The translations under genes were made by a program, and so were the position numbers. The notes under the pieces are model-generated. The model saw only the letters and a list, made by a program, of their open reading frames with translations. It searched no databases and was not told the origin of the DNA. From NCBI GenBank assembly GCA_031213475.1, contig JARUPZ010000002.1, positions 6,147,049 through 6,211,048 of the forward strand: a DNA stretch of 64,000 nt, given 5' to 3'. This stretch comes from Nereocystis luetkeana. Its lineage: Eukaryota; Sar; Phaeophyceae; Laminariales; Laminariaceae. Below, in pieces: positions 1-64,000 of this stretch (position 1 is the stretch's first letter; each line of letters begins with the position of its first letter).

Positions 1-135
1 TAGGGTATGATGACCACAGGGCTCGCGTAGGGCGAGGCGGAGTGCTGTATGAGGCCGGCCGCAAGGTATTCGTCCAAAATAGCGTCCATTTGCTTGGCCA
101 CGATGGGATTCACGCGATAGGGGCGAGAGGTCACT
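1..135 (-). other. N-terminal end of Ty3/Gypsy reverse transcriptase (cut by window edge)
   Basis: The residues around R-P-Y-R-V, an amphipathic segment (Q-M-D-A-I-L-D-E-Y-L) and A-G-L-I-Q then S-P-Y-A-S-P-V-V match the opening of Ty3/Gypsy reverse transcriptases. Catalytic palm motifs lie outside the window. Confidence 0.85.
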
Positions 136-1004
136 GGTGGGCTTCCAGGCGGAATCGAAATCTCGAACGGTAGGAGGGAACACGAACCAAAGTCGGTAGA
201 TGACGTGGAAAAGACATCTGCGAACTCGGTGAGGGTGTCTCCTAGCTGGGGGATGACGTGGGGGTCCCACCCTGGGCCGTGGAATTCGAACGAGATTTCT
301 TTGAGGTGCGCCGGCAGTTTGTGCCACACTTTCAGGAAACTGGCGCGCTGGGCAGGGTTTAAGCGTTTCAATAAGGAGGGTTGCGGCTCGCGGTCAGCCT
401 GGAGTGGCTTGGCAGGGTCGGGCCCACTACAAGGGGGAGTTTCATTCAGAAGATGAACAAAGGGATCCGAACACGTCGGCGGGGCAGTGATGCCGGCCGA
501 GGGGAAGGCCACCGGACCCGGGACAACCATATAAGGTGCGTCAGGGGTGTCCAGGAGCCGTGTCGAGATGCTGTCGTCTTGGTGCAAAACCGATGCGACA
601 GGCACACGAAGAAGTGGACAGGACGAGGTGCCTAGCAAGTCGCCGGGTTCCAACTCCGCAGAGCCGGCCAACGGAATATGTTGGGAGCCATTCTCAACGA
701 AGTGTGTGTCGACGGGAAAATTGTCTGAACCTCGCAGCATGTCCACGAGATAGCAGCCGGCCAAAGCTGGTGATCCGTTACTGCGAACCAGAGAAACTTG
801 GACGAGCTGGTGGTCTCGTGAAAGTGATACACCTCGGTCACGGGCGTAAAGCAGGTGGTAACCACCCATTGGAGCCGAAAAATCAGAGACAAAGGCCACG
901 GCTCCAGGTGGTTTTTGGTGAGATAAGGTGAGTTTACCGAACACGCGGTTATCGCCTGGGCGCGGAGTCAAGGTGCGGTAGGAGCGCTCGTTGAACCGCA
1001 TCCC

Positions 1005-1330
1005 ACTGTCACGACCGAGGAGGACATCTTGTTGCATGGCCTCGGAGGGGACTAGGTAAGCCCAGACCGCAAGCGACGCAGTAGGTTTATCCTCTCGCTG
1101 GAACTGTATGCTCGAGCGAACTGTGGTAGAGGTCTGCAGGGGGGGGGGCTTTCCGAAGCCGCCCCAGGATCGTGGGGGGGTTTGCGTCTCGCAAATTGTC
1201 GAGGCTGTGCCTGATCGTACCATGTGCTCCCAGGCTTTGAGAGTTAGGAATGACTGGAGGGAGCCTGTATCCAAAAGGGCGACGCATCCAAATTTTGAGG
1301 AAGAGTGGCCGCCGTAGAGCTTGACCTTCG
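1005..1330 (-). other. retropepsin-like protease region of the Ty3/Gypsy element
   Basis: The catalytic D-T-G triad is at 1271-1263, preceded by hydrophobic residues (A-L-L) and followed by S-L-Q-S-F. About 80 codons later an L-L-G-R-D motif matches the second conserved loop of retropepsins. It belongs to the same frame as the NADAR domain upstream and the RT downstream. It would process the element's polyprotein. Confidence 0.8.
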
Positions 1331-1629
1331 TTGTAAATGAAGAGTGGTCCATAGTAACAATACCAGGGACGAGGCACGGTCCCTGCTCAGTGAGAGGTTG
1401 GAGGCGTGGAGGGGTGCCTTCTGCCCGGGGGGTCACCGAGAAGATGTTGCCATCATGATCCGGTGGCACGTTCGGCACGAGGGTCGAATAGCCAGAGGGA
1501 GCGGTAGCCGTGTCACAGGTCGAAAGACGCTGTTGACAGGAGGGGTCTACCTCAAAAATAAATTCCCGGCCCTGCGTGAGCGAGTCGTTTCGCGGGGGAG
1601 GAGTATAGCGGCGGCGCGCCGGTGATGGG

Positions 1630-2052
1630 ACGCCATCGCGGAGGTGCTGGCGCACAATCTGCAGGGTTTTTCCTAACAGGTTGAGGCCGCGCCATGCGGG
1701 GGGGCACTGGGCGTTTGGGTGGTCCGCTCGGTAGCCTATCCCCCAGATGGTATCGTAAGGGCTAGCTTCGGCAAGCAGCCGGTCGCCGGTATCCATCAGG
1801 TGCAGTCGCATGGTTGGATTTTGGGCGAACTTGGCGTAGGAGCCAACGAGGACAATATTTTCTCGTTCACGTTCCCACTTGGTAGCATCAAAATGTTGTA
1901 CCTCGCGTCCGTACTGTTTGTGCAGCTTGGGGTCGGACACACGCATAATTGTTTGAAGCGCGGGGTGGTCACCAAAGAGGCGACTTTTTTCTGCGGCGAA
2001 AAACTGTTCCGCGCACAAATAGGAAGTACCGTCTATCGTAAACCTGGAAGGG
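1630..2052 (-). other. NADAR (YbiA/DUF1768-like) domain inside the retroelement frame
   Basis: About 140 residues read like a complete NADAR domain. Landmarks in order are F-T-I-D-G...A-E-Q-F-F-A-A-E-K near the start (compare V-D-G...S-E-H-Y-F-Q-A-Q-K in E. coli YbiA), L-F-G-D, Y-G-R-E-V...F-D...W, A-K-F-A-Q-N-P, the acidic motif T-G-D-R-L-L-A-E-A-S-P-Y-D, W-G-I-G, and the closing N-L-L-G-K-T-L...V-R-Q-H-L. NADAR proteins are N-glycosidases: YbiA-type members act on riboflavin-pathway intermediates, and other members are reported to remove ADP-ribose from guanine. The domain joins the retroelement protease through an uninterrupted in-frame linker, so it appears to be element-borne. Its role there is unknown. 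The first strand of the domain is less clear than the rest. Confidence 0.8.
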
Positions 2053-2110
2053 GTCCATTGCGAGAAGCAAGAGGGAGGTTGCCAGAAAAGAGAGCAGGTA
2101 CACGCGATCT

Positions 2111-3650
2111 AGGTCTACGTGTCTACGACGACGCCATGTCTGATAGTATAGCTGGATATATGGGTATATAACTGACTACCGGATAACAAAAGGGGCAGTA
2201 TGGGGCAGGCCCGACTACTGTGATGCAGGTCGGCCTAGACGTGTGTACGTACTCACAGAGATTGTTGTCTTATCTTGATGATTCCCACTTTCCTGGCTCT
2301 CAGAGAGTTCTGAGAACAACAGGGGGGTAATATATAGATTATTTGCGTGGCGCGTTTCATCAGAAACACGCCTCCTCGACAATAGAGGGAAACGGGATCA
2401 TGAATACCATGACACCTACCCGATCTTTAAAGCGTATAACACTCTCCGCACCAGGAACGGACCGGATAATAGACGGGTCGACGTGCGACCAACACGCGGT
2501 TCCAATTTTTTGTGGACCAGCAGGATCCAGAAGTATTTTTTCAGATTATTGACATATATGAGGAATTTCACTTTGACCGGCGAAGTAAGGGCACGTGGGT
2601 GTGCCTTGATTGAGAGGTGTACTGATGATATGAGGTATTGGTGGTGATTATATTTGGTTCATGCTGGAACTTTTTGTTTGTGACTGTTTACTGGTTGCAA
2701 AATATGGGGGGTTTGCATCCTAATAATTCATGATTGGTTATTCTACCACCAGTATTGTCGTGCGAACTTGGATTTGTTCGCGATGGAGAGAGACTAGGGA
2801 GCGCCTGGGGGCGTGTGCGGTCCATATCTACTCCTCCTGTGGTATTTTTCTGGTGAATTTGTGATTTAGCTCTTGATGAGGCTGGAGAGAGACTAGGAAG
2901 CGCCTGGGGGCGTGTGCGGTCCATATGAAAATGGGTGTATGCTATCTCACGTTTACCGTCACGATCTGTGTATCTATGCCGGTGGTAGTAAGGACAACGG
3001 AAGGTTTTTGCCCGGGGAACCTCGCGATCTCTGGCATGATATTTTTCAGCTTAGTTTCTATTTTTCTGGCGCGACTACTCTAATATTTTCCGTGATTGCA
3101 ATAGTTCGTGTGGGATTGAGGGAGAGGTTTTTGCTTGTCGTCGGGATGAGTTTCCTCTTGCCATTACTGTGGTTGATGTAGGTCAAGGAGTTACGTTCTG
3201 GTTATTTTGGTTCGCCACTGTTATATAAAGAGCCATGCAAGGAGTGTGTTCGTTTGGTCTCATTAAATGACAGTTTCGTACCGGTTGGTATCATTTTATT
3301 ATTGTGGATTCTGTGATTCTTGACATCTGAGGTTGTAAGCGGTGACGCGCGAGGCTCACTTCTTCTCTGCCCTTACCTTGTGGGAGGCCAATACTACATG
3401 ACCTGAAACATCCATCCATAGACTGCCATGCAGTCTGGGCTACCGCTGCCTGAGGCTACGAACAGTAGTAACATATTATTATTATCATGCTCGCCTTCTG
3501 ACAATATAGCGTATAATAATAATATAGCGTAGATGCCATCCCAAGGTAAACCGAATATCCTTCCGTAAATAATCAGCAGTATTCCTCATACGCTTCTCTG
3601 CCAGCCTTTTCCCAATTTCCATTGCCCACATCATTTCATTGTTGATGTTA
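2111..3650. other. no recognised gene; probable leader/LTR side of the retroelement
   Basis: This stretch lies on the 5' side of the minus-strand retroelement, so it may hold its leader and 5' LTR. I could not define LTR ends or a tRNA primer site. A 99-bp direct repeat is listed separately. A short sequence at 3475-3505 resembles the 3' end of the LINE family at 4.6-9.4 kb. Several small ORFs show no family signature. Confidence 0.4.
2784..2925 (-). repeat. two-copy 99-bp spaced direct repeat
   Basis: A segment of about 45 bp containing GCGCCTGGGGGCGTGTGCGG occurs at about 2784-2826 and again at about 2883-2925, exactly 99 bp apart. Because 99 is a multiple of three, a 78-codon minus-strand ORF (2688-2924) repeats the peptide M-D-R-T-R-P-Q-A-L-P-S-L-S-P twice. 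I do not recognise the peptide. Confidence 0.7.
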
Positions 3651-3762
3651 CATTGGGGGTGTTACGTTATCTGCTAACTTGTGTCACTAGATACATTGAA
3701 TACGAGCTAACGCATAAACATAATGCTAGTGAGTTATCGATTATATACGTCATTCGTTTGAT

Positions 3763-4300
3763 GTGTGTTATTGTAGCAAGACTTCCGTTAACACCCTCAC
3801 ACAACGTCGCTCGATACGGACTGCTGCTGCGGCTGACACGGTAACATAATCTTGAGGTTGTATTGACCGTATATATCCGTCATCCCTCTAACGTGTGCTA
3901 CGATAGCCACTACGAATTTCACTAACACACTAACATAGATAGTGTTATGCACGCGTTTATTTGGTCGTGTACTGCTGTACGTTATCCGCCTAAAGGGTAC
4001 CACTCTGTCCCGAAATATAATAACCTTTTGGGTAAACAATTAGTGTATAACCGGTTCTTATATAGTGGGACAGAGTGGTACGACGGTAGCAAGTAAGAAT
4101 CCCGCTAACATACTAACATATCGTTACTCGCTACGGGCTGATGTCGCTAACACGGTAACATAGTGTTGACGTTTAATTGGCCATGTACGTTGTCCCTTCA
4201 ACGTGTTTTACGATAGCCACAAGGAATTCCGCTAACACGCTAACATAGTGTTACTCGAGATGGGCTGCATACCCCAACACCGTGCCACATATACTACTGC
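3763..4300. repeat. degenerate tandem array with a two-part unit
   Basis: Segments of the type (T/C)GATAGC(A/C)A...TTCC(G/A)CTAACA..CTAACATA..GTTAC recur with starts near 3773, 3900, 4083 and 4211. The spacings alternate at about 127, 183 and 128 bp, so the real period is a roughly 311-bp dimer. Words such as GCTAACACG and GTAACATA continue weakly to about 4470. No protein coding is evident. Confidence 0.6.
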
Positions 4301-4589
4301 GGTCAGTACGGGATCAAGGTAACACTCTAACACATTGTTACGCGATCGCCCGCCAATATCATAACACACTAGCACTATGTTATCACAATATTCAGAAAAT
4401 AGTTATCGTGGTAACGTAATGTTACGGGGGGTTTTCGCTGACGCCTAACATTAACATAAAACGTTAAGTGCTACGTTATCCAAAGTGTGAAGTATTTGCA
4501 TCTGGTAAAATTTTTCAACATCGATCGGTTTCTGCTCCCGATGCCACCCGACCACACAATAAATATCATTATTATATCTATCACGAGAG

Positions 4590-6965
4590 TTATTATTATG
4601 CTTGCCATCCGACAATGTGCAGCATGAGCTTCGACGTTGATCACTCAAAACATTCCTGAAACAAGAAATCCCCGGGAACAAAGGAAACCTATGCACAAGG
4701 CCACGCTACCTTTCATGTATACTTCCCTCTATGCTTTATTTACGATACTCCATTTATTTGTTGTCGTTGCTCCCTCCTCCATCTCAATATGTGTTCTTTA
4801 CGCTATATTCTTAAACCCTAAGCCGCATCCAAGCTCCATCCCCCCGCCATCGGTGTGGGTTTGTCATCCCCCCCCCTGCTCCTTCTCGTTTCCGGGCGAT
4901 CCCTAAGCTGGAGTTCGAAGCGTGGTACCCTCCGCGAAATGGCGACCTGTGTAGTCACCGAGACGATTTGGAGTAGGCTTTCCTCCACCACTCCTTCCTT
5001 CCCATCGACCCACCATCCCTCCCCCCCACGACACTAGCTGCTAGCTGGTCGATGAACTTGCTGCCCTCTACCCCGAGACGCCCAAAGCTTTCCACTGCTA
5101 AAGTGGCAAGTTTTTGGCTCCGTTCGTCGTAGCACACATGTCCCGGACGAACGTAGTATTGGCGCTTGCGTGCCTCGGAGGTAGAAGCAACTGATCCATC
5201 GTGATCAACACTGCCTCCTCGCTGGTGTATCTGCACTTGGGGGTCAGCATGAGTGACGTCGAGCAGGATGGACTTCTCCCTATACTCCCTGTTAGGAGCG
5301 TCCCGGAGACCTCCTCCCCTGACGACAATGTTTATCCGAAGATTTCGGTCAATGTTTATCCGCGGTGAACGGTTCGCGGCCCTCCACTTGGTGTCGAACT
5401 GAATTAATTCCGAGCCACTCAACGTACGGGACATCGCATGGACAAGCGGTTGGTGCTGATAAACCTGCGCCCCTGTTTTGGGGCAGATACGCGAGTGGCG
5501 GGTGTCCACGTCACTGTATGCAGCAGGGGCACCTCACTGCCACGTGTTCCTCGATCCCCATGAAACGTCTTCACACGCCCACGAACTCTGCTGCGGGTAT
5601 GACACGAAGTGAGCCCGTTGGTCTCGCCCGAAGGCATGCCGTGGCTCCTGCCCCCTGTAGACTCATATAGCGAGCCTTGGCGAAGGTTTTGATCTCGGTC
5701 CCACCCATCGGCTCGCCCGGTCCGGGGGGGCGTGCTGTCGTAGGTGGTTCCTCCGGCGAAGCAGTGTGGGCAGCGTGTGCCGACCTTGATTCACCAGCTT
5801 GCTCAACTTCTGTTGGGCTTCGCGCGAATTAGTGGTTACGGCGTCATGCGCAGCCAGCATATCCGCCTCCGGGGGTCTTGGGGCCAGGTCCCCCTCTGCG
5901 CCTATACCCCATTTCAGCCAAGATTCGGGGACAATGCCCGCCATCGCTTTCTTTGCCACCTCCCATGTGCCCCTTATCTCCCGCAAGCTGTCTCCCAGCT
6001 GAGCAATGATGCTCGACTCTGGGAGCCCCCTCCTCAGTTTATTGCCTCACGGGCCTGTAAGGTCTGCTACGACCTCCGGCAAGGTCCCCACCCTGCTCCC
6101 GATGGATGCCGACATTCTCCTGGTTTCTGCCGACGGCAGCCCTAATCCTCCCGCTCCCATTGATAGGCGTGCTTGGGCTTGCTGGTAAGGTTTGAGAGTC
6201 AGCCGAATATCCGGGGACCCCTCCTGGAAAAACGACTGTGCCTCCGCCGCTCCCAATAGCTCGAGTATTTTCTCGTAAGCCCACTGCGCCCCATTGCCTT
6301 CTCTTTTACATGCTTCGAGGGGCAGCCCCGGGTCCAGAGCCCTTTCGAGGTAGCTAGTCCGTTACCCGAGAGATTCGACGGCGATGAGGGCCGCTGCTTG
6401 TTTGTCGGGCATGTTGGCGAGGCTGCGCGCAAGGCGGTCCGCGCCGTCATCCCTCACTACCTCCAATTCTCGCCCCCACACGTATACTTCCGTGCCGATC
6501 GGGACACCCACCACCGTCACCCCTCCTTCGTCTGCGATGCGGACCTCAACGCTCTCAAGGAGCGAAATCTCCTCCACCGTCGGGGCGTGCCCTTTTGGTG
6601 GTAGTGCCACTGTTTTGGCGGCGTTGACGACAATACCGAAGTCATCTAGCTCTCGCCGGAGGAAGGTGAATGCTCTAACCGTGTTGGCCGAGATCCCCGT
6701 AAGGCCGAGAGAGACATCGTCTATGTACGCGAAGGCTTCTACTCCTTCTCTCTCGAATTCCTGCCGGAATCGCTTAGCCTCGGTCGAAACGCCAGGCAGA
6801 ACATTGCTGGTCCCATGGGGTCCCCTTGCTGGACACCGCTGGAGCAAGCGGTCGTCCTGGTCTCCCCTGAGTCCATCCGGAGAAACACGTCGGCTGGTCT
6901 TGTGCCGTAGCACTTGGCCACTAACGGCGTGAGCGCTGTGACACGCAGTTTGCCACATCTTCTAT
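4590..6965 (-). mobile_element. RLE-type LINE (R2/R4/NeSL-like), older 5'-truncated copy A
   Basis: On the minus strand this copy has a reverse transcriptase palm with G-V-Q-Q-G-D-P-M-G-P (about 6800) and catalytic Y-I-D-D (6716-6727), then a long linker. It ends with a Cys-His cluster followed by a restriction-like endonuclease (about 5560-4955) with the L-L-D-V-T-H-A-D motif. RT followed by a CCHC cluster and a PD-(D/E)XK-type nuclease is the layout of R2/R4/NeSL-like LINEs. The frame is broken: RT reads in one frame (6958-6362), the endonuclease in another. It is visibly diverged from copy C. In the endonuclease the residues before I-V-V read I-N where copy C reads M-D, so a probable catalytic Asp is lost. 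The 5' end is missing. The 3' end lies near the TTATTATTATG stretch at 4590-4600; I found no clear target-site duplication. Confidence 0.85.
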
Positions 6966-7028
6966 TAATAGCACCGCCGTCAATCGTGGTGGCTTATCGG
7001 ACCTTCAAGACCTATTATTATTATTACT

Positions 7029-7304
7029 ATTTCTCTCGCCATCCGACAATGTGCGGCATAATCTTCAACATTGATCACTCATCACTTTCCTGAAAGAAGA
7101 AAACCTCGGAAATAAAAGGAAACCCATGCACCAAGTCTACCTCCCTTCTGTGCCAACTTTAGGCTTGCTTGTCTACTATATTTGATGTCCTTGCTCCTTC
7201 CTTATCATTACGTTCTATTATTAACCCCTAAGCTGTATCCAAGCTTCATCCCCACGCCATCGGTGTGGGTCTGTCGTCCCCCCCCTCCCCCCTGTTCCTT
7301 CTTA
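7029..7304 (-). mobile_element. LINE copy B, 3' end only (276 bp)
   Basis: This piece matches the 3' UTR of copy C (7521 to about 7800) almost colinearly, from the shared 3' terminus ATTTCTC(T/C)TGCC-type sequence to a break right after CCTGTTCCTTCTT. It therefore looks like a severely 5'-truncated insertion in the same orientation. It has no coding capacity. A TTACT at both edges could be a short target-site duplication, which is weak evidence. Confidence 0.75.
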
Positions 7305-7480
7305 CTGTATTTGTTATAAACTTAGGAATTAATTGTTGGGTGGATCGGGCGTGGGATGGTGAGTGGGTGAGTGCAGGTGTATGGGTAGACGCGTCACGTA
7401 TGAGCCGGGTGGCCATACCTGCCGGACACTGGCCCCGCTGGCACATAGCAGCGGTCGCACCACTACTTTTACTACTATTA

Positions 7481-9510
7481 TTACAGGGGACCACAGTAAA
7501 TAGGACCAAGTAATATTATTATTTCTCTTGCCATCCGACAATGTGCAGCATGATCTTCAACATGGATCACTCATAACTTTCCCGAAAGAAGCATCGGAAA
7601 CAAAAGGAAACGCATGCACCAAGTCTACCTCCCTTCCGTGCCAACTTTCGGCTTGTCTACTCTGTTTGCTGTGTTTGCTCCTTCCTTCTCATTACGTTCT
7701 ATTCTTAAATCCTAAGCTGCATCCAAGCTCCATCCCCACGCCATCTGTGTGGATCTGTCGTCCCTCCCCCCCCTGTTCCTTCTTCCTTCTTGGCGGTCCC
7801 TAAGCTGAAGCTTGAACCTCGACACCCTCCTCGAAATGGCGACCTGAGTGGTCACCGAGACGATTTGGAGCAGGCGTTCCTTCACTACCCCCTTCCTTGC
7901 CATCGACCCACCATCCCTCCCCCCCACGACGCTAGCTGCCAGCTGATCGATGAAGTTGCTGCCCTCTACCCCAAGGCGCCCAAAGCTTTCCATCGCTAAG
8001 GTGGCTAGTTTGTGGCTCCGCTCGTCGAAGGACAAATGTCCCGGACGCGCGTAGTGTTGGCGCTTGCGCGCCTCGGAGGTAGAGGCAGCTGATCCATCAT
8101 GATCAGCACTGCCTCCTCGCAGGTGGACCTGCGCTTGCGGGTCTGCATGGGTGACGTCCAGCAGGATGGACTTTTCCCTGTATTCCCTGTTAGGAGTGTC
8201 CCGAAGACCTCCTCTCCTGACAACGATGTCCATCCGCAGGTTCCGGTCTCCAGTGAACGGTTCGCCGCTCTCCACTTGGTGTGGGATTCCCAGCCGCTTC
8301 AGCGTGCGGGAGATCGCTTGAAGCAACGGTTGATGTTGGTTTACCTGTGCCCCTGCTCTGGGACAGATGCGTGCGTGGCGTGTGTCTATGTCGACTGCCT
8401 CGCAGCAGGGGCACCTCACCGCCACGTGCTCCTCGGTGCCTATGAAGCGCCTTCCCATGCCCACAAACTCCTCTGCTGGTATGACACGGAGCGAGTCTGT
8501 TGGCCTCGCCCGAAGGCAAGCAGTGGCTCCTGCTCCTTGTAGACTCCTGTAGCGAGCTTTGGCGAAGGCCTTGGTCTCGTTCCCCCCCAGCGGGTCGCCT
8601 GGTCCAGGTGGGCGTGCAATCTCCGGTAGCCCCTCCAGCGAGGCTGTGTGTGCAGCGTGTCGACCCTGATTCACCAGCTTGCCCAATCTCTGTTGAGCCT
8701 TCAGGGAGTTAGTGGTTACGGCATCATGCGCCGCCAGCATGTCGGCTTCAGGGGGCCCTGGGACCAGGTCCCCCTCTGCACCCATGCTCCATTCCAGCCA
8801 GGATTCGGGGGCGATGCCCTCCATCGCTTCTTTAGTGACGCCCCACGTGTCCCTGATCTCTCGCAGGCTGCCACCGAGTTCAGCAATGATGCTCGAATGA
8901 GGGAGACCCCTCTTTACCCTGTCTCCTAGCGGACCCGTTAGGTCTGCTAGAACCTCCGGCAGGATGCCCACCCTACTCCCAATTGAGGCAGACATTCGCC
9001 TCGCTTCCGTCGACGGCAGCCCTAACCCTCCTGCTCCCGTAGAAATGCGTGCTTGGGCTTGTTGGTAGGGTTTGAGAGTCAGTTGGCTGGCTGGGCACCC
9101 CTCCTGGAAAAACGACTGCGTCCGCCGCTCCCGGTAGCTCTAGGATATTTTCGTAGGCCCACTGAGCCCCGTTGTCGGCCCTTCGGCATGCTTCGAGTGA
9201 CAGCCCCGGGTCCAGAGCCCTTTCGAGGTAGCCCGTCCGCTGCCCGAGGGATTCGATGGTGATGAGGGCCGCCGCTTGCTTGTCTGGCATGTTAGCGAGG
9301 CAGCGTGCAAGGCGGTCCGCGCCTCCGTCCCTCACTACCTCCATTGCTCGCCCCAGCACGTATTCATCCGAGCCGATCGGGACACCCACCACCGTCACCA
9401 CTCCTTCGTTCAAATAATATTATTGTTATTAATAGTAAAAATAGGCAAATACCTGGTATAATATAGGTTTTGTGCCTACCGTAGGTCCTCTTTACTATGG
9501 TCCCCCGTAA
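7481..9510. mobile_element. Stowaway-like MITE, split by LINE copy C
   Basis: The left terminal repeat is at 7481-7507 (TTACAGGGGACC...TAGGACC) and the right at 9484-9510 (GGTCC...GGTCCCCCGTAA); each is flanked outside by TA. Without the LINE the element would be about 126 bp. The inner sequence matches, in reverse orientation, the intact copy at 62401-62506. TA duplications and terminal inverted repeats fit a Tc1/mariner-derived MITE. Confidence 0.75.
7521..9414 (-). mobile_element. RLE-type LINE, younger 5'-truncated copy C inside a MITE
   Basis: This is a 1,894-bp insertion flanked by the perfect 10-bp duplication TAATATTATT (7511-7520 and 9415-9424). It starts within the RT-proximal region (9413-8973), and then an ORF of 427 codons (8995-7712) covers the linker and the C-terminal part. 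That part has a C-P-C-C...H-A-R-I-C cluster and a restriction-like endonuclease with M-D-I-V-V and L-L-D-V-T-H-A-D, the two acidic positions expected for the nuclease core. The two ORFs overlap in different frames, so at least one frameshift is present. The 3' UTR ends at the duplication without a long poly(A). It would have been mobilised by target-primed reverse transcription. Confidence 0.88.
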
Positions 9511-9582
9511 TATTTTTTGTACTATTTTTACTATTACTATAAATATTACCAACACAGCAGTATAGTCATACAGCGTCTTACT

Positions 9583-9920
9583 TTTTTTCTTTTTTTTTAT
9601 CACTTGTTTTACTTTCCAGACCAACTCGTAGGAGGTTTCATTCACCCTCAGCGATCTTCTGGACAACCAAGCCATGGTCCAGGTGTCCTCCTTTCCCCCC
9701 GGTACGTGCCTTCATTTTTGGTCGCGCATAGGGTTCAGCATTCCCACTACTCGTCGATTTTCATCGAATGTAGCTAATTCACACGCTCTTGCGCTTTCTG
9801 CTAATCAATTTTTTAATGCAAGAAAAAGCACTCACGAGCATGCACTCGGTGAGACTTGAACTCACGAAATTGATCTTGATAGGCTCGCGGACCTACCAAC
9901 TACCAAGCCACCGGGGACGC
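9583..9920 (-). mobile_element. probable tRNA-derived SINE
   Basis: On the minus strand the head (about 9915-9840) has an A-box-like TGGCTTGGTAGTTGG and a B-box-like GAGTTCAAGTCTC. The latter forms a perfect 5-bp T stem (GTGAG/CTCAC) round a 7-nt loop. The acceptor and anticodon stems do not fold, so this is not a working tRNA gene. The body runs on to an A-rich stretch at about 9584-9600, as a SINE tail would. I found no clear target-site duplication. Confidence 0.4.
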
Positions 9921-10389
9921 CATATCCGTCACTAATTCCAATAAAAGTTGTCTCGAAAAACGTCGGTTGGTACAGTTCGACTCCCGCCATCCGTCGGGAC
10001 CTTCACAGGCTAAATTGCCGTCGGGCAAATATTACAACAGCAGTCAGTAGTACCGTAGAGCAACACCACCAACCGCCGCTTGCGCGACGCACACAATCTA
10101 TGATACAATAGTACAAATTGTTCAGGGGTATCCTACACGTACAGCGTAACGAGGTAAACGCACCAAAAACGATCTGACGAAGCTGATTTGCCTAATATAC
10201 GCAAGTGCTCCTTTGATTGGTCAAGATGTTTCGCGGTATTTGTAAAAAAAATGGAGCGTTTCGATTGGGGGATAGGGGAGAAGCAATCGATTTTTGAGGT
10301 TTCCGTGAGCCAGGCTCCTACACCCGATCAGTTCAGCTCATCTTTCTCTACAACTTTTTACACTTTTCTACCGTCTATCTCATCAAAAC

Positions 10390-13300
10390 ATGAAGGTTGT
10401 GTTCGCTCAGGTGGTGGCCCTCGCTGTGGGTGCCTCAGCTTTCAACGGTGAGATTCATACGTTGGGTACTCCGTGTGGAGTCCGGAAAATATTGTCTTCT
10501 ACTTGAGTTTGGTTGAAGGTGTTGATTTCTAGATCGCGAAAGGTCCTGCACAGCAGTAGCTTCGTCGAGGCAGCCCCTAGGAGCCGCGCACATTGTCTAT
10601 CGAAGGAAGAGGTGGTGTTGTTATAACGTGCTCAAGGTGTCGGGTTCCCTCTAGCCGGGGGGGGGGCGCTAAATTGGATGTCCTCTGAGTCAGGCATGCG
10701 GCCGTCGAATCGATGTTTCCTGGTACGTCATTGTTTTGTTTTTTTTTGACAGCACACCATGGCACGCTACATGCACACCCTCCTCCTGCCCTTGAACTAA
10801 ATGCGGCGCACGCCGTACTTCATTGAGACACCTGTACTCGATCTGCTTTGCCTGCCTGTCCTATATCGGTGTCTTCGCCTCTTGGGATGCTGCTGCCTTC
10901 GTCGATGTTTCCGCATTTATTGATGTCTTCGCCCTTGGATGTCTTCCCCTTTATTTGCCTGTGCTTCTCTCGATGCCTCTTGTCTCTTGCCTGTCTCGAT
11001 TCGTCTTCGCTCACACAACAGTGGCCGTACCGGCAGCACGCCTGACCGTTGCCCGCCCGTCATCCACCGTTGTGGCGGCTGGATACGTCCCGGATGGCCT
11101 GACCGAGAAGCAGTGGGACGACATCAAGAACAAGAAGGCATCTGCGGCTGCCGCGAGCAAAAAGAAAGTGGCCGCGAAGAAGTTCGAGGTGAGCCAAGTT
11201 GATGAGGTTGATTCGGAACCTGGCGGATTTTAGCCACATAAAAGTCACATGAAAACTTGATGAGTACGACGTACATAGCGTACATATGTAACACGTCACG
11301 AGGCATTTCTTCCACGAGAGTTATTAATTGGAGCCTGTTCTGCGACCACGGACCGCGGACTGCATTGTATTGTGTCGAGTTAATATGAGAACAACATCAT
11401 GCCTGGTGTGTAAAAGCGTGTACTTTATAAGTACCTGGTACCTGGTAAAAGGAGTATCATATTGATCTGCGTATTCTCGCTTTTCACATACGTACCTGGC
11501 TGCCTGGGACATAATTTCCTACCAGGTATGTATTATTATTATGCTTGCCATCCGGCAATGTGTACCAGGTAGTGTTGTTCTAATAAACGACTATATCCCA
11601 GCTGACGTTTGTACTTCAGTTTGCTTGGTCTGAAGAGTCGTTGCCCAAAGCAGACCGGGTACACACAGTTCTAAACCATACGCTGCACGAGCAACAAACG
11701 TTGAAATACTTCACGTACGGGGCGTTCGTATGTTTCTTGTGTACCAGGTATCATAGTTTACGACGAACGACAGAACGAAGCGTTCGTAGATCATGTACCA
11801 ACCCTGGTAACAAAGCCAGGTGATTACCTCCTAGGTACCCACCTGGTTTTTCCTATAGCAGTACCAGACACCAATTAATAATGCTGTACACCTGGTAATA
11901 AGAAAGGCAGGCTGACATTTCCCAATATGAAAGAAAGGTTCCAGGCTGGACCCCCGCTGCGCCTTCAGTCGAAGCCTCGACGTCGTTGGGGTCACCCTGA
12001 TGCTTTACCCTTTTGCCCTTCAGCTTTATCACCTCCATTTCTGCCGGGGGAAATTAAGAAAAATAGGTACCATAGTACGAGTAAAAGATGGGAAATTGAT
12101 AGGGCTGGGCCCTGGTCCAGTATGTACTGGCTGAGGGAGCTGCTAGGCTGCCAGTGCTTTGACTATTCACGTACGTTATACAATAACGCCTCGTTAAGCA
12201 GCAGAAACCCATCAGAACTCACGGGGTAAAGAGCAGAGAGGGCACGCAGAAAAGCTAGAAAGGGAGAGGGAGACAGGGCGGGCGGGAACCCGTGAGCACG
12301 ACGGACGAAGCCGCCTCAACCACTGATGGCTTCGGCTGTGTGGTTCCTGAAGGTGCACCTGGAGCCGAGCCCTTAGTGGAGTCGAGCCCCGCCACCGCTG
12401 TTGCTGCTGCTGCTGGTGTGGAGGTTGTATCGGCTTCCAATCGAGAAGGGAGTCGGGACCGGCTGAAGCAGTCACAGTGGGAGGCGAAGCACATAAGACT
12501 TCAGACATCGCGAAGGGGAATCTGAGTAAATATCGTCTTGTGAACAATATAATTTATTAAATGGATATGTACGAGAATATTCACGTCTCTGAGGCCGCGA
12601 TTTCGCGAATTGTAGCGATTCGGTATTGCACACTTCAAACATGTTTTCGAACCCGTGTCCCACCTTATATTGGTATCTAGGCTGCATGCTGCAGTGTGCT
12701 GTGTTTCCGCACTCTGCTGTCCACCATACGCCTCGCTCGCTTTTGCTCTTTTTCAAATGAATCTACCACCAAATAGCATTTGAAATGATCCAAAAACGAC
12801 GGATTTTTTAGCTCTAGTGTAGCCAAAACACGTCAAAACGTGCCTCCGGCAGGGTGCCTCCAGCGGGGCCCTCCGGGGGCGCCTCCGGCGCGTCCCCCCT
12901 CTCCAGCCGCCGCGGCCACCAGTGCACTGTTGGGTCCAGCATACTGGCATATGACGCAGCCAGTACGTACTGTACTGGCTAGAGCTACCAGGGCCCAGCC
13001 CTAGAAATTGAGGCCTTATTCCTGGTTATATTTACGAGTATTTTTTATACCTGATGTCACGCACTATATGCTGTACCTGGCATATCATTTTATAACACCT
13101 GATATGTATCATCGGTACTACTTTCTATTAATATTAATGTAGGAAGGTGTACCAGTATAAAATATTGACGTTGGACAGCTCAATTAATAAACCACACGGC
13201 CACTTCGTAACACGTTATCAGTTTTGAAGGTATCAAACGTTCATGATGCCTACCTACATCGGACACTCTGGGCAAGCGCAAGGTGTCGCAATTTCTCGTG

Positions 13301-15763
13301 TATTCATATCAATAGTACCGACCAGGTCGTTGCGTCAAGGCGCTCCAGTCAGTGTGGTATCGGACTTTTACTTGTTTCCGTTCTGTTGAGACCTAGTATT
13401 ATTCGAACCAGTATATATTTACTCGTAGGCCGAGTTCGTCATGATAGGTCCGTACGCCCACAGCACACGCCTCTCTACGTAGAGAGGAAGACTTTCAAAT
13501 GGTGATACGAACAGTAGTTGAAGTACTGGTACATACAAGGTATATGAGTACGCGTGGTCAAAGCATGACACAAAGTTTGCAATGATGGGTTTCGACGAAA
13601 TCCTCGTCCTTTCACAGCTGATGTTTTTTTAATTGTATAAATGCCTGGTATGCTACAGCAGTAGATGCCCGGTCGCCTCATACTCTACCGCGCCGCCTGT
13701 CTTAAGGACCTTTAGCCAACCCGGTGTTGCAACATCAACGTGCTCTCGAACGTATGATACATAAGTCATAGAACCACTTACTTGAATATCACTCCCTGAG
13801 CGTGCTTGGTTGGTACATCCTTGGCCTCTCAGAGCTCCCGCTTGGGAAACGCCTCCCTTTATTACTTGGCGGACCTTTCCAGCGATTCTTTGTTTGCTCC
13901 ATCTCTTTTGGTTAGCACTTTCGGTCCTTTTTTCTTCTTTCGTTACGTGTGCGTGCGTGTACTCCGAGCACGGCACTGTGGGCGAGCCCGGCGCCGTCGC
14001 GGGTGTCAGCGGGTGCTGGCAGGTAGAGGGGGGGTTGCAAGGAGCGCGGTCGCCGTTTTCGTGCCTAGGCGTCGCGTGTGCCTCGAGATACGAGGGATGC
14101 ATGAATGGGCTATGTCTGGCCTCTATTTGTGATTTTTGATCCGAGTACGTCCGATTATTTATGAGTCGTTCGGGATTGCTAGATGAGATTCAAGTGGTGG
14201 TTATTTTTGCCATCACGCTGAAGTTGAAACAGAGAGCTGCGCAGTCTGAGTACTGAGTACCCATATTGGAGTACCCATATTGTCGCGCTGGCGAACGACG
14301 GTCATGGTGAGCACCGGGCTTGACGCGAGGCGGGCGACGGGGCTCGCTGTGGCAGAGAGTAAGGAAAGCTTTACCCTGAACGAATCGGTGACGAGGTGGT
14401 CGCGAGAGGGGCGGGCGGCGTACGAGGCTGACTGAGAGAGAAGCTCTGCTGTTGTTTTTTTGTTTTTATCGACCGATGCGAGGTGTTCCAATCAGGCAGA
14501 AAACAATTACACGAGAGGGACGGGTTTTTTTTTTTCCTTCCGAAGTTTGCGGTTTCATTTCCTGTTTTTGCGGTGCTGCTATGCCGTACTGTGCTTTTCT
14601 CTTTTTTCGTACATAGAGCAAATCAAAAGAAGAAAATAAGTACCCTACCTGGGGTATGTACGTACGTACGGCAACCGCCAGGGAGACGAAGCGTATGTGG
14701 CGTCCGAGCTGATTTCTCCTGAAGCATGGCGGTTGGAGGGACTCTTGGCATCATCAAGTCGCCAGTTTGCAAATTCGATTAAAAAAACTATTTTCAATCA
14801 TGGACCACTGCCCGATTCGCGTAGTAATTTGATGTGCTTTTATTTCCTGAGCGAGCGTAGCGGGCGGCGTAGGCCGCCCGTGGAGCGAAACGCGTTGTAC
14901 CTCCTATTGATCGAAGCCGACGCTGACGCGGTACAATTAGCATATGGGGCTGAACAAAGTATGCGCCATTTTCGTCGCCTGACTCATTCGCGTATGTACC
15001 ATTAGCGAAAACTGACGTGTCCAACAAGACGGCAGTGCTAGTGAACGTTTGTAGTGAGCGTCATGCATCTTAGTTCTGAGTGTGCGTGGCTTGTTATCCT
15101 ACAATTTGTGTGTAAGTTGCTCCTTGATGCGAATCTGGGTGAAATATTTGGGACCACGTCCGTCACGTTGGCGTTTTGACCTGCATTGAACAACGCCTCA
15201 ACGTGAGTCTGGTTGAAGTTCATTCGGAAGTGTGTTCTCGAGAGCATCACGAGTACTATTGCAATTATGCACCTGACATTTGAATAGCGCAAAACGCAAG
15301 TTCGTTTTAACAATGATTAGTGTACAGGGGAGCATGAGTCAACGAACGAAGAAAATGCTGTCCTGGTCGCGCGATAATATCCTTAAAGGCAAGGCGGGCA
15401 TATTACGCCACTGCTGAATCGTAGCGGAAAGGAGGCGGGTAACCTTGCTTTTGAGGCCGCTAATCTGAGTTACGACGAAAGGCCGGTAAGGATATGAGTC
15501 AAATCGCTAAAGAGGTTGCATAGAGTGATGAGCAACTACCATATACAGCTTTTCATACAATATTTCATCCAGGTAATAGTAAGCCCTGTCAATCAAATTC
15601 CTCAAGTTACTTCCAACATCGACCCGCTTTTCTTGCCGCGCAGGACATCGACACCTTCATGAAGGGAATGGAGTCCGGAAAGCGGGGGCACACTTTCGCC
15701 AAGGTCGACGAAACGTTGACCAAGCTCATGCCCGCTGGTGCCAGGGGCGTCAAGCAAAACTAA
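10390..15763 (+). CDS. small plastid-targeted protein of unknown function (3 exons, 114 aa)
   Basis: Exons are 10390-10447, 11022-11188 and 15644-15763; the introns are GT-AG, of 574 bp (phase 1) and 4,455 bp (phase 0), and the phases fit. The protein opens with M-K-V-V-F-A-Q-V-V-A-L-A-V-G-A-S-A-F, a hydrophobic signal peptide ending in the ASA/F site (residues 15-18) that directs proteins into complex plastids of stramenopiles. Residues 19-40 lack acids and are rich in Ala, Arg, Ser, Thr and Val, like a transit peptide. The mature part (G-Y-V-P-D-G-L-T onward) is Lys/Ala-rich in the middle and ends in a charged segment with F-M-K-G-M and R-G-H-T-F. I recognise no domain. Weak point: exon 3 is 4.5 kb away. 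It was chosen for its good polypyrimidine tract, phase match and clean stop. Reading on from exon 2 would instead give a 15-residue unrelated tail. Confidence 0.7.
11526..11560 (-). repeat. solo LINE 3' terminus
   Basis: TATTATTATTATGCTTGCCA followed by TCCGGCAATGTG matches the 3' terminal 30-35 bp of LINE copies A-C, with nothing else of the element. A more degenerate match lies at 3475-3505. These may be extremely truncated insertions, or a shared simple-repeat-plus-tail motif. Confidence 0.45.
12100..13003. mobile_element. hAT-type non-autonomous DNA transposon with perfect 8-bp TSD
   Basis: The ends are inverted copies of TAGGGCTGGGCCCTGGT (17 bp), starting at 12100 and ending at 13003. 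Both flanks carry GAAATTGA (12092-12099 and 13004-13011), a perfect 8-bp target-site duplication. Subterminal sequences (CCAGTA..GTACTGGCTG) are also partly inverted. An 8-bp duplication plus TAGGG-type ends identifies the hAT superfamily. No transposase is visible; a 111-codon minus-strand ORF (12547-12212) is low-complexity (Gln run) and probably spurious. Confidence 0.88.
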
Positions 15764-18700
15764 ACCATGTCGATCTGAATGGGCGAGTTTAGTATGAGCG
15801 GATTGCGCCCGCGTTGTTTGCGCTATCTACCGGTTAGCTAGCGTCTTTTTGGGGGGGGAGGAGACCAAGTGCCAGTTGTTTTAGAACGTCAGCGAAACGT
15901 GTACAAGATGAAGACCGGCTGTTGTAATATACCAGGTGCACGATGATGCAGGCTGCAATCCTGACACATCGATTTGGCCCGATACCTGAGATATCGCGAA
16001 CGGAATGCCGGGTCGAGTTGAGGAGCGGACTTCCCGACCCCCTTCCATAAGCACGAGCTGGCACAGCCCACAAGAGTTGTGCATAAGCATGTGCATGATG
16101 CATGCGTCATCTTTGTGTGAATGTAGCAGCGAGCCGGATGCCCTCTTGCCGTCCGCGTTGTCGAGATGGTGAAAGACACCCTCGACCTACGTTGCTACGA
16201 TCTGAAGAGAAAACTCCCATGAATCGCATGTGGTAGCTTAGTGGCATCTGTGGTCGCTTGCAGCCCGGTCGGTTGTCTTGAGCGTGTTTTAGAGTTTTGG
16301 GACCCATGTATAGCGATAAACAAATGATACCTGGTAGGTGATGTCTTATCATAGTGTGATCGTCCAGCATTCGATAGTTTTTGCTGTGTTCTGCAACTCC
16401 GTTCATTGGAGTCCCGAAATTATTTTTTAGAGCATCCCCTTGCGGCCCGCGCTGCTTCGTGTGGCTGATGCTGTAATCATAATTTGTATTGGTCATGTGT
16501 TCCGCGCGAGGAAGGGAACCTTTTGGCACACATTTCATGAATTTCACGATCGCCTGCCGAGTATTTCTGGAACCAAACAGCAGATCCCGGTGTCTCAACA
16601 TGCTACAACGTGCGTTTTAGGCCGCGGGTCGGAGCTGGGAAATGTTGTACTCGTGGTGCCGAGGCGTGTTTGATTTTTGGGACGTTCCTCCGATTTCATT
16701 TTCATGATTGAGTCACGAGTTTCTTCCGATGTTTTTGGTGACATTCCCTGTAGATTCAGTAATGGAACAGGAGACACTTGGCTTTTTGATCGTGTAGATT
16801 GCCATGTTGAAGGCGAGGTCGCGCGGCGTCGGAATGAACCACACGAGCATACCAGTTACATACTGTATGTTCTAGTTTTGACCAAGATGCGACACTTATT
16901 TGTTGAATCTTGACACCAGCGGATGGATCCCCCTATCTGCTTGTCTCTACATACATCGGAACTGCGGGTCGCTCGGACGGTTCTCCGGTAAGAAACAGAC
17001 GGGCTGCTTTCGGTTTTCTGGCAAGATAACATCCCCATCTATTATAGTAATGGTTCACACCAAAACAGGTACTCGGCCATTACTGCGCCACATCACGGAC
17101 TTGTTCGGCGCAGCACCCGAATCGCACACCACATTGAGGGCGGTTCTCTGTTTCGCGGCACTAATGTTTAGTGTTTGTCGCTATCGATTTTCGTGTTGTC
17201 AAAACTCCTGAACATCGAATGGACTGCAAGGTTTCGCCCTATGAACGTCATGCGGTTTTTGAACCAAATCCTTGTTCTTGCCGGAACAAGGAACAGGTGT
17301 ATCGTTAACCAGGTATGCCGTATCTGGTACCGTTTCGAGTATTGTATGCCCTACTTTATGATTAACAGGGGATGGGGAAAAAAAACCCGCGGCCTTGAAC
17401 GTCGGGAACACTTAAGAGTTGATGACGTCAAAATGCACGAAGCGAGTGACCGTGACTTGTTTCCAAGGTGCAAATCGCCACAACGCCAGCGCAACATCGG
17501 GTTTACTGGCCTTGGCACCCCGTTTTTATATTGCCTCGAGTTGTCCACGCATTTGCACCCGAAAGATGGATACTGGTACATGGTACCGGTATAAAATAAG
17601 GTACTGCAACACGGAGGTGTGATGTAAGCTTGCACTTGTGCACACGTCGGACAGGTTCGCGACTGAGCGCATGAGTGTGTGTTCTTCACATGAAACCGTT
17701 CTTTCTACCCGTCGACATCCAGCGCAACCAGTGTCCGTGCCGATTCTTCAATCCTAGAAGAGATACAAGTTCTGTGGTCACAAAGCTACGCCACAGATAT
17801 ACCACGTTGCCACGTATGCAGTAAGCACGGCAGTGGGCAATGCAATGCCATGTCATCATACTAGGTACGACAGACACGACATACACATTCTATGAAATCG
17901 AGAAACGAAGGGAAACAATCAAAGAGAAAACAAAAACAAAGAAGACAACTCGAAAGAGAAAATGAAAAGAAGAAACAATCGGTCGTGCCCCCCCCCCGCA
18001 GGCGAGGTGGCCAACACTTGAACAAGAACGAGCTGGAAAAGAAAAAAAAAAAAAGAACACCGCTGCTCGCAAACAGAGTAAGACAAAGAACCGAAGAAAA
18101 AATAACAAATCGAAAATAACTGGCAGGCCAAAGCCCAAGAACCCTCCAGGTGTGGCGGCAGCAGTTTGTGGTACGAGTGGTATAGCCAGGTTCTCCCTAC
18201 TAATCCGCCTGGTACCCTGCTATACAGACCCCCCGCGGCAAACATGTGTGTAAGTCTTCACAGCCCACTCATAATATTCCACCCGTGGCATGCAGTACCT
18301 CGACCGTGCAAATCATGTACTGCACGTATACTTACGACGGATCTATCTGCCCCGAAAGAAGGAAGAGGGGATCATGAAGAGGGAGTCTGATCTTCCAAAC
18401 GTTTGCTCCATTCATAACCTTGGCCTGCACCTGGTACCGGTATGTACCTGGCATCTTTTCGTGTTTACCGAGTCGGGACCTTGCGGAAAGAGGGGTGGTT
18501 TCGTGTATCAAAGTATTTACCCTTCCTCGGCTATATATATTATTTGTCTTGTCACGCGTAACTAAAATCGCGGGGTCTACAGCAGCAAATATTTCCCCCC
18601 TTGTTTATTTTACACTGCATACGGTAGGCACATTCCCATCGCACTCATCGCGTCAAGAGATCATCAGGCAAGGTGCGATTATTTTCACGTTTTGCGGGAT

Positions 18701-19930
18701 TTGCGTCCTTGTGTACACCATGTCCCTAACGGTGCTTCTTCGAAGGTCTGTCGTTTGGAAAAGTGTACGTTTTGTCGACTCCGTTGTTACCTTCGACGTT
18801 CTAAAAGATGCTTATGACGCCTGCCGTTTGCTCTCACTTCCTGTGCTATTAATAGTATTAGGATCTCGAAAAGGGGGCTTTCCGTCCAACACTCACTGCT
18901 TCCCTATTATCATTTCATAAATAAATTATACCAGGTACCAACCTGTGGTAGTGTAAATTCAAAGCAAAAAGGCACGAACAAGAACACTTCCTCGGCATGC
19001 TGTGTATTTTGACGAATGCATGATACCACGAAACTGTATGAAAGTCACGTACCAGGTATATCTTACGTCACGGTCATGTGATTGTTTTCCATGCTCTTGA
19101 TGACACGGCCGACGTGCTGTTCCTCGTGTTTCGTCATATGGTAGACTGATAGATACCTGGTACTATTAATAGTTACGGAACGCAGTTAATCGTACAAAAG
19201 CTGCCTTCCCTCCTACCAAGTTGTATACGTGCGTTTGTCCCCTTTGTTTTCATGGCGCTTGCAGGGGTGTCAGCACTTGTTTTTACGCCCGTCGACCCAT
19301 CCCCAAAGGTGCATACTAAAGACGTGTAGATCCGCCTTCAGATGTCCGGCTTCAAACAGCTCAAAAGGAGCCCCGACGTTATTCGAAAAAAAAAAAAAAC
19401 TGTGCTTTTTCCAGTCGGCAACTCGTAGTGCCTAGGAGAAAAACTAGAGCATGGTACCTGGTACTAGTGGAGGATACATGGAAACATACGAAAACGAAGG
19501 CGTTCTTCGGTGGTTCAGAGACCGTAACTTGACGAGGAACGCCGAACGGTGGGTTTTCACAAATTATATTATACCTGGTATATCATACATGTATTAACAT
19601 TACAAACACTAAGCTGCTACATAGATACTTGGAAACCTCATCGAACTGCATCCGTTCGCCTAATGTGACGTGGCCTCCAACCTGATCCACGTCTATACCA
19701 TACTACTGTAGGCCCGCATTTATTGCTGGCCCCGTGTCGGCTCATGAGCGCATCGAATGGACTACTAATACTACACCGCAACACCAGTCAGTGTCGCTAA
19801 AAATCTGGCGATGAGAGAAAATCACAAAATCATGTTCTACACTGGCCACGATATTGTCCGACGTTGCTACAGAGGTGCAGCTCAGGCCAGCAATGTGTCG
19901 TGTTGCCACGTTCGACCACTAGAGAGCACT
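15764..19930. other. gene-poor spacer between the plastid gene and MSH6
   Basis: No gene is supported in these 4.2 kb. It contains a purine-rich stretch (17900-18110) with an A run, a C run near 17988, and six TACCTGGTA/TACCAGGTA words (16328, 18929, 19050, 19154, 19455, 19572). Two longer ORFs, minus 16601-16107 (164 codons) and plus 18420-18920 (166 codons), show no family features. The second includes the repeat words, which argues against coding. Confidence 0.5.
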
Positions 19931-22900
19931 TTATGCGTGAGCTGCGGTCCATATACTACGAAGTTGCTCCCCGGCGTGTTCAGCTTGATCGTCTTCACCC
20001 GAAAGCAAAGCGAGCAATCCGAGAGCAAGACGCCCTTTCTCGTCGCCCGCTGCGGCCGTGTCCTGGAGGGATAAGGCCCGTTCGAACTCCTCGGATTTGA
20101 GCTGGGCCGCCGAGATTACCTGGCAACATCGCAACATCCGCATGTGACGCACGGGACATGAACCAATGAAAGAAAACCACGGTATGACGACGCCTCCGAG
20201 ACAACGCAGACCTTCCGCGTTTTGGAAGCTTGTTCGGGTGCGGATTTGGAGGACTGATGATGCGGGTCAAGAATCAAGCGACGAGTTTGACGGTGGGTTT
20301 GGAACAATTAATCGCAGACCCCATTCACTTCTCACCGCCTTGGGGAGTTGAGCCAAGCGAGCCACGTTTATCCCAAAACTTTTGGGACAGGGGCCTGGCG
20401 CGAGCTTGTAGAGGAACGTCACCCTCTGATCCCCGTCATTTTCCTCCACTAGGCATGACATGTGACCCAAAGCCACCTGCGAACATGCAGAGAGATAACA
20501 CGGTTTGCAAGTTAACTATGTTCTACTTTGAATAGTAATGTCGACCGAGTTTGCAAGGAACCAACCCACACAAAGCCGCATATGTTGATAGTCGAACTAC
20601 GTACAGTACGCTAATAGGTATATACTTCCGGAGCAAAGTCAAAAGCATCGGTGCACTGTTATGTATAGCATGCGAGCGGAATGTGCCCGAAGAGAAGGGC
20701 AAAAATGTGGTGAATGCTACGTACGCGATCGCGCGCTAGTATTAGGCGTTACCGTCAAGTCTGGCTCACCTCGCTGTGCTGACCCCATTCTTCGACGAGC
20801 GAGTGGTAGTGAGTCGCAAACATTGCCAAGCACTTTGCGCTCTTGACCAGATAGTGGGCAACAGCGTGTGCGATAGCCGTGCCATCGAACGTGGATGTGC
20901 CCCGCCCTGCGAAGTGTAAAGGAAGAGTTAATTTTGTGAAAGAACAGCTGAAGGGTACCTAAACCTGATTGTAGTCCACGCGAATACGGTGCAATTACAT
21001 GAGACAGACTGAACGCTGAGCTCGCAAAAAAAGTAAAACAGGCGTCATGGTCCATCACCAGAAACGATTGGAAAGACACGAGTGGTGTCCATTTCGTCTC
21101 ATTTATCAGGCTAAGAAGTCAATTAAGAAAACAAGGCTGTCCTCACCCAATTCGTCGAGAATAACGAGGCTTCTGCTCGTGGCGTGGTGGAGAATGTTCG
21201 CCGTTTCGCTGAGCTCGACGAAGAACGTTGACTGTCCGGCCAGAATACGGTCTGATGCTCCAACCCTCGTAAAGATCCTGTCGAATGGCGTGAGGTGTGC
21301 CTCATCCGCCGGAACGAAACAGCCCACCTGTTTCATGAAAACATCGCAAAGCGCCTTTAAGTTCGTGGTCGCATCACAACAATTCGAAGACCTGATCGTT
21401 TGTCGCTTGATACAACAAGGGAGCTAAAAATAACCATGAGATGAGACACGTGAACGGATTTCTTTTATCACCTGCGCAAGGATGGCGACGAGACACGTTT
21501 GCCGGAGAAGGGTAGACTTCCCACCCATGTTCGGTCCCGTGAGCAGAAGCATGTTCGGTACGCCGGGCGTATCGTCCGCTAATCCTGTTGGTGCGGTCCC
21601 TAGAGCAGCGTGGTTGGGGATGTATTCGCCGCCTTGGTATGTTTGAGCGAGGCAGGGGTGCCGCGCGTTCTTGAGGCGAATAAACGACGGCGTGGTGGCT
21701 CCCTCGTAGAACTGGGGCCTCGAGAAACCTGGCTGAGCGGAAACATCAGCCAGAGAGAGTAGAGCGTCCAAGTGCGCCAGACAACGCACAGCGCTCGCCC
21801 ACAACTCCCTGTGCTCATCAAACGTTGCGAACAGACGGCGCATCTAGAAAGCGGAACGATGCACACGAGCGCGAGAAGGGAAAAAAAGATGATGAGCAAC
21901 GGAGGGAACTACTCACTAGACGCGACTCGCAACTTCCAGTGCAGCTCTTCCTGCGGCCTTCTTTGGGCACTGTGGGCTCACCTGATCTTTCTGCGCCTCG
22001 TCGAGCTGCTGCTGTGCAACTGTCAGCTCTTGAAGCTTCTCCTTGATGAACGGTGTCCAAAAGCGCATCCAGCCCTTCTTTTTGCTTTTGAGCTCATATT
22101 CTGCCGGCTGGGGGCAAAAACACGGTCCGAGGTTGAACCGCTATGGTCTATCGGGCAGGCCAAAGGCTATAGCCACATCGCGATGTATACATAAGCGGAA
22201 TATACCGGCGAGCCCAAAACGAATCGCGGTACTTCATAGCCACAAAAGCTGCGTGTAAAATGCGCATCATGGAAAATCCCAAATTACTGACAAAATTACC
22301 CCTGAAGCGCCCGAAAAGTTCACTAAAACTATGAATGCCATGTACTGTAAAACACAGCTATAGCTTCATACTGCAGTAGGTACATGTCATATTCTCTTGC
22401 ATGGGTGAGGGATAAAAAGTACCTGTGGCTTCCTCGAGAGGTGTCTTTCCGGCACTTCAATCTGGTATCTGTCCTTCGCGCTGCCCCAGTAGTTTAAGTC
22501 GGAGCAGCCAAGGCGCTTCCGTTGCTCCTGGAGATGCCCCTTTAGCTCGCGCTCGATCTCGCTGATGCGCTCCTGCCGAAACCCAAAATATTGCAGGTCA
22601 AAACCGTGTCGGTGTCAACAGGTCAACACTTCTTTCTGCTGAGCTCAAGTCGCCAAGTTTTTACCAGTATGGCTGTGATGAAGGTTGCACTCGCACTCGC
22701 ACTCGCACTCGTCTGGTTGAAAGGCCCTCAGAAACCAAAGTTGCCTTGGGCAGCGCAAGTGGATAGGTGGTTCCAAGTGGCGATCTTTTTCGGGTCAGGT
22801 CTGGCCCGGTTGTTCCACGCGACATCGGGCAGGCTTGACTACCAACCCGCTTACCTTTGCCGCGTCGAAGACGGGGTCAAACCCCGGTTTGAGCTTCATG

Positions 22901-25900
22901 ACCTTGTTCCCCTTTGCTGGGGTAACATCGAAGGCATTTCGAAAGAACAAGATGGCTGATGACATGTCCGGAAATTGTCCGCCGTCGGACTTGGAAATGA
23001 CGCACTTGCGCAAGAGGGCACTTTCTACTGTTGCAGACGAGAAAATTGCGCTGAAGCCATCCGCTGTTTCGAGCCCGTCCAAAACGCTGAGGAAGTCATT
23101 TACCTGCACGAGCAAGTCGCCGAAGGTAACTTCCGAATTTCAGTAGGCGTCATGGCACATGCAGAGTAGAAACTCGTTGTAAGGGATAGGCGCTCTGTCC
23201 CATTTCTGGGAAAAATCTGCGAGTTTGGTGTGCGGTGACTGATTGCAGTGTCTTCGTACCTTGCGCGTTGAGTACTTAGTGTCCTCGTACATTATGGCCC
23301 GGCTTTCGGGGTGTTCGCTACTCCTGTGCTTCGAGGCCATGGAATGGACGCGCGATAGAAGCCGCTCAAGATCTGGTAGCTTCTTGAGAAGGGCTCTTGA
23401 TGCATCCGCTTCCGGGGAGAGGGCGGCCGCGAGCTCCGAAACCGCATCTAAGCGACCGTTGATATGTCTGCCCGAGTAGGGAGGGAATAAGGCGAGACGG
23501 TGACAATGGTGTCGCCCTTTCAAACGCGCCAGTACAAAGGGGTCTCAATGGTGCGTCGACAGAGGCCGAGAGCCTACTGATCTACCACCCTGCAAGGAAT
23601 AGGAGCACAACCTTGACGTGGGTTTCGCAGCGTGGCTCAAAATGTGCACGCACGATCGGCGGTGTAGGGCTCTACTTCCAGGCGAAATTGCCCACATTGC
23701 AAACCCAAGTTTCACATGAGTTTCTGGTGGTTTGAACCTCTTCACCTTGGCAGGAGGAGCGGCTTTAGCACCCAGTCCTTAAGCAAGCGTCTGCCGAATG
23801 CTGTTCCGCACCGATTGATGAAAGCCCATAAGCTACCCTTCTCGCCCCCATCAAAACTGTTGCGCAGCACCTCGAGGTTCGACAAAGAGACCCCGTCTAG
23901 AACCATGTGCGATTGCAGTGAGGTTTCGGCGCTGCTCCCTGGCAAAGAAGACGCGCTCGGGAGAATCTGCATCTCTTCATCGCCAGTTTGAGGACTGCAT
24001 GAAGCGTCATCCCTGGGGGGGGAAGGAAGGGCGGCTTGCTTCATGTCTGAAGGAATGTACGCCACAAATCGTTGCATAGACAGCAAATCGTGGTCAATGA
24101 GGGCCCGTCGAGTGTGCCATGTTGCACCTCCCAAAGCCGATAAGGCCATGGCACCATCCTTCCCGCCATCGATAACAGCACGGACAATTGCTGGCCACTG
24201 AAAGACGTCGTCGCTTGCCGCGTTGTCTCCATCCTGCCCTTCCTTGCGCCCGACATGGAAGTACCGGCCGTCCTTGAGTTCTTTAACCGTGCGGGGGGCA
24301 TCCCAGAATTCAGCGCCTTCGCGCAAGATCACGATTGACGCTAGAGGAGCCATGCACTTGATCATGTGCACTGTAGTCTCCGACAAGTTGTCCTGCGGAT
24401 GTGATAAACGTCCGTGTTAGGGTCCCTAAAAAAGACTCAAGTACCGTCAAAAGCGCTGATCGATACTTTGTACAAACCGGAACCATGTTTGATGGAGAGC
24501 CTTCAACACTCACTATTGAGAAGGCGGGCAGTATCAAAGCTGGATGATCTCATAGACAAGAACCTCAAAACAACGTGGTGGTTCGGGTGCTGGCGCAATG
24601 CATCGCACCTGGATCTGTATCCTTACGATTTGCGGCGCAGACGGCATATTGGGCATTGCCACGCCATTCACTAGGTGCCCGTAACACCGTAGCGACAAAC
24701 TCACCTTTTGCATGACGATTTCCACAGGTAGCTGCTGAGCAAGCAGGGTACGAAGCCGAGAACGCGCGGGGTCATCGGCAAACTGACCGAGGCTAAATGT
24801 CGCCGTCGTCGCGTCCACCATGCAAACACCGTACTCGCATACGGCTGCGGGAGGGCCATCATCACCGTCCCCATCTATCTCACTTTCTTTCGGCGGGCTC
24901 AAGGCGCTTTCCTGCGAGAAAACAACGCGGTTCGTGGTCAGCGCATCGAGTCGCCTTCGGCAGTTAAAGCAGCTGTCGAAAAAAAAGGCCACATGAAGAG
25001 TAAAAGGGACGTTGTGGTAAAATTTACAGGTCGTAGGGTGAAGAAAACGGACTTATAGCGCTTCTAGATTTCGAGCCATGAGAAAGCTTGATGCTGCGTT
25101 CCGACACGATCGAAGTTCAAGTGGCTGAGGTGGGGAGATCGAAGATAAGACGATGCAGAGGGGGAGCGTGTTCGTCATGGCCTTTGATACTCTAGACAAC
25201 TGACAAACGAGACAAACAAGACAAACAATACAAGCCTGAGAATGTGCGAACACGAAAGGCAGCCAACTGGGACTTTGAACGCTTGACTGGGAATTTTAGT
25301 AGGTCAAGGGATCCCGGTGCACACTTGGGTTGTAACAAAGATAATGACGCCTGTGGGGGGACATATCCGAGTGCGTGCCACAAAATTGGAAGCGCATACG
25401 GCATAGGACACTTAAAAAGCAGTCACGAGCCGAGAGCATATGACCTACATTACACAGATGCTCCCAGTACCTGGGAGTAAAGTGAAGCATATTCATTTTC
25501 GAGATAAAATACTTGAGGTACTCGTAGTATTTGGGCTTTATGCACTGCGGGAAGGTGCGAGTACTATTAATAGCAGTATTTCGAGATTCTATACTTCGGA
25601 TGCTAACGTACTTACAGTCTTTCGGGGTTCAATACTGTGGAGTACTGCTGTACTTGAGTATTGCAGGGTTCTATATTGCGGGTGCTGCCAAGTACTGACA
25701 GTATTCGTCCGTTAGGACTGCGAGTACTGAGAGCACTCGGAGTACAAAATACTTTCAATATGCGCAGTATACTCTTGAGTATGGAATATGCTTCGACCAT
25801 CTGTGCACCGACTCGAAAAAAACATCCCAGAAAGCATTCACGGATGGTCCCGCGAGTGGAAATTCGAGCAAATTACTTTCGGGGGGAGTAACTGGAGTAC

Positions 25901-28900
25901 CTAAGAGTACTGGCAGTATTTCGGGAGTATATAGTGCAAGTACTCGCTGTATTTAAGGGTTCAATACCCTTGGTACTCTGACTATTTATTGCAAGTATCC
26001 CACATGTTTGAACTGCGGGTACTGCTTGTACTCGGGGTTCTCTACTGCTTAGAATGCCCGTACTCGCTGTATTTGGGCCTTCAGTACTATTGAAACCCCT
26101 AGTACTCGCAGTATTTAGGCCGCCAGTATGGCAATACTCTCAGTAGTCGGACTACGAAATGCACTCGACTCGAGAGTATGAAGTATACTGGGAGCATAAA
26201 ACTTGAATGGAGAAAAAAGGGACTGAGTTGATAGTGGGAGTAGGACAAACGGCAGTACTACGCAGCCAACGTCGTTTCTTCACCTTGATCGACAGAATCA
26301 TGTTCACAGAACGCGGGGAGCCGTCCGGAGTGGTCGAGACATCGTCCAAGAAGCAGTACGTCCGAGTGCCACGACTGAGGATGCTGCACAACTCCCGTTT
26401 CACAACTTTGTCCTTCAGCTCGTGCTTGCCTTTGGCCGCATTTCGGGCCTTGAGCATATCGGGAGTCTCAACCTGACGTCGCAAGCAACACGCACACACG
26501 CATGAGAAGCGCTAAGCAAACCGATATATTTCAACGAAGCATGCTCTCATATTCCTGTATGTAACGGTAGTTAGTCATCACGAGTCGGAAAATATGAAGA
26601 AAAAATGTTACGCGCTCGGCTGGGCAATGGTCTGCAACCGGCGCGAAAAAGTCACCTGTTCCACCCGCGCCACCCGAAATCCCTTGGACACCAAGCTATC
26701 CGCAAACTTCCCGTAGGAAATTTCCGGGAAACCGCTGTGCGCCTTTTCACCCTTCATGTAGATGAGGTCCAACTCCTGCATGCCGACATCTGCGTCTTGA
26801 TGAAAAAGTTCGTAAAACTTCCCAACCTGCCGAGGCGAATATTGGTCTTGTTGTTAGATACCTGGTAAAGTAGAGGGTATGCATCGGCTGCAGACAGACT
26901 CGGTCGAGCTGAGAAAAGAAACACACCCGCAAAATTGAGACTTCAAACGGCATGGAGAGCGCACCTTGAAGAAAAGAACGGTGTCCATGTTTTCGCTCTT
27001 GAACAACCACCATTGCTGCATTGCTGGGGTCTGGGCCTTGATAAAAGATGGCGGCACGTATAGAGTCCGTGGGTTGTAGTTGTCGTCATCCGTCGTTCGC
27101 CGCTCTTTATCCCTTCGGTCGTTGTACAGCCAACGAAGCCCATGGTGAGTATGCCGACCAGTCTCCAGTACTCCCTCCGGCAGAGGGGTGCTCACGCGAG
27201 TCAAGGGGGGCGGAGAAGAGGCAGGGGGGCTGAGCCGTGGCGAGGACGCACTGTTCGCGCGGGACGGGGGCGAAGGGCTGCCCACAAAGGCTCCCCTACT
27301 TTGGCCTGCTGGCTTTCCCTTTCCCGGATGACCCGAGCTGGCTGGTGATATCGTCTCCGTGATCGCGTAGGAAGCTTGATCCGAGGCCTTCTTCAGCCTC
27401 TTCGTCCCAAGCCTCTGAGAGGGTGGAGTTGAACTGGTCTGCCCGGCGCGCCTCTGCTTCGACGATGGCGATTTCTTGTTTCGTGGTGTCGCAGGGGCAT
27501 CAGAGTGGGCGCTGTCGGCGTAGCCATCTGACATCTCGTCTTCGCTGTCGTTACCCTCACTCTGTGGCGAACATTGTGCGGAAAGCACCGAAGATCGGAG
27601 GCAACAAGTACAAAGAGAGCAGGCAGTTGGTTACGGACTTCCGACGAATCTACGAGCACAGCAGTTACCTTAGCTGCGGGAAACAACCAGTTAGCGATGC
27701 ACCAGTAAATCTCGCCCAATAGGTGCAAGGCATAAATAAATCAGGGCTGTTCGCGGGTCAGGTCGAACCTCACGAGTCAGGTCGGGCCGAGCCCGACCCG
27801 ACCCGTGAGATTTGAAAATCTCCTGACCCGACCCGATCTGACCCGACCCGACAGATTTCGGTTGACCCGTGAAATACGGGTTTATCGCGGGTCAGTTACT
27901 ATTTATCTCGACCCACGACTTCGACCCGCGGACCCGGCCCGTGGATTGACACCCTAAACAACTCGGGGGCCATGTTGAACCGACCCGCGAGTGACCTGTT
28001 TCTGGCGGGTCATGACCTAAACCGACCCGTGAGCTTTTCATCACCTCTTGACCCGCCCCTACCCGAGAGATTTGAAAAAATCTTGACTCGACCCGATCCG
28101 ACCCGTGAGATTCGATCACCTCCTGACCAGCCCTGACCGGACCCGCGATATTTTAAAACCCCTTGACCCTACCCGCCCGACCCGTGAAGTGAGCACTTCC
28201 TGACCCGCGAACAGCCCTGAAATAACTTACGTAAGGGCCGGTCCTCAGTACGCGGTGCAATTTTTCAGAGAGACTCAACCGCCACAGCACTTGGTTATTC
28301 CCGGCGATAGCGCTCAACAACGACAGTGGATATAAACACAACTCGCACAAGCGAGACACCCTCCACAGCATGCGGTCCTCGTGGTCCAACTCGCTCCCCC
28401 CGGAGTGCTCTAGAAGTTGTATATCGGTCATCGTTGTTCGATGGCAGACGTTCGAATGTTGAGTGGCACTCATGTCGAAAAATATACCACCACAGCCACT
28501 TCCAGGCCCCCCGGTTTCTTGCGAGGGCACCCCTTGGTCATACCCTACCTATATGCTCGCACCAATAGTAGACAAGCCGCGCGGCAACAACAAGCACTAC
28601 CTCGGCCATCGTGAGCTTGCGAACCGGTCGCAGAAACTTTATCGGAACTTCATACTGCTCGCGCCAATAGCAGACAAGCCGCGCGGCAGCCACAAGCACT
28701 ACCTCAGCCATCGTGCGCTGGCCAACCGGTCGTAGCAACTTTTATCGGAACCTCATCCCAACGCTTCGAGCTCCTTCTATGTTCCTCTTCGCCCCTGGGC
28801 TACCCATATTTCGTTTATTCCACACTGATTTCGTAAAAATTAAGTGCTCTGGGACTTTAAAAAAAAAGAAATAAATGGGAAAACGGAGGTATCGGGATCT

Positions 28901-30796
28901 CTACTTTATTTTTATTTATTTTTACCAATAAAACTCACGTCCTCTTTAGTTCTGCTTTTCGTTTTTCCAATTGTTTTTTTTCCCTTTTTTTTAACCTCGT
29001 CAGGAACTACCCTAACGAGGTGTTCGTGGAGATATGGGAGTTCAACGCTGGAAGTAGCTTGTACTACTGATAGTACTGCCTGTAGAGAAGTGGCTCAGTT
29101 GTCTATCCTTTATAGTTGGAACAAAAGAAGTCGCTGGTTCGAGTCGCGCCAGACATCGTATTCCCCCTTTTTCTGCCTTTTTCTGCCGCTGGTAGAAAAA
29201 GGGAAATCACGTGGAGGGATTCACGATAAAAGAACGCTCAGGGTCGAAAGTGGAGTGAAGCACTTGACTAAAAGAACACACGAGTAGGGAGGGGGGCCAA
29301 ATGAAGGCTAGACCAGGCGCTGATTAGGAGCTTGATCAACCCCGGAGGATGTTTTTGGCGGGAGGCCGTATGGAGCCCAAAGGTACTTGGGTAGTTCGAA
29401 ATAAAAAAGATGGACCACTGAGCCACTCCGTCAGCTGAGTACGATCTCAAAAAATGAAAAAATCGCATGCTCTACACAGTGTACGAGCGTTCGTAGTCGG
29501 AAAACATGCTGCATACCTGGTATAAACATGTACAGGCGTTGCCGACGTACATTCCAGGTACTGCTGCTGCACATTTGAATTCCCGTGGGACAACAGCAGT
29601 GTTGCGGTCAAGGATGCGATATGATAATACCTGGTATCAGGTATCTCATACTCACAACAGCAGTAGTAGTATTTCATATCTACTGCTGTATCTTGTTGCT
29701 GTATTTACTGTAGATTCATTTCAAACAAGGAACGGAACAAAAGCCGACCAGCCGTCGACGTACAGTCAAATCAGTCTAACCATCTCCCGCCATCCGTCCG
29801 CAAGATATGTGCTTGGTACCTGGTATTATACGTATTTACATGTACAGCAGGTACCACCACACACAGCAGCATCAGCTGTCAGCAGCAGTGGATTGCATGG
29901 ATATCACTCCTGAAGCTCCAAACCAACAAGATTCCGCATTCCGCACCAAACCTTCATGATCATGTTCAAATTCAAAAACCGGGCACAAATTAGACAATAC
30001 AGCAGTACCAGGTACCTGGTACTGCTGCAGTGTATGTACATAAAAACGGTGGACAGCAATCGGAGCTCGTACCGCATAAATGGTACGTGAGTGCAGGCGT
30101 ACCTCGTATGCTGAGCCGTCATCGTCATCTCCGCTGCCTTGGAGCTGGTCCTGATCCCACTCAACCTCGTCATCATCGTCTTGAATTGCCTTCGGCCGAC
30201 TCTTTCGAACACGCTTCACCCGCTCCTCCTCCTTCGCGGATTCCGGCGCGAGTTCAAACTGGAAAAACGAGCGATGGCATTCGCACAGACATCACAACCT
30301 TTGCAAGAAAGTGGCCGCGGCATCCTAGCTGGGATTTGGGAAACTTAAGCTATGTATAGACTGCAGCTGTAGCTCTATCGCACAAGTAGGGCGCTACGCA
30401 ACAAGGAGACGAGCTCACCTTCTCGTTGGCGAGCACAACCTTCTCCTTATCGCCGTCGTCGTAGTGAACCAGGTGTGTTCCATCTTTACTGGAGAAGTCA
30501 ACAACCTTGCCGAAGTACCAGTTGTCGTCGTCCCGCCAGAAGACCTTGATACGCTTTCCAACGAGCTCGGCGGGCTCTTGGCTTGACAGTTCCGAGTTGG
30601 CTTGAGCTTTGGGTTGCGAGACTGGCTTGTTGGCCGGGCCTTTCGGGGTAGACGGCTGGGTCTTGGCCGTGGGGGTAGATTGCTCGAGCTTGGGCCCCGG
30701 GGTAGACTGGTCGGTCTTCCTGGTAGGTTCCTTCTTGCTGAAAAAGGAAAACAGGGTTCCCTGCCCTTTCGCCGGGGGTGATTTCTTCGGCTTCAT
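19931..30796 (-). CDS. MSH6: DNA mismatch repair protein MSH6 (16 exons, 1365 aa, complete)
   Basis: Exons: 30796-30419, 30258-30103, 27561-26965, 26826-26656, 26472-26284, 24911-24705, 24392-23746, 23467-23260, 23103-22855, 22572-22423, 22107-21982, 21843-21472, 21327-21147, 20906-20770, 20476-20336, 20119-19931. All are GT-AG, phases fit, and the total of 4,098 nt gives 1365 aa (human MSH6 is 1360). MSH6 pairs with MSH2 as MutS-alpha to find mispairs and small loops in the nucleus. Visible parts: PCNA-binding box Q-G-T-L-F-S-F-F (residues 12-19); Tudor domain (about 79-124) as in plant MSH6; acidic/basic linker; mismatch-reading F-Y-E (381-383) in the MutS I domain; lever and clamp regions; Walker [11 protein letters not shown] (1128-1137); [10 protein letters not shown] signature; Walker B L-V-I-L-D-E-L-G (D-E at 1208-1209); F-A-T-H-Y-H-S-L. 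The ATG at 30796 puts the PCNA box at the very N-terminus, as in other MSH6 proteins. Confidence 0.96.
22687..22711. repeat. GCACTC microsatellite in MSH6 intron 9
   Basis: Four tandem copies of GCACTC lie between exons 9 and 10 of MSH6. Confidence 0.8.
25440..26190. repeat. AGTACT/GCAGTATT-rich degenerate array in MSH6 intron 5
   Basis: About 750 bp of the 1,372-bp intron consist of loosely repeated words of the type GAGTACT, CTCGCAGTATTTGGG and CAGTACTC, often only 20-30 bp apart and in both orientations. It looks like an old, diverged minisatellite. No reading frame stands out. Confidence 0.55.
27742..28219. mobile_element. hAT-like MITE packed with GACCCG subrepeats, in MSH6 intron 2
   Basis: Terminal inverted repeats start with CAGGGCTGTTCGCGGGTCAG (at 27742, and inverted ending at 28219). 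The flanks are AAATAAAT (27734-27741) and AAATAACT (28220-28227), an 8-bp duplication with one mismatch. Inside, GACCCG and CGGGTC words repeat dozens of times, with small palindromes such as GAGATTTGAAAATCTC. The CAGGG ends and 8-bp duplication fit hAT. No transposase is visible. Confidence 0.85.
28556..28759. repeat. 102-bp tandem duplication in MSH6 intron 2
   Basis: Two copies start with CTCGC(A/G)CCAATAG at 28556 and 28658 and are about 85-90% alike by eye. The 102-bp period equals 34 codons, so the minus strand stays open through both. It may be a remnant of coding DNA, but I recognise no family. Confidence 0.7.
29060..29165 (+). mobile_element. possible tRNA-related SINE head
   Basis: AGTGGCTCAGTTGTC resembles an A box and GGTTCGAGTCGCGCC a B box about 45 bp later, in the order of a tRNA promoter. 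Acceptor pairing is not evident. A second A-box-like GTGGCTCAGTGGTCC lies on the minus strand near 29420. Both lie in MSH6 intron 2. Confidence 0.35.
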
Positions 30797-32522
30797 ATCA
30801 ATGCGTACTTCAGCCAAGCTGTTTGCCGGCGCTTGTCTGTAACGAGCTGTGGGCTGCGACAACACGAGTAGGACCTGATCAAGGACGAAGTTGCCGGGGG
30901 ATCTCTCACCCGCGAAATTCAAATTTTTCCGACAATCCCCTAGGGTATGAAATCCGGGGGCCGGGGACGATTTGAAAGAACAAGAATGAGGCGTTTTCAG
31001 ATCTCCGTTGTCCTCGTCGACTCGTTCAGGGCTCGCCACCGTTCCTGACGCTTTTACCCCGAACGAGTTACAGGAATGGTATTGTATTGATTTGGGCGGT
31101 GCAGCAGTCCTGGTACCTGGTGGTCCAGGTGTCATACCACATACATACACAGTACATACATACCACCGCACGGTGGAAAAATACTTCGTCGTCGAATATT
31201 GAAAGATCGCGAATCGTGATGTATGTGCATCAGTAGTATGCCTCCGTAAACCTGTTTTCTCGTGTACGAGCTACCCGCGTTTCTAATCCCCTCCTTCTCA
31301 CTTTCATTGACACAATGTTATGATACCAGGTATTATAGCTACCAGAGGACATTTGACTACATGCACTCGTAACTGCTTCGCTGTTGTTGCGTTGACGCAA
31401 CTTTGGGATCGGAATCGATTGCGGTTTAGCGCTACAGGCGCCGGAAGGCGTGTTGTTTCTTCGGGGCCTGTTGCTAACACCCTGGTATCATAGCTACTAT
31501 ACTACTAATAATATTAGCGCCTGAGATACCTGGTCGACCTGGTTTCGTGTTTTTATGGAGTAAGAAGCGCAACATCAACCGCCAACGTACAGCAGTCAAC
31601 AAATAATACTTGAGCTTTTTCAGCCGATCACGCGCAATCAAGACAACAGACCATATAGATACTGACATCCCTGGTACCAAGCAACCCCGGGATCTAATCC
31701 GGGGTCAGCAGGAAGAGAAAAAACATGTAATTGCCCTGTGTGCTGGAACTACAGTACAATTTACCCCTGACCTGGGTGGGGATAAATGCAAAAATAAACC
31801 ATTTGCCTATCGTTGGCTCACACTGATGACCGCTTGCAAATTGCAAGCAAGAAGCAAGCATTTTTCAATCAACGGCAATTTTACTCCATTCAACAACTAC
31901 AGATTTTCTACTGCCGCCTAAAGCGAAAAAGGGGCTTACTTGGAGCCATCAACGTGCGGAAGTTAATTCAGTTGAATGGACTACTATATTCGAGTACGAT
32001 GATCTTTAGTAAAAAACTATTCGGAACAACGTAAGTGATCACATGAAACAGGATTATTAGAGCTCATTCGTCGTTTTGTTTTTACTCAATCGGAGCACCT
32101 GACACGGTACTAACGGACAAACCCACGCCGGGGGCCTGGCCTGCACACTCAAGAACACGTGCGACGTACCGCACGACTACGTCCAAGCGAAAGAGCATTG
32201 AACATTCGCGGATAGCAGTAAAGGCGGCATTCGACGTGCTTCAATGCAGAGTCTTCCGTGAGTAGTGGGATGCTCGTTTCTACTACACAAGACGGTGCAC
32301 AACACAAATTCAACTGGTACAGTTGAATTTGTCGGAGAATTACGTTTTCACCCTCTATTTCGGCAGTTGGACGAACGGAAAATTTCGCTAAACCTTAACT
32401 TTGAAACCCCGTTTCTACTACACAAGACGGTGCACAACACAAATTCAACTGGTACAGTTGAATTTGTCGGAGAATTATGTTTTCACCCTCTATTTCGGCA
32501 GTTGGACGAACGGAAAATTTCG
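30797..32522. other. spacer between MSH6 start and PIGW end
   Basis: It holds the unseen promoter of MSH6 (minus) and the 3' flank of PIGW (minus). One TACCAGGTA word is at 31324. The right end contains the first copy of a 135-bp tandem duplication. No further gene is supported. Confidence 0.5.
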
Positions 32523-32545
32523 CTAAACCTTAACTTTGAAACCCC
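32276..32545. repeat. 135-bp tandem duplication overlapping the PIGW stop codon
   Basis: Copies at 32276-32410 and 32411-32545 differ at one base by eye. Each contains AAATTCAACTG-GTA-CAGTTGAATTT, a perfect 11-bp inverted repeat with a 3-base loop. The second copy carries the last codons and stop (32523-32525) of PIGW, so one border lies inside the last exon. Confidence 0.92.
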
Positions 32546-35500
32546 ATCTCTCCATCAGAATCACCGCAAATCCTGCAACAACAACAAGGTAAATTGACAG
32601 CGTCATGACGGCTGTTGAGGTGTCGGCGTCGAGTGTTCGCATAGAGAGGTTGATTGCTCCCGTTGCCAGATTCGCCACCATGAAGACCGGGAACAAGTTG
32701 AAATTTATAGCTGACAAGATCTGCGACCTCGACGGTTTTGAGCTGCCGATTAAGCGCGCGCGACAGACGGGTAGGAAATCAAGCTTGTTGACAGCGTGTT
32801 GAAGCGGCAGTAAAAAAATCGTGGTGCGCTAACGCCAGCAACATGACACAATAGCATGACACAAGAGCTTACAGGTAACACACGATCGTAGGGCGAGTTT
32901 TCAGCACTCAAGGACATTATAAAAACAAGTGAATGGGGTAAGGGTAGGACACGTTCGAAACAATTTGCACTACAGATGTATCAGTTACACTTAAAAACAA
33001 GAACGATCGCAGTGGCCCACCTGATTAGGTCTACAAGCATCAGTAGGCTTAGCATGAGCGTCGAGTGTGCGCCCACCCATAGCACGTAGGTTAAATTGAC
33101 CATCCGCCTGCATGGGTTGAGAGGCGCGCAAGAAATAATCAGCGGCAAAAAGGGCACAGTATTGCCAGGCACACTGATGCCACCGTGGCACCACTAGCAT
33201 CTATCTCCGGGATTGACTGAAGCTGCACTCAAGTTCCCGTCACCTCAGCAAGCGAAAGAATACCAGTAAGTGGTAAACTCGTCGACCACATATTTTCTGC
33301 GTCAAGCGTCGTATGGTAGCCATGCTTTCGAATCTCCTACCTGCAAGGGTGAGTGAGAACATTACTGATAACTTGCAACGGCGACAGCATTCATAGTATG
33401 TCCTGACCGATGCTCACTGCTCGAGGGCGTCACGACAAGGATTGACAACTCAATCGGCAAATGACAAAAGGTACGCAACACCATCACCGATCTACAAGCA
33501 CAAAAACAATCATTGAGGTGTCACTGAACATATATCTGGAGAGGCGCCGTTTGACAGTGTTCATGAGCGTTCAACAGCGCTCTTTTGAGCTCGAAAGTAC
33601 AAGGAAGGATTCGAATTAAGAACAAACGGCAACGTACGTTTACGTACCTCGAAGTGTCTTGGATTAGTCCCGCGCTCAGCAATGTAAGTCCCCAGAGGAC
33701 GACAGTGGCCCTGATCACGACGGCCACGCACTTCGATGAAGGCCGTGTTTCTGTTAGCCCCTGTATGCGAACAATGCCGAGCACACAGTAGTCCATGAAT
33801 TATCGACGAAGCTGCTGCTCATGTCCGTCATGTCTTCCCCGCAAAGCAGAATCTTAACCCCTGCGATGAACAGCACAAGACAACAGAACAACCATTACTC
33901 GATCTCACCTTTTCTGTTTTCTCGCGTCCTGTTCGAACTCGGGAGCCCAGCTCCTCGGCGATATAGTAGATGGCCACAAAACCAACAAGGCCCAGCACCC
34001 CTTCCCGGTTCATGCTGAACAGGGTTTCCCTTGGTGCATGAACAATGAAGTCGGAGAGCCCTCCGTTCACAAGCCACCACTGATACACACACATAGCCAC
34101 AAGCGCCAAGAGGAGCCTAAGCCGAGCGGGGTGAAGCCGGTTCATGGGTACCACTACGATGCGCAAGAAAAAGAGCGTGGCAAAAAAGTTCCAGTGGACG
34201 CCGTACTCCGACACATGCTCCTGGTAGTCTAATCCCTTGACTACAACTAAGCGCGACGCTCCCAGGGCAGCTAATGGCCACGCACGAACAGCTGCTGATA
34301 TTCCGTCAACCAGCATGGCCCGCCATAAAGACCAACCCGGCTTTGTGTTCCCTTTTCGTTGTTTAGCCTTGCACCCTGCCGCCAGTCCGCTTCCATGCGT
34401 ATGACAATATTCAATCGGGAAGTGGGGGTTGGGGCTTAGAATGTGGAACGAGAAAGGAATACGATGGCCTGTGGATCTGTTGTTCATCGCTACAGCCTGA
34501 CATCGTGTTACACGGCAGTACAATAGCAGCATTATATACCAGGTATAGCACCAGGAAACTACCACTACTCCTAAGCTTGTGCTGTAATACTTTGGTTTAC
34601 CTTGCGAAGACCGTCACGCCGACTCCTAGATCCATTAGGCCCGTACCGAAAACCTCGGTCTTGGCGAAGCGACGCGGAAACACCTACCAGTATGGAACAA
34701 CGCACGACTTAACATTATACTGCTGTAGTCAAGTAGGGGTCGCCCATTTCGTTCTTGCCGTACCTGCTGTAATTACGCACTGCCAGGTATGAAACACTTG
34801 TAAAAAGTCTGCAGGTACACATGTCGTCATAATAGTTGAGCAGTAGACTTTAGTATCACTACTGTGCTGTATGTAGACTACTCGTAGAGCTCTAGACCAC
34901 AGCAGCAGCAGTTCCGTACAACACCGCGTAGAGAATACACCCCCTCGCACAAATTTCCAAGCTGATTTTCTCGAGAACGGGGAGGGTGCAAACGCCAACG
35001 GCCAAGCGATGCGCTTATGGAAATATCTCGACGACGACATCTACCCAAAGCTACCATATTCGATATGCGTGCTCTCCTTGTATTGGAGAAAGCCCGCTCG
35101 GGAGCTCATCTCAGGGGGCGTACTATCTTGCGCGTTACCAGTAAAGTACTGCAGTTAGTAGTGGAACGCTCGAATACGTGGGGCAAGGAAAAAATGACGA
35201 TAAAAAGTGACGAATGCAGCAACGGGCACCGCTGCGTGATTGTGGGGGGTGATACGAATTGATTGCTCTCCGAGTTACAATGGTTGATTGCAAGGAGTCA
35301 TACGGCATGGGCGCAGCATGATCTTACCCATAATCCTGGGCGCTCACGCCACGCTGCCTGTAGGCGGTTGACAAGACAGACCAAAATTATCCTTGTTTTG
35401 GCCGCTAGCCCGGGGTCTGAGATGGCATGTTGGCATTCAAGGTAACACACTCCCATTGGGATGAAGCTCCGAGCCGATAGCATCCAAACAAGCGGGGCAC

Positions 35501-36505
35501 ACACGAGAATTACGTCATCGGAGATTGATTGCTCGGCGTTTGTACTCTACCCGTTGTCGAGCAAATCAGGTTGGAAAATTGTCCGAGGGAGGTGCTATCT
35601 ACAACGGTACACCCAGTGTTACACGGCAGTACCCTGTACCTACCCGTTTACAGCAGTATTCATATTAATAGTATGATATTGATAAACATGCAACAACGGC
35701 AAAGCTCTGTCCGAGACCACCCACCCACCCACCTGGAAATCGACAGCGAGGATAGTGATGCAAGTCACGATCATGATACTCGCGCGGAAATTCGTGATGA
35801 AGTTCATGGCCGGCAACGCCAGGCAGTTGCCACGCCGCTCTTCCTGGGGCGTTTTTCTCTCATTCGCTTGCGCTCGGTAGCCTGTTTGGCCAGTCTTCAA
35901 CTTCGAGCACCATAACCGGCAGCAGACACCTGCCGGGCAACGGCAGTCTAACACGAGTCAAACATTTTACGTACCGATCGGAATTTTCACAGAACAAAAT
36001 ACGGAAAGGCAACACAAAGTGATGTCCACGCAGTGCTATGACGAGGCGTGCACTCTCTCCCCTCCAATCCCCGCCGATTCGGCAGCCATCTTGAGTTCTC
36101 ACTTGATATGGCCATGGACAAGACCGTAGTCGGCAGGTGAGACGGCCAAATCGTGGACGCGAGAGCTGGAAAGAGAACGACTAGCGTTTCAAACGTGAAG
36201 AGTTGCCAGCCCGATAGCAATGCGGTGTTCTTGCCACCCCCTAGCGTTGCCAGAGCCTGACGTGCAACGATTCGTACGACAGGCATGAGTCATGAGGTTG
36301 CACTCGGAGTCGGAAGGTCGAAGCGGAATATTCAAGTACACGTTGATGATCTGGTACGATGATAGGATACCTTCGCCTCCGCCAGTAGCCACATTCCCAT
36401 CGGAATTGGAGTCGAAACAAGCACCAACTCCAGCATTGTTGTTCCTGTCAAGTCTGATATGGATGCTTCCTTCCGCTCTCGGTAGGATTCTCCATCGTCG
36501 AGCAT
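32523..36505 (-). CDS. PIGW: glucosaminylphosphatidylinositol acyltransferase PIGW/GWT1 (8 exons, 459 aa, complete)
   Basis: Exons: 36505-36371, 36256-36103, 35839-35733, 34683-34601, 34389-33909, 33760-33648, 33107-33021, 32742-32523; all GT-AG with matching phases, 1,380 nt in all. The product is a multi-pass ER membrane enzyme that acylates the inositol of GlcN-PI, an early step of GPI-anchor synthesis. Family landmarks in order: S-D-L-T-G-T-T-M-L-E near the N-terminus (after M-L-D-D-G-E-S), I-L-A-V-D-F...F-P-R-R-F-A-K-T-E...G-T-G-L-M-D-L-G-V-G, G-L-D-Y-Q-E-H-V-S-E-Y-G-V-H-W-N-F-F, M-N-R-E-G, S-R-R-M-V-N-L-T-Y-V-L-W, and the closing membrane segment with A-N-L-A-T-G-A-I-N-L. Length is normal (human 504, yeast Gwt1 490). 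Start chosen at the ATG 13 codons before the conserved S-D-L-T-G-T-T. The first nucleotides of exons 5 and 8 are the least certain joins. Confidence 0.93.
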
Positions 36506-37083
36506 GGGTGCCGTGCGCAAGAGTAGTAGTCAGTGGCGATATGCGGTATGGTAAAAGTTGCAAATACTACGCAGATGGCGTGATCTGCATCTCTGCTCAG
36601 CAGAGTGTGTGCGGCGATCCTGCGCCCGAAATGCCGTTTTAAAATACCCCTGTTCAAAAAAGCCTTCGAAGGAGGTTGTTTCGAATTTGCCTCGAGGGGG
36701 AGAAATTGATAAATTTGCAGGTGACCGCCAAACCTGAACGCGCAACAACAAGCAAGCAAGAGGAACGTGCTCCGGGGTTCCGCGTGGAGAAGGTGGCGTC
36801 CAAATTTGTGGTGAGTGACCCGCATATGAGATGAACGTGTGTCGGACCGGAAAAAGGTATCTGTGTTGACTCTTCACTCTTCATTGTTGTGGCCGCCCTT
36901 TCTCTCTCGCGAGCGCAGGCGACAGGCCCTGCCGACCTCATGCATTAGAGGAGAGGTAGCTGCGTAGTCGTTAAGGGAAGGTTGTGTCGTTATTATTTTC
37001 CAAGTCGCAAACATCGGGCCGCCTTGTTGCCACTTTGCCTCGATTGTTCCGTTCTCAGCAGTTGAGGGTTCAATTTTGAAACC
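36506..37083. promoter_or_regulatory. shared divergent promoter region of PIGW and the RRM gene
   Basis: Only 578 bp separate the two start codons, which point away from each other, so both promoters must lie here or overlap. I see no clear TATA box. A 5' UTR intron for either gene cannot be excluded. Confidence 0.45.
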
Positions 37084-39258
37084 ATGTCCGATGTGAATGG
37101 TCGGGGAGAGCACGTCGTTGATGAGAGCGCCGAGGTACACTCCAAGCGGCAGCGCAAAGACGACGACCGATCCGACGCCCAGTCGGGGAGCAACGGGAGG
37201 GAAGAAAACGGCATTGAAGACGAAGCTCGTGGTTCCCCCGGACGTGAGCGCGGTTCAAAGCGGCAGAAGGGAGACGGGAATGGCACGACAGGTAGTTCTG
37301 GAGAGTACAAGCACGCGGTCCACCTGAGAGGATTGCCCTGGAACGCGAGCACGAAAGATGTGGCTGAATTCCTCTCCCCTGTGGAGGTAGATGAGAGTGC
37401 CATCCACATGGTACACAACAGTCGAGGCGAGGCCTACGTGAAGTTCACCAGCGAATCCAGTATGGACACGGCGCTGAAAAAGGACCGAAACATGCTCGGG
37501 CGACGCTACATCGAAGTTTTCCGCAGCTCGGTGGCGGATGTCGCGCACGCCTTGGATGATGCCAGCAGCAGAGGGCACGGTGACGGTGACTACCGGGGTG
37601 TAGTGCGCATGCGAGGCCTGCCGTGGAGTGCAAATGAGGGCGATATTCGCAAGTTCTTCGACGGGCTGCCTATTGAGAAGGACGGCGTCCACGTTACTCT
37701 TAACCGCGACGGGCGGCCGTCAGGAGAAGCGTACGTGGTGTTCGAGACAGAGGCAAATGCGAAGGACGCGCTGAAGCGGGACAAGGACAAAATTGGCGAG
37801 CGCTGGATCGATATTTTCGAGGCAACGAAGGGAGAAGTGTACTCCATGACCGGGGGGGGGCGTCAAGGAGACCAGAGCGGCGTGTCGTTTGATACCACCG
37901 ACAGCGCCTACACGGGGGTAGTACGGATGCGTGGTCTGCCGTTCGAGGCTACCAAGCCACAAATTCGAACGTTCTTCGGCGACATAGCTGTCAAGGATTC
38001 AAACATTTTCATCGTCACCCGGCCTGACGGCAAAGCCTCTGGAGACGCGTTCGTGCTCTTCGCGACGGAAGCAGAAGCAGAGGCGGCGCTGGCCAAGGAC
38101 AAGGAAAAGCTGGGCGACCGCTGGATCGACCTCTTCCCGACCAATAAGGGTGCGCTCTATCAGCGTGTAGGCGTTGGGGTGAAGATGGCAGCCAAGCCGG
38201 ATGCGGAATTTCGCGGGGTCCTGCGCATGCGTGGCCTCCCGTTCACCGCTGGTGTTGAGGAAATTCGCACGTTTTTCCGCGGTTACAAGCTCCAAGAGCA
38301 CGGCGTGTTCGTCGTGAACGGAGGGGACTGGCGCCCGACTGGAGAGTCGTACGTTCTGTTCGATTCGGAGGAAGAAGCCGAGCGTGCCTTCAAATCCCTC
38401 GACAAGCAGAAGATCGGAGACCGTTGGATCGAGCTGTTCCGTTCTACGAAAGGCGATCTGTACACGGCAACGGTGCGCAGCACTGTTCTAGGTATGGAGC
38501 GGGGTGGTGCGATGTACGGGCGGGAGCCGATGACGTGTGTGAAGCTGAGGGGGTTGCCGTTCAACGTGACCGAGAACAACATCTTCAGCTTCTTCCAAGG
38601 TCTGACTGTGATAGGCAGCTTCATCTGCAAGGACGTGATGGCGCGTCCTACTGGCGAGGGTTTCGTTGAGTTCGCGTCGGTGGATGACTGCCAGCTGGCC
38701 ATGTCCCGTAACCGTGAAAGTATGATGGAGCGCTATGTGGAGGTATTCGCAACCAGCAAGGAGGACGTGCTGCAGCAAATCGGCGCATCAGGCGCGGGCA
38801 GCGGTGGCGGCCGAGGAGGAGCCGGAGGTGGAGCTGGAGGTTATGGCGGGGGGAACGCTGGCAGAGGTGGCGGTGGCTATGGCGGCGGTGGTGGTGGCGG
38901 TGGCGATGGCGGCGGCGGCGGCGGTGGGTACGGCGGCTTCAACCCTGGGTACGGAGGCGGCGCCCCAGGTGCGGGCCGCATGGGTGGAGGATTCTCTGGC
39001 GGTCACCGTCCGGCCCCAGCTGGCGGATACGGGCAGTACGGGGTGAGGGCTGCTGCTGGCGGTGGAGGTGGTGGATTCGGCGGTGGTTATGGTGGAGGTG
39101 GCGTAGTCGGAGGGCCGGTACCGATGGGAGGCTATGCCCAAATGGCTGGCGGGCAATTTGGACAGTACGCTGGGGGGTACAGGAGCGGAGTTGACAGAGA
39201 TCGAAGGGACGACAGGAGGGATTTCGACCAACGGAGGGATGAGCGCGCCTTCCGCTAA
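37084..39258 (+). CDS. hnRNP H/F-like RNA-binding protein, five RRMs and a Gly-rich tail (724 aa)
   Basis: A single uninterrupted ORF begins at AAACCATGT. RRM-like domains are at about 76-150, 171-248, 277-356, 376-458 and 482-558. Each opens with an R-G-L-P-(W/F) RNP2-type strand and closes with (K/R)-(D/S)...(G/M)-x-R-(W/Y)-(I/V)-(D/E)-(L/V/I)-F; R-R-Y-I-E-V-F in the first is very close to hnRNP H/F. These are the quasi-RRMs of the hnRNP H/F, GRSF1, ESRP and RBM12 group, which bind G-rich RNA and steer splicing or RNA handling. Residues 1-75 are charged with a basic K-R-Q-R-K (possible nuclear signal); 566-705 are Gly-rich with Tyr; the C-terminus is Arg/Asp-rich. Five domains exceed the usual three. 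It is the only intronless gene in this window. The exact orthologue is uncertain. Confidence 0.93.
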   Translation: MSDVNGRGEHVVDESAEVHSKRQRKDDDRSDAQSGSNGREENGIEDEARGSPGRERGSKRQKGDGNGTTGSSGEYKHAVHLRGLPWNASTKDVAEFLSPVEVDESAIHMVHNSRGEAYVKFTSESSMDTALKKDRNMLGRRYIEVFRSSVADVAHALDDASSRGHGDGDYRGVVRMRGLPWSANEGDIRKFFDGLPIEKDGVHVTLNRDGRPSGEAYVVFETEANAKDALKRDKDKIGERWIDIFEATKGEVYSMTGGGRQGDQSGVSFDTTDSAYTGVVRMRGLPFEATKPQIRTFFGDIAVKDSNIFIVTRPDGKASGDAFVLFATEAEAEAALAKDKEKLGDRWIDLFPTNKGALYQRVGVGVKMAAKPDAEFRGVLRMRGLPFTAGVEEIRTFFRGYKLQEHGVFVVNGGDWRPTGESYVLFDSEEEAERAFKSLDKQKIGDRWIELFRSTKGDLYTATVRSTVLGMERGGAMYGREPMTCVKLRGLPFNVTENNIFSFFQGLTVIGSFICKDVMARPTGEGFVEFASVDDCQLAMSRNRESMMERYVEVFATSKEDVLQQIGASGAGSGGGRGGAGGGAGGYGGGNAGRGGGGYGGGGGGGGDGGGGGGGYGGFNPGYGGGAPGAGRMGGGFSGGHRPAPAGGYGQYGVRAAAGGGGGGFGGGYGGGGVVGGPVPMGGYAQMAGGQFGQYAGGYRSGVDRDRRDDRRDFDQRRDERAFR

Positions 39259-39726
39259 TGGGCTCTACTAGTATGGAGCCATCGAGCCGTCGAAGTCTAG
39301 GGTTCTGGCGTCCTTTACATCTGCACTTACTACGAAGCAACGCGATGATTCTACGCGATGGACTCACAACGGAAGACCATCGAGGTTTGCGTACACTCCA
39401 GGTTATCCGTTGCATAGTCGGACGATGTAGTGGCATGTACAGGAAAGAGGCGAAAGGCCTGGAGCTTTGCAGCCACGTGGATAGTGAGTAGCGACGTCGG
39501 CAAACAAGTCACCTAGAAAGTGCCTGTTTGTGTATCGTGGGCCCGCCTCATGCGAAGTACTAGTGTCCTACCAGGTAGTTTCGTTGGACAACATGAATTC
39601 GGGGCAGTTGTTTTTCTCTCGTCCTGGGTGGCAACATCAACCCGGGGACATTGATGCAATACGTATATATATACCACTTTTTTCTCACTTTTTCGCAGCG
39701 GGTGTTTCATTATTGTATCATTACTT
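39259..39726. other. convergent spacer, RRM gene and dynein 3' ends
   Basis: These 468 bp lie between two converging stop codons and should hold both polyadenylation regions. One TACCAGGTA word is at 39569. No gene is seen. Confidence 0.5.
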
Positions 39727-42700
39727 TCAAAGGTCGGTCTGCATAACTAAGGCAACGCCAGCAACAACCCACTTTCGAGCGGGGTCGACTGTGCAAAGGC
39801 CGGCCAGAAATACGAAATGCGGTCCGCGGTTGGACGTGAGATAGACCGGGCAGTCGTAGATGCCCTTGTCGCCGCGCATGTATCCCACCGAAGTCGGCGT
39901 CCATTCGTCTTGTACTGGCACTGCCTTCACATACACTATTGGTAGCCACGAAATGACATCCTTGGGGCGCGAGTCAGCTAAGTGGCCTTCTGACCGCATG
40001 ACATCCTCGACAGATTCCTCCGCTCCTTTTCTTTCGGCAATGAGCCTCAGCCTCGTCCCGGCGTCCTCCATTTCGTCTTCGTCTTCCTCGGCCTATCAAT
40101 AGCATAGTAGGTGGCTTTTTATTCACGTGATGAGGCTGAGATGAGGCACGAGATGCTCATGCTGTTATGACGCGCGTTGACATCGAAAATCGTTGGGGCA
40201 TCCGGTCAATTGATCCGACACTGCTGTGTAACGTGGCGGATGAATTCCTTTCGGAGTTGAGAAGGTTGAGAGGGGAACAGTGTCGAAGCAAAGTGACGAT
40301 TATGAATGAAGCAGTACAATCGACTCTAATACCATGGACTGCTGGGATAGGGTATCATAGGTGGAGTGCCCGACCTTGAATGAGTTGCATGGCACGCGCA
40401 CCGCATGCAAGGATAGCTTTAATACTTCGTACGACCTGCTCATAACATTGAGGATGGTTTATATGTTTTTATCCCAACATTGGTCCTTTCTTTTGTCGAT
40501 ACTCGTATAACTCGGTCACAAAGGGGGTTACTGCTGCAGGGTCGCAAATACTACGGTACCTGGTACATACGAGTACAGTACGTGCCCACCTGGCCCCCGA
40601 AATTCCACCTGGCGCCTTCCACGAAAAAACCGTGAACCAGTGCCCCCTGAGATGGCAAGGAACCCACCGCAGCAGCTTCCTCAGATGTTTCCATGCATGT
40701 CACTCTGGTTTCTACTGTAATTTTATCGAGGGGCAGGCAAAGCTTTCGAGAAGAAACTTGCTTCAGCGCCGTCAGGAATGCTGTAGCGTTGAAAAGACCG
40801 GTGAGCCATAAGGGGCTGGGAAGGGTTTTCAATGTCGCGGTCCAACGCCGGAATAGCCCGACGCGTTCGACGAGATCGGCGAACCATGATGACAGGTTTT
40901 TTCTTGAAGGCCAGGCGTACTTTTCCCAGGAGTATGTACCAGTGCTGTACGGGTCGCGTCCAGGTACCTATCAGGGTGCGGTGATCGCCCGTTAGTCTTG
41001 AGCGCAGTGCAAAACATATTTCATGCGCTCATGATGAAACGCACTATTAATTCAGAAGAGACGTATTACCAACAGCAGACCTTGACGTACTGCAATTACT
41101 TCCGGGCAGTACTCGCACACGTCCTCGTTTACCTCATTTTTAGCTAGGGCCTGCTGTAGGTCCTCCATCGCTTGCGTCTTGTTGAGCTGACCGTCCATCC
41201 CTTTGATGAGCTCTAGCAGAGAACGCTTCATCTCCAAGAGGAGGACGTTCATTCGACTGCACTCTTGCAGAGCTATCACCACGTAGGGACCCTGTTCAGT
41301 GTCCAGGAGGCCCTTTGCCTGCGGTTAGCGCGGGAAAACATGGTTGAAAAAACGCACACGAAACTCGGTGACCATTTTGTGCAGATTTGTTTTCAACAAT
41401 CCCATGTAGCCCACTTTATTTACGAAACCAGGGCCAACACGATCTTATTTGACATCGGAGAGATTCATCATCGACCCATACTGTCCTTGAAACGTTATGA
41501 TCCTGACGTATGGTTGTCGTGGAGCCAGGCACGTTGTTTCACTTGTCGTTTTCATCAAACTTTGGACCAAATGGTGGCTGCCGGTGTTGCATCTTTCCCA
41601 GCGTTTTGGGGTTCTCTGTGTTCGGTGGTGCCAGCGATGCAGACTACGAGTATTGCAGTTCTTTATTGGAGGGTCATAGCCCATAGGCCCGAGTATTACA
41701 CAACCAACCGTGCTTGCACGTGGTTGGAAGTTGAGCGAGGCTCAATCTGTGTCTGTGTGTCGGTGCGTACGAAGAATTCGCAAATCTAGAAGACTTTCAC
41801 CGGTCAACACTGATCAAATGATCGCTCATGACAGCATTTTATTACTGCTGTTGAGCGGTTTGGTCGTTAATCTGATTATCGGTACTCATTTAAGGCAAAC
41901 TGATTTCCTCCAACGCGCCACGCGTCTCTTGACGTCCACATCTGGGCAACGTCTGTCCGTACGAGAATGAGAGAACCGCGCGGATAACGCATGAGCGAAT
42001 CAATACAACCGACGCAGGTCGATGAAGTTTGGGAGTATTGCATGCAACGCTTCGCTAAGAAGGAAGGAGGGAAATGGGGTGTGTAGACCTTTGGGGCGGA
42101 GGACACCAGCCTTGTGGCCTGCGCGGGCACCAGCCTTGTGGCCTGCTCGCACTGGACCGAGAAGAGGTTGGTAAAAAATGCACTAAACACGACAAGAAAA
42201 TCAGCACGCATCAACCGTTACAACGTCCAGCTCTTACCTGTCCTTCGATGGCATGCATGTCGAACCTCGCGGGTAGAGAAGGTAGGAGGCTCTGACGGAT
42301 AGAATCTGCCGTGGTATAACCGACAGCGTTGCCTCCGCCTGTGGCAGCCACACTCACGTCGTCGTCTTCTTGTTGCCCTCCTGGGCTCCTCTCGGCTTCA
42401 ACCGCCGTCTCCAACCTTGATTGGAGGGCAAAAGAAACTCACTATTGTCGAAATTTTTAAGCTCTCGTTAAAATTACGAGTAGCGCTGGCGTACACAAGA
42501 ATGGGAATATATTATTCCGCGATGTATATTTCGGGTCTTCCCTTACGTGAATTTTGTTATCGTCCGATAGATTTCTCTATGTAAGATCAAGTTAAAGAAG
42601 CGGTGAGATTTTTCTTTGAAATTATTTTGGTGTTCAAGACATTTTTCGACCGAGGAGTCTACAGGTGCTTGTAATAAAGTCCCAGGTATAAAATACTACC

Positions 42701-45700
42701 AGTACGTACTCACCTCAGGAAGGCAATAAAAATCTCCTCGGCAGCAGTAGTAAGATATCCTACTTCTGCGTTCGCCGGCATCCCGAACATTCCCGGTGTC
42801 TCTTCCGGCAAGGATCTCTCGATATGCATGGTGTACATGTGATGGTCCATACCCTCCGGTTCAGGAGAAAGGAACCCGGGTGCCAAGGGTTTCCCCGCAA
42901 GGAGTCCTTCGTCAAATATTTCCTACCGTCGACATGCAGAAATAGCGGCTTGTATGAGCAACTTACCTATGTACCGACTTCCGTATATAAGTAATGCCCA
43001 GGTATGGTATACCAGGTGTGATATGATGCAAGGTGCTTCGTGTAGTGATGTTGGGCACATATATCTGTGCCAATACCTCGTAGACTACCGCTGCTCGCGC
43101 GACTACAGTGATATTTACTGCAGTTCCTCACGGTACTATCAGCGGGTCGAGGAGCGTAGTGCCGCAGGAAATAACACCTGTGCTGTTACCAGTATTGATT
43201 CACATCAAGTCAATCCTACATATCATAGACCCACAAGGAAATATATATAGCCGTATCGAAGAGGCGCCACACGCCTACAGCAATAATCAAGCTATGAAAT
43301 GAACATTGCCGTTGCCCCAGCGCCGTCGACGGGACCAGTCGACCGTCAAAAATCCCCTGCTTGCTGCAGGTCCCACCGCACGACCCCAAGAGTATTTTCG
43401 TGAAGCCTCACCTCGAGGTAAGCCGTAGTTACCCGACGGTCGAAGTAGTCAGTTATGTGTCCCCCGTACATGATCTCTCCGAAGATGTAGCGCAACTCTT
43501 CCCAGGGTGCACCTTTACCAGAAATACTTGAAACAGACACGGATGCCTCCCAGTAGCTTTGGAGGATATTGGCGCATATGTTGAGGTCCCCCGAGGTGAA
43601 GCCGTAGGAGCGGGACCACCCCAACTGCCCGAATCGTCGACGGCCCAAAACCAGGGAGTGGAAGAAACAAAGCGCAAAGAGGCAGGCTCTGAACTCTTTG
43701 GCAGCCGTGCACGAATCCAGCTTCTCCTGGTCGAACATGGCCCAAGATCTCTGCAGATTTGACCGCAGATCGGCCGGTGCTTCGTTGGCTACCTTGAGGC
43801 ACGACTACAGTAGTAAAATTAATAGTGGCAGACAAATAGACGAGGAAACACAATCACGTATCGATTAAGATTAATAGTGAACCCTTGTAGCGTGTGTACA
43901 GTTTTCGATTCCTCAGCTGGAGATCAAAATATCCGAGAATTATGGACCTACTGCAAAACCATTGAGTAGAGTGTTTGTTCCTTATCAGCACAAACTCGTA
44001 AGTACGCTGGCGTTTCATTTCTTTATATGTTCATACATGTTTTCATTTCTTCATGTGTTTATTAGTTTCTTGAGAGGACGTGTTCGTTGGCTATAATGAG
44101 CTACTCCTTCACCTGGAGCAGGGCTTCGGGCATATTTTGCATGGTGGGCAATGGAGGAGGCTCTGCGGAGAGGAAGCATCGGAATGACGGCTCCACCCTG
44201 CCACTGAGACCCTCGAGCGTCACGACCAGTGTAGGCAGCCACGATTGCATGAGGTGCACGTTTTGCAGCATGACCCACCCGCCCTTCTTTGCCAACTTTC
44301 CAATCGTACGCTCCGCTTTCGACTCCTGGCCCTGACCTGAGGATGAAATACGCCATCGAAACATGACATGGGGAGAATACAAGTAAGCCGCGCGAAGATA
44401 GGTCGACACCAACTTGAAGCCTTACTTTCTGCAAGAAATCATCCTCTTAAGGACGTGATGTAAGTTTATCTCGGAGGGTCCTCTGTCCTCTGTCCGCACA
44501 TACAACACAAGGGCACACAGCAATACTCGCTCCCTCTCACCCATGGAAGTATTGGACAGCATTTCGCTGCTGCTGGTGATGCCCATCTCCCGTCCTAGGT
44601 CCTCCACCCAGGCGGAAGGGTCCACGCCGGGAAACAGGAGGAACAAGATCGGGGTAGAGGCCGAGCTATCTTCGTAGACGCTTCGCATGGAGAACGGGGG
44701 CTGAGACACAAAGTCTTCGCCCAGGAACCCCGCAACAAATTTTCGGAGCGCGAACGTTATCCTATCCGGGCGCAGAACCCTTACGACGCAAAGAGTCTGC
44801 ATTTCTCCTGCCGTGGCAAAGTCTCCCGGCAGCGCCTCTTCCTCTGGGCAAGGACTTTGATACCAATCCGCCCATTCTTCGGCGAACATGACGAACTTGG
44901 CCCCTATTTCTTGGAACATAGCATCGTCCTCGCCGAGAAGCTCAAGGCCTAAGAAGCTTTTCCAAGTGTGTTCCGGGAGTATTCTGCCCACCCAAACAAC
45001 GAAAAAGAAGCGTCGGGCTGATGCTGAGCTGTTGCCGACATGCGGAAAATGTCGTATGTCAGTGGCTACCGGTACACGAAAACGATGCACATATAATGCA
45101 TATCGCCAGACCACACTATCTTGATTTTTATCGTCAGTCCTTACAATCTTGGTATTTATCGCCAGACCATACACTCTTGGTCGCTTGAGCGGGTCGGCGG
45201 TTTCGTCAGCCGATGGTGTGTGAATAGCTTAAACGGTCTCGAGACGTAGTCAAGCTGTCCTGTGGTACACTTTGGCGGACGACGGGAGTCAAAACATCGA
45301 GGTATTCGGACGAACATCACACCAGTGAATGTAACAGGTATACAGTACTTGAAATAGATTGAGACACCCCCATCACCTGCGTGCTTCTTCTGGGTATACC
45401 ACCGAATCTCCGGCAGGTCCGGGGGAAACGAACGCCTCGACTGTCTTCTGGGCACCGCTCTTGTCTTCGTGTCGCAATATTCTGAGCGCCATCACGCTGG
45501 CGACGATAAGCTTGTCCTTTTCGACTAGCCCACGTCTGATGTAGTTGAACACGACCAGCGTTATCCGGGCTTGAAGCCTGGGGATCTTTGCCGAGAGCTG
45601 TAGTAAAAAAAAACAAGACAAGGGGACAAAGAAGGCAGCTCCGACGGTTAGTTGTTGGGTCAAAGCGATCGCAAAGAAATTGGAGGGTCGACCAACATCT

Positions 45701-47729
45701 AGCACGGAGAGCATCACGACAAATTTGTGCGTTACCGACGGGCATCTAATGTATAGTAGCATAGAGAGTATCACGAAAATGTGAGCCGACTTCTACCGCA
45801 GTGTGCCTCACCACACCCTGAGCAGCAGTGTTCTCGTCGTCTTCAGAGCGCAAAAAGTTGTCGACGCCGACAATGCTCTTGCGCACGACTTCCTCGCTCA
45901 GCTCCGTCGGCTGCCGCATGATATTCTGCAAACAAAACGAGCGAAAAATATGCCGGCATGAGTATCCTAGCTTGTAGGTAGGGGCAACGCATGTAAAACA
46001 ATCGTGCTGTACCAACGCTTCTGTGCAGGGGAGACACAGGCAGCAGCAGTGAGCATGCTTGCACCGTACCATACCTCGTTCCACCCAAATGGCTGCACGA
46101 CGGACTCTCGCTGTTTGCGGGGTTTTTTTGCTCCTCGAGTCGGCGATCCCTTCGTTTTCCGTCCAGCCTCTTCATTCACCAAGTCGATCCCACACTGGGA
46201 ATGAGGGGAGGCAGGTTTTTAGGCGGCAGCGGTGTCGGACAAGCACTTCGTTCCCCTCGAGACGCGCAGTCAAGTACGAGTAGTGTTTTCACATGGAGGT
46301 GGTGTGAATACTCTAGTATACTCTCGCTATCTGTCTTGATCTCGCATGCAGTTTTATAGCTTGTAAGAAGCGCTTGATTCGTCTGGCACCTTCAAAACAT
46401 TATCGAACCGCCGAGCGAGTCCATTATCGCGACCGCCCGAACGGATACAGCACGTGTTGTACGTTCGGCGGGGGGGGGGGGGGGGCTGCTCAGGTTGAGT
46501 TCGTCTCACCTGAAAAATAGCAACGAAAGCATTGAGGCTATAGACGTAAAGCGAATTGATCTTATGAAGATCGGCAATGAAGAAGTAGAGCAGGCTTCCC
46601 CTCCTTGCGACATCCCTGTACTCCTCGGAAAGCTTGTTGATCCTCTCCGTCGCCAACTGGTGAAGGAAACGTTAACGTTGCAGCATAATTTGGGGTCCAA
46701 TCAGTGAGTACATTGTTATTTCGCAACTTTCATTGAGATGACCGCATTCACTCAAAGCGGTCGCCCTCTCGCATGCCGTCACGCGTGCATCGGTATGTCT
46801 TACTGCAGTTGTCGCCCTTGCATGGGCACCTTCATCTCAGCCAATTTTTGCGTGATCCCTTTGCTGAGTTTTTTCGACTCCTCCAGCCCTTCGACAAGAG
46901 CTCGATCTTCAGTGACATCGCCAAAGGACTCCGTCAAACGCACAAGAATGTCATCCTCCAGCTCTCGTATTCGTATCTGGACCGTTTGGGAGCGCATGGG
47001 TTTATACCGGGGAAGAGCCTTTTTAACTTAAAAAATTACGTCTATCGCGAGCCGGAGAGTGGTGCTCTAGCAAGTCTATCGCAAGTACACCCAAAAACCA
47101 CACAATACCTGAAGAGCTAATATACTTTGAGTAGCTACGAATAGAACCTTGGCCTCCAATACAACTAGTATATTATCTCAGCATGTCCGGTTATGAGTGA
47201 CACCGATGCATGAGCAGCAAGAGTACAACGTGTGCGATGCAAGGAAAGCGGTCCAGAGTCATGAACGGAGAGACAATTCCTCCCAAAAACGTGCCTTAAA
47301 CTGGTTCTGTTGCTGGAGCAAGGCCGACTTATGTGCCGCCAAATCAGGCCTTTCGGTCTTGATGACGACGGACAAGAGCTGATCCTCCAGCCCCACCGGA
47401 GTGACCATAAAGTTAACCACCGTAGTCTCCGCCTGAACCTCGGGGGGGAAGTGGGGGTTGGAGAGCTTGGTGTGCAGGAATAACCGGAAGTCGGGGTGTT
47501 GCTCGACCTCGTCGTCGCCCAGAAGAATTATGTTGCGATTGCCTCTTCTGACGAAAGCTCTGGTCACAACAGGCAACACCACAGGATCAATGGTCTCGCC
47601 CATGTTTTCGATAATGATCGCAGAGCCTCGTTCCATGGCCTGTTGAAGCTTGCGGAGCAGGTCTTTTTGCCCAAGACGCACTATTTGCAGGTTCCGGGAT
47701 GCTTCCTTTTGCTTCAGCCAGATGATTCC
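39727..47729 (-). other. dynein AAA5, AAA6 and C-terminal domain, exons 31-44
   Basis: AAA5 (exons 31-32) has [12 protein letters not shown] and [16 protein letters not shown]6 includes [30 protein letters not shown] and M-G-Q-G-Q-E. The C-terminal part has [15 protein letters not shown]-like lever residues, [11 protein letters not shown] and V-A-G-V-A-L. Exons 34-35 add a basic insert (about 78 residues), and exon 44 adds an acidic insert before W-L-P-I-V-Y-V-K-A, relative to animal beta chains. Confidence 0.88.
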
Positions 47730-50700
47730 CTAGAAAGAGAACGCGCGGACAGGTTGCATATTGAGACAGAGTAGCTCTCGCCATTAGAAGGAACTAAAAT
47801 GCGATGGTGGATACTTGTGTCTGTCGTCGACTGTGTGCGCTCGCTGGCGGCAGGCATGAAAACAGACCGAGATTTTCAGTCGGACAACTCAGATCTCCGA
47901 CCTCAGATTTAATATAGGACCTCCGGCTTCAAAAGAGCCCCTACGTTTTAGATAGCGGAGGGAATAAGTATCTCGCTTTCGCTCATAATCTTTATCGGTT
48001 TCATGGCCCCTGCTGACTACCTTGCATAGTAACCCTTGGAAATAACTCATCGCAAAATAATGGAAAGTATGGGGACCAGACCTGAAGTTGGGGGTCGATG
48101 ATGAGGGGCCACCTCGCACAGTTATCTACAATGGCCCCGTTTTCTGCCGACACGGGATCGGCGGGCAGCCCTTGGGTGTTCCACTTCAGAATCTCAGCAT
48201 CGTCACTCAGGATGCCTAGTGGGTCAGCGGCTGGGCTCATCGGCATGGGACCGTTATTAACCGATTTGGCCATCAAGGGGAGCCACTGCTCCTTCACCAG
48301 CTGTTCTCGGAACGGCTTCGTGAAAGGACCCACGTAGCTGAGGAATGCGCTTGCAACAAGGACATCACCTACAAGGTTTTCCTTCTCTTCCGACAAGGTT
48401 CTAACCCCCGTGGCCCAGCGTTCTGTCTCGCCCCCCAGGCTCGACACAAGCCGCCTGGCTAGCTCTATCTTGGTCTTGCCTCGCTCGTACGTGGCTTGCG
48501 CCTCTTGTTTTTCGCCATCAGCCTTCTCGTACTCGGCGTTGAGGACTGCAAGCGTTTCCTCCAGCTGCGCCAATCGCGACCTCACCTATGAACAGAGCCG
48601 TGTGTGGTGGAAGCTTTGAGATATCCTCAAGAGACCCGTTGATGGTGCATCTGGGTGACTTTTTTCGTATGGTAATATCCAACACTAATTTCAAGTGGTT
48701 TGTCCCCAAAACGTGGGTGCAGTTTTACTGTAACTTACGTATGAAGGAGTAAAATGTTTTGCCTGCCTTCATTTCCTTCATTTTCTTAAATGTGTTGGTC
48801 CTATTCTCCGATTGGATCGCCCAACACTCATACTGCAAGCCGCCGCAACAATTCCCTTGAACCACCTCACCTCCCCGAGCTCGAGGTTCGCCTTTGCAAG
48901 CTGGTCGTTGGCTTCCTGCAGCGCGCGCCGCTTGGGTTCCACCGTGCGCACGATGTCGTAGTACTGCACGATGTTGAGCACCCAGGAGCAAAGGCCTGCA
49001 GCCGCGGAGTTCCTCTTCTCGATAACCTCCACCTTGAAGTGCTCGAGGTCTAGGAAGGGTCTGACTTCTCGGATATTTACTTCCGGCACAGACCCGTCGT
49101 CCACAGCTCCTTTGAATTCCTGCAAAACCGCCATCAAGCGCAAGACGAAAGCCTCAAAAAAATTGTTGGGGTTGAGGTGTGACAGGTTAGACATTAAGCA
49201 ACATTACAGAATGGACATCATTACATCTAGAAATATGGCTACCCAATAATTTCCACTCGCGCGGTGAACGAGGCTTATCAGGTACCGCCACGCTACCCAG
49301 TGCCTTCGTGGGCGGATTTCATGATGAGGTAGAAAAAATTGTGCGGGAAAGACACTCTGCGAAACACAGAACGCTCAATCGAGATTAGGGGCACAGAAAC
49401 GAGATTTCTTATCATGTATCGTCGCTGAAGTAATACCTTCAATTCCTCGAGAAAGCCGTTAATGTTGCCCAGCAGCGATTTCTTGACACTATCCCAGGTG
49501 CGATCCTTGTCTCGGACCTTACCAGTCTGTTTGCTGACAACCACATTGTCGCTCAGAGTTGCCAGCAGCACCTGCCATGTCCAAACATGCCGGGGAAAAA
49601 AAAGGTCAAATGGCACTTCGGGTATAATGAAACAAAAAACTACAATTAGTACTTCAGCAGTACGCATGCTCGCTTTCTGTCGGATTGCTCATGACCGGTA
49701 TGCATCATGCAATGTATAATTTCGTGCTACGTACAGTAAAATATTCCTGTAATGCCCCAACACGAAACATGTGGATATAACGTGGATGTACGATGAGACC
49801 GTTAATATGTTATGTCGAGGTGGTAGGGCGCAGAGTTTCATCTGCGCAACCCAGGCGTGGAACACCCACCATGCATGCGATGAAAATGTCCACTACCCCA
49901 GGCGGAGGAACGCTCATGGTCTTGCACTGCCCCAGTTGAGATTTGTCTAGCGTGTCCAATGCACTCATGGCTGCCAGTACCGCGGGCTCCGCTTTGGCGA
50001 GGTCGGTTTCAGCGTCTGCCTGCTTCCTGGACACCTCGTTCTGGATGATGGCCACCTTGTCGGCCTCAATGTTGGCGTTTTCCGTCTCTCGCTCAACCCC
50101 TTCCCGCTCCGTACGAACCTGCAGTTGCGAATGGTGGGTACGGTAATGAGGAATGACGCTGTTTGCGGTCTTTTCAGACAATTGATTTTAAATAATACCC
50201 GGTGAAGAGACATCGCCACAGCAGCACCGACACATTATTTTTTTGTCGCCACAGCTTAACCGCCACAAACTTGATAACGACGACAAACCGCCAGCTGACC
50301 CATGCCCGAGAACAGGAGAAGGGGCCGAATCGATCAGCACCCCACAATAGAGTACACTGACACGGGCTACGGCTAGCATTATAGTAATAGCACGCAACGC
50401 TCCTCAGCTCCAAGCTCGCCCAAATGCTTAAAGACTCGCCTGATCGGCCATCTTGTCAGACTGGGCGCGCTTTTCCTCTGCTGAAGCCAGCATAACCTGT
50501 CCGCAAAAAAGTTTCAAGGTGAAAGCTGTAAGCTCTGGGACACCATAACACTGATGAGTAAGAGTAGCATGCGCTGTCATCCAAAAGGGTTGCGCGGCAG
50601 AACACTTCTCCAATTATTTCGAGAATTGAATGGTTCGTACAAGCAATGCTTGGACGGGGGTGCATTCGCCATGTGAGAAGAAATGGTGACTTGAGCGCGG

Positions 50701-53700
50701 TAATGCATCCTCTCGATTTTACAGTATGTACGAAGTGTATATACTAACCCTGCTGTGTGTGTAGATTGTCCCAAGCAGGACTAGTGCGCGATTCACCTTG
50801 AGGTTGTCTTCGAGATTTGCAACGGCCTCTGCCGATTCTGCCAGCTTCAACACGCCTCCTTCCAGTCTCTGGATCGCAGCGTCCGCCTCGACGTGTTTTT
50901 TCTCCAAGAGCGATATGAACAACTTCAGCAGCTCCAGGTAGGACTTGGGTGTGGTGTACACATAACGACCCTCGGCGGCCAAAAACTGGGACAGGTGTGT
51001 GTGAGCGTATGACGGGCAAGGGAAAGGTTGGGACTGTTTAACCCCATGCATGTCGACCAGAAACGAAAGAAAGACCATCTTACCAACTGTCTATAGTAAC
51101 AGAGAGAGCGTGCGGCAGCACGAGGATCACTATCCGGTGCGCATGTCGTATGCCCAGAACCTGGCAGGTCCTGATTGTGCGCCCGCTCGGAGCCACCCCC
51201 CACCCCAGCATCCCGGGCTATGAATACTTCATGTGGCCGATGCTGTAGTCGTCATTTGCAGTAGTTTCGATGGTATCCCTCTCGAAAAAGTCGCGAAGGG
51301 GCTAAGGTGTCGATTGGCAAGAACTACAGTAGTACCGGAGCTGAACATATCTCAAAACCACGGAGCTACAGCAAGTAGTGTGTACAGTATGTTGAAACGC
51401 GCCCCAAGTAAGGGAACCCACCTTGGTACACATGGCGTTAACTCCTTCGAAGCTCTTCATCATAAACTGTTGGACTCCTGCCCGTATGCCTTCCCCATCG
51501 AGATAGCAGCTCTTCGCCAGGAAGCGCATGCCCACGCTCGCCAAGGCCTCCTTCGGCCACGGCTGGAACCAGTCAATAACCGTGCAGGACACGAGCGCTG
51601 GGAATTTTCTGGCCCTGTTCCGGAAGTCTGGAGCCATCGGAGAAAAACACAAGATAACGTGCAGCTTCTCCCGAACCTGGCGTGTATGATCAGAGGCGCA
51701 TACAACAGTAGGCGTTTATGTGTGACGCCATACAGTACCCAGTTCATGTATGAGCGTCAAACGGTATCCAGTAGAGATGGACGGGGCGGATGAGATTCCT
51801 TGACACTAAAAGTTAAAAACGAAGCGGGGCAACGAAATCCAAACTTCAAATTAAAATGGTACGCGCACCAATACATACAAAGCTCCAAACCTGTTGAACG
51901 AAGTAGTCCCAACATGCCGACGGTTCGGGGGAGATCCCTTTTGCCTTCACCACCTCTACCAAACTCTCGGAAATCGAAAGTTGCTCGTCCTTGGTGTAGA
52001 GATCAGGGATATGCCCGGAGCTGAGGAGGTCATTCAGGTACACCTGTCGCCAACAGACAAGCAGAGGGGTATGCAGTACGAACAAGTCCGGGGTATCAAC
52101 ACGTGCAAAGGAGGAGCACCACGTGACAGCCTTGGAGCGATAAACTCGATTACTCACGAAACACGTCAGACTCATTCTACAATTGACAGGCTTATTGGTA
52201 TTTCGTGAGGTGCTGCAGATGTAAAAAATAGCCGGGTGCAAACGATCCCATGGCAATGGCGAGAGATGTCTACATTCTCACCAAAAAGCGCTCCTGGACG
52301 ATCTGGCTGTCGGTGAAGAGGAAACCAACGCCCTGGCCCTTGACTCCTGCCTTGGTGAACATCAACTGTTGCGGAATCAGAGCGCGCATCGTCAGCTAGT
52401 TTTGCAAACGTAAAAACGCGGCCACTATTTATAAAGGAGAGACATTAACCCCTTCAGCACGGCATCTATCACTACCCCGTTTTGGGTATACATTTTTTGG
52501 AAATAGGGCACGAGTAGGGTGATTTTTGCAGGCCAGCCCCTTCTTACCTGTAGATCGGCTTTGAAGTCATTGAGGCTGTAACTCTTGCTGATGACGATCG
52601 AAACTGGAGTCAAGCCTGCCATGTACACCGCTAGCTTGGCGAGGGACTGTTTTCCGCTGCCACCTACTCCGATGAGCATGGCGTGTCCGGCGGCTTGCTG
52701 CAGGACGCGGCTTACGCGAGCGACGTGCAGGCATGCCTTCAAGGAAGCAAAATCGTAAATGGGTTTGTACGACAGAGTTTAGTGTCAACTCCCAGCAGGT
52801 CTTGGCTATGCTCGGAACTATCGGGTGCGACATATATTTCAACTATTAATACAGCGATCATTTATTATGTGTGTGGCTTTACCGACGGAGGGCTGCGTAA
52901 GTTTGCTTAGCTTTTAGCGAGACGCTTGAAAATTCCCAGGTACTGCGCAGTCACCCTAGTAACAACGATGTGTGTTTTGATGCCAAAAGCATTACTCTCT
53001 AATACCGCAAATTCGCCTCGTCGGCTGTTATAAAAGTAACAAACTAATGCACTGCAATGAATACCTGGTAGTTGATAGCGTACTTCTTGTGTAACAACAT
53101 GACCCGCACCTCATCGAAGAGTACCAGGTCCATCACGGCATTCGTCGCATTGTACTCCATGAGCGCGGCCTCAAGCGTTTCTCTGATCCATGTGACCAGG
53201 CATGAGACGGGGGGGGGGGGGGGGGGTGGACGGGGAGGGTGCGACATTGACACATGATTCTCCGTTTTCCGCGCTCGCCCCTTCGCTTAGGAATACGAAA
53301 TAGCGATCCAGTGAGAGCCCTAGTCCGACTGTTGCAGTAAGGGTGCCAGGTTTGGCGCGATGCAGCGCAGGGACTGTCAGAACCAGTCCTGAGCGGTGGG
53401 CCTACTTGTATTGGTAGGGATCAAGCTCTCAAAGGCTCTCTGTTGTAACATTACGGGTAAGAAAGGAAGGTTGCCAGCAGAGAAAGCCTTCGATGGGGAC
53501 ATGGAAACCCATCAAATGACCGCACCCTCTACCTGATGTCTATCGATATTACGCGAAGAAACAATGGAAACTTGAAGCCACACGACCCGTGTACCTATCT
53601 CGTATCGCCTATCGTCACACCAACCTCGCTGCCCGGTACCAAGTATATAACAACAGGAACACTGTGGATCGGAGCCCAATTGAGGAGTTGCAGAGTTGGA

Positions 53701-56700
53701 CTGTGGAGCTCTCTCCAACGTACTCAAACAGCAAAGGAGCCACTCGCGCAAGTAGCCATCGTGGTCTACTTTGTCGCCTGAGGGCTAGTTCTTGCTAGAA
53801 CATGGTGAACCCAGGGAGTACACGGCAAAGTATGATACGGTCAATTTATACTGTCACTCAAGGAAGCACTAATCGTCACCTGAGGATGTCCGTTGATTCC
53901 ACTTGGATATACTCTCCCTCCGCACAAAAGTTGAAAATGAGCGGCTGTCCAGCCCCACCATTGCCCGCCGACGAAGGCTCCATGAAAAAACGCTGGCAAT
54001 TATACTGCGGAAACGCTTTCTTTGCTTGAGAGGACATGATGCTTCGGAACCGGTCTATGTCGTGCCGATTTACCTTGATAACAAAGACAAAACAACAGGT
54101 GGGGTATGGCAGTGTGATTTCATTCGCTCTCACAAGCGGTCACATTGATCAATGTGGTACGAAGAACTTGCAGCTCTTTTTGCGAAATAGTCGGTTGGGC
54201 GTACCGCTGGCGGCCTGATGGCCGTTAGCGGCAAATTACCATACTGTACCCCACGTTTGATATCTTGAATATTGTGCAGACATTGAAATAGTGTTGTTGA
54301 AACTCACTAATCGATCTCCGTACACTCTTTCGCTTTCGTGCAGCCAAAGGTGGACTAGCTGCTCCCCGCTAACGAAGTTCTTAGGGTAGGCCTTCAGCAG
54401 GCCCTCGAACACGTTCGTGAGATGTCGCATGTTGAACTCGTAGTGGAAGTTTGCCGCCGTTTTGCGGAAATTGTCGCTGACCTGAAACGACAAAACACGT
54501 AGTGATAGCGCACATTATTTTATTGATAACGTGAGATGCGTATCGACGAGCAGAGCGGAATCACAACTACTTTTCGCCGATTTTTTTTAATTCATGATGC
54601 TTTGAACACACTTCACGTCAGACAGTATAATCAATGTGCATCAGCGTAAACTTCAACCGTCTTCAGTCATGAACTGCTACAGAGCTGAATAACTCTAAAC
54701 CCTCTTAATAGGGTAACCAAAAGAGAGAAGGGTATGATGCCAATCATTCTTGAGGCCGTACAAATACGATTTTAGTTTCAATAAATTTGACCAAAGGAGA
54801 GAATATCACCTCCTGGTGCACACTCAAAGCGCCCTTGATGATGCTGGCGCAGACTTGTACAACGCCTGCTTGGAAGCGTTTCCCATGCATCTCTTGGCGA
54901 AGGTGGCCCTCCAAGAACGTTTCGAAGATGGCCAGAAGAGACGTGGGGCTTGGCATGCCGATAGCGAAGACCAAGAAGTGCCGCTGGAGCCGAGGATTTA
55001 TCTGGAACCGTGCGGGATACGTAAAAACATTCGTCAGCTACCGTAGAGAGCATATGATTGCTGTCTCTCATGATTAAACGACACGGTCACCGCACGAACA
55101 ACGTGAACACCTGCTGTAGTGATAGGCTTAAAACGCGGTCTTGTGATATAGTCTACACATGCACCAATGTGATCACCTGAAATAGTCAGAGGCTCAAAGT
55201 TCCGTCTCGGATTACAACGGCAGATTCACCAATGTTACCACCTACTGAGTCACAGGCTCAAAATACCGCCTGCTGTTACAGCGACACTCTCGGCAACGTG
55301 ACTGACCACCTACTGTAGTCATAGGATAAGCAAGAAATACCGTGTGATATGATGTGTATTTGTATCCCTGATACTTGTGTTCACCTGGAAGCTGCCGGCC
55401 GTCGGGTTCATGGCGGCAACGTACTGGCAGTCACTGATGTTTTGTACCGTAAGCTTGGTCGTGGTATACCTGGATACGCGTTTGGGGGTTCGTTCGGTCA
55501 CGGGCTGCTGTAAAGGTATTGCGGAGGGAGAGGCCAACGCTACGCGTTCAACTTGAACCATAGCCGTGCCGCGGCATGCAGGACTGAAGTTTCATCGAAC
55601 ACGATCTCGCTAACCCTATTTCTGTAGATCAAGTTACATATTGCTCGCACAAAGAACACACTGGGCCGAATTGCTCCGTCCAAGAGGGTGTGGTAATTTT
55701 CGACCACGCATCCCGTTGGTTGATCGGGACGCCTGAACTCGCCGATGGCGGTGTTATATCTGTTCACCTCCTTCGTTCTGTTAATAGTATTAAAGTAATA
55801 GAGTCGTTCAATGTGTGTGCCCATTTTGGCAGCGGCCCACCAGTGTCCGTAGTCCATATGCTGGCGGATGAGGGCGATGGCCGACTGGGTGTTGTACGCG
55901 TCGAGGGCGGGCAGGTTCAAATCATCGACGAAGAAAACCATCTTGGCCGAACCTGGAGGCCCGTACGAACTCCCAGACTTTTTCTGCAGGCTGGATGTCA
56001 TGCTAGATTGCAAGACAGAAGCACTGCCGGTGAAAGGTGAGAAGAGAAATTGTTCGGAAGAAACGGTTTGAAACACGTACACGTGAAGAAAAGGGAACAG
56101 GCATATCCCACGACCTACAGTAGATCAATTGCAAACACAAAAAGTGTTCTCACATTCTCTTGATATTGCGGATACTTTTCCCACTGCGTGAAACATAGTA
56201 TTTGTGCCGGGCTGTGATGTTGTCATGCTCCGATATTTCCGTGTCCGTATGCCTTGTGCGCAATACGCGTTGGAATCTCCCTGTACCAGGTACCACAATG
56301 AGGGCTTACGCGTGACAATGATAAAGCGGCAAAAAAACTTCGTACCCAAATGTGCATGGCACCTATCGCATTGATGCATAGATACGTCACAAGCGGCCGT
56401 GGGCAGGGAAGCAGACCTCCCAATTTAACTCACGGCAAGCCGTTTAACCCCCTAAACCTTAACCTTTCGATGCCCCGGCCTGACCTCGGGTCGTTCGTTC
56501 CAAATTACAGCGTTCGAACACGGCGTCAAACCGCTACGACTACGCGTGTTACCTCGTGTAGAAGTTCATGTTGATCTTGGACGTCAAATAGGAGCTTTCG
56601 CGTTTGGCCATCAAGTTCCTCAGTGCACCCATGACTAACTGGGTTTTGCCAGTTCCTGCAGGGCCGACGAGCATCACAGGCTTGCCCATTCCCATGCGTT

Positions 56701-59700
56701 GTTCCATCCAGAATGTCGCTGAAGCAGTTTCCGCTGTTGGCACCGTGACCTTGTGATTAACAACAACAAAACGTGCGAACAGAGCTTATAAGTTACTTCG
56801 TGCACGGCTGGCTATAAAAAATACCTCAAGACGAGAAGCAGATGGAACACCGACCGGGGAAAAAAACAAGCAATGAAGGGCCGTGTACTACTGTAGTACT
56901 GCACTTGAACAACCTATCGACCACACGAAACATGACATCAAATATATCGTCATGTGACTGTTTAAACTACAGCATACAGGGTACCACCTGGTCACCAGGC
57001 TTCAACGGTTTGCCAATAATGCTTGCTCAGCCCCTTATTTGCCCACCTCGCTCATCTGCATGGTATTGGAGTCAAAATCGACGACTTTGAAGATCTTGTG
57101 CTTGGTCCATGGCTCGAAGCGGCAGTCACCACTCTCAAACGATAAGAAGTAGTCGAATATCGTGTCTCGAGCCGGCAGCTTGACAGCTTTGTTGAACTCA
57201 CGCCTCCACCTGTGTGCACCAAAAGTATGATGCGCTGCTTAGTACCAAAATTATAACGGGGGGGGGGGGGTAGGGGGGTACGCTCCTTAATGCCTAAAGG
57301 AGGGGGGGGAAACGCCGCTTAGTACCAAAACTGTCGTAATGGGGGAAATCGCTGCTCAGTCGTACCAAGGGGAAGGGGAGAAATGTGGGGGAAATGCGCT
57401 GCTTGGTACGGAAACTAAGGGGAAATTATGCTTGCTACCGGCAGCTATTGCCCAAAGTGAGGGGTGAGTGCGCTTTTTAGTGTTCACACCAAAAGCAAGG
57501 GAAGAAAGTTGCTGCTTATAGTACCAAAACTAGGCGGGGGGTGCGCTGCTTTGTGCTCAAAGTAAGAGAGCAAGTACCAAAATACGCAGCTTGCAGTAGT
57601 ACCAAAAGTAAGGGGGGGAAAGCGCTGCGTAGAACCGAGTGCGTTTCTCGACGCGAAACGTACACGGTACGTCACCGGTTTCCGTTCCCTCTACTCTACT
57701 GTACTGTACTGCACTGCACTGTACTATACTGTACTGTACTGTACTGTAGTTATATCGAATCAGCACGGTTTGACGTGCCCTACATCCCCCAGATTCACTA
57801 ATTGTATCGACGAGCACGTATGAAGTCGAGGTGGGAGCGGAACGCCAGACGTAATGTATTTCGTTTTCCTGTCCCACCAGTCTGAAAAGGCCTTGCGGTA
57901 GTCGACTCCATCGTCGCCAACCCCCAGTGCCGACCCAAAGGCCCAGATGGCGCAAAAGACAAAAGAGTGCTCCACCATCGACGCATCCGACAGCGTGTTG
58001 TCCTTGAGGAACCCCTCTAGGAGCTGCAAAAAAGGGCGCATAAAAAGAGCTGAGTTCGGTCAAGGTGAGGAGGTAACAAGCAGGACAGCAACAATATTTA
58101 ATATTGTCGCCGTGCATCGGTGAGCCTTGTATTATGCTCCTCTCGACTGGGGCACGATCATGACAGCATGGGTAGGAGGAATAAACGAAACAACCTCAAC
58201 ACGCGTTGATCTGCTGATTGTGGCAACGACCAAATCCTTCGTTGTCCCTTCGCCAACAACAAAAAACACACTTGTGTATGAATAAGATAGGCTGGCATGT
58301 ACTCTGAATAATCAACTCACCTGCAGGAGGGCTGAAACGGCGGTTGTCGGCTCGCACTCCACGCTAGTTTTCATGTGGGTGATCAGCAGCTGCACCACCT
58401 TTGGAATATACGAGTCAAATAGATCCGACAGCTGGGACTTGACAGTCTCGCCGTACCCCGAGGCGGTGACCCAGCTGGCAATGAGAGAGTGCCACTGCTG
58501 ACCCTCCACCGTAGATATGTACAAAATTCCGGCGCGGCTTACCGTCGCCGGCGTAGCGTACTTGAGGTCCCGGATCTCAAAGATCATGCGCATGTGGGCC
58601 CTTAGCGGAATGCGCTCGTTGGAGGCCAACGTGAGCACCTGTTGGTGCCAGACAAGATTGGGAGCGTTATCCGGCGAGGCGAATGAGCTTACTGGGTCGT
58701 ATGATATCACCGTGTACATGCATGCATCCTCCCCACTCCCCGCCCCTTGAGAGGTGGTGTTCGATTATGCCAGCGAATAAGCACTTCAGAAAAGCAAACA
58801 AGCACACAAGAAAACGTTCGTTGTCCTCTGTAGGTGCCTGCATAGAGTCCATCAAACAACGACAGTACACTATAACCCCTTCCAAACTGCACCCACAATA
58901 TTCGAGAACAAACGACTCGGAATTAGACTGGGATCACTTTTAAGGTCGTTTCAAGGGTTCATTCCCAAACATGCTCGGATACAGAATGTAGTACTGGTAG
59001 TGCTGTTAAGCAGGTAGCATATTATTTGCGCAGGTACGCTTCTGTGAGTGGTTGTGAGTTAAGGTGTGATTTGTGACTTGCGAGTCTTGCTTACCCTGTT
59101 GTCGTCCATGACGGAGTTCATGCTTTCGATCCAATTGGCATCGAGGTCGCCGTCGAGCACTATCCACTTCGCCGCGGAGTTGGGGATGGCTCCAAGGTCT
59201 CGCATGATGGTGCTCAGCAGTCCATCTTTCCACTCTCTGGTGGAAAGAGAAATGTGCCCGTAGAGGTCTTCGGTAGCCATCGTCTTTGGGTTGATGTCAA
59301 CGTCCTAATAGCGCAACAAGGGTAACAAGTAACAACATCGATACGAAATATAGTATAATATTATTGATATCACAGTATTGACAGAAGAGATATCAACGTC
59401 GCATTAATGTTAATAACACAAGAGACACCGACGTCCCATTTTAATACTCTCAAAATATATGCCAACGTCCTACTTTAATATTTAATATTCTTGCGGCGAA
59501 AACATATTGGAAGTAGAGTGTCGGGGATAAACTGCTTGAAATTAGAGTGATGGGACAAGCTAGTTGGAACAATAGTGGAGACAAAAAAAGTCTTGGAAAT
59601 TGTATGATGGGAGAAGCTGCTTGGAAATAGGGTGGTGGTGGAGAAGAGATACCCAACGTCCTACGAATAATACCAAAAGAGGTGTCAACGTTCTCTTTAT

Positions 59701-62700
59701 ATTTCCAGAAGAAGAAGGAAGCACGTCTGCTTGTATGACGCATGTATGGCCATTGTTTCTCAAGAAGCACCTACACGCGAAGCGGCAGCCACTTCAAAAA
59801 ACGGCATCAGACCGCCACGCTCCCCCCCCAACAAGTTTTGCCGTTTGGTAGTTTGCAGCAAGATGCCAGACGTTAATCTCCCAAGGGTCAGGTTTGTACA
59901 AGATGGATGGGATATATTGTAGGCGTCTCGTACCTTAACCTTGTTTCTGGGATCCATGCGGCTTCGGGCCTCCTTGAGCACTTTCCAGCAGCTGCTTTTT
60001 CCTGCGCCGGCCTGACCCACGATGAAGTTGCAGTGACGAATAGCCAGCAGCTCGTCCAGTTGAGATACCTGAAAAAAGAACCGGCCGCTTGCTCATTATT
60101 TCGAGCCAACATCGAGGTACGAACATAAGAGACGATCTAGGCATTACCCACAAAAACCGACACTATAAGTAATATCTCGTTGATTATTGTTAAAATTTTG
60201 ATGATGGTACTACGTGTGTATGAGGTGGGTATGAGGTAATAAGATCAATACTCGTGTTCTAATAAGATATTTCCTAACTGCATTGTCGATGTATTTCCTA
60301 ACTGCATTGTCGATGTATTTCCTAACTGCATTGTCGATGTATTTCCTAACGTGAATATCACGAAGGGGACAGGTATCCTTGACTTCCGCAGCACAATGAG
60401 GACAGCCAACCCAACCAACCATCGCCGCTTTCAACCATTGTGCATAGTGCATTGTGCATGCTGCTACTGCACGGTGAATCACCTTGAGGACGAAGGCATC
60501 GTCGGGCCATAGGTTCATGTCCTCGCACACTTCTCGCACACAGGCGTTGAGGTTGTCGTTAACCAGCCTCGGTGGATTGACGGACGGGAACAAGTCATTC
60601 AAAAGACCGAAGAATACGGCCTGTGCGAGGTAAAACATATTTTACAGAAGTTGCGAAAGCATGGAGCAGGGGCAAAGGAGAGGGGTTGAGCAGCAGGGGC
60701 GGGGGGGGGGGGGCTCGACTGGGCTGATTTGTTGTGACTGACACGGCTATGTTCGCAACACATTGGCTGTCGGATGAAAACGTGCAATAAATAAATAAAC
60801 GGCCTTCGAATATTAAAAATCTTGGAAACTTGTGATTTCGCATATTTCAGACATCGGGCCGGCATACCGTGAGTAGGCGCACTAGTCTGCGCACCTCGTC
60901 ACTGTGTACGATCTTGGGGGTGTTGAAATCCCGAAGAGCCCGCATGAGGAGGGAGTCTTCCGGCAGGCTCGGTTCGGCGCGTTTGAGCATCCCGGCCACA
61001 ACAAGCACCGACTTCACAGCTCGCATGCCCCAGTCGTAGTGATCCTGCCGAACACACAGGAAAGAAAGAAAGAAAGGAAGAAAGGAAGGAATGAAGGAAG
61101 GAAGAAGGGAAGGAAGGAAGGAAGGGAGAAAGGTGGTTAACATCGTGGCACTGGAACGAGTGATCCATCTTGTACTGCTCAGGTAGCGTGTCTTTGTCGT
61201 ACATTTGGACACACAGCGACACACAGCACATGCTAGACATCTTGGTCGTTGCGCAGAGAGGAGGGTTCTGGTGCGGCTTCGTTCCAGTCTGACCTGTTTG
61301 CTGAGCAGTTCCTGGAGGAGCGAATAAAGTCCGTAGAACTTGGAGGCAAGAGTCTTCGCCTGGACAAACCCTTCCGCCATGAGCATATTCTCGCAAATGA
61401 GAACCAGATCGGGCACCATCACCGTGATAGGCCGGAACAACACCTGAGACATACGGATGCACAGTAGATTGCACGTACATTCTAAGCCCTTGTGACGTAC
61501 CACGTTACAAAATTTGAGCACAATTTGAGCACGAAAGAAGGGCATGCCTGCTGTCATCACGTTACCATACAAGCACCTTTTTCAGCGTCATGAGCATTAC
61601 TTTGAAGGACGAATGCGTGTCGCGGCGAGTAGATATCACTGTCTTGAGCATTGCTTTGCAGACGAATGCGTGTCACGACAAGCGTATACCAGCTATATAC
61701 ACGTTTCGGCAGATCACCTTGAGTCCTTCCGGTAGCTCCGAGCGGCCAAGGTAGCCCGGGTTCATGGTGATAAACACCCCGCATCCAGGGTCCAAGCAGA
61801 CGCGATCTTCCTCGATCACGATCGACGCCGGCGAGCGCTTCTCTCTTTTCCCGTCGGAAGAAGCCACCGCGTGCGCTTTCAAGCCGTCTGTCACCGCCTT
61901 GAACTGCAAGGAACACACGGACAGCACTTCTGGCACGAGTCGGTTGAACTCGTCAAAGCACCCCCAGGCCCCCGAGGATGCCAGACCTGCGATTAAGTGG
62001 GGCATCGGGGGGGGGGGGGGGGGCGGTTTTTGTTGGCTATATAATCTAAACTCGCCTGTGGACAGACAGATAGTACATGTACTAAATGGGACGACAATAT
62101 AATAAGTGCTACCTGGTACTATTGACAGAGTAATGGCGGCTGGATCGTCTGCTGCTCACCTTTGAAAATGTCGCCGAGAGATTGGTAGTCCATCTCGGGG
62201 GAGCAGTTGAAGACGTAGCAGCACTTTCCGAGAGCTGCCGCAAGGTCTTTCGTTGTTTCAGTTTTTCCTGTGCCCGCTGGACCTGCCGGAGCACATCCCA
62301 TTTTCAGGTGAAGCGCCTGCGCAAAAGAGAACGATGCGCGGAGACGCACAGATTCTCACGCAGACTTCTCGTTTACCTCAGGAACTGCTACGTATTAATA
62401 TTACGGGGGACCATAGTTGATAGGACCTATGGTATACATAAAAACCTATACATTTAACCTTTTTTTACTAACAATATTTGGTCCTATTAACTATGGTCCC
62501 CCGTAATAGTAATAGTGGAGGATTTACAGTTTCTACCAGGTATTCAATATTGATAGTACGCACAGGTCCAACCTATTCGCCTGCAATTTGGCCTGTCTCT
62601 CTATTGCGACTACTACTACTACTACTGCAGTACAACTGACTTTTACTACTTCTACCTACTACTATGAATAGAGAACACTGGGAGTATGATATCGGATTGG

Positions 62701-63933
62701 TGGCTGCATGTGCAGGACTTGAACCTCTTGATGACGTCGTTCCTTGTCCGATGTCAGCAGTCATTCCGCACCGGTATCCGCACGTATACTGTCTATCTAT
62801 CTGTGTTCGTATGGTGAACTGACACATGGCCTATCGACAGTGAATTGAAGACTGACGACGGCGAAGACTGATGACAGTGAATGAAGACTGACTACAGTGA
62901 AGACTGACGACAGTGAATGAAGCTGACCTGAGTGGCCGTGACGTAAATCCTGTCGGTGAGGGGCGTGATCACGAGCCGAGGTCCGTTTCCGAGGAACTCG
63001 AAGCCGTACTCGAACGAAGCGTCTAGTATGTCGATCGTTGCCATGGGCAGTTTAGGGTCGGACGAGTGCCCCGAATCCCCCCTCAGCCGTTGCTTGAGTT
63101 GAGAGGCCCACTGAAAGTCCGCCTGCCACCAAAATAAAACAAAATGACAAAGGCTATTCTAGTACGGCGACTTTATGGAGAGCCGGCACGCTCTGTTTCA
63201 TACATCGCGTACCCTTCGGAGTAGACGGTTTGTTACAAGGTGCATTTTGATGCAAAAAGATAACACGTCACAACAAAAGACAACAGTGCACGTACGGGGA
63301 AGTCGTGGTGCACCACCACCTTGCATACTGGCAACCTCACCTTGTCGGTGACTCCCTCTCGAATCAACATCAGCACGATGTCGCGAGCGTGGGCATCCAT
63401 CGTGATGAGGCTCATGATACGTTGACGGTCGTCTCGCTTCAAGTCCGACCTCGTCAACTCGATCAGTTGGTTTAGTTGGTTCACCTATTGATAAACAGTT
63501 GGTATGCATGAGGGTGGAGGAAAAAAGTAGCGGGCGTTAAACCAAAACGTGCATCATGGGATCCAACAGGTAAAGCGTTCATTACATGGAAACTTTTTTT
63601 GCTTCCACGTTGTGGATTTATCAAGCTCAGTTTTTGGACGCTAATCGAACGCCACTAGACATGCAGCGCTTCGATACTATGGTAGATATAGGTGAAAACA
63701 GCACGTCGTGGCAAAATATGTTGACATCACCTCTACCGTAGCAAGACATGTGTCACCCCCTATGGTGTGGTGTGGTCTTCAGTAGGTAGTGGCGTTGTGG
63801 TACAATAGCAGTCAAAATTTCTCACTTGAAGATCGTGGTACCCGTTGAGAGCGCTCATGTCTCCTGAATCCACCCGCTCCAAAGTTGCTTCGACCTCCAG
63901 CACGTAGTTGATGCCAGCCACGAGAAGAGCCAC
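39727..63933 (-). CDS. axonemal dynein heavy chain, outer-arm beta type, motor half (44 exons, 3010 aa; 5' end beyond window)
   Basis: Exons in order: 63933-63826, 63484-63341, 63122-62928, 62316-62160, 61986-61718, 61443-61294, 61044-60868, 60620-60483, 60068-59934, 59304-59095, 58638-58321, 58023-57878, 57209-57047, 56749-56553, 56023-55841, 55469-55385, 55001-54810, 54481-54308, 54073-53880, 53182-53110, 52736-52548, 52365-52282, 52043-51891, 51676-51422, 50985-50797, 50496-50440, 50118-49870, 49571-49437, 49119-48871, 48585-48082, 47729-47295, 46976-46830, 46656-46510, 46194-46075, 45925-45812, 45597-45377, 44983-44541, 44336-44113, 43804-43412, 42922-42714, 42415-42238, 41318-41133, 40967-40590, 40092-39727. 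All phases fit (9,033 nt). The protein is a minus-end microtubule motor of the flagellar outer arm. [13 protein letters not shown] with V-E-P-K-R in the stalk and I-Y-D-C-P-V-Y near the C-terminus point to the DNAH9/11/17 (Chlamydomonas beta) class. The roughly 1,500-residue tail must lie right of the window. The class is less certain than the family. Confidence 0.97.
48082..50985 (-). other. dynein stalk and microtubule-binding domain, exons 25-30
   Basis: Charged heptad-rich coiled coil CC1 (exons 25-27), then [11 protein letters not shown], the short globular microtubule-binding domain (exons 28-29), [13 protein letters not shown] and V-E-P-K-R-R-A-L, and the returning coil CC2 (exons 29-30), ending in [10 protein letters not shown]. 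The stalk places the microtubule site about 15 nm from the ring. Confidence 0.9.
51422..52736 (-). other. dynein AAA4 exons 21-24
   Basis: P-loop [10 protein letters not shown] (from residue 1159) in exon 21, then [21 protein letters not shown] and the closing H-V-I-L-C-F-S-P-M with [11 protein letters not shown]. These are standard AAA4 elements. Confidence 0.9.
53209..53226. repeat. 18-base G run (C run on dynein sense strand)
   Basis: It lies 27-44 nt upstream of the exon 20 acceptor and seems to serve as its polypyrimidine tract. Similar runs are at 62007-62023 (21-37 nt upstream of the exon 5 acceptor), 46470-46485, 57258-57270 and 60701-60713. Confidence 0.8.
54810..56749 (-). other. 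dynein AAA3 exons 14-17
   Basis: P-loop G-P-A-G-T-G-K-T (residues 799-806) in exon 14. [10 protein letters not shown] and Q-H-M-D-Y-G-H-W in exon 15, [10 protein letters not shown] in exon 16 and I-N-P-R-L-Q-R-H-F in exon 17. AAA3 is a regulatory ATP site; its motifs are intact. Confidence 0.9.
55107..55384. repeat. degenerate minisatellite, about 65-bp unit, dynein intron 16
   Basis: About four units start with CACCTRCTGTAGTCATAGGCT-type sequence and share (A/G)CTCAAAATACCG and CCAATGTGA-type words. The array fills most of the intron and ends next to the exon 16 donor. Confidence 0.55.
57225..57640. repeat. degenerate array with GCGCTGCTTAGTACCAAAA units and G runs, dynein intron 12
   Basis: At least seven diverged copies of GCTGCTTAGTACCAAAA, each followed by a G-rich stretch, occur at about 50-65-bp spacing. 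Confidence 0.65.
57691..57749. repeat. TACTG pentanucleotide microsatellite
   Basis: About eleven near-perfect TACTG/TGCAC-type units in dynein intron 12, just before the exon 12 donor side. Confidence 0.8.
58321..60068 (-). other. dynein AAA2 exons 9-11
   Basis: P-loop G-Q-A-G-A-G-K-S-S (residues 464-472) in exon 9. [13 protein letters not shown] and W-I-V-L-D-G-D-L-D in exon 10 and S-N-E-R-I-P-L...[10 protein letters not shown] in exon 11 are the usual AAA2 landmarks. Confidence 0.9.
59305..59933. repeat. degenerate repeats in dynein intron 9
   Basis: Phrases such as AAGAGATA(T/C)C(A/C)AACGTC and CTGCTTGGAAAT recur several times across this 629-bp intron, as in an eroded tandem array. No coding is visible. 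Confidence 0.4.
60269..60350. repeat. 24-bp tandem repeat, 3.4 copies, dynein intron 8
   Basis: TTCCTAACTGCATTGTCGAT followed by GTAT repeats perfectly with a 24-bp period from 60271 to about 60350. Confidence 0.9.
60868..62316 (-). other. dynein AAA1 (main ATPase) exons 4-7
   Basis: Walker [12 protein letters not shown] is in exon 4 (residues 161-168 of the visible protein). Walker B region W-G-C-F-D-E-F-N-R is in exon 5, followed by [24 protein letters not shown] and [13 protein letters not shown]. All catalytic motifs are intact. A short Lys/Arg/Ser-rich insert follows F-K-A-V-T-D-G-L-K. Confidence 0.93.
61059..61133. repeat. GAAA/GGAA purine microsatellite, dynein intron 6
   Basis: About 75 bp of almost pure purine on the plus strand, mixing GAAA and GGAA units. 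On the sense strand it is a pyrimidine tract, but it lies just below exon 7's high end inside the intron. Confidence 0.85.
62401..62506. mobile_element. intact Stowaway-like MITE in dynein intron 3
   Basis: 27-bp terminal inverted repeats with one mismatch (TTACGGGGGACCATAGTT... at 62401-62427 and its inverse at 62480-62506), 106 bp long, flanked by TA on both sides. It is the same family as the element split by LINE copy C at 7481-9510. Confidence 0.85.
62838..62921. repeat. GAAGACTGACGACAGTGAAT tandem repeat, dynein intron 3
   Basis: Three to four near copies of a 20-25-bp unit lie directly beside the exon 3 donor. A trinucleotide ACT run lies at about 62608-62628 in the same intron. Confidence 0.7.
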
Positions 63934-64000
63934 CTAGAAAAAAAGAGTCGACGAGGAGAACCACTGCTTTATACCTGGTCTACCTTGTCAGATCCCTAGA

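What the first reader, a model, noticed from the sequence alone, without database searches (positions are those of the whole stretch)
1..2110. NADAR domain fused in frame to a Ty3/Gypsy protease and reverse transcriptase
One open frame of about 700 codons carries a full-looking NADAR domain, a linker, retropepsin and the RT start. NADAR enzymes cleave N-glycosidic bonds in NAD- and nucleotide-related substrates, and some are reported to strip ADP-ribose from guanine. An LTR element carrying one in its polyprotein is not something I know as standard. A speculative reading is that the element reverses or evades an ADP-ribosylation defence, or protects its own nucleic acid. The frame looks whole in this window, which argues for recent activity and against a chance fusion.
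Basis: partly seen in the sequence, partly recalled or inferred. Interest (0 to 1): 0.9.

Follow-up and report, generated by a model that had tools for sequence, protein, structure and literature searches.

The report
NADAR enzyme inside a Gypsy retrotransposon
A jumping gene in this eukaryotic genome carries an intact-looking bacterial-type NADAR enzyme in front of what look like its protease and reverse transcriptase; the joining is real and unusual, but a 2025 study already described the same arrangement in a brown alga, and what the enzyme does there is still unknown.

Summary
The core observation holds. A 702-codon open frame (2108..3, minus strand, running off the window) begins with a complete NADAR domain (PF08719, E 4.8e-45). 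It continues into a protease-like stretch (DTG, LLGRD) and what looks like the start of a Ty3/Gypsy reverse transcriptase. No profile recognises the last two; they rest on motifs and one weak match to Ty3 RT (E 1.1). The domain is YbiA-type: 11 of 13 residues named around ADP-ribose in the solved relative are identical. Of 33 positions invariant in 10 relatives found by tblastn, 29 are kept, which suggests long selection on the enzyme. The joining is not new: PMC12477816 reports that all families of one Ectocarpus Gypsy lineage carry a YbiA-type NADAR at the N-terminus of Pol. No host genome is held, so copies could not be compared. In this copy no gag was found upstream and no in-frame ATG precedes the first two catalytic residues; 'whole' and 'recently active' are unproven. 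Best reading: a Pol-borne ADP-ribosyl/N-glycosidic hydrolase acting on element nucleic acid or a host ADP-ribosylation response. Substrate unknown.

The parts
3..2108 (-). 702-codon open frame (NADAR - protease-like - start of RT-like), running off the left edge of the window
1638..2087 (-). NADAR domain, residues 8-157, YbiA-type, full length
   Evidence: Pfam PF08719 E 4.8e-45; NCBIfam TIGR02464 5e-39; AF2 model matches 8bau and 2b3w
2007..2009 (-). codon of Glu34, equivalent of Glu43 of P. nicotianae NADAR / E88 of E. coli C7 NADAR
   Evidence: alignment; residue roles PMC11543638 section 12
1986..1988 (-). codon of Lys41, equivalent of Lys50 / K95
1767..1769 (-). codon of Glu114, equivalent of Glu125, the glutamate that marks the YbiA subfamily (D171 in E. 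coli C7)
1317..1628 (-). linker, residues 161-264; residues 167-203, the end of the modelled piece, have low confidence
   Evidence: pLDDT under 50 for residues 167-203
969..1316 (-). retropepsin-like stretch, residues 265-380, with DTG (1263-1271) and LLGRD (1008-1022)
   Evidence: motifs, family label recalled; no Pfam or PDB support; AF2 model without alignment failed, pLDDT 29
399..968 (-). stretch between protease and RT, residues 381-570, no known domain found
   Evidence: residues 226-560 tested; resemblance to the interdomain beta stretch of other Gypsy Pols is recalled only
3..398 (-). probable N-terminal part of the reverse transcriptase, residues 571-702, cut by the window edge
   Evidence: sole PDB match 4ol8 Ty3 RT, E 1.1; ends SPYASPVVIIP; no Pfam match
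2109..3360 (-). upstream stretch without a gag-like frame; minus strand A- and C-rich between about 2500 and 3350; possibly 5' LTR and leader (inference; boundary not defined)

Best explanation
This is the 5' part of the pol gene of one copy of a Ty3/Gypsy LTR retrotransposon lineage that acquired a bacterial-type (YbiA-subfamily) NADAR enzyme at the N-terminus of Pol and kept its active site under selection. Shown here: the full domain, its predicted fold, its catalytic residues, and the in-frame continuation into protease-like and RT-like sequence. Inferred: NADAR is made as part of Pol, carried with RT into the particle, possibly released by the element's protease, and hydrolyses an N-glycosidic ADP-ribose (or related ribosyl) linkage on the element's RNA/cDNA or on a host signal, which helps reverse transcription to finish or escape an ADP-ribosylation response. 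The domain belongs to the element lineage and is not a chance joining with a host gene (this rests on the published Ectocarpus families, not on copies seen here).
For: Full-length NADAR profile match. Of 13 residues named in PMC11543638 section 12 around the bound ADP-ribose or as catalytic (two act through backbone amides, and K75 is said to lie near without direct contact), 11 are identical; Y84 is F (F in 39 of 41 relatives) and D86 is A (A in 8 of 41). Of 33 positions invariant in 10 relatives found by tblastn, 29 are kept (21 of 23 outside the stretches used as search patterns elsewhere); at 85 weakly conserved positions (commonest residue under 70%) 26 match the commonest residue. The end branch of the window is about three times the median (1.82 against 0.59): fast change with the invariant core held. 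AF2 model of residues 1-203: mean pLDDT 77.9, 98 of 203 residues at 90 or more; only 8bau (E 3.3e-9) and 2b3w (4.4e-7) match at E<=0.001 in the PDB. [quoted passage not shown] A YbiA-type NADAR of an oomycete strips ADP-ribose from guanine (PMC11543638, passages).
Against: No activity, expression or processing was shown for this element, nor in the part of PMC12477816 that I read. The copy has no in-frame ATG before Glu34/Lys41 and no gag found upstream, so it may be damaged or its 5' arrangement is not understood. Protease and RT labels have no significant profile or sequence match (4ol8 at E 1.1 is not significant alone). Four or five otherwise conserved residues differ (F37, A38, S42, A113; also S90). 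The host is not identified and I have no sequence of the Ectocarpus elements, so lineage membership is inferred from matching architecture.
Confidence: 0.58

Rival explanations
1. The domain acts on a small-molecule ribosyl substrate (riboflavin-pathway intermediates or soluble ADP-ribose derivatives), as E. coli YbiA / COG3236 proteins do, and its place in Pol reflects handling of a host metabolite or signal rather than protection of nucleic acid.
For: The best NCBIfam model is TIGR02464, riboflavin biosynthesis intermediates N-glycosidase, 134 bits over a cut-off of 73.7. PMC9503650 argues that phage NADARs mainly target soluble ADP-ribose derivatives (passages). PMC9303266 calls N-glycosidase activity on riboflavin intermediates the only definitive biochemical activity known then (passages).
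Against: The same active site hydrolyses guanine-ADP-ribose in tested members, including a YbiA-type one (PMC11543638 passages; PMC11125620 discussion). No link between an LTR element and riboflavin is known to me. PMC9503650 also argues that NADARs of eukaryotic RNA viruses, embedded in polyproteins, primarily target macromolecular ADP-ribosylation.
Confidence: 0.25
2. The NADAR domain is used for binding (RNA or ADP-ribose reader, or structural N-terminal part of Pol) and its catalysis is not needed, or it was carried along without function.
For: No function shown; this copy's 5' end looks incomplete; several otherwise conserved residues differ (F37, A38, S42, A113).
Against: Catalytic and ligand residues are kept far above the background of variable positions; present in all families of the Ectocarpus lineage.
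Confidence: 0.12
3. One-off joining of a host NADAR gene (such as Ectocarpus Esi0017_0056) to a Gypsy fragment, not a property of the element family.
For: A cellular NADAR/DUF1768 gene exists in Ectocarpus (PMC7922944, passages); other copies were not available to test.
Against: NADAR, protease-like and RT-like parts share one uninterrupted frame with similar G+C at each codon position; the same order is reported for a whole Gypsy lineage.
Confidence: 0.05

Closest known systems
NADAR-bearing Gypsy lineage of Ectocarpus (Gypsy-12_Ec32 and relatives), PMC12477816
   Same: [quoted passage not shown] that paper finds almost only bacterial blastp hits outside Ectocarpus. Here 81 of 82 loci fetched from bacterial genomes and viral contigs gave a blastp match at 34-50% identity; no eukaryotic collection was available to search
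Tx1 LINE ORF1 proteins with NADAR in Crassostrea gigas (named in PMC12477816)
   Same: Retroelement protein with a YbiA-type NADAR
   Different: Non-LTR element, domain in ORF1, described there as divergent
Nido-like and other RNA virus polyproteins with NADAR (PMC9503650 passages; structural matches)
   Same: NADAR embedded in a polyprotein with a polymerase
   Different: RNA viruses, RdRp rather than RT; more distant (19-24% identity in the three named polyprotein rows)
Phytophthora nicotianae NADAR, PDB 8bau
   Same: Fold and 11 of 13 named residues
   Different: Context differs (not known to be an element protein); window has F for Y84 and A for D86
DarT1-associated NADAR antitoxins (BC4488 subfamily)
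   Same: Equivalents of E88, K95 and K115 of E. coli C7 NADAR present (Glu34, Lys41, Lys64)
   Different: Glu114 instead of the subfamily's Asp (D171); no DarT partner was seen or specifically searched for

Membership tests
NADAR superfamily (PF08719) | Significant full-length profile match | tested here: met
   E 4.8e-45, profile 2-163 of 163
NADAR, YbiA subfamily | Glu (not Asp or His) at the position of P. nicotianae E125 | tested here: met
   Glu114 (definition from PMC11543638 section 12)
NADAR, YbiA subfamily | Catalytic Glu and Lys (E43, K50) | tested here: met
   Glu34, Lys41
NADAR, YbiA subfamily | Hydrolase activity | not testable with these tools
   needs purified protein
DarT1-associated (BC4488) NADAR antitoxins | Asp at the position of D171 | tested here: not met
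   Glu114 in the window
TIGR02464 riboflavin-intermediate N-glycosidase | Score over curated cut-off | tested here: met
   134 against 73.7 bits; the model name does not prove the substrate
Ty3/Gypsy LTR retrotransposon | Retropepsin active site DTG/S | tested here: inconclusive
   DTGS and LLGRD motifs in order (labels recalled); no profile, sequence or structure match
Ty3/Gypsy LTR retrotransposon | Ty3-type RT | tested here: inconclusive
   only PDB match is Ty3 RT, E 1.1; the catalytic part of RT lies beyond the window edge
Ty3/Gypsy LTR retrotransposon | LTRs, PBS, gag, integrase after RNase H | tested here: inconclusive
   3' half outside the window; no gag frame or repeated LTR found inside it
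Ectocarpus NADAR-Gypsy lineage | NADAR at N-terminal region of Pol | tested here: met
   order NADAR - protease-like - RT-like; lineage definition from PMC12477816
Ectocarpus NADAR-Gypsy lineage | RT phylogeny within that lineage | not testable with these tools
   RT core not in the window; no Ectocarpus sequences in the collections on hand

The most novel reading that the evidence does not exclude
The element carries its own nucleic-acid de-ADP-ribosylase, packaged with its reverse transcriptase, which clears ADP-ribose from guanines of its RNA or cDNA and so defeats a host ADP-ribosyltransferase that restricts retroelements. This would be a eukaryotic counterpart of phage NADARs, which have been suggested to protect phage DNA from bacterial ADP-ribosylating toxins.
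Probability: 0.2. Interest if true: 0.8.

Novelty: new member of a known kind. Interest (0 to 1): 0.38.

Why it matters
If the enzyme is active, it would mean that ADP-ribosylation of nucleic acids or of signals matters for retrotransposition in some eukaryotes; one narrow paper search for such a link returned nothing (no paper held all four terms asked). The catalytic residues and the lineage-wide presence reported for Ectocarpus make it directly testable. The joining itself was reported in September 2025, so the discovery value is limited to this extra copy and to the residue-level and conservation evidence added here.

Tried and rejected
Host genome: none held; the host is only an intron-rich eukaryote (dynein heavy chain, GWT1, MutS-type and RRM genes); brown alga is an inference from the matching element, not a test. 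Relatives of the PR-RT part in viral contigs: none confirmed; the same part was not searched in phage records (one search failed on frame and was not repeated). Fold of residues 238-518 without alignment: pLDDT 29, not used. tRNA and Rfam scans: nothing. pdb_via library not available.

Tree of 54 rows: the window lies on a long branch in a group of 30 rows, mostly bacterial genomes with some plasmid and viral-contig rows (support 92/93, under the star threshold; inner order unresolved); the bootstrap had not settled, the E. coli YbiA fragment has an artefact-like branch of 8.26, and the only eukaryotic rows are the window and an oomycete fragment, so neither donor nor direction of transfer is claimed.

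Conservation test (41 of 46 positions kept; 41 of 104 at less conserved ones): 82 loci fetched, 81 with a blastp match, those under 130 aa and those 75% or more alike dropped, 41 left. These loci were found with peptide patterns such as PYDTIWGI, so columns there are conserved by construction. I therefore repeated it with 10 relatives picked by me from 50 listed tblastn rows in phage and plasmid records (753 records matched in all): 29 of 33. One pattern stretch in that script was set one residue off (72-79 for 71-78); no invariant column falls on the difference. The AF2 alignment A1 used 35 relatives. The family search of six genomes gave 6 of 6 with NADAR and was not used further. A second NCBIfam model, a NADAR anti-phage protein, scores far under its cut-off (26.7 against 240 bits). 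A claim of recent activity was rejected: element ends, gag and LTR pair are not available.

Papers: PMC12477816 section 5 part 1 of 2 and passages; PMC11543638 section 12 and passages; PMC11125620 abstract and discussion; PMC9503650, PMC9303266, PMC7922944 passages; PMC6338049 first of four parts. Searches for the fusion: 20 of 104 papers listed; 15 of 15; 2 of 2; 20 of 3,545; 15 of 97. In these listings only PMC12477816 was recognised as reporting it; the other listed papers were judged by title, abstract start and counts, apart from those named above, and no supplement was read.

Full report
Observation. On the minus strand 2108..3 there are 702 codons without a stop, running off the window; simulated sequence of the same first-order composition gave at most 422 in 300 trials. 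Residues 8-157 (window 2087..1638) are a complete NADAR domain: PF08719 E 4.8e-45, profile positions 2-163 of 163. The PDB holds two clear sequence relatives, 8bau (P. nicotianae NADAR, E 3.2e-14) and 2b3w (E. coli YbiA, E 7e-8). After a linker come DTGS (residue 280) and LLGRD (residue 363), in the order and spacing I recall for retropepsins, and at the window edge 132 residues whose only PDB match at E<=10 is Ty3 reverse transcriptase 4ol8 (E 1.1). A 51-residue piece of that end did not find it, Pfam sees no protease or RT, the PDB gives no protease match, and a fold of the protease stretch without an alignment failed; these two labels are therefore probable, not proven.

Surroundings. Upstream of 2108 the in-frame codons hold stops, the first in-frame ATG is residue 55 (after catalytic Glu34 and Lys41), and no gag-like frame is found: the longest minus-strand stop-to-stop frame to 4200 is 120 aa, and no minus-strand frame of 100 aa with a start codon is listed between 2109 and 4954. 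The G+C share falls from 0.58 to 0.45, and an A- and C-rich minus strand lies between about 2500 and 3350; this might be LTR and leader, but the partner LTR lies outside the window. So either Pol is reached by frameshift, read-through or splicing, or this copy is damaged or truncated at its 5' end. The rest of the window holds intron-rich eukaryotic genes and LINE-like fragments.

Is the enzyme intact? Against the ADP-ribose complex of 8bau described in PMC11543638 (section 12), 11 of 13 named residues are identical: E43, K50, K75, G78, R79, V81, W89, R93, E125, D130, W133 (window E34, K41, K64, G67, R68, V70, W78, R82, E114, D119, W122). Y84 is F, as in 39 of 41 relatives; D86 is A, as in 8 of 41. 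The offset of two between printed chain and paper numbering was inferred; all 13 letters agree with it. G78 and V81 act through backbone amides, and the paper says K75 does not touch the ligand directly. Glu114 marks the YbiA subfamily; DarT1-associated NADARs have Asp there. AlphaFold2 with 35 relatives gives a confident core (98 of 203 residues at 90 or more) and Foldseek finds only 8bau and 2b3w at E<=0.001 in the PDB; among viral models 48 match at E<=0.001, among them phage and giant-virus NADARs and RNA-virus polyproteins.

Selection. Without copies, I asked whether positions that relatives never change are kept. In 10 relatives found by tblastn, 33 columns are invariant and the window keeps 29 (21 of 23 outside the stretches that other searches used as patterns); of 85 weakly conserved columns it matches the commonest residue in 26. 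The exceptions are F37, A38, S42 and A113.

What is known. PMC12477816 (Ectocarpus, September 2025; [quoted passage not shown] Five paper searches, with capped listings, showed no other report of the fusion that I recognised. A stand-alone NADAR gene also exists in Ectocarpus (PMC7922944 passages).

Mechanism. NADARs hydrolyse ADP-ribose from guanine, including one YbiA-type oomycete enzyme and several E. coli and phage ones (PMC11543638 passages; PMC11125620 abstract and discussion), and YbiA-type proteins are reported to act on riboflavin intermediates (PMC9303266 passages). In polyproteins of eukaryotic RNA viruses NADAR sits with the polymerase and is argued to act on macromolecular ADP-ribosylation (PMC9503650 passages). 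By analogy I favour an active hydrolase delivered with RT that acts on element nucleic acid or a host ADP-ribosylation response; substrate and benefit are inferred. The small-molecule rival is real, since TIGR02464 also matches over its cut-off.

Verdict. Real and unusual, but a new member of a kind described in 2025; if the window is Ectocarpus itself it is already known. 

Noticed in passing
window 4795-6531 and 7689-9409, minus strand: Two copies, 82% identical, of a LINE-like element; one frame has an AYIDD motif as in reverse transcriptases and another a Cys/His-rich tail with a possible restriction-like endonuclease (labels recalled); no Pfam match for the three frames tested.
   Followed up: partly
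window 23745-31270, minus strand: MutS domain III (over its cut-off), MutS domain I (18.2 bits, cut-off 20.6) and, further upstream, a PTM/DIR17-type Tudor domain (27.0, cut-off 27.2): looks like an MSH6-type mismatch repair gene with a Tudor domain, in exons.
   Followed up: no
window 44425-61581, minus strand: Exons of a dynein heavy chain (AAA_6, AAA_7, MT stalk, AAA_9, and D6 under its cut-off) over 17 kb, an intron-rich gene.
   Followed up: no
window 33831-34613, minus strand: Part of a GWT1 gene (E 9.1e-44).
   Followed up: no
window 37066-39255, plus strand: 730-codon open frame with RRM domains (PF00076, five stretches), G+C rich.
   Followed up: no
window 32275-32545: Two head-to-tail copies of a 136-base unit, 99% identical.
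   Followed up: no
window 3823-4283: Diverged direct repeats of 51-74 bases sharing a CTAACA-type motif, 73-80% alike, beside the retroelement.
   Followed up: no
window 2784-2827 and 2883-2926: 44-base direct repeat, 98% alike, in the stretch upstream of the NADAR frame; may mark a leader or LTR feature.
   Followed up: no
L019, L022, L036: Some bacterial relatives lie at the C-terminal end of long stop-to-stop frames (460, 361, 331 aa), possibly fused to another domain; not examined.
   Followed up: no
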